Of a DNA stretch of 33,120 nt, positions 1 through 33,120 are shown piece after piece (within the stretch, counting starts at the first letter, position 1; each line of letters starts with the position of its first letter). The stretch is from a bacterium (lineage in GTDB: Bacteria > Zhuqueibacterota > QNDG01). The stretch spans positions 1-33,120 of the forward strand of contig JAGGVB010000186.1 of NCBI GenBank assembly GCA_021158245.1, in the 5' to 3' direction. A program made the position numbers and the translations under genes. The notes under the pieces are model-generated. The model saw only the letters and a program-made list of their open reading frames with translations, had not been told where the DNA came from and searched no databases.

Positions 1-42
1 AAAGATCAGAAAGAAGAATCTTCCGATGATATTGAAGAGTAG
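1..42 (+). CDS. C-terminal end of an upstream gene (partial)
   Basis: The first 42 bases read in frame 1 as a 13-residue acidic tail (KDQKEESSDDIEE) ending in TAG. A perfect 10-bp hairpin follows about 55 bases later, as expected at the end of a transcription unit. Acidic, serine-rich tails like this occur on many proteins, including chaperonins and ribosome-associated factors, so the product cannot be named. The gene body lies outside the window. Confidence 0.4.
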   Translation, partial: KDQKEESSDDIEE

Positions 43-97
43 TCCATAATATCTTATATTTCTCTGGTGTTTTCACAATTCTTCAATAAATGAACTG

Positions 98-127
98 CGG
101 GAGCTGTGACTATAAGTACAGCTCCCG
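98..127 (+). terminator. Hairpin terminator after the upstream gene
   Basis: A perfect 10-bp inverted repeat (CGGGAGCTGT / ACAGCTCCCG) with a 10-base loop. Only a short T-poor stretch (TTCTGT) follows, so termination may be moderate or the structure may act otherwise. It separates the partial upstream gene from mtaB. Confidence 0.55.
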
Positions 128-176
128 TTCTGTAAAATGAATGTATGTTAAAATTTTATGGAAATTTTGTGAAATT

Positions 177-1475
177 ATGAAAAAGGTTGCATTTTTTACT
201 TTGGGCTGTAAATTAAATCAAGCTGAAACAGCTATTATTGCGAGACAGTTTGGCAGAAGAGGATATAGAGTTGTTTCTGCTGAAGAAAAACCTGATGTTT
301 TTGTAGTGAATACCTGTACTGTAACAGAGAGAAGTGCTGCAAAAAGCAGGAAGGCTGTCAGAAAGATGTCAAGGGAAAACCCTGATACTGTTATAATCGT
401 AACAGGGTGTTATGCCCAGGTTTCAAAATCTGAAGCAATTAAGATTAAAGGTGTTGATTGTATTCTCGGCACTCAGGAAAAACTGCATATTTTTGATTAT
501 TTCCCCGAGTTTGAAAAGAAAAGAAAACCAATTGTCCGGGTAACTGAGAGGAATCTGATAAGGAATGCAGAGACGGGTTTTCCGTCATATCCGGATAACA
601 CGAGAGCGTTCCTTAAGATTCAGGACGGCTGCGATAGCTTCTGCACTTACTGTATTGTGCCATATACCAGAGGCCCTTCAAGGAGCGTTGATATAAATAC
701 AATTATTGATCAGGCAAAAAATCTTATATCTGAAGGATTTAAAGAGATTGTACTCACAGGTGTACACATAGGAAAGTGGTCTATGCAGGAAGACAATAGT
801 ATGGGCCTTACATATCTTCTGAAAAAATTGCTGGAAATTGATTATAATGGCAGAATAAGACTCAGCTCTCTTGAACCGGAAGAAGTAACAGATGAACTCC
901 TTGATTATGCACAGCATGATCATAGAGTCTGCAGGCATTTTCACATATCCCTGCAGAGCGGCAGCAATTCCGTATTAAAAAGAATGAACCGTCTTTACAC
1001 AACCGGGATCGTTCAGAATCGTATTGATTCTATATTGAGCCGTTTCCCGAATGCCGGGTTAGGATGTGACGTTATCACCGGATTTCCTGGAGAAACAGAG
1101 AAAGAGTTTAACGAGACTCTGGATTTTATTTCCCGCAATAATTTTACATACCTTCACGTATTTCCGTACTCCGTTAGAAAAGGTACGGCAGCAGCTAATT
1201 TTTCAGACCAGGTGGCTTCTGAAATAAGAAAAAAAAGAGCTGCAGCTCTCAGAGAATTAGGCAGGAAGGAAAAAACAGAGTTTATCGGAAATTGGATCGG
1301 CAAAAAGGTGTCAATACTTGCTGAAGATAAAAAGAGGGGGAATACAATGTCAGGACTTACTTCGGAATATCTGAGAGTTGAAATTCCATTTCAAAAAGAT
1401 ATTTCCAATACGTTTGTTAATGTTTTAATTAAAAAGCCGCTGCCTGACAGAGCAGCAGGGAAGGTGGTTGTTTGA
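177..1475 (+). CDS. mtaB: tRNA (t6A37) methylthiotransferase MtaB
   Basis: Radical-SAM methylthiotransferase that adds a 2-methylthio group to t6A37 in ANN-decoding tRNAs. The protein is 432 aa from this start. The N-terminal UPF0004 domain carries three cluster-binding cysteines (C11 in TLGCK, C47 in NTCT, C78 in TGCY). The radical-SAM motif is C152-x3-C156-x2-C159 (CDSFCTYC), and the last ~65 residues look like a TRAM domain. The TLGCKLNQAET opening is characteristic of the MtaB branch, as opposed to MiaB or RimO. An in-frame ATG at 141 would add 12 residues, but the family normally begins just before the first beta strand, so 177 is preferred. Neither start has a convincing Shine-Dalgarno site. 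It stands alone between a hairpin and the hsp20 promoter region. Confidence 0.93.
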   Translation: MKKVAFFTLGCKLNQAETAIIARQFGRRGYRVVSAEEKPDVFVVNTCTVTERSAAKSRKAVRKMSRENPDTVIIVTGCYAQVSKSEAIKIKGVDCILGTQEKLHIFDYFPEFEKKRKPIVRVTERNLIRNAETGFPSYPDNTRAFLKIQDGCDSFCTYCIVPYTRGPSRSVDINTIIDQAKNLISEGFKEIVLTGVHIGKWSMQEDNSMGLTYLLKKLLEIDYNGRIRLSSLEPEEVTDELLDYAQHDHRVCRHFHISLQSGSNSVLKRMNRLYTTGIVQNRIDSILSRFPNAGLGCDVITGFPGETEKEFNETLDFISRNNFTYLHVFPYSVRKGTAAANFSDQVASEIRKKRAAALRELGRKEKTEFIGNWIGKKVSILAEDKKRGNTMSGLTSEYLRVEIPFQKDISNTFVNVLIKKPLPDRAAGKVVV

Positions 1476-1529
1476 ATCCCTTTTTTTCTGGGTATAAAAT
1501 GATAAAGTATTCTATTGAGGCGCTGTACT

Positions 1530-1552
1530 GAAAAATGATTGATTCATTTTTC
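1530..1552 (+). terminator. AT-rich hairpin downstream of mtaB
   Basis: A 9-bp perfect inverted repeat (GAAAAATGA / TCATTTTTC) with a 5-base loop, 55 bases after the mtaB stop. The T-run lies in the right arm and is not downstream of it, so this is only a weak candidate terminator. The rest of the 1476-1763 gap shows no gene and, near its end, the hsp20 promoter. Confidence 0.35.
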
Positions 1553-1670
1553 AAAAAGAACTAAGAGACTGCCCCTTAATAAAAAGAGAATGTATTTGAT
1601 CTTAAACAATTATGAAACAAATCCTGCTGCAGAGAAGTAAAAAACAAGAACCATTTGAATCAAATTTATC

Positions 1671-1699
1671 TTGATTTTAGTTGCTATAAATGTTATAAT
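1671..1699 (+). promoter_or_regulatory. Sigma70-type promoter for hsp20-lon
   Basis: TTGATT (1671-1676) and TATAAT (1694-1699) with exactly 17 bases between them. The predicted start near 1706 leaves a leader of about 58 bases before hsp20. No CIRCE-type inverted repeat was seen. Confidence 0.7.
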
Positions 1700-1763
1700 A
1701 TAAATCTTAAAAGAAACACTTTGTTTTTTTGTTATAAATGGTAATTCGGAAAAGAGGCAAAAC

Positions 1764-2213
1764 ATGGATAAAACGAAAGTACACAGAATTAAAAGTGTGC
1801 TGAGTTCCCTTGATGAGGAAGTGGAATTCTTTTTTTCTGCTTTTTTTAACGGGACCTATCCTTCGATATATCGTGATGAGTTGTACTGGAAACCTCCTAC
1901 AGATGTTTATGAGACAGATGAAGCATTTGTTGTTGTTGTTGAACTTGCAAATATGAAATCCGATGAAGTGTCAATTTCATATCAGGATGGAATTCTAACA
2001 ATTCATGGGGTAAGACAGGCAGAAGCGCCGAGCGAGCAGAGAAGATATCATAAGATGGAAATAAATTACGGGCCGTTTGAACGTAAAGTTGATATTCCTG
2101 AAGATGTGGAGATTGAGAAACTTACGGCCAAGTATGAATTTGGATTTCTGGAAATAAAACTGCCTAAAAGAGGGCGTAATTCAGGAAAGATAATTGAAGT
2201 GGAAGTGGAATAA
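1764..2213 (+). CDS. Small heat shock protein, Hsp20/alpha-crystallin family
   Basis: ATP-independent holdase that binds unfolding cytoplasmic proteins and keeps them competent for refolding or degradation. The 149-aa protein has a variable N-terminal arm (~1-45), then the alpha-crystallin domain (~46-138) starting at PPTDVYETDEAF and ending in the family motif GFLEIKLPK. The C-terminus has an I-x-V type anchor (IIEVEVE) like those used for oligomer assembly. An AAGAGG ribosome site lies just upstream. The stop is only six bases from lon, so the two are almost certainly co-transcribed from the promoter at 1671. A holdase with a protease is a common stress pairing. Confidence 0.92.
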   Translation: MDKTKVHRIKSVLSSLDEEVEFFFSAFFNGTYPSIYRDELYWKPPTDVYETDEAFVVVVELANMKSDEVSISYQDGILTIHGVRQAEAPSEQRRYHKMEINYGPFERKVDIPEDVEIEKLTAKYEFGFLEIKLPKRGRNSGKIIEVEVE

Positions 2214-2219
2214 TAAAAT

Positions 2220-4619
2220 ATGAATGAGAATGAAATAAATATAGTGCATCATCCCGGTGATTTCGGAAATATTCCTGAAATACCTGAAGAGCTGTCAATA
2301 CTTCCTGTCAGGAATGTGATTATATTCCCTTTTGTGGTGGCGCCTCTTGTTATCACAGATGAAGATAAAATGGCTCAGATTAATGAGGCGTTAAGTGATA
2401 GAAAGATAGTCGGGCTTTTTGCTATAAAGCAGACAGAAGATAATGGGAAAGACGGAATAGAACATGCTGGGGATGATAGTATTTATGATACTGGGACAGC
2501 AGTACTGATATTGAAGATGTTCAGGCTTCCTGACGGGAATATGGGGTTAATGGTTCAGGGCCTCTCCAGAATAAAGCTGAAAAATATTTCAAAAACAGAT
2601 CCCTATATGAAAGGTGTTGTTGAAGCTATACCGGAGCAGGCATCAAAATCAGTAAAAATAGAAGCCTTGATGCGGGAGATTGTTGAACAGTTTCAGCAGA
2701 TTGTCGCCCTATCTCCAATTTTGCCCGATGAGCTTGGGGCAGCTGTCCTTAACATTGAGAACCCCGGAAGGCTTGCAGATCTTATTGCATCAAATTTAAA
2801 AATAGATATTGCCAACAGGCAGTCTATCCTGGAAACACTGGATATTGAAGACAGAATGGTCAGACTGCTCGTTGTTTTAAATAAAGAGTTTGAACTGCTT
2901 AAAATAGGTACGAAGATACAATCGGAAGTAAGAAGCAAAATTGATGAAGGGCAGAGAGAGTATTTTTTGCGAGAGCAGCTTAAGGCCATAAAAAATGAGT
3001 TGGGCGACAAAGACGAACAAACTCTTGAGGTAGAAGAACTTCAGGAGAAAATTCAAAAAGCCGGTATGCCTGAGGAAGCAAAGGACCAGGCAGAGAAGGA
3101 ACTCGAGAGGCTCTCACGCATGCCTCCGCAGGCTGCAGAGTACACTGTTGCAAGAACTTACCTTGACTGGCTGATAAGCCTTCCGTGGAACAAGGGAACT
3201 GAAGACAGAATTGATATTAAAAAAGCAAAAACAATTCTTGATGAAGACCATTACGGCCTGAATGATATTAAAGACAGAATACTTGAATTTCTTGCTGTAC
3301 GCAAACTGAAAGAGAATTCCAAAGGGCCAATTCTATGTTTTGTAGGGCCTCCCGGAGTTGGTAAAACATCTCTTGGCCGGTCAATTGCCCGCGCAATGGG
3401 CAGAGAATTTGTCAGGTACTCTCTTGGCGGGATGCGTGATGAGGCAGAAATACGGGGACACAGAAGAACCTATATAGGAGCTTTACCTGGCAGAGTCATT
3501 CAGGGATTAAAAAAAGCAGGTTCAAACAATCCTGTATTTATGCTGGATGAAATTGATAAACTTGGCGCTGACTTCAGGGGCGACCCTGCATCAGCCTTGC
3601 TTGAAGTTCTGGATCCGGAACAGAATAATAATTTTTCGGATCATTATCTTGAAGTATCTTTCAATTTGTCAAAAGTAATGTTTATCACTACTGCAAACAT
3701 TCTTGAGACAATTCCCGGGCCTCTGCTTGACAGGATGGAAGTGATTCGTCTTCCTGGATATATTGTTGAAGAAAAGGTGCAGATCGCTAAGAAGTATCTT
3801 ATTCCGAGACAAAAAGAAGAAAATGGGCTAAAGATATCTCAGATAAGTTTTACTGTCAAATCCGTTAAAAAAATAATAGAAGATTATACACGTGAAGCAG
3901 GGCTGAGAAATCTGGAGCGGAATATAGGCACATGCTGCAGAAAAGTTGCAAGGAAGATTGCAGAAGGGGAAATAGAAAAGGCAAAAATTACTGATGAGAA
4001 TTTGCAGGATTCTCTTGGCCCGCAAAAGTTCTTTTCGGAAATGGCAGGCAGGAAAAGCGAAGTCGGTATTGCAACAGGCCTTGCATGGACCTCAGTGGGC
4101 GGAGTAATACTTTTTGTTGAAGCAACAAAAATGCATGGAAAGAAAGGGCTTGTGCTTACAGGCCAGCTTGGCGATGTTATGAAAGAGTCTGCACAGGCTG
4201 CTTTATCATATATAAGGTCTCATGCAGAAGATTTGGGTATTGATAAAGATTTTTTTGAGAGTAATGACCTTCATATTCACGTACCTGAAGGTGCAACACC
4301 CAAGGACGGCCCTTCTGCAGGAGTTACACTTGCAACAAGCCTGGTTTCTGTTTTAACAGGCAGGCCTGTAAAGCATGATATTGCAATGACCGGAGAGATT
4401 ACATTAAGAGGCAAGGTACTCCCTGTCGGAGGGATTAAAGAGAAAGTACTTGCTGCAAGAAGAGCAGGAATAAAAAAAGTTATTTTGCCAAAGTGGAACG
4501 AGAAGGACCTTGAGGATATCCCTGATCATATAAGATCAAAAATGAAGTTTTATTTTGTTGACTGGCTTGATGATGTATTTGAGCTTACTCTGTCTTCAAA
4601 CAAAAAAAAGCAGAAATAA
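2220..4619 (+). CDS. lon: ATP-dependent protease Lon
   Basis: Cytoplasmic AAA+ serine protease that degrades damaged and some regulatory proteins. The 799-aa length is normal. Domains in order: N-terminal LON substrate domain (~20-215, containing [11 protein letters not shown]), helical linker, AAA+ module with Walker A GPPGVGKT (376-383), Walker B FMLDEID (D443, E444), and the protease domain with catalytic Ser699 in DGPSAG and Lys742 in GGIKEK. The Ser-Lys spacing of 43 equals that of the E. coli enzyme. The start lies 6 bases after hsp20 and the Shine-Dalgarno is weak, so translational coupling is likely. All catalytic residues are intact. Confidence 0.97.
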
Positions 4620-4665
4620 TGTTTTCTTTATAGGATAATTGAGATAAAGAAATCTCGGAGGGACA

Positions 4666-4728
4666 ATGCTGATAAGCAAATTCATAGAAGGTCAGCTCTA
4701 TTACAGGTGGCTGCACGGGTTTGCCTAG
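4666..4728 (+). CDS. Tiny ORF (20 aa) with strong ribosome-binding site
   Basis: ATG preceded by CGGAGGGA four to five bases upstream, one of the better Shine-Dalgarno sites in the window. The peptide is 20 aa, aromatic-rich and slightly basic (contains YYRWLHGF), and ends at TAG. It lies between lon and the CpgS-like gene, 74 bases before the latter. It could be a leader peptide, a small membrane-associated protein, or chance. No homolog is recognised. Confidence 0.35.
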   Translation: MLISKFIEGQLYYRWLHGFA

Positions 4729-4802
4729 ATAAAATAACATGATTGCAGGAACATGTTACTGAATAAAGGTTGTAAGAATTATTGGAATAAAAGGAGTGCA
4801 TT

Positions 4803-6113
4803 ATGGAAAAGAAACGTGTAATAATAATGGGTGCTGCAGGAAGAGATTTTCACAATTTTAACGTTTATTACAGAGACAATGAAGAATTTGAGGTTGTTGC
4901 TTTTACTGCTACACAGATACCTGATATCGAGGGAAGAAAATATCCGGCTGAATTAGCAGGAAAACTCTACCCCAATGGTATCCCTATTGTTGCTGAGGAA
5001 GAGCTGGTTTCCCTGATTGATAAAAATAGTATCGATGATGTTGTTTTTTCTTACAGTGATGTTTCTCATAACTATATTGGCCATAAGGCTGCGACTGTGA
5101 ATGCAGCCGGGGCAAATTTTATCCTGATGGGTACAGAAAAGACCATGCTAAAATCAAAGGTACCTGTAATTTCCATCTGTGCTATCAGAACAGGATGCGG
5201 AAAGAGTCAGACAACGAGAAGAGTAAGTGAGATCCTTAGAAATAAAAGGAAAAAGACAGTTGCAATTCGTCATCCCATGCCTTACGGTGACCTTGTAAAA
5301 CAAGCTGTTCAGCGTTTCGAAAAATATGTTGATTTAAAAACCAACAAGTGTACTATTGAGGAGATGGAAGAGTACGAACCTCATATTGATATGGGTAATA
5401 TAGTTTATGCAGGAGTGGATTACGGCGCAATTCTTGAGCAGGCAGAGAAAGAAGCGGACATAATCCTCTGGGACGGCGGAAATAATGATACTCCTTTTTA
5501 TAAACCTGACATGAATATAGTTGTTGTTGACCCGCATCGTCCCGGACACGAAGTTTCATACTATCCCGGCGAGACAAATTTGAGAATGGCTGATGTAGTT
5601 ATTATCAACAAGATGGATTCTGCTGATTCTGCAAATATTCTTGAAGTAAGGCAAAATGTACAACGAATAAATCCTGAAGCAATTATTATTGAAGCTGCAT
5701 CACCGCTCTCAGTTGAAGATCCTTCTGTAATTCGCGGCAAGAGAGTTCTTGTTGTTGAGGACGGCCCGACTCTTACACATGGCGGAATGAAATACGGTGC
5801 AGGTGTGGTTGCTGCACAAAAATACGGGGCTGCAGAGATTATTGACCCCCGCCCGTGGGTTGAGGGAACTATTGCTGACACATTTAAGAAATATCCGGGT
5901 ATCGGCCCGCTTCTTCCTGCAATGGGTTATGGTGATCAGCAGGTAAGAGATCTTCAGAAAACTATTGAAAAAGTCGATTGTGATGCTGTTATTATCGGAA
6001 CACCGATAGATCTTAAAAAAGTTATTGATATTAAAAAACCTGCAGTACGTGTTATGTACAAACTGCAGGAGATTGGTGAACCGACTCTGGAAGATGTACT
6101 AAATGACTTCTAA
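4803..6113 (+). CDS. CpgS-like predicted GTPase (COG2403 type)
   Basis: 436-aa P-loop protein of the family that contains archaeal cyclic 2,3-diphosphoglycerate synthetase. Bacterial members are widespread and mostly uncharacterised. An N-terminal Rossmann-like segment (VIIMGAAGRDFHNFN, 6-20) precedes a P-loop region with RTGCGKSQ (129-136). A later NKMD motif resembles the guanine-specificity signature of GTPases. The start has AAAAGGAG eight bases upstream. The 3' end overlaps arcC by 11 bases, so the two are translationally coupled. The tie to carbamate kinase suggests a role in carbamoyl phosphate or acyl phosphate metabolism, but that is inference. Family assignment is firm; the reaction is not known for bacteria. 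Confidence 0.82.
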   Translation: MEKKRVIIMGAAGRDFHNFNVYYRDNEEFEVVAFTATQIPDIEGRKYPAELAGKLYPNGIPIVAEEELVSLIDKNSIDDVVFSYSDVSHNYIGHKAATVNAAGANFILMGTEKTMLKSKVPVISICAIRTGCGKSQTTRRVSEILRNKRKKTVAIRHPMPYGDLVKQAVQRFEKYVDLKTNKCTIEEMEEYEPHIDMGNIVYAGVDYGAILEQAEKEADIILWDGGNNDTPFYKPDMNIVVVDPHRPGHEVSYYPGETNLRMADVVIINKMDSADSANILEVRQNVQRINPEAIIIEAASPLSVEDPSVIRGKRVLVVEDGPTLTHGGMKYGAGVVAAQKYGAAEIIDPRPWVEGTIADTFKKYPGIGPLLPAMGYGDQQVRDLQKTIEKVDCDAVIIGTPIDLKKVIDIKKPAVRVMYKLQEIGEPTLEDVLNDF

Positions 6114-7056
6114 GAATTATTCCACAGTTGTAGTGGCGTTGGGGGGAAACGCCATTACACGTGAATTCGAAGAAGGAAATATTCATCAGCAGTTTGCAAA
6201 TACACGTAAGAGCCTTGTCAGTATTATTGAAATGGTCGAGAGGGGCGTAAATGTCGTTATTACTCACGGCAACGGCCCGCAGGTCGGAAATGCTTTAATA
6301 CGTGTTGAAGAAGCCAGACATCTTGTGCCTCCGATCCCCCTCGGTGTTCTTGTTGCGGATACTGAAGGCGGTATGGGATACATGATTGAGCAGTCCCTGC
6401 AGAATATGTTTATCCGTAAGGGCATAAGAAAAAGGATAGTTACAATACTTACTCAGGTTGTTGTGGACAAGGACGACCCTTCTATAATTGAGCCTACAAA
6501 ATTTGTCGGCCCGTTCTTTAAGGACGAAGAAGTGGACAAAATCAGAAGGGATCGGGGCTGGGTTCTTAAAAAGGATGCAGACAGAGGGTGGAGAAGGGTT
6601 GTGCCTTCTCCTCATCCTGTGCAAATTGTTGAGAAGGATATAATCCGAGAATTGATAAGCAGCGGTGCAATAGTAATTGCATGCGGCGGCGGCGGAATTC
6701 CCGTTTATATCGAAGATGACGGTACTTTTGAAGGCGTTGACGGTGTGATCGACAAGGATCGTGCATCTGCAGTTTTAGCATACGATATAGGAGCAGAGCA
6801 GCTGCATATTCTTACGGCAGTAGATAAAGTGTCACTTGATTTCGGGACACCGGGCCAGAGAGACCTTGATATTATTACAAAAGCCGAAGCTCAAAAATAT
6901 TTGGATGAAGGTGAGTTTCCTGCAGGCAGTATGGGGCCGAAAATTGAAGCTGCTATAAAATTTTTAGAAGATGGCGGAAAAGAGGTTCTCATAACATCAG
7001 TTGAAAACTATTCTTTTGCATTGCAGGGGAAAACAGGGACAAAAATAGTCCCTTAA
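6103..7056 (+). CDS. arcC: Carbamate kinase
   Basis: Interconverts carbamoyl phosphate + ADP with carbamate + ATP; in fermenters it usually yields ATP. The 317-aa length is typical. The amino acid kinase fold opens with VVVALGGNAI, and later blocks include THGNGPQVGNAL, ACGGGGIPV and TAVDKV. It overlaps the preceding GTPase gene by 11 bases and is followed two bases later by the ndk start region, so the three form one transcript. No arginine deiminase or ornithine carbamoyltransferase is present here, so the source of carbamoyl phosphate is not visible. Confidence 0.95.
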   Translation: MTSKNYSTVVVALGGNAITREFEEGNIHQQFANTRKSLVSIIEMVERGVNVVITHGNGPQVGNALIRVEEARHLVPPIPLGVLVADTEGGMGYMIEQSLQNMFIRKGIRKRIVTILTQVVVDKDDPSIIEPTKFVGPFFKDEEVDKIRRDRGWVLKKDADRGWRRVVPSPHPVQIVEKDIIRELISSGAIVIACGGGGIPVYIEDDGTFEGVDGVIDKDRASAVLAYDIGAEQLHILTAVDKVSLDFGTPGQRDLDIITKAEAQKYLDEGEFPAGSMGPKIEAAIKFLEDGGKEVLITSVENYSFALQGKTGTKIVP

Positions 7057-7070
7057 TCGTGAGGATGGGT

Positions 7071-7487
7071 ATGAAAGAGCGTACACTTGTAATTGTAAAA
7101 CCGGATGCTGTAGAAAGAAGATTGGCCGGAGATATTATTCATAAGATTGAGGAAAATGATTATAATATCTTAAAGATTGATAAACTTATTCTTACTGAGC
7201 ATGAAGCGGAAGCTTTTTATTCAATTCATAAGGATAAAGAGTTCTTCGGCGATCTCATAGATTTTATGACATCAGGGCCGTGTATTCCAATGATTGTTGA
7301 AGGAGATGATGCTGTGCATGGTATCCGTAAGTTAGTTGGTGCTACTGACCCGGAGAAGGCAGAGAAGGGTACAATACGGGAACAGTACGGAACTACAATA
7401 AGGAAAAATTCCATCCATGCTTCTGATTCTCAGGAAACAGCGGCAAGAGAGATATGTTTCTTTTTCAAGTTACGCTCTATAGCTTGA
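7071..7487 (+). CDS. ndk: Nucleoside diphosphate kinase
   Basis: Transfers the gamma phosphate from ATP to NDPs through a phosphohistidine. The protein is 138 aa from this start, with the opening TLVIVKPDAV and the active-site block containing His116 (NSIHASDS). A GTG at 7059 and an ATG at 7065 are in frame. ATG 7071 is chosen because GTGAGGA then sits as a ribosome site at suitable distance and MKERTLVIVKPDA is the normal family opening. It is the third gene of the GTPase-arcC-ndk unit. Confidence 0.95.
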   Translation: MKERTLVIVKPDAVERRLAGDIIHKIEENDYNILKIDKLILTEHEAEAFYSIHKDKEFFGDLIDFMTSGPCIPMIVEGDDAVHGIRKLVGATDPEKAEKGTIREQYGTTIRKNSIHASDSQETAAREICFFFKLRSIA

Positions 7488-7514
7488 TATGGAGAATAGA
7501 AATTCAAATTGGTG

Positions 7515-7622
7515 ATGAGTTATAATAAAATATTTGTTATGGTATCTATTTTTATTGCTGGGTTAGTCGGCAATAAATATGATCGCCTACATGTGTTGAT
7601 GCTTTTGTGCGAGCATTTTTAA
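7515..7622 (+). CDS. Possible 35-aa membrane peptide
   Basis: ATG-to-TAA ORF of 35 codons between ndk and ackA. Residues ~5-18 (KIFVMVSIFIAGLV) are hydrophobic enough for one membrane segment and a short charged tail follows. The ribosome site is poor, with only GGTG immediately upstream. No homolog is recognised and it may be chance. Confidence 0.2.
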   Translation: MSYNKIFVMVSIFIAGLVGNKYDRLHVLMLLCEHF

Positions 7623-7626
7623 GAAT

Positions 7627-7657
7627 AAAGGGCTGTGCTTATTTTGTATAGCCCTTT
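7627..7657 (+). terminator. Intrinsic terminator between ndk and ackA
   Basis: Stem AAAGGGCT / AGCCCTTT of 8 bp, extendable to about 12 bp with two G-U pairs, closing on a T-rich loop. It is followed by an AT-rich stretch. It ends the GTPase-arcC-ndk unit or the small ORF after it, 39 bases before ackA. Confidence 0.65.
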
Positions 7658-7695
7658 AAATTTATAATAATATAAAAAGGAGTAAGACAAATAAA

Positions 7696-8883
7696 ATGAA
7701 AGTATTGGTTCTTAACTGCGGGAGTTCGTCTCTAAAGTTCAGGCTATTTGAAATGGAAGAAGAAAAATTGCTTGCAAAGGGGATAGTGGAGGAGATAGGA
7801 CACAGGAACGGGAATTTTAAATGTGATGTATTGGGAAGACATAAGGTTGAGAAGGAGTGCAGTATAGAGAACCACACTGAAGCAATTGAACTCGTGCAGA
7901 AGAGCCTTTGTGATAAAATAACAGGATGCATACGTGAGGTTGATGAAATTGATGCAATAGGGCACAGAGTAGTGCATGGGGGAGAAGCGTTTACAGGTTC
8001 TGTTTTTATTAATGAACCGGTCATGAAGAAACTTAAAGAGTGTATAAGATTTGCGCCTCTGCATAATCCATCTAATATTGCAGGCATAAAAGCATCATTA
8101 TGGCAGTTTCCCTTTGCACGGCAGGTGGCAGTGTTTGATACTGCATTCCATCAGACAATGAAGCCTGAAGCATACATTTATGCTCTCCCATATTCGTGGT
8201 ATACTGAGAAAGGAATCAGACGATACGGATTCCACGGTACTTCTCATCGTTATGTTGCAGAAGAAGCTGCGAGAATTCTTGACAAACCGATTGAGGAGCT
8301 AAAAATTGTAACATGTCATCTTGGAAGCGGCGCCAGCATGGCTGCAGTAAAATACGGGAAATCAGTAGATACATCAATGGGGTTTACGCCCCTTGAAGGA
8401 ATGATTATGGGTACAAGATGCGGAGATATTGACCCTGCCATACCGCTTTTTATAATGGATACTGACGAACTGACGAGTAGTCAGATGGATACAATTCTAA
8501 ACAAAAAAAGCGGAGTTTTCGGATTGACTGAAGGCGAAAGCGATATGAGGATTGTTGAAGAAAAAATGCTTAATGGCAAAGAAAGGGAAACTCTTGTAAT
8601 TAAGATGATATCACGCAGGGTAAAAAAATATATCGGATCTTATGCTGCTGTTATGGGAGGAGTTGATGCTGTTGTATTTACAGCAGGGGTCGGAGAACAT
8701 GCACCAATTGTAAGAGAACTTGCCTGTGATGGCCTTGAATTTCTGGGAATTACCCTTGATAAATCCAGAAATGATAATAATGCTGTGCTAATAAGTAAAG
8801 GCAAAACTGCAGTACTTGTTATCCCTACAAATGAAGAGCTTGCAATTGCGAGAGAGACAAAAATGCTTCTTGATGAAGAATAA
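7696..8883 (+). CDS. ackA: Acetate kinase
   Basis: Makes ATP and acetate from acetyl phosphate and ADP, the final energy-yielding step of acetate fermentation. The 395-aa length is standard. ASKHA-fold signatures are present: the N-terminal phosphate loop VLNCGSSSLKF, the HRVVHGG block, YGFHGTSH, and GTRCGDIDP. AAAGGAGT lies about a dozen bases upstream of the ATG. No phosphotransacetylase gene is adjacent. A response-regulator gene starts immediately after its stop. Confidence 0.97.
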   Translation: MKVLVLNCGSSSLKFRLFEMEEEKLLAKGIVEEIGHRNGNFKCDVLGRHKVEKECSIENHTEAIELVQKSLCDKITGCIREVDEIDAIGHRVVHGGEAFTGSVFINEPVMKKLKECIRFAPLHNPSNIAGIKASLWQFPFARQVAVFDTAFHQTMKPEAYIYALPYSWYTEKGIRRYGFHGTSHRYVAEEAARILDKPIEELKIVTCHLGSGASMAAVKYGKSVDTSMGFTPLEGMIMGTRCGDIDPAIPLFIMDTDELTSSQMDTILNKKSGVFGLTEGESDMRIVEEKMLNGKERETLVIKMISRRVKKYIGSYAAVMGGVDAVVFTAGVGEHAPIVRELACDGLEFLGITLDKSRNDNNAVLISKGKTAVLVIPTNEELAIARETKMLLDEE

Positions 8884-8884
8884 T

Positions 8885-9295
8885 ATGGGAGATGTAAACG
8901 GGATGGGAAAAAGAGTTTTACTTGTTGATGATAATAAAGCCCTTGTTGAAACATTGAAAGAGAGTCTCGAGGAGAGAGGATTTAAATGTGATTGTGCATT
9001 TAATGCCAAAGAGGGTTTTGCAGTTTTTATAAATAAAAGCCCTGATATTATTATTACTGATGACATCATGGAAGATATATCAGCAGGATTCCGTCTGGTC
9101 AAAGATATAAGAACCGAAGAGGAAAAAAGTGATAGTGCAAAAGTACCGATACTTATGCTTTCAGCCTTAAAAAATGTTACAGATCTTGATTTTAAAGAGC
9201 GTGTCGGGACTCCTGTTCTTCAGGTAAACGATATGCTCTATAAGCCGGTAAATCCGGATAAGGTTATTTCTGCAATTAATAACTTGCTTAAATAA
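8885..9295 (+). CDS. Single-domain (CheY-like) response regulator
   Basis: 136-aa receiver domain with no output domain. The acidic pair is D15/D16 (LLVDDN), the predicted phosphoacceptor is D59 (ITDDIMED), the Ser/Thr position is S93 (LMLSAL), and the invariant lysine is K120 (YKPV). The usual Pro after the phosphoacceptor loop is replaced, giving DIMEDISAGF. It begins one base after the ackA stop, so co-expression with acetate kinase is likely. An in-frame ATG at 8903 (MGKRVLLVDD) is an equally natural start. No histidine kinase is encoded in the window, so its partner and output are unknown. Confidence 0.85.
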   Translation: MGDVNGMGKRVLLVDDNKALVETLKESLEERGFKCDCAFNAKEGFAVFINKSPDIIITDDIMEDISAGFRLVKDIRTEEEKSDSAKVPILMLSALKNVTDLDFKERVGTPVLQVNDMLYKPVNPDKVISAINNLLK

Positions 9296-9426
9296 AATTA
9301 ATGTTTTAGATTAGGACAATTGAGGATAGAAAAACAATCTTTCCTGTTCAGTTCAGGGAGATCATTTAGGTGTTTTAGAAAAAATATCCCCAAAATTAAT
9401 AAATTCAATCTCAAGGAGGCTTTAAA

Positions 9427-10881
9427 ATGGCAAAGATTGACATGTCAATATCAAATATTGATTCGCTGTTCCCTTCTGGTTTTACACAGGAGCAGATAGC
9501 AAAGGGGAAAACAGTATTTTTAAAAGAACTTTCTTTACGTGCGCATAAGTTTTACGGCGGCAAAATGATGACTATACCAAAAGCAGGTATTTTCGGATTT
9601 AACTGGTTTAATGTCTGGTACACACCTGGCGTATCAAAAGTATCAACAATAATTCGTGATGACAATGATATGTCGTTCCCTCTGTCAAACAGAAGTAATT
9701 TTGTTGCAGTGGTTTCTGATTCCACACGTGTATTGGGTGATGGTAATTGTACACCTCCGGGAGGGCTTGGAGTAATGGAGGGCAAGGCCTATTTGATGAA
9801 GTATCTTGGCAGTGTTGATGGCGTAGCTTTATGTGTGGATAGTTGCAATGGTAAAGGCGAGCATGATCCACAAAAAATTATTGATTTTGTAAAAATGTTA
9901 CAGCCAAGTTTTGGTGCTGTTAACCTTGAAGACATTTCACAGCCTAATTGCTACAAAGTTCTGGATACTTTAAGGGAAGAGTGCAATATTCCGGTATGGC
10001 ATGATGACGCTCAGGGAACAGGATGTGTTACTCTTGCAGGCCTTATCAATGCTCTTAGAATAGTTAAAAAAGATATTGGTAAGGCAAGGATCGTATTTTA
10101 TGGCGCCGGAGCTGCAAATACAACGATTGCACGTTTGATTATTGCGGCGGGGGGTAATCCTCAAAACATGATTTTGTTTGATTCAAAAGGGTCGCTTCAT
10201 AAAGGCAGATCAGATATTGAAGCTGATAAACGTTTCTACAGAAAATGGGAGTTGTGTCAGAGGACAAATCCTGATAAAATAACAACTATTCTTGAGGCTG
10301 TCAAAGGAGCTGACGTCTTAATTGCAGTGAGCAGGCCGGGTCCTGATGTTGTTAAAAAAGAATGGATTAAAAATATGGGGGACAAGCCTATTGTTTTTGC
10401 ATGTGCCAATCCTGTGCCGGAAATTTATCCTTATGCTGCAAAAGAAGCCGGCGCATATATAGTAGCAACAGGCAGGGGCGATTTTCCCAATCAGGTTAAT
10501 AATTCCCTGGGATTTCCCGGAATACTCAAAGGTGCATTAACCGTGAGAGCAAAAAAAATAACGGACAACATGGCAATTGCTGCAGCTTATGCAATTGCTA
10601 ACTTTGCAGAGAAAAAAGGCCTCAGCCCAGATTATATAATGCCTACAATGGATGAGACCGAAGTATTTGCTCACGAAGCTGCGGATGTTGCAATGCAGGC
10701 TATTAAGGACGGTGTTGCACGTATTGGTATGGACAGGGAAACTGTGTTTAATAATACACTTAAGGACATACAGGAAACAAGAGCAATGATTGATATGCTG
10801 ATGAAAGAAAAGTTCATTAAGACCCCGGATATATCAATGCTTGAGGAAGCTCTTAACACAGCAATTGATGCTGTTAAGTAA
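9427..10881 (+). CDS. NAD(P)-dependent malic enzyme
   Basis: Oxidative decarboxylation of malate to pyruvate with CO2, producing NAD(P)H. 484 aa. Recognisable blocks are the malic N-terminal domain (NWFNVWYTPGVSKV, GGLGVMEGKAYL), metal/substrate residues around VNLEDISQPNCY and WHDDAQGTG, the Rossmann loop FYGAGAAN in the C-terminal domain, and NPVPEIYP and TGRGDFPNQVNN near the active site. The start has a strong AAGGAGG site. It is a monocistronic gene closed by the strongest terminator in the window. Coenzyme preference cannot be read with confidence. Confidence 0.93.
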   Translation: MAKIDMSISNIDSLFPSGFTQEQIAKGKTVFLKELSLRAHKFYGGKMMTIPKAGIFGFNWFNVWYTPGVSKVSTIIRDDNDMSFPLSNRSNFVAVVSDSTRVLGDGNCTPPGGLGVMEGKAYLMKYLGSVDGVALCVDSCNGKGEHDPQKIIDFVKMLQPSFGAVNLEDISQPNCYKVLDTLREECNIPVWHDDAQGTGCVTLAGLINALRIVKKDIGKARIVFYGAGAANTTIARLIIAAGGNPQNMILFDSKGSLHKGRSDIEADKRFYRKWELCQRTNPDKITTILEAVKGADVLIAVSRPGPDVVKKEWIKNMGDKPIVFACANPVPEIYPYAAKEAGAYIVATGRGDFPNQVNNSLGFPGILKGALTVRAKKITDNMAIAAAYAIANFAEKKGLSPDYIMPTMDETEVFAHEAADVAMQAIKDGVARIGMDRETVFNNTLKDIQETRAMIDMLMKEKFIKTPDISMLEEALNTAIDAVK

Positions 10882-10920
10882 AGAGATCGATAATATTATT
10901 TATATAGATATTTGTGCATT

Positions 10921-10957
10921 ATAAAAGAGGCGCTTATTAAAAAAGCGCCTCTTTTAT
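10921..10957 (+). terminator. Strong intrinsic terminator after malic enzyme
   Basis: Perfect 15-bp inverted repeat (ATAAAAGAGGCGCTT / AAGCGCCTCTTTTAT) with a 7-base loop. The GC-rich core and flanking A and T tracts would let it work in both directions. Confidence 0.9.
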
Positions 10958-10978
10958 AAAAGTCAATGCTTTACAAGG

Positions 10979-11007
10979 TTGATTTCATCGTAGAGATATA
11001 GTATATT
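10979..11007 (+). promoter_or_regulatory. Sigma70-type promoter giving a near-leaderless transcript
   Basis: TTGATT (10979-10984), 17-base spacer, TATATT (11002-11007). The expected start point near 11014 lies only a few bases before the ATG at 11018, and no Shine-Dalgarno sequence is present, so the mRNA may be nearly leaderless. Confidence 0.6.
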
Positions 11008-11017
11008 ATACCACAAA

Positions 11018-11887
11018 ATGAAGAAACGATTACAAAATATTATACTGAATTTCAAGAATAAGATAAAACCTGTTCAGGTGTATGCTCTTGTCGGAAGGTC
11101 AGGTACAGGAAAGAGTTTTCGTGCACGGCTTGTTGCAGAAGAGTATGGTATTGAACTTATTTTTGATGACGGGCTGCTCATTCGTGATCAGGTTATTATT
11201 GCAGGAAAATCTGCAAAGAGAGAAAAAAACAGATTTAAGGCTGTTAAACGTGCAATACTGACAGATCCGGAACATGCGGAAGAGATCAGAACTGCGCTTC
11301 GTGCGCAAGACATACATTCAATTCTGCTACTCGGTACTTCAGAGAAAATGATAGCCCGAATTACTGAAAAACTTGACCTTCCTTACCCCGATAAAATAAT
11401 TTATATTGATGATATTGCAACTCAGGAAGAGATTGCGACTGCAACTGAGAGCAGAAAGCAAAGAGGGCATCATGTAATACCGGTTCCTACAATTGAACTT
11501 GAAAATGATTCCCATAAAATTATTGATTCTGTTAAAATATTTCTCAATTCACATAAAATTTTATTCTGGAAGAAAAAAGTTGTTGAGAAGACTATTGTAC
11601 AGCCTAAGTTCAGCACAAAAGGCAGATTGAGTATTTCAGAAACGGCTCTCTCGCAGATGGTAATGCACTGTATTGATGAATTTAATGATAATTTTAAGAT
11701 AAAAAAAATCAGGATAAAACGCTATCCTGCTGATTTTAGAATTGACCTGTCAATTTCCGTCCCATTCGGGACTTCTGTGCCTTCTGTTCTTCCAAAGCTG
11801 CAGCGGTATATTGTAACCAGCATACAAAAGTACAGCGGTATTACAATAGAAAATCTGCATATTACAATTGAAGAATTTCAAAGTTAA
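11018..11887 (+). CDS. P-loop ATPase fused to an Asp23/Gls24-like domain
   Basis: 289-aa protein with two parts. Residues ~18-185 form a P-loop NTPase-like domain with Walker A GRSGTGKS (26-33) and an IIYIDDI strand (~127-133) that could be the Walker B. Residues ~192-289 resemble the Asp23/Gls24 (DUF322) fold: KGRLSISETALSQMV, then beta strands ending in ENLHITIEEF. Asp23 proteins in Firmicutes associate with the envelope and stress responses; the role of this fused form is unknown. There is no signal peptide or membrane segment, so it is probably cytoplasmic. It is followed nine bases later by a PP-loop thiolase-like gene and probably shares its transcript. The second-domain assignment rests on pattern recognition only. 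Confidence 0.7.
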   Translation: MKKRLQNIILNFKNKIKPVQVYALVGRSGTGKSFRARLVAEEYGIELIFDDGLLIRDQVIIAGKSAKREKNRFKAVKRAILTDPEHAEEIRTALRAQDIHSILLLGTSEKMIARITEKLDLPYPDKIIYIDDIATQEEIATATESRKQRGHHVIPVPTIELENDSHKIIDSVKIFLNSHKILFWKKKVVEKTIVQPKFSTKGRLSISETALSQMVMHCIDEFNDNFKIKKIRIKRYPADFRIDLSISVPFGTSVPSVLPKLQRYIVTSIQKYSGITIENLHITIEEFQS

Positions 11888-11896
11888 AGAAAAACA

Positions 11897-12901
11897 ATGC
11901 AAAAAAGAATTAAGGCAGTAGCATTAATATCCGGCGGGCTGGATAGTATTCTTGCTGCAAAAATAATAAAAGATCAGGGCATAGATGTTCTGGGGCTTTC
12001 TTTTACTTTTAAATTTGATTCTGTAAAACACGGGAGCAGAAAGAACTATCTTGAAAAAGTTGAAAAGGAACTTAATATTCCCATAAAAATAATGGACAGA
12101 TCTCAGCAGTTACTGGATATTGTTAAGAATCCTGTACATGGCTACGGCTCGGAAATGAACCCCTGTATTGACTGCAGGCTTCAAATGCTGTCTATGGCAA
12201 AAGATTATATGGATGAAACAAATTCCGATTTTATTGTAACAGGAGAAGTAGTAGGCCAGCGCCCTATGAGCCAGCAGAAACCTGTAATTTTCCACATTGA
12301 TAAAGTATCAGGATTGAGGGGGTACATTGTAAGGCCGCTTTCTGCAAAACTTTTGCCTGAGACAATTCCCGAACAAAAGGGATGGATTAAAAGAGAAGAG
12401 CTGTACGATTTTCACGGCAGAACAAGAAAACCTCAACTGAGCCTTGCCAGGGAACTCGGCATTGAAAATTTTGAACCCCCTGCAGGCGGGTGCAGCCTTA
12501 CAACACCGGATTTCTCGCGGCGTTTAAAAGCCCTTTTTGAGAAAAGAGACAGACACACAATCACTGTCAATGATCTTCAGCTTCTGCTTTACGGAAGGCA
12601 TTTCTGGCCGAATGAGCACTTGAATGTGATAGTAGGCAGAGACGAAAAAGATAATGAGGCTATTGAGAAATTTAAAGGCATTGATATGTTTCTGTTGTAT
12701 CCTTTTGATATTCCGGGACCTTCTGCTCTTGCGATAGATGTTAAGAATAGAGAAGATCTGAACAGAGCAGCTTCTCTTGTTGCGAGATACACAAATCAGA
12801 GAGAAAGTTCTTCTGTTGAGATAATATATTCAGGAAAAGAAGAGGGAAGGATTTCCGTACTGCCGGCAGGGGAAGATGATGTGGAAGAGTGGCGTGTTTG
12901 A
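11897..12901 (+). CDS. PP-loop ATPase, tRNA thiouridylase-like (MnmA/ThiI-related)
   Basis: 334-aa adenylating enzyme. The ATP-binding PP-loop SGGLDS is at 12-17. Cysteines at 90 and 93 (PCIDC) and 199 (GGCSLT) sit where MnmA-type enzymes hold catalytic cysteines or cluster ligands. The C-terminal ~120 residues (containing NVIVGRDEKDNEAIEKF and YPFDIPGPSALAI) differ from MnmA, so it belongs to a related but distinct family, often annotated as a tRNA thiolation enzyme. The likely role is sulfur insertion into a tRNA uridine, with target position unknown. The ribosome site is weak, and coupling to the gene nine bases upstream is likely. Confidence 0.75.
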   Translation: MQKRIKAVALISGGLDSILAAKIIKDQGIDVLGLSFTFKFDSVKHGSRKNYLEKVEKELNIPIKIMDRSQQLLDIVKNPVHGYGSEMNPCIDCRLQMLSMAKDYMDETNSDFIVTGEVVGQRPMSQQKPVIFHIDKVSGLRGYIVRPLSAKLLPETIPEQKGWIKREELYDFHGRTRKPQLSLARELGIENFEPPAGGCSLTTPDFSRRLKALFEKRDRHTITVNDLQLLLYGRHFWPNEHLNVIVGRDEKDNEAIEKFKGIDMFLLYPFDIPGPSALAIDVKNREDLNRAASLVARYTNQRESSSVEIIYSGKEEGRISVLPAGEDDVEEWRV

Positions 12902-12969
12902 TTTATTGTTCAGGGGAAGGAAGTTATTTTTATAAATTTTAGGGTATGCCTGAATTTAGCTGAAAAGTA

Positions 12970-12998
12970 TTGACTTTATAAAAAATATTAGTTATATT
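12970..12998 (+). promoter_or_regulatory. Strong sigma70-type promoter for ferredoxin
   Basis: TTGACT (12970-12975), 17-base spacer, TATATT (12993-12998). With the terminator at 13248 it defines a single-gene transcript for the small ferredoxin. Confidence 0.75.
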
Positions 12999-13015
12999 TT
13001 TGACCGATTTCATGA

Positions 13016-13216
<201 letters not shown>

Positions 13217-13247
13217 TCCTTAATAGTTCAGCAGCAATTTAAGTATT

Positions 13248-13279
13248 AAGGCAGAGCCCCCAAAGGTTCTGCCTTTTTT
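13248..13279 (+). terminator. Intrinsic terminator after ferredoxin
   Basis: 11-bp stem AAGGCAGAGCC / GGTTCTGCCTT with one G-U pair and a 6-base loop, followed by a run of T. It lies between the ferredoxin gene and thiD. Confidence 0.9.
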
Positions 13280-13293
13280 ATTAAGGCTATATT

Positions 13294-14085
13294 ATGAAAA
13301 AGGTTCTTACAATTGCAGGATCAGATCCCAGCGGCGGAGCCGGAATACAGGCAGACCTTAAGACATTTTCATATTTTGAAGTGTACGGAATGTCTGTAAT
13401 AACTGCTCTTACAGCGCAGAACAGCAGTGAAGTTGACGGAATCTACAATGTTGTTCCGGATTTTGTAAAAATGCAGCTTGATTCAATATTAAAAGGCGCA
13501 GAAATTGATGCTGTTAAAACAGGCATGCTTGCATCCTCTGAAATTGCGGAGACAGTCAGCTTGTGGATTAAAACATCAGATATCCCCTTTGTTGTTGTTG
13601 ATCCGGTTTTTGTTGCTACTTCCGGCAGTACATTGACAGAATCAGAAGCAGTCCGAATCTTTATTGAAAAAATAATCCCTGATTCGACACTGGTTACTCC
13701 AAATATTCCTGAAGCAGAAAAACTTTCAGGGCTTAAGATCAGCACGCCTGAAGACATGAAAAATGCCGCGGAAATTATCAGAAAAATGGGAGCAGGTGCA
13801 GTGCTTGTAAAAGGCGGGCATCTTGAATCCGGGATAACGGATATTTTATTTGACGGTTCGGATTTTACTGCATTCAATTCTGAAAGAATCCGGGCAAAAT
13901 CAACCCACGGAACAGGATGCACACTTTCTGCTGCAATTGCTGCAGGCTTGGCTCTTGGTAATTCATTAAGACAGTCCGTTGAGAATGGAATAGCATATGT
14001 GAAAAATGCTATTGAGATGTCAGTTTCTCTCGGCATGGGGCATTTTGGTTTAAATCATGTCCAGGACAAGGGTAATGACAGATAA
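13294..14085 (+). CDS. thiD: Hydroxymethylpyrimidine/phosphomethylpyrimidine kinase
   Basis: Two-step kinase of thiamine synthesis and salvage, phosphorylating HMP to HMP-P and then HMP-PP. The 263-aa length is typical. Ribokinase-fold signatures: TIAGSDPSGGAGIQADLKTF at the start, VVDPVFVATSG in the middle, and HGTGCTLSAA for the anion hole near the end. It follows a terminator by about 15 bases, so its promoter must overlap the terminator region or it depends on read-through. It overlaps queH by 11 bases. No other thi gene is present. Confidence 0.96.
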   Translation: MKKVLTIAGSDPSGGAGIQADLKTFSYFEVYGMSVITALTAQNSSEVDGIYNVVPDFVKMQLDSILKGAEIDAVKTGMLASSEIAETVSLWIKTSDIPFVVVDPVFVATSGSTLTESEAVRIFIEKIIPDSTLVTPNIPEAEKLSGLKISTPEDMKNAAEIIRKMGAGAVLVKGGHLESGITDILFDGSDFTAFNSERIRAKSTHGTGCTLSAAIAAGLALGNSLRQSVENGIAYVKNAIEMSVSLGMGHFGLNHVQDKGNDR

Positions 14086-14662
14086 TATGCGGAGAAAAAA
14101 TCTTTTACTGCATGTATGCTGTGCGCCGTGTTCAACATATCCTATTACAGTATTGAGGGAAGATTATGATGTTACAGCATATTTTTATAATCCCAATATT
14201 CACCCCAAGAGAGAGTGGAAAATGCGCAGAGATGAACTAACTCGTTTTCTTGAAAGATGGGACATTCCGCTTATAATTGAAGAATATGATGCTGCAAGAT
14301 GGTTCAGGCTCATAAGGGGTTTTGAAGATGAACCCGAGGGCGGCAATCGGTGTGAGATTTGTTTTGACATGCGTCTTAAGAAAACAGCGGAATTTGCTGC
14401 CCGTAGAGGATTTGATATTTTTACTACGACTCTGTCTGTGAGCCCTCACAAAAATGCACAGCTTATAAATAAACTCGGTATGGATGCATCAGGTGAGTTT
14501 GGAGTGGAATTTTATCAAGCTAATTTTAAAAAGAAGAATGGTTTTAAAATCAGCGTGGAAATCAGCAGAAAAGAAGGCTTGTACAGGCAGAATTTTTGCG
14601 GCTGTATTTACAGCCAATGGGAAACTGAGGAGAGAAAAAAGATGCGGGCGAACAATGATTAA
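14075..14662 (+). CDS. queH: Epoxyqueuosine reductase QueH
   Basis: Last step of queuosine biosynthesis, reducing epoxyqueuosine to queuosine in tRNA; QueH (DUF208) is the non-cobalamin alternative to QueG. 195 aa from this start. The family cysteines are present: HVCCAPC (C15, C16, C19) and RCEIC (C93, C96), with a further FCGC near the C-terminus. The start is uncertain: ATG 14075 has AGGA eight bases upstream, ATG 14087 gives a family-like opening, and 14057 is also in frame. It overlaps thiD upstream and the Mth938-domain gene downstream by 8 bases, so all three appear coupled. Confidence 0.9.
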   Translation: MTDNMRRKNLLLHVCCAPCSTYPITVLREDYDVTAYFYNPNIHPKREWKMRRDELTRFLERWDIPLIIEEYDAARWFRLIRGFEDEPEGGNRCEICFDMRLKKTAEFAARRGFDIFTTTLSVSPHKNAQLINKLGMDASGEFGVEFYQANFKKKNGFKISVEISRKEGLYRQNFCGCIYSQWETEERKKMRANND

Positions 14663-14999
14663 TAAATATTCATTTGGGAAAATGGTTGTAAATAATGTGG
14701 AATACAGCAGAGATTTGATCATTACACCGGATTCAATTATTGACAACTGGTGGAGAAAAGAGAGCCACATGTTGTATTTACAGGATATTGAGGAAGCGCT
14801 GAATTTGTCAAAACCTGATGTGCTTGTTGCAGGAACAGGCAAATTCGGGCTTATGAAAATTGATGAAAGTTTAATCAAATTTCTTGACAATAAAAATATA
14901 GAATTTCATGCTCTTCCGAGTGCAAAAGCAGCAAAACTTTTTAACCGGCTTACACAAGATGGTAAGAGAGTGACAGGTGCATTTCATATTACATGCTGA
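14655..14999 (+). CDS. Mth938-domain (DUF498) protein
   Basis: 114-aa protein of the Mth938/NDUFAF3-like family, recognised from YSFGKMVVNNVEYSRDLII, then DNWWRKESHML, the VLVAGTGKFG core and a PSAKAAKLFN helix. Members are small alpha/beta proteins of undefined biochemical role; the mitochondrial relative assists complex I assembly. The ATG overlaps the end of queH by 8 bases (ATGATTAA), and this start matches the family opening. An open reading frame extends upstream to 14484, but that part lies over queH and is not homologous. Whether it helps assemble the complex I-like operon at 17519 is speculation. Confidence 0.8.
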   Translation: MINKYSFGKMVVNNVEYSRDLIITPDSIIDNWWRKESHMLYLQDIEEALNLSKPDVLVAGTGKFGLMKIDESLIKFLDNKNIEFHALPSAKAAKLFNRLTQDGKRVTGAFHITC

Positions 15000-15017
15000 A
15001 TTAATGAGGAGAATCGA

Positions 15018-15326
15018 ATGAAAGCGTCAGAACAGATTGGTTCAATTTTTATCGGATTGTGGCTGATTTTATCCGGGCTTGTTACTATGCTTAAAATCAG
15101 CAACAATACTCTAAACATAGCAATTGCAGTCATGGCTCTTGTTGCCGGAGTTCTGTTTTTAATGAGCAGGTCACATATTAAAGGAAGGCTGGGCACGTTT
15201 TTACTCGGTATATGGCTTATTGGAGCCGGATCAAAACCTGTTGTTGCAGTTCATTTCCCTTTGTATACCGTTATATTCGGCATTCTTGCAATTGCAGCAG
15301 GTGTATTGATCTTAATTGATCAATAG
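15018..15326 (+). CDS. Small membrane protein, four predicted helices
   Basis: 102 aa and almost wholly hydrophobic, with about four membrane segments (~8-25, 33-49, 59-73, 80-99) arranged as two similar hairpins: IGLWLILSGL near the start and LLGIWLIGAG in the second half. That suggests an internal duplication of a two-helix unit. A good ribosome site (TGAGGAG) precedes the ATG. The family is not recognised by name and no catalytic residues are evident. It is followed 10 bases later by another membrane protein, probably co-translated. Confidence 0.65.
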   Translation: MKASEQIGSIFIGLWLILSGLVTMLKISNNTLNIAIAVMALVAGVLFLMSRSHIKGRLGTFLLGIWLIGAGSKPVVAVHFPLYTVIFGILAIAAGVLILIDQ

Positions 15327-15336
15327 GGAGGAATTT

Positions 15337-15732
15337 TTGTCAGTATACAGAAAATATATTCTTTTAACAATTGCTGCTATTGTACCGCTGGGATTCGGCA
15401 CAAAGTTCTATTCCGGGCCGCTTGCAAAGTGGGTAAATATTTATGGCGGGGGGGTCCTTTATGTGATTTTCTGGAGCCTTTTTTTAGCTCTGGTTTTTCC
15501 CCGATTCCGGATATTGTATAATGTAATTTCTGTGTTTACAGTAACCTGCATACTTGAATTCCTGCAGCTTTGGCATCCTCTTATTTTAGAAAAAGTACGT
15601 TCTGTTTTTATTGGAAGAGCACTTATTGGAACAACATTTTCCTTTCTCGATATAATCCACTATTCAGCAGGATCTTTTATCGTTTATGTTTTTCTCTGTA
15701 GTCTTCAAAGTAAACTCAACCCTTCGCATTAA
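15337..15732 (+). CDS. DUF2809/VanZ-like membrane protein
   Basis: 131-aa protein with about four membrane helices. The features GFGTKFYSGPLAKWVNIYGGGVLYV, cut here as two conserved loops, and the ILEFLQLWHP helix resemble the DUF2809 family, which is distantly VanZ-like. The start is taken as TTG at 15337 because AGGGAGG sits five bases upstream; an earlier in-frame TTG at 15316 lies inside the preceding gene and has no ribosome site. Function is unknown. Confidence 0.65.
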   Translation: MSVYRKYILLTIAAIVPLGFGTKFYSGPLAKWVNIYGGGVLYVIFWSLFLALVFPRFRILYNVISVFTVTCILEFLQLWHPLILEKVRSVFIGRALIGTTFSFLDIIHYSAGSFIVYVFLCSLQSKLNPSH

Positions 15733-15835
15733 AAAATCGTATAAAATTATTCTTTATTGCTTCTATGATAAATAAAGATAAAAGCATGCAAAAATAATAT
15801 TATAGCTGTGGTTTATTTTAAAACATGAGGCTGTT

Positions 15836-16729
15836 ATGATATATGAAAATATTTTACAGACAATTGGCAATACTCCGCTTGTAAGTATTAATAATTTAAG
15901 CACTGAAAAAGAAGTTGAGATATTTGCAAAAATTGAAGGTACAAACCCCACAGGAAGCATAAAAGACAGAATTGCATTAAAAATGGTTGAACAGGCAGAA
16001 GCAGACGGATCTCTTATTCACGGAAAAACTATTATTGAACCGACTTCAGGCAACACTGGGATAGGGCTTGCAATGATTGGGGCGGTAAAAGGTTACAATG
16101 TTGAAATAGTAATGAGTGAATCAGTATCAATAGAGAGAATAAAGATGATTCGTGCATTTGGTGCAAAGGTTACATTGACTGAAAAAGAAAAAGGAACAGA
16201 CGGAGCAATATTAAAAGCAAGGGACCTGGTCAGCCGGTTTCCGGGAAAATATTTTATGCCGGACCAATTTTCCAATAAATACAACAAAATTGCTCATTAC
16301 AAGACAACTGCACAGGAAATATGGAAACAGGCAAACGGAAGAATTGATTATTTTGTCTCTGCAATCGGGACATCAGGCACAATAATGGGAGTTGGTAAAG
16401 CTTTAAAGGAAAATAACCCGAAAATAAAAATAGTAGAAGCACATCCGGTAAAAGGCCACTATATTCAGGGATTAAAGAATATGGAAGAGGCTCTTGTTCC
16501 GTCAATTTACGATAAAACTCAAATTGATGAATCTGTACCGGTTAATACTGAAGATGCAATCATAATGGCGAAGAGGATTGTCAGAGAAGAAGGAATCTTT
16601 GCAGGGATGAGCAGCGGTGCAGCTATGTATGCTGCGCTGAAAATAGCGGGAAAAATTAATTTTGGAAGAATTGTAGTTATTTTCCCTGACAGAGGGGAGA
16701 AGTATTTGTCTACGGATCTTTTTAGATAG
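15836..16729 (+). CDS. cysK: Cysteine synthase (O-acetylserine sulfhydrylase)
   Basis: PLP enzyme forming cysteine from O-acetylserine and sulfide. 297 aa. The PLP lysine is K43 in TGSIKDR, the substrate loop is TSGNTGIG, the phosphate-binding loop is GTSGTIMGVG, and a late GMSSGAAMYAAL block is present, all typical of CysK/CysM. CysK versus CysM cannot be settled. GAGG lies six bases upstream of the ATG. The preceding gap (15733-15835) is AT-rich with no clear promoter. It stands alone; rex follows with its own promoter. Confidence 0.92.
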   Translation: MIYENILQTIGNTPLVSINNLSTEKEVEIFAKIEGTNPTGSIKDRIALKMVEQAEADGSLIHGKTIIEPTSGNTGIGLAMIGAVKGYNVEIVMSESVSIERIKMIRAFGAKVTLTEKEKGTDGAILKARDLVSRFPGKYFMPDQFSNKYNKIAHYKTTAQEIWKQANGRIDYFVSAIGTSGTIMGVGKALKENNPKIKIVEAHPVKGHYIQGLKNMEEALVPSIYDKTQIDESVPVNTEDAIIMAKRIVREEGIFAGMSSGAAMYAALKIAGKINFGRIVVIFPDRGEKYLSTDLFR

Positions 16730-16781
16730 ACGTCATTCAAAATAATGGGCAGCCTAAGATAATATATTTTTAAAAAAGTTC

Positions 16782-16810
16782 TTGACTTTCAAGAAAGAAT
16801 GTTTTATAAT
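16782..16810 (+). promoter_or_regulatory. Promoter for rex and probably the Mbx-type operon
   Basis: TTGACT (16782-16787), 17-base spacer, TATAAT (16805-16810), close to consensus. No terminator was seen between rex and the next gene, so this promoter may drive the whole 12-kb operon. Confidence 0.85.
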
Positions 16811-16818
16811 GCATGTGA

Positions 16819-16836
16819 TTGTGATAACAAGCACAA
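16819..16836. promoter_or_regulatory. Probable Rex operator
   Basis: The 18-bp sequence TTGTGATAACAAGCACAA is an imperfect palindrome with outer arms TTGTG / CACAA. It matches the Rex box form TTGTGAANNNNTTCACAA except at three inner positions. It covers the expected transcription start (~16817) just downstream of the -10 box and 17 bases before rex, as expected for autoregulation by steric block. Confidence 0.75.
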
Positions 16837-16852
16837 GTAAGGTGTCAATTTT

Positions 16853-17473
16853 ATGGATAAATCTATACCAAATGAAACTATTAGTCGCCTTTTCCCTTAT
16901 TTCAGAGCATTGATGTGTCTTGATAAACAGGGAACTGAAACTGTATCTTCTGCACGTCTCGCTGAAGTTTGTCGTGCTAATTCTTCAAAAATTAGAAAAG
17001 ATTTATCCTATTTTGGTGAACTTGGTACGCGCGGTGTGGGTTACAATGTAAAGGACCTGATGCAAAAAATTCGCACTATACTCAACCTTGATCCGATAAA
17101 AAATGCTGCTTTAGTAGGTGTCGGTAATATCGGAAAAGCATTGCTTAAGTATTCAAATTTTGAATTGGAAGGATTTAAAATTTATATGGCGTTTGACAAT
17201 AATCCTAAAATAATTGGGAAGAAAATAAATCATGTGATTGTTGAAGATGTAGTTAATATGAAAAAAAGAATAAAATCAGAAAAAATCAAACTGGGTATAT
17301 TAACTGTACCTGAACCAGTGGCGCCGGCTATTGCCAGGCGTATGGGAGATATGGGAATAAAAGCAATTCTGTCTTTTGCTCCATGCTCCCTCGCCATGCC
17401 CCATAATATAGAAATTACATGCGTTGATTTAAGCACGGAAATGGCCAAGCTAATTTATTATTCTTACAGATAG
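16853..17473 (+). CDS. rex: Redox-sensing transcriptional repressor Rex
   Basis: Dimeric repressor that senses the NADH/NAD+ ratio, releasing DNA when NADH rises. The 206-aa length is normal. The N-terminal winged helix (~5-75) includes the family block SSKIRKDLSYFGELGTRGVG. The Rossmann domain begins near 84 with NAALVGVGNIG (GVGNIG at 89-94), and a domain-swapped helix ends the protein. A Rex box overlaps its own start point. The next gene, mrpE of the Mbx-type operon, starts 45 bases after the stop with no terminator between, so NADH levels probably control the complex directly. Confidence 0.95.
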   Translation: MDKSIPNETISRLFPYFRALMCLDKQGTETVSSARLAEVCRANSSKIRKDLSYFGELGTRGVGYNVKDLMQKIRTILNLDPIKNAALVGVGNIGKALLKYSNFELEGFKIYMAFDNNPKIIGKKINHVIVEDVVNMKKRIKSEKIKLGILTVPEPVAPAIARRMGDMGIKAILSFAPCSLAMPHNIEITCVDLSTEMAKLIYYSYR

Positions 17474-17518
17474 CCATTTTCATATAAATGTTGATTCTTC
17501 GAGAGAGGAGAATTATTG

Positions 17519-18040
17519 ATGAACAAAGTAGCATATGAAACACCCCACCAGACAAGAAATTTCTTTTATCTGTTCTGTATACTTTTTCTGATATGGCTTG
17601 CACTCACTTCCAGTTTCCTATGGGAGGAACTTGCTGTCGGTTTTTTCATCAGCCTAATTCTTGCTTTAATGCTGAACAAAAACTATCCTTCCCTCGGGCT
17701 CCCCCCAATAAGCATTAAGAAGATCATCTTTTTTATCGTATTTATCCTTGTGCTTTTTAAAGAAATTGTAAAAGCAAATTTTGATGTAGCATATAGGGTT
17801 ATTCATCCTAAAATGCCTATAAAACCAGGAGTAGTAATAATTAAAACAGGGTTGAAACAGGATATTGCAAAATTAATACTGGCAAATGCAATAACGTTGA
17901 CACCCGGCACATTTACTCTGGACATTAAAGAGGACAAGCTTCTCATACACTGGATTTATGTCCGTTCGGAAGGTATAGAAGAGTCCACAAAAAATATTGG
18001 CGAACGATTTGAAAAATATTTAAAGGTGATATTCGCATGA
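17519..18040 (+). CDS. mrpE: Mrp antiporter subunit E-like (MbxA position)
   Basis: First structural gene of the Mbx-type operon. 173-aa membrane protein with three N-terminal helices (~15-65) and a cytoplasmic C-terminal part containing KPGVVIIKTGL and ANAITLTPGTFTLDI, the hallmark of MrpE/MnhE. ATG 17519 is chosen because GAGAGGAG lies eight bases upstream. Its stop overlaps the next ATG (ATGA). In Mbx and Mrp systems E, F and G form a small peripheral membrane module needed for ion transport. Confidence 0.92.
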   Translation: MNKVAYETPHQTRNFFYLFCILFLIWLALTSSFLWEELAVGFFISLILALMLNKNYPSLGLPPISIKKIIFFIVFILVLFKEIVKANFDVAYRVIHPKMPIKPGVVIIKTGLKQDIAKLILANAITLTPGTFTLDIKEDKLLIHWIYVRSEGIEESTKNIGERFEKYLKVIFA

Positions 18041-18297
18041 GTGAAACAATTATTTTAGTTTATTTAGCTGTTATTGGATTAGGACTGATTTTCAGCCTTT
18101 TGCGTATGCTTTTAGGGCCTACTGCTTCTGACAGGGCTGTTGCAGTGGATACTATTACTACAACTGTTGTTGCTTTACTGGTCATTTTATCCCTTGTATT
18201 TGACAGATATATTTATCTGGATGTTGCATTAGTCTATTCATTATTAGCTTTTGTCGGATTGGTTGCAATTGCCAGATATTTGGAAAGGGGCATTTAG
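18037..18297 (+). CDS. mrpF: Mrp antiporter subunit F-like
   Basis: 86-aa, three-helix membrane protein. The block LRMLLGPTASDRAVAVDTI is the MrpF/MnhF signature, with the conserved acidic residue in the DRAVAVD loop. It overlaps mrpE by four bases and abuts mrpG with no spacer, so translation is coupled throughout this part of the operon. Confidence 0.92.
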   Translation: MSETIILVYLAVIGLGLIFSLLRMLLGPTASDRAVAVDTITTTVVALLVILSLVFDRYIYLDVALVYSLLAFVGLVAIARYLERGI

Positions 18298-18630
18298 ATG
18301 GAATTATTGGGGATAATTATTATCGGGATTGGAGTAGCTTTTTTAATGCTTGGGAATTTTGGAGTGCTAAGGCTTCCTGATGTGTATAATCGCATTCAGG
18401 CAGGAACAAAGTGTACTACTTTTGGTGCTTTTTTCACTATTATAGGAGTAGGTATCATCCAGCCTGCATGGTTTTGGAAATGCTTACTTATTGCAGTATT
18501 TGTTTTTGCAACCAATCCTATTTCCAGTCATGCTATTGCAAGAGCTTCCAAGAGGGCAGGTGTTCCTCTTTGTGATAGAAGTGTAGTGGATAAGTCGAGG
18601 GATTTTAAGGAATACAGGGAGGAAACATGA
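18298..18630 (+). CDS. mrpG: Mrp antiporter subunit G-like
   Basis: 110-aa membrane protein with three helices. The family signature GVLRLPDVYNRIQAGTKCTTFG is present as two adjacent blocks near residues 22-43. A hydrophilic tail of ~25 residues ends in KEYREET. The start directly follows the mrpF stop and the end overlaps the next gene by four bases. Confidence 0.92.
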   Translation: MELLGIIIIGIGVAFLMLGNFGVLRLPDVYNRIQAGTKCTTFGAFFTIIGVGIIQPAWFWKCLLIAVFVFATNPISSHAIARASKRAGVPLCDRSVVDKSRDFKEYREET

Positions 18631-18866
18631 TAATAATAGTTTCCCTATTAGTATTTTTGATGATTGTTTCGGCAGTAGCAGCATATATTTTTAAAGATTT
18701 GATAAGTGCTGTTATTGCCGGTTGTATGGTAAGTTTGATAGCGGCAATTCTTTTTTATTTTCTTCAGGCACCGGATGTTGCCATGGCCGAAGCATCAATT
18801 GGTGCAGCATTGGTTACTGCTGTATTTATTATTGCTATCATACGAACGAAGAGGTATGAAGAATGA
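18627..18866 (+). CDS. MbhD-like subunit (DUF4040)
   Basis: 79-aa, about three-helix protein matching the DUF4040/MbhD family, which also occurs as a C-terminal piece of MrpA. The conserved helix runs through FLQAPDVAMAEASIGAALVTA (broken here for reading as FLQAPDVAMAEA and SIGAALVTA); its Asp and Glu residues lie within the membrane and are thought to belong to an ion path. It overlaps both neighbours by four bases. In Mbh and Mbx this subunit helps join the Mrp-like part to the NuoH-like part. Confidence 0.85.
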   Translation: MIIIVSLLVFLMIVSAVAAYIFKDLISAVIAGCMVSLIAAILFYFLQAPDVAMAEASIGAALVTAVFIIAIIRTKRYEE

Positions 18867-19546
18867 GAAAAATTATCGGACTGATTTTACTGATTATTGT
18901 TGCATGGGGAATCTTTTTATCAATACAAAAAATTCCTTTTGGTGAGCCAAAGACAAAGATTGGTAAGTACTATATTGATAATGGTAAACAACAAACTGGG
19001 GCCTCAAATATTGTTACTTCCGTGGTTGTAGGTTTCCGGGGTTTTGATACTTTGGGAGAAGTGACTGTACTATTTCTCGCTACTATTGGCCTGGGTGCTG
19101 TTTTAGGAACTTTAAAAAGAAAAGAAAAAATTAAAATAACACGGGCAAGTTTAATACTTCGTACAGGATGCCGATTTTTATTTCCGCTTATTCTTCTTTT
19201 TGGTTCTTACATTATTATTCATGGACATCTGACACCCGGCGGCGGGTTCCAGGGAGGCGCAGTTATCGCTTCAGCATTCCTTCTTGTTTATCTTGGATGT
19301 CCCGGGAAAAGAATTAATGAAATTGGAAGTAAAACAGCTGAATCTCTCGGCGGTTTAACTTTTGTTGTGCTCGGGTTAATCGGCCTGACAGCAGGCGGAC
19401 ACTATTTTCTTTATAATTTTCTGCCTAAAGGTGAATTCAATACTCTGTTCAGTGCAGGTCTGATTCCGATAATTTATATTGCAATCGGAATAAAAGTGGG
19501 GTCGGAATTAGCCGGGGTTATCGACCAGCTTAAGGAGGAAAGCTGA
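18863..19546 (+). CDS. Fused MbhE-MbhF-like subunit (MrpB-type C-terminus)
   Basis: 227 aa. The N-terminal ~90 residues resemble MbhE (the C-terminal piece of MrpA): a first helix, a loop with KYYIDNGKQQTGASNIV, then GFRGFDTLGEVTVLFLA. The rest matches MbhF/MrpB: LILRTGCRFLFPLILLFG, then HGHLTPGGGFQGGAVIA, the best-known MrpB signature. MbhE and MbhF are separate proteins in archaeal Mbh, so this is a natural fusion with no sign of frameshift. It overlaps the next gene by one base (TGATG). Confidence 0.85.
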   Translation: MRKIIGLILLIIVAWGIFLSIQKIPFGEPKTKIGKYYIDNGKQQTGASNIVTSVVVGFRGFDTLGEVTVLFLATIGLGAVLGTLKRKEKIKITRASLILRTGCRFLFPLILLFGSYIIIHGHLTPGGGFQGGAVIASAFLLVYLGCPGKRINEIGSKTAESLGGLTFVVLGLIGLTAGGHYFLYNFLPKGEFNTLFSAGLIPIIYIAIGIKVGSELAGVIDQLKEES

Positions 19547-19905
19547 TGAATTTTTTACATGATTACATCTATTACATAGGATCTTTCAGCCTCATATTTA
19601 TCGGTCTCTTTATAATGTTGACAAAAAGAAATCTCATAAAAGTAATTCTCGGGCTGAGTATCCTTGAAACAGGTGTAAATCTATTTATTATTTCTGTGGG
19701 ATATATTCACAAGGGAACGGCTCCGATCTTTTCAAAAGCAGGATTAGAAGCAAAAAACATGGTAGACCCTGTTCCACAGGCATTAGTGCTTACCGCAATT
19801 GTGATCGGATTGGCTGTTCTTGCTCTGGCTTTATCTTTGACAATACGCTTGTACGGCCATTACGGAACGCTCAACTTACAAAAAATTAAAGAGCAGCGCT
19901 GGTAA
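19546..19905 (+). CDS. mrpC: MrpC/NuoK-like subunit (MbhG position)
   Basis: 119-aa, three-helix protein. NuoK-family features are the short second helix with ILGLSILETGVNLFII, whose Glu is the buried ion-path residue, and DPVPQALVLTAIVIGLAV in the third helix, characteristic of the MrpC branch. The start codon overlaps the preceding stop. A 23-base gap follows before the first MrpD-like gene. Confidence 0.93.
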   Translation: MNFLHDYIYYIGSFSLIFIGLFIMLTKRNLIKVILGLSILETGVNLFIISVGYIHKGTAPIFSKAGLEAKNMVDPVPQALVLTAIVIGLAVLALALSLTIRLYGHYGTLNLQKIKEQRW

Positions 19906-19928
19906 TCATCAAATCTAAAAAGCAATAA

Positions 19929-21428
19929 ATGGGATATAACAATATGAATGAAATGATTAACTTCAATCCGGTATTATTAATCGTGGTACCGTTAGGCCTT
20001 GCCTTTTTAGTGCCGATCTTAGGATTTATATCGAAAAGAATTATTAAATGGATTCCGGTTATTGGATTTCTTTTTAATCTTATTGTTGCACTGTCGCTTG
20101 TGCCGCATGTACTTAAAGAGAGTATTATTGTAAAAATTGGAGGTTTCCCTCCGCCTTTCTGTATTAATCTTGTGGCCGGGCCTGTGGGAGTTTTATTATC
20201 TGTATTAATTTCTATCACTGGATTTTTAGTAGCCATTTATGCACTTAAATATATTCAAGAAGGTAAAGAACAATACTATCATATCCTTTATATGCTTCTT
20301 CTGACCGGGGCTACGGGAGTCGTTCTGACCGGGGATATATTTAATCTTTTTGTCTTCTTTGAAATTCTTTGTATTTCTTCCTATGCTCTTGTGGCTTATC
20401 TCGGAAACAAGGCAGGGATTGAATCTTCTATTAAATATTTAATTCAGGGTTCAATAGGATCAAGTTTTCTACTATTGGGGATCGGATTACTTTATGGCCA
20501 ATTCGGTACTCTTAATATGGCAGACCTTGCCAATCAGATTGGGGATATAAGTTCACCTGCGGTATTTGTACCGATGGCTCTGATGATAACAGGCCTCGGA
20601 ATTGAAGCGGCAATATTTCCTCTAAATGCCTGGCTTCCTGATGCACACTCATCTGCCCCGTCTTCAGTCAGTGCTGTTCTGTCGGGGATTGCGATTGAAG
20701 TAGGGGTATATGCTGTAATAAGAGTTTTGTTTACAATTTTTCATGTTTCAGATTTTTTGACATTTTTCCTGTTCATTGGATTATTGACCATATTAATTGG
20801 GGAAATGAGTGCATTTAAACAAACGAATATAAAAAGAATGCTCGCCTATTCCAGTATCGGACAAATTGGTTTAATCCTTTTTGCTTTTTCATTAGGCTCA
20901 CAATACGGAGTGACCGGCGGATTGTTTCAAATGATAAGCCACACACTGGGCAAAGCGCTGCTTTTTCTGGCAGCCGGCTTTATGATATACAGAACCGGTT
21001 CCATGGAAATTTCATCATTTGAAGGGCTTGGCAAAAAGATGCCCTACACTGCTTTTCTCTTTACCATAGGGGCATTATCCATCATAGGATTGCCGCCGTT
21101 TATAGGTTTCGCGAGTAAATTTACGATTATCAAAGCTGCTCTTGCAGAAAGGGAACTGCTGTTGGTGATTTTAACGGGGATTGTGCTGTTGGCAACCGTT
21201 ATTGAAGGCACCTACTTTTTTAGAGTAATACAGATGATCTATTTTAAAGAAGAATCTACATTAGCAGATAAAAAAGAAGCTCCTGCTGCCGGATTAATTC
21301 CAATGTTTATTTTTGCTGCATTAATTATATTTATCGGCATTTATCCTGGTTTTGTCATGAGAATGTTAAATTCAGCTGCTTCTGAACTTCTTAATAGTGC
21401 AGAATATATAAGGAGTGTATTAGGATGA
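19929..21428 (+). CDS. MrpD/NuoN-like antiporter subunit (MbhH position)
   Basis: 499-aa, about 14-helix proton-conducting membrane transporter family protein. The TM5 glutamate is E145 (FVFFEILCISSYAL). In TM7, where MrpD and NuoN/M/L carry Lys, this protein has E226 (GIEAAIFPLNAWLPDAH). In TM8 the usual Lys is E257 (SGIAIEVGVYAVIR). The TM12 Lys is kept as K342 with H338 (SHTLGKALLF). The charge pattern of the ion channel is therefore altered. An in-frame ATG at 19944 is an alternative start; neither has a strong ribosome site. It overlaps the next gene by four bases. Confidence 0.93.
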   Translation: MGYNNMNEMINFNPVLLIVVPLGLAFLVPILGFISKRIIKWIPVIGFLFNLIVALSLVPHVLKESIIVKIGGFPPPFCINLVAGPVGVLLSVLISITGFLVAIYALKYIQEGKEQYYHILYMLLLTGATGVVLTGDIFNLFVFFEILCISSYALVAYLGNKAGIESSIKYLIQGSIGSSFLLLGIGLLYGQFGTLNMADLANQIGDISSPAVFVPMALMITGLGIEAAIFPLNAWLPDAHSSAPSSVSAVLSGIAIEVGVYAVIRVLFTIFHVSDFLTFFLFIGLLTILIGEMSAFKQTNIKRMLAYSSIGQIGLILFAFSLGSQYGVTGGLFQMISHTLGKALLFLAAGFMIYRTGSMEISSFEGLGKKMPYTAFLFTIGALSIIGLPPFIGFASKFTIIKAALAERELLLVILTGIVLLATVIEGTYFFRVIQMIYFKEESTLADKKEAPAAGLIPMFIFAALIIFIGIYPGFVMRMLNSAASELLNSAEYIRSVLG

Positions 21429-23281
21429 GATTAGAAATAATATTAATAACTGCTTTCGGTGGTGCATTTCTCACATATTTTTCAGGGAAAATTTCATCTA
21501 AATTCAGAGATGTGTTTGCGGTGCTTGTTTCATTACTGCTCGTAGTAATTCTTTCCTGCCGTTATGGCGGACAAACGGAAGCCGTATCTTATCATAATTT
21601 TATGGGATTGTCACTAGTGCTAAGATTAAATCCCCTGGCTTGGTTTTTTGCAATTGCAACTGTCAGCTTAACGGCTTTGTCAATAATTTATTCTATAGAC
21701 TATATGAAAAATCGAGACAGAACAGATTACTATTATTTTATAATGTTATTGATAAACGCGAGCATGCTGGGCATTGTATTAGCGGGAGATTTACTGTCTT
21801 TCTTTATCTTCTGGGAAATAATGAGCTGGTCAACATTTTTATTAATAAGTTATAACAGGGGCCGGGCAATAGCGGCAGGAGAGAAATATATTGTCATGTC
21901 CCTGATTGGTTCAATGGCTATGTTAATGGGGATTGTGTCGATCTATTCGTTTACAGGTAGTTTAAATATCCAAATTATTGCCACTCAATTGCATACAGCC
22001 TCGTCAGGCTATAAGCTTTTTTTACTAATTATTTTCAGTGTTACTTTTGGAATAAAGAATGCTGTTATGCCATTACATACATGGCTACCCGATGCTTATA
22101 CGGAATCATCTACACCATTTTCAGCAGTACTTTCCGGAATGCTTACCAGAATGGGTATTTTCGGTTTTCTTTTAATTATGTATGTAATTATCGGAGCGAA
22201 AAGTACACTTCATACAGGCAAGGGATTTTTTAGTTTTAACACTATTCTTGCTTGGTTAGGTGCAATTACAATTGTTATTCCAACCTTTATTGCAATGCTG
22301 CAGAATGATGCGAAAAAACTTCTTGCTTGGCATGGTATCGGTCAGGGTGGGTATATGATTGTAGGAATTGCCTTTGGAACGAGTCTTGGTGTTGCAGGTG
22401 GAATTTTTCACACATTAAATCATGCGATATATATTGTGTTACTTTTTCTAAGTGTGGGAGCAATTGAGTACAGAACCAATGGCCTCAGAGATCTTAATTC
22501 TTTGGGTGGACTTTTTAAAAAAATGCCAATAGCATTCCTTGGAAGTCTTTTAGGAATCTGTGGATTAATTGGCCTCCCTTTGACGAACGGATTTGTTTCA
22601 AAATGGCTTATTTATAAAACTTTAATTCTTGGTAATGCACCGTTTCTCGCATTTGCAGCATTATTGGGGACTTGGGGAACGATCCTCTCAGTGTATAAAT
22701 TTTTACATAATTTATATCTTGGGCAACTTCACGAAGAACATAAAGAAATTAAAAAAGCACCACTTGCAATGCAGATTCCGATTGTTATCCTTTCTTTTGC
22801 CGTCCTGTTATTTGGGATTCTACCCGGACTGCCTTTAAAAGTGATTAATTCTATTATCGTTTCAGCCGGTTTTAACGCTTTGGATATATCAATCTGGGGA
22901 GTAGTCTCGGATACCGGAACATTAAATACGATTAATATTTTTGCAGCACTTGCTATTGTCGGGGCAATTGTTTCGTTTATTTTTAAAGCTGCCCGTAAAT
23001 CTACACTGGTTGATCAGTATGATAATTACGCGGCAGGTGCGGCAATTCCTAAAGAAAAATATAATTATACGGTTGATTTTTATGCCCCGTTTTATCGAAT
23101 GGTGAGACCGTTTCTCAAAGATTTTTTTGATCTGTTTTATCAAAAAATTGCAAAAGCAACAGACACTGCCTGCAATGCTGTCCGCAAAATTTACACAGGT
23201 TATGTGGGTAATTATGTGATGTACATTGTACTATTTTTAACATTTCTTATTTTAATTAAATTTAAATGGAGTCTATTTTAA
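21425..23281 (+). CDS. Second MrpD/NuoL-type antiporter subunit (MbxH' position)
   Basis: 618-aa membrane protein with about 14-16 helices. Key residues are E131 in TM5 (FFIFWEIMSWSTF), K211 in TM7 (FGIKNAVMPLHTWLPDAY), and R242 where TM8 normally has Lys (GMLTRMGIFGF). In TM12 the usual HxxxK pattern is NHAIYIVLLF, so the Lys is missing. Having two antiporter-like subunits separates Mbx-type operons from Mbh, which has one. The C-terminal ~100 residues form an amphipathic region plus a final helix, longer than MrpD and reminiscent of the lateral extension of NuoL. Overlaps are four bases upstream and one base downstream. Confidence 0.92.
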   Translation: MRLEIILITAFGGAFLTYFSGKISSKFRDVFAVLVSLLLVVILSCRYGGQTEAVSYHNFMGLSLVLRLNPLAWFFAIATVSLTALSIIYSIDYMKNRDRTDYYYFIMLLINASMLGIVLAGDLLSFFIFWEIMSWSTFLLISYNRGRAIAAGEKYIVMSLIGSMAMLMGIVSIYSFTGSLNIQIIATQLHTASSGYKLFLLIIFSVTFGIKNAVMPLHTWLPDAYTESSTPFSAVLSGMLTRMGIFGFLLIMYVIIGAKSTLHTGKGFFSFNTILAWLGAITIVIPTFIAMLQNDAKKLLAWHGIGQGGYMIVGIAFGTSLGVAGGIFHTLNHAIYIVLLFLSVGAIEYRTNGLRDLNSLGGLFKKMPIAFLGSLLGICGLIGLPLTNGFVSKWLIYKTLILGNAPFLAFAALLGTWGTILSVYKFLHNLYLGQLHEEHKEIKKAPLAMQIPIVILSFAVLLFGILPGLPLKVINSIIVSAGFNALDISIWGVVSDTGTLNTINIFAALAIVGAIVSFIFKAARKSTLVDQYDNYAAGAAIPKEKYNYTVDFYAPFYRMVRPFLKDFFDLFYQKIAKATDTACNAVRKIYTGYVGNYVMYIVLFLTFLILIKFKWSLF

Positions 23282-24216
23282 TGAAAATTATTGTACTGAT
23301 TATTTCGCCTATATTAGCTTTAATTACAGGAATGCTTTTTCTCGGTATATCCCGGAAAATAACAGCAAGAATTCAATGGCGGTACGGGCCGCCGCTTCTT
23401 CAGCCTTTCATTGATGTCATAAGGTCTTTCAGCCAGAAGAGCATCACTCATGGGTGGTTTTTTGATTTTGGAATTATATTATCATTGACAGGTTCATTTG
23501 TCCTTGTTTTATTTCTGCCGATTGGCAAAGTGTGCTCATTAACATCGGGCGGATTAATAGCCTTTATTTATCTTATGCTGCTGGGCCCCTTTGGTATTGC
23601 ATTAGCTGGAGCGGCGTCAGGTAATCCTAATTCCAGCCTGGGAATATCGAGAAAATTTTTACTTTCTCTCGGATATGAAATCCCCTTGATTTTAATTTTA
23701 CTGGCAATAATGACATATTATAATACAATTTCCTTAGTTGATATTGTAAAAACACAGAATATCTCCGGCTGGGCTTTTGGCTCCTGGGCTTTAGTGCTGC
23801 CCGGGCTGGCTTATATTTTGATTCTTCCTGCTATTCTTGGTGTACGGCCTTTTGAAGTTGTTAAAGCACCGCAAGAAATTTCTTCAGGTCCAGTAGCGGA
23901 ATTTGGGGGAAAACACCTGGCATTTTCTACTTTTCAGCACGCTTTACAGATGTTTATAGGACTTGGTCTTTTTGTGAATATTTTTCTTGGCGGCGGAGAT
24001 TTATTTGGACTATTTGCACCATTGACAGGAACGGTTTGGGGCAGTTTTTTGGGAATCATTATTTTCCTTCTGAAAATGCTGATTGTGCTGATCCTGACCC
24101 TTTTCATCAATGCAGTCTATCCCCGCTATAGAATTGAACAGGCTATGCAATATTTATGGAAGTGGCCGACATTAATCTCCTTTATAGGACTTATCATAGT
24201 GGTCTTAATTAATTAA
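23281..24216 (+). CDS. NuoH-like membrane subunit (MbhM position)
   Basis: 311 aa with about eight helices. It anchors the hydrophilic redox arm to the membrane and holds the start of the ion path. Signatures: ARIQWRYGPPLLQPFIDVIR (split as ARIQWRYGPP and LLQPFIDVIR) and RPFEVVKAPQEISSGPVAEF, which holds the acidic loop facing the NuoB/NuoD subunits. ATG 23281 overlaps the previous TAA and has GGAG nine bases upstream, so it is preferred over the in-frame ATG at 23266. Confidence 0.94.
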   Translation: MKIIVLIISPILALITGMLFLGISRKITARIQWRYGPPLLQPFIDVIRSFSQKSITHGWFFDFGIILSLTGSFVLVLFLPIGKVCSLTSGGLIAFIYLMLLGPFGIALAGAASGNPNSSLGISRKFLLSLGYEIPLILILLAIMTYYNTISLVDIVKTQNISGWAFGSWALVLPGLAYILILPAILGVRPFEVVKAPQEISSGPVAEFGGKHLAFSTFQHALQMFIGLGLFVNIFLGGGDLFGLFAPLTGTVWGSFLGIIIFLLKMLIVLILTLFINAVYPRYRIEQAMQYLWKWPTLISFIGLIIVVLIN

Positions 24217-24236
24217 AATTTACTACAGGAAAAAAC

Positions 24237-24782
24237 ATGGATAGAAATCAAATAAGTAAATGGCTTAAACATCCCGGCAAAATGGCAAATAAATATTCCT
24301 TTCATGTTGTATATTTTTGCACGGGCTGTGGCATTATTGAAGTACCGCCCTCAATTACAACGCGTTGGGACGCTGAACGGTTTGGTATAATTCCCGTTGC
24401 CACTCCAAGGCAGGGAAATCTTTTTATGATTGCCGGATATGTTTCCACCAAGACACTTAAAGCTGTTATAAGAACCTACGAACAGATGCCGGAGCCGAAG
24501 TACACGGTTGCTTTCGGCTCTTGCCCGATAAACGGCGGAATGTATTATGATTCTTATAATACAATTACAAGTGTGGATAAATATATTCCCATAGACGGCT
24601 ATATCGCGGGATGCATGCCCAGGCCGGAGGCCATTTTTATAGGAGTGACTCATTTATGGAAACTGATTGATATGGACAAAGCTGACGGGTACAAGAGATA
24701 TAGACAAGATTATGAATTCTATCGTGCAAATCAGGAACAGCTTTTGGGTGACTTGGGCTGGCCTCCATTATTCAAAAAATGA
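24237..24782 (+). CDS. NuoB-like [4Fe-4S] subunit (MbhJ position)
   Basis: 181-aa soluble subunit carrying the terminal cluster next to the active-site cavity. Four ligand cysteines are visible: C28 and C31 (CTGCGIIEV), C96 (FGSCPINGG) and C126 (AGCMPRPEA). The spaced C-x2-C is the hydrogenase/Mbh form; the adjacent Cys pair is typical of true complex I. It has no signal peptide, as expected for the cytoplasmic arm. The order NuoH-B-C-D is that of Mbh/Mbx operons. Confidence 0.95.
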   Translation: MDRNQISKWLKHPGKMANKYSFHVVYFCTGCGIIEVPPSITTRWDAERFGIIPVATPRQGNLFMIAGYVSTKTLKAVIRTYEQMPEPKYTVAFGSCPINGGMYYDSYNTITSVDKYIPIDGYIAGCMPRPEAIFIGVTHLWKLIDMDKADGYKRYRQDYEFYRANQEQLLGDLGWPPLFKK

Positions 24783-24822
24783 GACAGCATAATCTTTGAG
24801 CTCATAAAAGGAAATTTTTAAT

Positions 24823-25350
24823 ATGGAAGAACTAAAAAAGAAACTTTTAACGAATTTTAATGACCTTAAACTTAAAATTCATGATGAAAACAGGATGTTC
24901 ATTAATACAAAGAAAGAGGCGATAGTATCCCTTTTAAGTTTTTTAAAAAATATGGGATATGAACATCTGGCCCTTGTTTCCTGTAATGACTGGATAGATA
25001 AAGGAGAACTTGAACTGGTCTATATTCTTTCCGCTTATATGTCTGTTGATGAAAAACATCAGGAGAAAGAGAAAAGGAATATTATTATTAAAACAAGAAT
25101 TTCCCGGGAAGCCGCAACATTCATTACAGTAACCAGTATTTTTAAAGGAGCAGAACCGTATGAACGCGAACTGCATGAACTGTTCGGGATAAGATTTGAA
25201 GGGCATACACGTTTAACACCATTACTGCTTGAACGTGATTATGAAATCCCTCCTTTTAGAAAAGATTTTGATACTCAGAAATATGTTGACAATACTTATG
25301 GTCAGATTCCCTCGATAGAGGAAAGAAAGGCGAGACATGAGAGAACTTGA
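24823..25350 (+). CDS. NuoC-like subunit (MbhK position)
   Basis: 175-aa structural subunit of the hydrophilic arm. The NuoC/HycE-N signature is present as EPYERELHELFGIRFEGH, followed by LLLERDYEIPPFRKDF, which closes the domain. AAAGGAAA precedes the ATG at suitable distance. The last 14 bases overlap the NuoD-like gene, so the two are translationally coupled, in line with their fusion in many other systems. Confidence 0.93.
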   Translation: MEELKKKLLTNFNDLKLKIHDENRMFINTKKEAIVSLLSFLKNMGYEHLALVSCNDWIDKGELELVYILSAYMSVDEKHQEKEKRNIIIKTRISREAATFITVTSIFKGAEPYERELHELFGIRFEGHTRLTPLLLERDYEIPPFRKDFDTQKYVDNTYGQIPSIEERKARHERT

Positions 25351-26437
25351 ACTTTATTACGGTCCTCAACACCTTGGAATGGTCGGGAATTTCAGCATTA
25401 CTTTAAAAGTTCAAGGGGATAGAATAGTTAAAGCAGATGCCAATCCCGGATATCTGCACCGTGGTTTTGAAAAATTAATGGAACAGAGAACCTGGATGCA
25501 GAATTTTCCGCTGGTATGCAGAATTAATGTGATAGAGCCTGATCACATGGAACTGGTTTATTCAATGGGTGTGGAAAAGCTGGCCGGAATTGAACTTCCG
25601 GAAAGAGGGAAATATATCAGAAGTATTTATTGTGAAATGGCTCGTGTAGCATCACATCTGTTCGGATTATGGGCCTATTCTAATATGCTTGGTTTTGATA
25701 CTGTAGCGCAATGGGCCATGTACCATAGAGACCTTTTACTGGATATGTTTGAAGAACTGACAGGGGCAAGAGTCTATCATATATATATTCGTCCAGGCGG
25801 GGTAAGACGTGATTTCCCTGAAGGTTTTACAGACAGGCTCGTAGAAACTCTCCATAAAATCGGCGGAAAAGTACCGGATTATAACGAGACATTTTTTGAA
25901 AACAGGCTGTTTCAAAAAAGAGCCGAGGGCATTGGGATTATCACACGTGAGGAAGCTGTCAGCATGGGAGCTGTCGGGCACACGATTAAGGCAACAGGAA
26001 TGAAATATGATATAAGAAAAATTGAGCCCTATGCTGCGTATGATCAGGTTGAATTTGATATTCCGACCAGAAAAAATGGCGACGCCTATTCCAGACTCCT
26101 GACAATCAGGGATGATATGATAGAAAGTGTGCATATGATATTCAAACTTATTGATAAAATGCCTAAGAAGGGTGAGGTCTGCGCTAAAACACCAAATCCG
26201 TTCAAATGGACTATTCCAGAAGGTGATGCGTATGTACGATGTGAATCATCCCGCGGTGAGCTCGGACTTTATATGGTTAGTGATGGTGGGGATAAGCCTT
26301 ATAGAGTTCACTTTAATACGCCCTCCTATAATCATGGCTTGACAGTTCTTGAAAAAGCACTTGTAGGTGAGAGCGTTTCTGATGTAGGAAACATAATGAT
26401 GAGTTTATATGTTGTTGCTCCGGAAATAGACAGGTAA
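25337..26437 (+). CDS. NuoD-like large subunit without [NiFe] ligands (MbhL/MbxL position)
   Basis: 366 aa. The fold is that of NiFe-hydrogenase large subunits and NuoD: YYGPQHLGMVGNFS at the start, GYLHRGFEKLME, RVASHLFGLWAYSNMLG, RPGGVRRDFP, and RCESSRGELGLYMVSDGG near the C-terminus. Of the four Cys that bind [NiFe] in hydrogenases, only C61 of the N-terminal C-x-x-C is left (CRIN), and the C-terminal DPCxxC is replaced by VVAPEIDR. It therefore cannot be a hydrogenase. Like Mbx and NuoD it has an empty cavity that may reduce another acceptor or serve only for coupling. Confidence 0.94.
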   Translation: MRELELYYGPQHLGMVGNFSITLKVQGDRIVKADANPGYLHRGFEKLMEQRTWMQNFPLVCRINVIEPDHMELVYSMGVEKLAGIELPERGKYIRSIYCEMARVASHLFGLWAYSNMLGFDTVAQWAMYHRDLLLDMFEELTGARVYHIYIRPGGVRRDFPEGFTDRLVETLHKIGGKVPDYNETFFENRLFQKRAEGIGIITREEAVSMGAVGHTIKATGMKYDIRKIEPYAAYDQVEFDIPTRKNGDAYSRLLTIRDDMIESVHMIFKLIDKMPKKGEVCAKTPNPFKWTIPEGDAYVRCESSRGELGLYMVSDGGDKPYRVHFNTPSYNHGLTVLEKALVGESVSDVGNIMMSLYVVAPEIDR

Positions 26438-26459
26438 CCCTTAAAAAATAGGTATAAAG

Positions 26460-28322
26460 ATGTCTAATACTAGTTATTTAAATCCATTAAAAGCAGTGAA
26501 GTATCTGTTTAAAAAACCGCAGACACTGCAATATCCGTTTGAGACCAATCCAATTGCGGACAGATACAGGGGATTCCATAAAAATGATTGGGAAAAATGT
26601 ACCGGGTGTGGAAATTGTGCGGATATCTGTCCGAATAAAGCGATTGAAATGGTAAAAATAGATGAATTGGAGCCAATGCCTGATGAAGGCCGAAAAGATG
26701 AGAGACCGCAGATAGACTACGGCCGCTGCTGTTTTTGCGGTTTATGTGTTGATATTTGCCCGCCCGGTTCTTTGTCTCTTACAAAAGATTTCTTTCATAT
26801 CCATTTCGACACTAAGACCTTTACCTTTATTCCAAAAGACGAAAAACTGGAAAAAGATGTCTATAAATCCGAACAGGACTATTCCATATTTGCAGCCAGC
26901 CTGACTCATCGCAAGGAAAATTATGACGGCTTCTCGCCTGATATTCAATATGCCCTTTTTGAACCGGACAGAATTGAAATGCCTGAGATTGAACCGGATG
27001 AACGTAAACTTTCTTTTATTGAACAGGTGATCGGCTATGATAAAGATCAGGCCAGAGAAGAGGCAGGTCGCTGTCTGGAATGTAAACTCTGTGAAGAGGC
27101 ATGTCCGGCACATCTTAAAATATCAGATTATATTGATGCAATTTACAGAGATGACCCAAAAGAATCACTTGAAAAAATTTATGAAGATAACCCAATCCCG
27201 TCTATTTGCGGAAGAGTATGTATGGCACATTGTGAAGATGCCTGTTCTCTGCATATAAGAGGAGATTCTCTTGCTATTAGATGGCTTAAAAGATATGCGG
27301 CTGATCAGATCAAGAATTTTAAAGAAGAACTTGAAATCCGGCCAGGTGAACCTACAGGAAAGAAAGTCGGTATCATCGGTGCTGGCCCGAGTGGATTATC
27401 TCTGGCATATTTTCTGCGGTTGCAAGGTCATGAAGTGATCGTTTATGATGAGCTGCCCGGTGGAGGCGGTGCTATTAGAATAGGTCCGCCTGCATACAGA
27501 CTTCCTCTCGAAGCAATTGATAAAGACGTTAATTATATTAAATCTCTCGGAGTTGAATTTAATTTTAATACTAAAGTTGGGAAAGATATAAAATTTGAAG
27601 AAATCTTTAAGAATAATAATGCAGTTTTCCTTGGTATTGGAAATACAATAAGTTTCTCTACAAGAGTACCAAATGCCGAAAAATGTGTACTTGCTCTCGA
27701 TTTTCTAAAAGATAATAAGATCGGTGAATACAGAAAAGTAGGTAAACAAGTTATAGTTATAGGCGGCGGGAATGTCGCAATGGATGTTGCTCGTGAAACG
27801 GTACGGCTTCAGCAGATGCAGTATCCGGGTCAAAAAACAATTACAAAAACAGTATCCCTTGAAGATTGGCATGAATTACCTGCAACTGATTTGGAAGTAA
27901 AAGAGGCTAAAGAAGAAGGCGTCGAATTTAATCCTGCCTGGGGACCGAAAGAAGTTGTCCTTGATGATGAAGGAAATATTAAAGGATTAGAATGTAAAAA
28001 AGTAAAATCCGTCTTTGATGAAAAAGGAAAATTTGCTCCCGCCTTTAATGAAGATGAGATACAATTTATTGAAAGCGACATGATAATCGAGGCCATCGGA
28101 CAAAGGGCTGATTATTCATTTCTCGGTAAGCTCAGCGATGAACTGAAATTCACAGAAAGAAAAAAGCTTAAAGTAGATAAAAATGGTATGACTTCAATCC
28201 CAAAAGTGTTTGCCGGCGGGGATATTGTTAATATTAATTTAGATGCGGTAACTGCAATCGCAGATGCAAAAATTGCGGCAGAAGGCATAAATAAATTTTT
28301 ATTAAACAATAAAAATAAATGA
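26460..28322 (+). CDS. NuoI-like ferredoxin domain fused to GltD-type FAD/NAD(P) oxidoreductase
   Basis: 620-aa terminal subunit of the operon. Residues ~1-115 are NuoI/MbhN-like with two cluster motifs, C47-C50-C53-C57 and C90-C93-C96-C100. Residues ~185-290 are the GltD/NfnL-type N-terminal cluster domain (C205, C208, C211, C215 and C250, C254, C258, C262). A flavin domain follows with GAGPSG (307-312), the pyridine-nucleotide loop GGGNVA (435-440) and the closing GGD (586-588). The YRRxxxxMP segment that binds the NADPH phosphate in GltD-type enzymes reads SLEDWHELP (466-474), so NAD(H) may be preferred. The likely role is to pass electrons between a pyridine nucleotide or ferredoxin and the membrane complex; direction is unknown. 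Confidence 0.92.
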   Translation: MSNTSYLNPLKAVKYLFKKPQTLQYPFETNPIADRYRGFHKNDWEKCTGCGNCADICPNKAIEMVKIDELEPMPDEGRKDERPQIDYGRCCFCGLCVDICPPGSLSLTKDFFHIHFDTKTFTFIPKDEKLEKDVYKSEQDYSIFAASLTHRKENYDGFSPDIQYALFEPDRIEMPEIEPDERKLSFIEQVIGYDKDQAREEAGRCLECKLCEEACPAHLKISDYIDAIYRDDPKESLEKIYEDNPIPSICGRVCMAHCEDACSLHIRGDSLAIRWLKRYAADQIKNFKEELEIRPGEPTGKKVGIIGAGPSGLSLAYFLRLQGHEVIVYDELPGGGGAIRIGPPAYRLPLEAIDKDVNYIKSLGVEFNFNTKVGKDIKFEEIFKNNNAVFLGIGNTISFSTRVPNAEKCVLALDFLKDNKIGEYRKVGKQVIVIGGGNVAMDVARETVRLQQMQYPGQKTITKTVSLEDWHELPATDLEVKEAKEEGVEFNPAWGPKEVVLDDEGNIKGLECKKVKSVFDEKGKFAPAFNEDEIQFIESDMIIEAIGQRADYSFLGKLSDELKFTERKKLKVDKNGMTSIPKVFAGGDIVNINLDAVTAIADAKIAAEGINKFLLNNKNK

Positions 28323-28340
28323 TAATGTAGCAGGTCTTTT

Positions 28341-28727
28341 ATGTTAAAATCATTAAAAGCAAAAGATATCATGATGAAAGAGATAATAACTATTGGACCA
28401 GATGCTCTATTAAAAAAAGCAATAAAAAAATTACTTGATAATAAAATTAGTAGTATGCCTGTAACAGATGACTCAGGAAAAATGGTAGGTATTATTTCTT
28501 GTGAGGATATTCTGAATTTAGCATTCGATGGTTATCTCAGTAGTACAAAAGTTGAGATGGTTATGACAAAGAATGTTGTTTATTTTGAACCTGATTCAAA
28601 TTTAGAGGAAATTGCTCTTGTTATTTCTAAAAACCATTTTCGTAGAATACCAATTATTAAGGATGGTAGAATAGTAGGAATTGTTTCGAGAAGAGATATC
28701 GTTAAAAATATATTTATGTCAATATAA
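28341..28727 (+). CDS. Tandem CBS-domain protein
   Basis: 128 aa consisting of two CBS domains (~8-60 and ~72-125): KAKDIMMKEIITI with GKMVGIISCEDIL, then VEMVMTKNVVYF with GRIVGIVSRRDIV. Such Bateman modules bind adenine nucleotides (AMP, ATP, NAD and relatives) and regulate partners. It has no catalytic or DNA-binding domain. It starts 18 bases after the oxidoreductase gene, so it may be the last gene of the operon and an energy-state sensor for the complex. Its ribosome site is poor and it looks more AT-rich than its neighbours; insertion into the operon end is possible (see the remnant at 28801). Confidence 0.88.
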   Translation: MLKSLKAKDIMMKEIITIGPDALLKKAIKKLLDNKISSMPVTDDSGKMVGIISCEDILNLAFDGYLSSTKVEMVMTKNVVYFEPDSNLEEIALVISKNHFRRIPIIKDGRIVGIVSRRDIVKNIFMSI

Positions 28728-28800
28728 TAATTTTATTTTATTTCCTCATTAGAATTTTTTTGATAAATTAATAGTACAAAAAAAAGCTAAAATTAGTTAG

Positions 28801-28929
<129 letters not shown>

Positions 28930-28953
28930 ATTATTTCTTAAATTTGGTATTTT

Positions 28954-28985
28954 AAAGCCCGTTAGATTCTTAGCGGGCTTTTTAT
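28954..28985 (+). terminator. Intrinsic terminator closing the Mbx-type operon region
   Basis: Stem AAAGCCCG / CGGGCTTT, extendable to 11 bp with one G-U pair, and a short loop, followed by TTTTA. It sits 24 bases after the GltD remnant and is the first clear terminator downstream of rex. The rest of 28728-29072 holds the remnant, AT-rich filler and a TCAGGCCTGA palindrome at 29009-29018. Confidence 0.88.
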
Positions 28986-29072
28986 ATTGCAAAAACCTCT
29001 TTGAACTATCAGGCCTGAACTGTAAATTATATTGATACTAAAAACATAGTCAATATTAACGGAGACAGCGTA

Positions 29073-29603
29073 ATGTTTGAAATATTTGTATATTATGTAA
29101 AGACTTTTCCCTTGAGAACAGCTTTTATTGAGTTTGCAGTATTAGGTACCTTAGGAGAAATAATTACGTTAAAAATTACAAATTCAACAAAAAAATTGTC
29201 AATATTTCAATACATACTGAAAATACTATCATGGGGATTATTGGGGATAGTAATTAAATACGGATTTTTCGGATACAAAGCCATGATAAATGCATTAGTG
29301 GAACACCACTATTTTCCAGGTTTTCTGTACGGTAATTCTCTTGTAAAAGCTTTTACAATCTCTGTAGTAGTTAACCTTTTCTTCGGCCCTCAAATGATGT
29401 TTATTCACAGGATAATGGATAATGCCATTGAAAAGAGATGGAAATTTACAGGAATGGACAAGGCCGTTTATACACTTGTATGGTTCTGGATTCCTGCTCA
29501 TACAATAACGTTTATTCTTCCACAGCATTTGCAGATAACACTTGCTGCTGTATGGTCTGTTGTTCTTGGAGTAATTATGGGGTTTAGCCTTAAAAAAACA
29601 TAA
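29073..29603 (+). CDS. Membrane protein, possibly Mpv17/PMP22-like
   Basis: 176 aa with about four hydrophobic segments. The C-terminal part FWIPAHTITFILPQHLQITL with AAVWSVVLGVIMGF resembles the W-x-P-x-N/H...F-x-x-P...W signature of the Mpv17/PMP22 family, whose bacterial members have no known function. An internal GFLYGNSLVKAF block is also distinctive. ACGGAGACAG precedes the ATG at a good distance. It follows the operon terminator, so it has its own transcript; the best upstream promoter match (TTGAAC at 29001) is weak. Confidence 0.6.
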   Translation: MFEIFVYYVKTFPLRTAFIEFAVLGTLGEIITLKITNSTKKLSIFQYILKILSWGLLGIVIKYGFFGYKAMINALVEHHYFPGFLYGNSLVKAFTISVVVNLFFGPQMMFIHRIMDNAIEKRWKFTGMDKAVYTLVWFWIPAHTITFILPQHLQITLAAVWSVVLGVIMGFSLKKT

Positions 29604-29626
29604 ATAATCAGAATAAATTATGAATT

Positions 29627-29655
29627 GTTTAAATTAGCCTGATCAATAATTAAAC
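29627..29655 (+). repeat. Inverted repeat next to a ribosome-binding site
   Basis: GTTTAAATTA and TAATTAAAC, complementary except for one bulged base, are separated by 10 bases. The right arm abuts the CGGAGG ribosome site of the next gene. It could be an operator or a weak mRNA hairpin influencing translation, or chance in AT-rich DNA. Confidence 0.3.
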
Positions 29656-29665
29656 GGAGGTAATT

Positions 29666-30358
29666 GTGGGATATTCCCCGATTCTATCTGTAATAACTGC
29701 GATTTTTGAAATATCTGCAGCAATATGGGCATTATCAGGAAGAGGAAGAAAAACGATAATCTATACTGCAAGTGCAATATTAATTCTTTTAGCAGGGTAC
29801 CAGATTCTTGAAGCAGTTATTTGTACTTCATGGAATGGTCTCTTTCTATTAAAACTGGCATTTATTGATGTTGCCTGGCTGCCTCCTGCAGGACTACTTC
29901 TCATCTCACACCTTTTTACAGGGAAAAACCAAAAAACAATTTTAATTTTTTCTGTTTTTATGTTTCTTTCTGCAGCAGGAATTGTTGTATGGATTTTTCT
30001 TGACAACGGATTTGTTGTTGATTCTGTATGCCGGGTTGTTTTTGCACAGTACAGTAATCCCATGCCAAAATATCTGTATTATTCAGGATTTTACTGGATC
30101 GGGCTTTTCAGTATGATGCTTTTATCTGCAATGGGAATGGGAAAGGTAAACAAAAATCCTGATAAAAAGCAGCTAAAACTACTGCTTTTGGGCAGTATTT
30201 TATTTATTGTTCTTTCTTTGATAACTGTTTTAATTTTTTCCGGAATGCAGGGCACTCTAGCTTCTGTAATGTGCCATTTTGCACTGTTTTTTGCAATTTT
30301 TATAACGAGATTAATTTATCTTGAACGTAAATTTTATAATAATCAAGTTGCATCGTAA
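29666..30358 (+). CDS. Multi-pass membrane protein of unknown function
   Basis: 230 aa with about seven hydrophobic segments and short loops, ending in a basic tail (YLERKFYNNQ). The start is GTG because CGGAGG lies five bases upstream. No catalytic motif is seen. The topology recalls the 7-helix sensory input regions of some histidine kinases, but there is no kinase or output domain. It sits 62 bases after the Mpv17-like gene and may be co-transcribed. It is not recognised as a named family. Confidence 0.6.
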   Translation: MGYSPILSVITAIFEISAAIWALSGRGRKTIIYTASAILILLAGYQILEAVICTSWNGLFLLKLAFIDVAWLPPAGLLLISHLFTGKNQKTILIFSVFMFLSAAGIVVWIFLDNGFVVDSVCRVVFAQYSNPMPKYLYYSGFYWIGLFSMMLLSAMGMGKVNKNPDKKQLKLLLLGSILFIVLSLITVLIFSGMQGTLASVMCHFALFFAIFITRLIYLERKFYNNQVAS

Positions 30359-30431
30359 AAAATAATAAGATAGTCAGCAAATTATCAGGATAAATTTACT
30401 GCTTGAAATTTATTGTAATTATTATTACCAT

Positions 30432-30460
30432 TTGATTAATGCAAACGATTGTTGTAATTA
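30432..30460 (+). promoter_or_regulatory. Candidate promoter with LacI-type operator upstream of alpha-galactosidase
   Basis: TTGATT (30432-30437) and, 17 bases on, TAATTA (30455-30460), a poor -10. Between them lies AAACGATT (30443-30450), which matches the AANCGNTT core of LacI/GalR-family operators and extends to GCAAACGATTGTT. Its position between the two boxes suits repression in the absence of sugar. No LacI-type regulator is in the window. Confidence 0.4.
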
Positions 30461-30497
30461 TTAAATAAATAATAAATCTTAACAGGAGGGCGAAAAT

Positions 30498-31688
30498 ATG
30501 AATGGTAAGTGGGTAAAAGTAACTGTTTTTATAATGTTTATCTCTATAAACATTTTTGCTCAGAAATTTGATAATATTGCATTAACACCTCCAATGGGGT
30601 GGAACAGCTGGAACAAATTCGGCCCGAATATTAATGAAAAACTGGTAAAGGAAATTGCTGATGCTATGGTTTCTAGCGGGATGAAGGATGCAGGATACCA
30701 GTACATTGTTATTGACGATGGCTGGCAGTCAGGAAGAGATGAAAACGGTAATATTATTGTGAATGCTGAAAAATTTCCCAATGGAATAAAACCAGTGGTT
30801 GATTATGTACATTCAAAAGGATTGAAATTCGGTATATATTCTGATGCAGGGAGAAAAACCTGTCAGGGACTGCCGGGCAGCAGAGGATATGAATATCAGG
30901 ATGCCCGTACTTATGCAAAATGGGAAGTGGATTACCTGAAATATGACTGGTGTTCTCATGGGAAGCAGAATTCTGAAGCTTCTTACAAATTGATGAGAGA
31001 CGCTCTTTATAAGGCTGGAAGGCCCATTGTGTTCAGTATTTGTGAATGGGGCACAACAAAGCCGTGGCTTTGGGCAGGAGATATAGGCCATCTGTGGCGG
31101 ACAACAGAAGATATTCAGGACTGCTGGGATTGTGTAAATGATTGGGGAGGACTGGGCTGGGTTCTGATTCTTGATAAACAGGCAGGCCTGGAAAGTTATT
31201 CAGGGCCGGCACATTGGAACGATCCTGATATGCTGGAAGTCGGAAACGGGGGTATGACCATAAAAGAGTACAAGGCACATTTTAGTATGTGGTGTATGCT
31301 TGCAGCTCCTCTTATGGCAGGCAATGATATAAGAAACATGAGTGGAGATATAAAAAGTATCCTGACCAACAAAGAAGTTATTGCATTAGACCAGGATGCT
31401 CTGGGAAAACAGGCAGTAAAAATTACAGATACCGGAGATTATGAAATTTGGGTTAAAGAGCTGTCAGAGGGTGAACTTGCTGTTGCCTTTTTTAACAGAG
31501 GTGAAACACCTGTTAATGCAAAGATTCACTGGGGCTATTTTTTACGTAAATTTAAAATGAATAATGACAAGTATATTCTTAGAGATTTGTGGGAGAACAA
31601 AATTGTCGGGGATACAAAGAAGGTATATAAGAAAAAGATTTCCAGTCATGATCTTGTTCTCATAAGATTGGTAAAAGAAGCCAAATAG
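30498..31688 (+). CDS. Secreted GH27 alpha-galactosidase
   Basis: Hydrolyses terminal alpha-galactosides (raffinose-type sugars, galactomannan side chains). 396 aa. An N-terminal signal peptide (~1-21, cut after IFA) precedes the (beta/alpha)8 barrel: LTPPMGWNSWNKFG, VIDDGWQ, then the nucleophile D150 in YLKYDWC and the acid/base D205 in WRTTEDIQ, with HWNDPDMLEVGNGG further on. A short C-terminal beta domain follows. AACAGGAGG lies before the ATG. It has no sorting tail, so it may be periplasmic or released. A sugar-responsive operator candidate lies upstream and a secreted SGNH-type hydrolase follows. Confidence 0.95.
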   Translation: MNGKWVKVTVFIMFISINIFAQKFDNIALTPPMGWNSWNKFGPNINEKLVKEIADAMVSSGMKDAGYQYIVIDDGWQSGRDENGNIIVNAEKFPNGIKPVVDYVHSKGLKFGIYSDAGRKTCQGLPGSRGYEYQDARTYAKWEVDYLKYDWCSHGKQNSEASYKLMRDALYKAGRPIVFSICEWGTTKPWLWAGDIGHLWRTTEDIQDCWDCVNDWGGLGWVLILDKQAGLESYSGPAHWNDPDMLEVGNGGMTIKEYKAHFSMWCMLAAPLMAGNDIRNMSGDIKSILTNKEVIALDQDALGKQAVKITDTGDYEIWVKELSEGELAVAFFNRGETPVNAKIHWGYFLRKFKMNNDKYILRDLWENKIVGDTKKVYKKKISSHDLVLIRLVKEAK

Positions 31689-31773
31689 GGTTTTGCCAAT
31701 AATAATATTGATAAATATTTGAATAACCGGTATACGGATTAGCAATTTTCCCAAGAACAGAGGGTTGAAGATT

Positions 31774-32850
31774 ATGAAAAAAGTAATTATATTTTTATCA
31801 GTTTTGTTGGTAATCCATTCTTCAGATGCACAATCTCAAAAGTTCCGCAGCGGAGTATTTCTCCACCACTCAACAGGGAATAATATTTGGGAAAATAACG
31901 GCAGTTCCGTAACAGTACCGGACGAGATAGTTAAATATAACTCAGCGCATGGTTTTTCAGGTGAACAGGCAGTATCAATGACTGAGATGTGGTGGCCTTC
32001 AGGAGATAACGAGTGGTATACATGGTACAGAATTTTAAGGAACGAAGAGACTTCTGATGATATACGTCCAATTTTGCAGTCAAATAAGATAGTAGTTATA
32101 AAATCATGTTTTCCTTCTTCAAGTATTGAAAGTTACGGTACCGGTTCTGATACGTCTGATTTATATTCCAAAACAGTGTATAATTATAAATATCTCTGGC
32201 GGAAGATTGTAAGGATTATGGAGAAACATCCCCAAAACTATTTTGCAATTTGGACAAATGCACCTCTTGTAGCTGAACAGACAGACGATACGGAAGCTGC
32301 TCTGTCCGATCAGTTCTGTACCTGGGCTAAGGATACTCTTGCTGCCGGCCTTGATGATGAATTCGGAGTTTTTCCGAAAAATGTCTATGTGTTCGATTTT
32401 TTTCATAAACTGGCTGACAGTTCCGGGAAACTTCCGAATCAATATGCTGTTGATCTTGATGACAGCCATCCTAACACTTCTGCTACAGCACTGGTCGCAC
32501 CGCAGTTTGTAGATGAAATTTTTAATGCTGCAATTGATTATGAAAGTATGTACAGCGGCGAGAGAGATGAACGGATGTCTAACCCTGAATTTTTTCTGTT
32601 GGGCCGGAATTATCCGAATCCGTTTAATCCGATTACGATAATTCCATTTACTGTAAAGGAACCGTGCAGAGTAGTGCTTAAAATATTTTCCATTCAGGGA
32701 AAGCTTGTGTCAATACCTGTTGACCGTCTATATCAGAAGGGAGAGTATAAAGTAAAAATTAACTTTCATGATATGGAGTCAGGGTTGTATATTTACCGGA
32801 TAAAAATGAAGAATTTTATTGCTTCAGGGAAGATGATTTTACTGGAATAA
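31774..32850 (+). CDS. Secreted SGNH-type hydrolase with C-terminal sorting domain
   Basis: 358 aa from ATG 31774; the in-frame TTG at 31765 lacks a better ribosome site. A signal peptide (~1-19) is followed by an esterase-like domain: S33 in FLHHSTGNN as probable nucleophile, N162 in IWTNAP, and D229/H232 in LDDSHPN as the D-x-x-H end of the triad. Residues ~268-358 form the Por/T9SS-like type A sorting tail: LGRNYPNPFNPITIIPF, then IFSIQGKLV and SGLYIYRIKMKNFIASGKM. The protein is thus exported and probably surface-held or released by a type IX-like system. The substrate is unknown; a carbohydrate esterase acting with the neighbouring GH27 is plausible. Confidence 0.8.
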   Translation: MKKVIIFLSVLLVIHSSDAQSQKFRSGVFLHHSTGNNIWENNGSSVTVPDEIVKYNSAHGFSGEQAVSMTEMWWPSGDNEWYTWYRILRNEETSDDIRPILQSNKIVVIKSCFPSSSIESYGTGSDTSDLYSKTVYNYKYLWRKIVRIMEKHPQNYFAIWTNAPLVAEQTDDTEAALSDQFCTWAKDTLAAGLDDEFGVFPKNVYVFDFFHKLADSSGKLPNQYAVDLDDSHPNTSATALVAPQFVDEIFNAAIDYESMYSGERDERMSNPEFFLLGRNYPNPFNPITIIPFTVKEPCRVVLKIFSIQGKLVSIPVDRLYQKGEYKVKINFHDMESGLYIYRIKMKNFIASGKMILLE

Positions 32851-32954
32851 GAGTTTTTCCCAATTTGAGAGATTGTCTCATTTTCCGTCTAGTCAGGTTC
32901 ATTTCAGAGATAACAGAAAGGTTTTTAATTCAGCCGGTTACTCGAATTTTTGCC

Positions 32955-32973
32955 GGAGCAAAAATATTGCTCC
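32955..32973. terminator. Hairpin between convergent genes
   Basis: 7-bp stem GGAGCAA / TTGCTCC with a 5-base loop, lying between the stop of the + strand hydrolase and the stop of the minus-strand gene. Its placement suggests a shared terminator, but T-runs on either side are short. Confidence 0.45.
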
Positions 32974-32986
32974 CACAATTTTATGC

Positions 32987-33120
32987 TTATATTAAATTTA
33001 TAAAAGAAAAATACCTAAGTTCTTCAAGCTCTCCTTTAAGTACAGGCAGTTTTTCAGGAAGCTTATCTTTTAATTTATCAGCAAGAGTATCAGCATCTTG
33101 AAGATAAGATCTGTAGAGAC
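32987..33120 (-). CDS. C-terminal end of a minus-strand gene (partial)
   Basis: Reading the reverse strand from the window edge gives 43 codons and then TAA (32987-32989). The peptide is a charged, helical-looking sequence (DADTLADKLKDKLPEKLP and then LKGELEELRYF) with a hydrophobic end. It is the only minus-strand coding candidate and converges on the hydrolase gene with a hairpin between. The rest is outside the window and the product cannot be named. Confidence 0.5.
   Translation of the reverse strand, partial: LYRSYLQDADTLADKLKDKLPEKLPVLKGELEELRYFSFINLI

Follow-up and report, generated by a model that had tools for sequence, protein, structure and literature searches.

The gene at positions 26460–28322 of the window (the whole stretch of 33,120 nucleotides analysed here) encodes a NuoI-like ferredoxin-type subunit and a GltD-type flavoprotein in a single chain. 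On balance, and with little better than even confidence, we read this fusion as the subunit through which electrons enter (or leave) a bacterial, ion-pumping variant of the membrane-bound sulfane reductase (MBS/Mbx) that is linked to NAD(H). Its cofactors, electron path, substrate, direction of operation and pumping are predicted from features that can be read in the sequence: the domains of the fusion, the gene order, the conservation of ligands, MBS-type site residues that fit neither quinone nor [NiFe] chemistry, the loss of an NADPH motif, and rex with its operator. Judged by these residues, the far end of the complex is probably an MBS-type sulfane-reducing site, a point absent from the first-pass annotation. 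The fusion and its neighbours are arranged as follows.

16819–16836, + strand: Rex-operator-like palindrome TTGTGATAACAAGCACAA, 16 nt upstream of the start codon of rex
16853–17473, + strand: rex, encoding a repressor that senses NADH/NAD+, immediately before the operon (NF003995, 229.5 bits; cut-off 126)
17516–18040, + strand: MnhE/MrpE-type antiporter subunit, MbsA position (PF01899, 8e-42)
18037–18297, + strand: MrpF-type subunit (PF04066)
18298–18630, + strand: MnhG-type subunit (PF03334)
18627–18866, + strand: MbhD-type subunit (PF13244 MbhD, 62 bits)
18863–19546, + strand: MbhE and MnhB in a single chain (PF20501, PF04039)
19546–19905, + strand: MnhC/NuoK-type subunit (PF00420)
19929–21428, + strand: MrpD/NuoN-type antiporter-like pump subunit (PF00361, 2e-66)
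21425–23281, + strand: second MrpD-like pump subunit (PF00361, 1e-59; NF006419)
23266–24216, + strand: NuoH/MbsM-type membrane anchor (PF00146, 2e-59)
24237–24782, + strand: NuoB/MbsJ-type subunit with a predicted three-Cys (C31, C96, C126) catalytic [4Fe-4S] cluster (best solved match 6u8y_J, 1.3e-65)
24823–25350, + strand: NuoC/MbsK-type subunit (PF00329, 3e-29)
25337–26437, + strand: NuoD/MbsL-type subunit (best solved match 6u8y_L, 4e-104)
26460–28322, + strand: NuoI-GltD fusion, ATG start, 620 aa, no internal stop; NuoI/MbsN part at residues ~1–120, linker at ~110–165, GltD/NfnB-type flavoprotein at ~166–620
28341–28727, + strand: protein with two CBS domains (PF00571, twice)

The operon holds the complete MBS subunit set, comprising Mrp subunits, MbhD/E, two MrpD-like proteins and NuoH/B/C/D/I-like proteins. 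Two MrpD-like subunits are characteristic of MBS; MBH has one. Pfam annotation of the window genes revealed no NuoE, NuoF or NuoG in the operon, and a second flavin subunit of the NfnA or HydB type is absent from it as well. The two-CBS-domain protein, which also follows the fusion at twelve other loci (L029, L030, L034, L038, L044, L080, L083, L095, L100, L106, L111, L114), is a possible regulator of the complex and could sense adenine nucleotides. Further downstream (30498–32850), an alpha-galactosidase gene (Melibiase_2) is followed by that of a protein with a Por-type secretion tail.

The first-pass annotation had described the ORF as a NuoI-GltD fusion with two NuoI-type cluster motifs at residues 47–100 and with flavin and pyridine-nucleotide loops behind the cysteines, and all of this was borne out. 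The reading frame is uninterrupted, and its Pfam domains are a Fer4 dicluster (43–103), Fer4_20 (185–286) and Pyr_redox_2 (302–601). The NuoI part carries C47/C50/C53/C57 and C90/C93/C96/C100, and the GltD part C205/C208/C211/C215 and C250/C254/C258/C262. An alignment of 66 homologues shows no variation at any of the 16 predicted cluster cysteines, and a chance pattern is therefore ruled out. Among solved structures the N part is closest to MbsN of the Pyrococcus furiosus MBS (6u8y_N, 8e-30), with the hydrogenase subunit MbhN far behind (6cfw_N, 9e-11), and the C part matches NfnL, NfnABC/Stn and the small chains of glutamate synthase. Distance matrices of the two parts correlate across the 66 relatives (r = 0.78, Mantel p = 0.001), as fits a long-joined, co-evolving unit. 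The family model NF010590 (PRK13984, 'putative oxidoreductase') covers residues 2–618 of 620 with its own positions 7–610 of 611; thus, the architecture is already present in databases, under a name that gives no function. With 685.6 bits the window protein lies under the curated cut-off of 946 and hence outside this equivalog.

An assembly artefact joining two genes, the objection raised at the outset, is excluded, because the full-length ORF recurs at this place of the operon in independent assemblies and the source genome contains a second copy. The latter (contig C134, positions 1–3454; L029) is 45% identical to the window copy and scores 900.4 bits against NF010590. It pairs with an MBS-type NuoD and is followed by a CBS-type protein, the locus being cut by the contig start. 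The fusion directly follows the NuoD gene in related genomes G005, G006, G007, G010 and G050, and also in G019, where the gene is cut by the contig end; cultured Halanaerobium has it in full length too (L071, L104). A scan of GTDB genomes returned at least 556 relatives, not each of them confirmed as full length. The survey of genomes and neighbourhoods that had been suggested was made on 80 loci taken from the matches listed: 77 of them, from more than a dozen phyla, have an intact fusion ORF. Where the flanking contig is long enough, its usual place is the operon end, after MnhE-MrpF-MnhG-MbhE/MnhB-MnhC-MrpD(s)-NuoH-B-C-D. Exceptions are L105, which has no detectable neighbours, L067, where the Mrp genes lie 3' of the fusion, and a few contigs that are too short. 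Two contigs labelled archaeal (L042, L056) may be binning errors. Across 59 related genomes, all eight NuoD genes of the MBS class (over 350 bits, the next class beginning at 232 bits) have the fusion next to them, and these are exactly the fusion-linked set. Thus, nearly all bacterial Mbx operons of this type carry the fusion, which is not peculiar to the window.

The surroundings of the fusion vary between lineages. Spirochaete-type fusions (L062, L063, L067, L072, L075, L088, L101) bear a C-terminal extension of ~150 aa with a rubrerythrin/ferritin-like helical look, and a similar stand-alone gene lies near the operon in 13 other loci. Bacteroidales-type loci (L083, L086, L087, L089, L090, L095, L096, L099, L108, L110) have a dihydroorotate dehydrogenase-like gene beside the operon. 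Neighbours resembling CoA-disulfide reductase or NSR occur at L043, L044, L065 and L102, a hint at sulfur that comes from few loci and from matches below cut-off.

The membrane core is of the MBS type. NuoD matches 6u8y_L at 4e-104 as compared to 1e-74 for complex I, and NuoB likewise matches its MBS counterpart (6u8y_J) far above complex I. In a gap-free alignment C28/C31/C96/C126 of NuoB correspond to C25/C28/C93/C123 of MbsJ with a shift of +3. The proximal cluster of MBS is catalytic and has three MbsJ cysteines as ligands, the fourth (C25) being too distant (PMC7684303). Of 54 relatives, 34 have Cys and 20 have Gly at position 28, whereas C31, C96 and C126 are conserved; this lends independent support to an MBS-like NuoB cluster with three predicted Cys ligands and a dispensable fourth cysteine. 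CxxC or GxxC motifs occupy the place where complex I has an adjacent pair of cysteines (CC). MBS is devoid of the complex I quinone residues H38 and Y87 (PMC7684303). In the window NuoD these residues (Nqo4 numbering) align with V16 and V65; all 70 aligned relatives carry V or L at residue 65. This NuoD has none of the four [NiFe] cysteines, both CxxC motifs being absent. The source genome, which is 95% complete, yielded no match to MqnA/D and none to MenD above cut-off when searched for a menaquinone pathway. It does encode Rnf (contig C171). A [NiFe] hydrogenase of group 4 with the motifs CGIC and CYCC has its own locus on contig C174, where NuoI is not fused, which indicates that the fusion belongs to the MBS-type complex alone.

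The C part was modelled together with the rest of the chain by AlphaFold2 from the 66 sequences (mean pLDDT 90.5, pTM 0.85; less confident at residues 1–30 and in parts of 110–160). A Foldseek search with this model returned NfnL as top match (5jca_L, E 1.9e-46, TM 0.86 by target), and the modelled C part is of the GltD/NfnB fold. The FAD-proximal cluster of NfnB, dihydropyrimidine dehydrogenase and StnC has one non-cysteine ligand. At the respective position the fusion has K277, which is invariant in the 66 relatives. In the alignment NfnL has Glu in this place, dihydropyrimidine dehydrogenase Gln and NfnABC Lys; by co-linear numbering K277 equals K170 of StnC. K170 ligates the FAD-proximal cluster of StnC, whose electron relay is linear and non-bifurcating (PMC10482914). 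By analogy, the proximal cluster of the fusion is probably Lys-ligated, and we read its FAD as non-bifurcating. A bifurcating, NfnB-like flavin is disfavoured given a Lys instead of a Glu ligand and no NfnA partner. The earlier claim of an eight-cysteine GltD domain at residues 205–262 and four [4Fe-4S] sites thus holds for the eight cysteines, whereas two all-cysteine clusters in this domain are not required.

The identity of the nucleotide can be approached through the motif YRR, which follows the second GxGxxG in GltD and NfnL and is associated with NADPH. In the window fusion it is replaced by SLE, where the second Rossmann strand ends (461–466 in the model), and the Glu is kept in 64 of 66 relatives. 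In Rossmann folds, the motif at the end of the second strand usually indicates preference for NAD(H) or NADP(H). Based on this rule, the fusion is more likely to use NAD(H) than NADP(H). A built-in route to a pyridine nucleotide, as envisaged in the first-pass annotation, is the natural reading of a fusion to GltD; the hint at NADP(H) that lies in the name GltD was not sustained, NAD(H) being the likelier partner in view of SLE and rex. A minority of fusions (G005, G010, G050, L113) retain YRR and are predicted to be of the NADP(H) type. YRR-class fusions were also seen at L031, L033 and L034, and at L031 and L034 a giant MrpD-like protein (~1040 aa) replaces the usual two.

Expression of the operon is predicted to be tied to the NADH/NAD+ ratio by rex and the operator-like palindrome in front of it. 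The form TTGTG-N8-CACAA, which was picked after inspecting the sequence upstream of rex, has only one exact match in the window (0.03 expected); a search for Rex sites with the palindrome TTGTTAANNNNTTAACAA gave chance-level matches only. Sites of the TTGTG-N8-CACAA type also precede rex at L037, L038, L051 and L052. Of the 27 loci whose contigs extend far enough upstream, 6 have rex linked to the operon. All six belong to the clade of the window, and for this clade alone the linkage agrees with an enzyme that uses NAD(H).

In the mechanism that we propose, NADH would reduce the FAD of the C-terminal GltD-type domain, from which single electrons would pass via the proximal and then the distal [4Fe-4S] cluster of this domain to the two [4Fe-4S] clusters of the NuoI part and on to the three-Cys cluster of NuoB. 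The latter would cleave S–S bonds of polysulfide or sulfane sulfur in a chamber under NuoD/NuoH, and this reaction would drive ion movement via the Mrp antiporter and the pair of MrpD-like pumps. In this model the docking place of ferredoxin in archaeal MBS would be taken by the GltD domain, in a role like that of NuoEFG in complex I. The standard potential of polysulfide is about −260 mV. With a potential of about −280 mV for NADH in cells (PMC10482914), scant energy is left for ion pumping at standard conditions, which counts against our reading, as does the possibility that ferredoxin still docks next to the GltD domain. The same small gap makes it plausible that the complex may run in reverse, NADH being made at the expense of the ion gradient. 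The literature yielded no measured activity for any enzyme of the fusion's family. Sulfur induces mbx of Thermotoga maritima (PMC9431562), and the fusion is found on contigs of Thermotogaceae (L069, L077, L102, L115) and of Thermosipho, which supports a link to sulfur. A putative Mrp-Mbx complex of Endoriftia, a gammaproteobacterial tubeworm symbiont, has likewise been linked to sulfur reduction (PMC11636981).

Two alternatives to an NADH:polysulfide enzyme retain ferredoxin as a partner. An ion-pumping ferredoxin:NAD(P)+ oxidoreductase comparable to Rnf, in which electrons flow from ferredoxin through the NuoI part to the GltD FAD and NAD+ while the Mrp arm conserves energy, would benefit from a driving force larger than that between NADH and polysulfide; it also suits a GltD flavin adjoining a ferredoxin-type subunit and the former designation of P. 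furiosus Mbx as a ferredoxin:NADP+ oxidoreductase (as cited in PMC6349859). We nevertheless consider it unlikely, because with both redox sites on one subunit the electrons would bypass the NuoB cluster and the chamber, the coupling site in MBS and complex I. Moreover, it leaves the MBS-type residues of NuoB and NuoD without a job, in a genome that already encodes Rnf. About as unlikely, or marginally more so, is a dual input, with ferredoxin and NADH both feeding the wire to polysulfide in a confurcation-like manner, or with the GltD part exchanging electrons between the pools and sulfur serving as sink. In archaeal MBS, ferredoxin delivers its electrons to the corresponding NuoI-like subunit (PMC7684303), and the energy problem would be eased; yet the operon lacks a second flavin subunit, and K277 points to a StnC-like, non-bifurcating FAD.

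The remaining explanations fare worse. The complex I-like architecture and the NCBIfam name of NuoD (NADH-quinone oxidoreductase subunit D; NF004739, over cut-off) would suit an NADH:quinone oxidoreductase with GltD in place of NuoEFG, but the replacement of H38 and Y87, a NuoB with CxxC or GxxC in place of CC and a source genome with no known menaquinone pathway render it improbable. Hardly any weight can be given to a membrane-bound [NiFe] hydrogenase of group 4g with NADH input, although hydrogenases of this group linked to Mrp were assigned to Cloacimonadota such as Celaenobacter (PMC8542988), whose fusion protein (L044) is, at 84%, the closest relative among the matches listed. The missing [NiFe] cysteines contradict such an identity for the complex, and the real hydrogenase is a separate locus with an unfused NuoI or, at L044, a separate gene set just downstream. 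Gene sets for [NiFe] group-4 hydrogenases adjoin the MBS-type operon downstream of the fusion at L040, L041, L044 and L046, and they are the likely source of the 'group 4g hydrogenase' labels attached to the whole region. Equally far-fetched is a biosynthetic GltD part, of the glutamate synthase type or other, that is unconnected with the membrane complex: the family names (gltA/gltD) speak for it, whereas the single chain with NuoI, the fixed slot after NuoD in every operon, the co-evolution of both parts and the absence of the glutamate synthase large subunit from the recurrent neighbours at the loci compared speak against it.

An NAD(H)-linked MBS variant also invites a broader view, which we put forward tentatively and with somewhat less than even confidence. 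The complex I superfamily may have gained an NADH-oxidizing module a second time, via the GltD-NuoI fusion, giving rise to a widespread, reversible and ion-pumping NADH:polysulfide oxidoreductase with natural NADH and NADPH versions and to a fourth type of input beside NuoEFG, FpoF and ferredoxin. If so, many anaerobes, among them uncultured phyla, cultured Halanaerobium and relatives of the Thermotogales, couple their NADH pool directly to sulfur via a relative of complex I, an MBS-type ancestor acquired its nucleotide module in a way that did not involve NuoEFG, and annotations as hydrogenases, plain NADH-quinone oxidoreductases or glutamate synthases need correcting. MBS, the GltD-type relays of Stn and NfnABC, and the full-length family model NF010590 are already known. 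A literature search, largely outside subscription journals, did not find the NuoI-GltD fusion described as the NAD(H) module of an MBS-type complex. A subunit of bacterial Mbx that binds nucleotides may already figure in the reviews of Mbx evolution by Schut and colleagues, and we claim no priority.

Each half of the fusion has well characterized counterparts. NfnB (NfnL; 5jca, 4ylf) shares the fold of the GltD part with its FAD and dinucleotide sites but has a Glu ligand in place of Lys, an NfnA partner and an intact YRR. AegA and YgfT of Escherichia coli (NF009408, NF009451) also join a ferredoxin-type dicluster to a GltD domain in one chain; however, the window fusion scores far under both cut-offs, and AegA and YgfT lie outside any Mrp-Mbx operon. 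With StnC of the Sporomusa transhydrogenase and NfnABC (8oh5, 9bov, 9n5u; PMC10482914) it has in common the use of GltD as a non-bifurcating flavin relay fused to iron-sulfur domains of the complex I type, the Lys at the proximal cluster and the spacing GRVC-x3-C-x3-C. StnC, by contrast, is fused to NuoG-like domains, belongs to a soluble complex and binds NADPH, whereas the window protein has NuoI as partner, is associated with a membrane pump and has lost the NADPH motif. Respiratory complex I shares the core subunits (NuoB-D, H, I, L-N) and the principle of a nucleotide-oxidizing module feeding NuoI; the window complex differs from it by GltD in place of NuoEFG, the lack of quinone residues and the Mrp arm. 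Closest is MBS, formerly Mbx, of P. furiosus (6u8y; PMC7684303), which has the same set of genes with two MrpD-like pumps, the same spacing of cysteines in NuoB, no quinone residues either and a similar NuoI-like sequence. Its last subunit is, as the first-pass annotation had pointed out for archaea, only NuoI-like: MbsN (6u8y_N) has 208 aa, is fed by ferredoxin and carries no flavin domain, and only the NuoI-like part of the fusion matched it, to which the window protein adds a GltD domain of 450 aa. The window NuoD, in turn, is devoid of the two remaining hydrogenase cysteines, C85 and C385. Since the NuoI part is fused here and MbsN stands alone, we refer to the window complex as a variant of MBS rather than as plain MBS.
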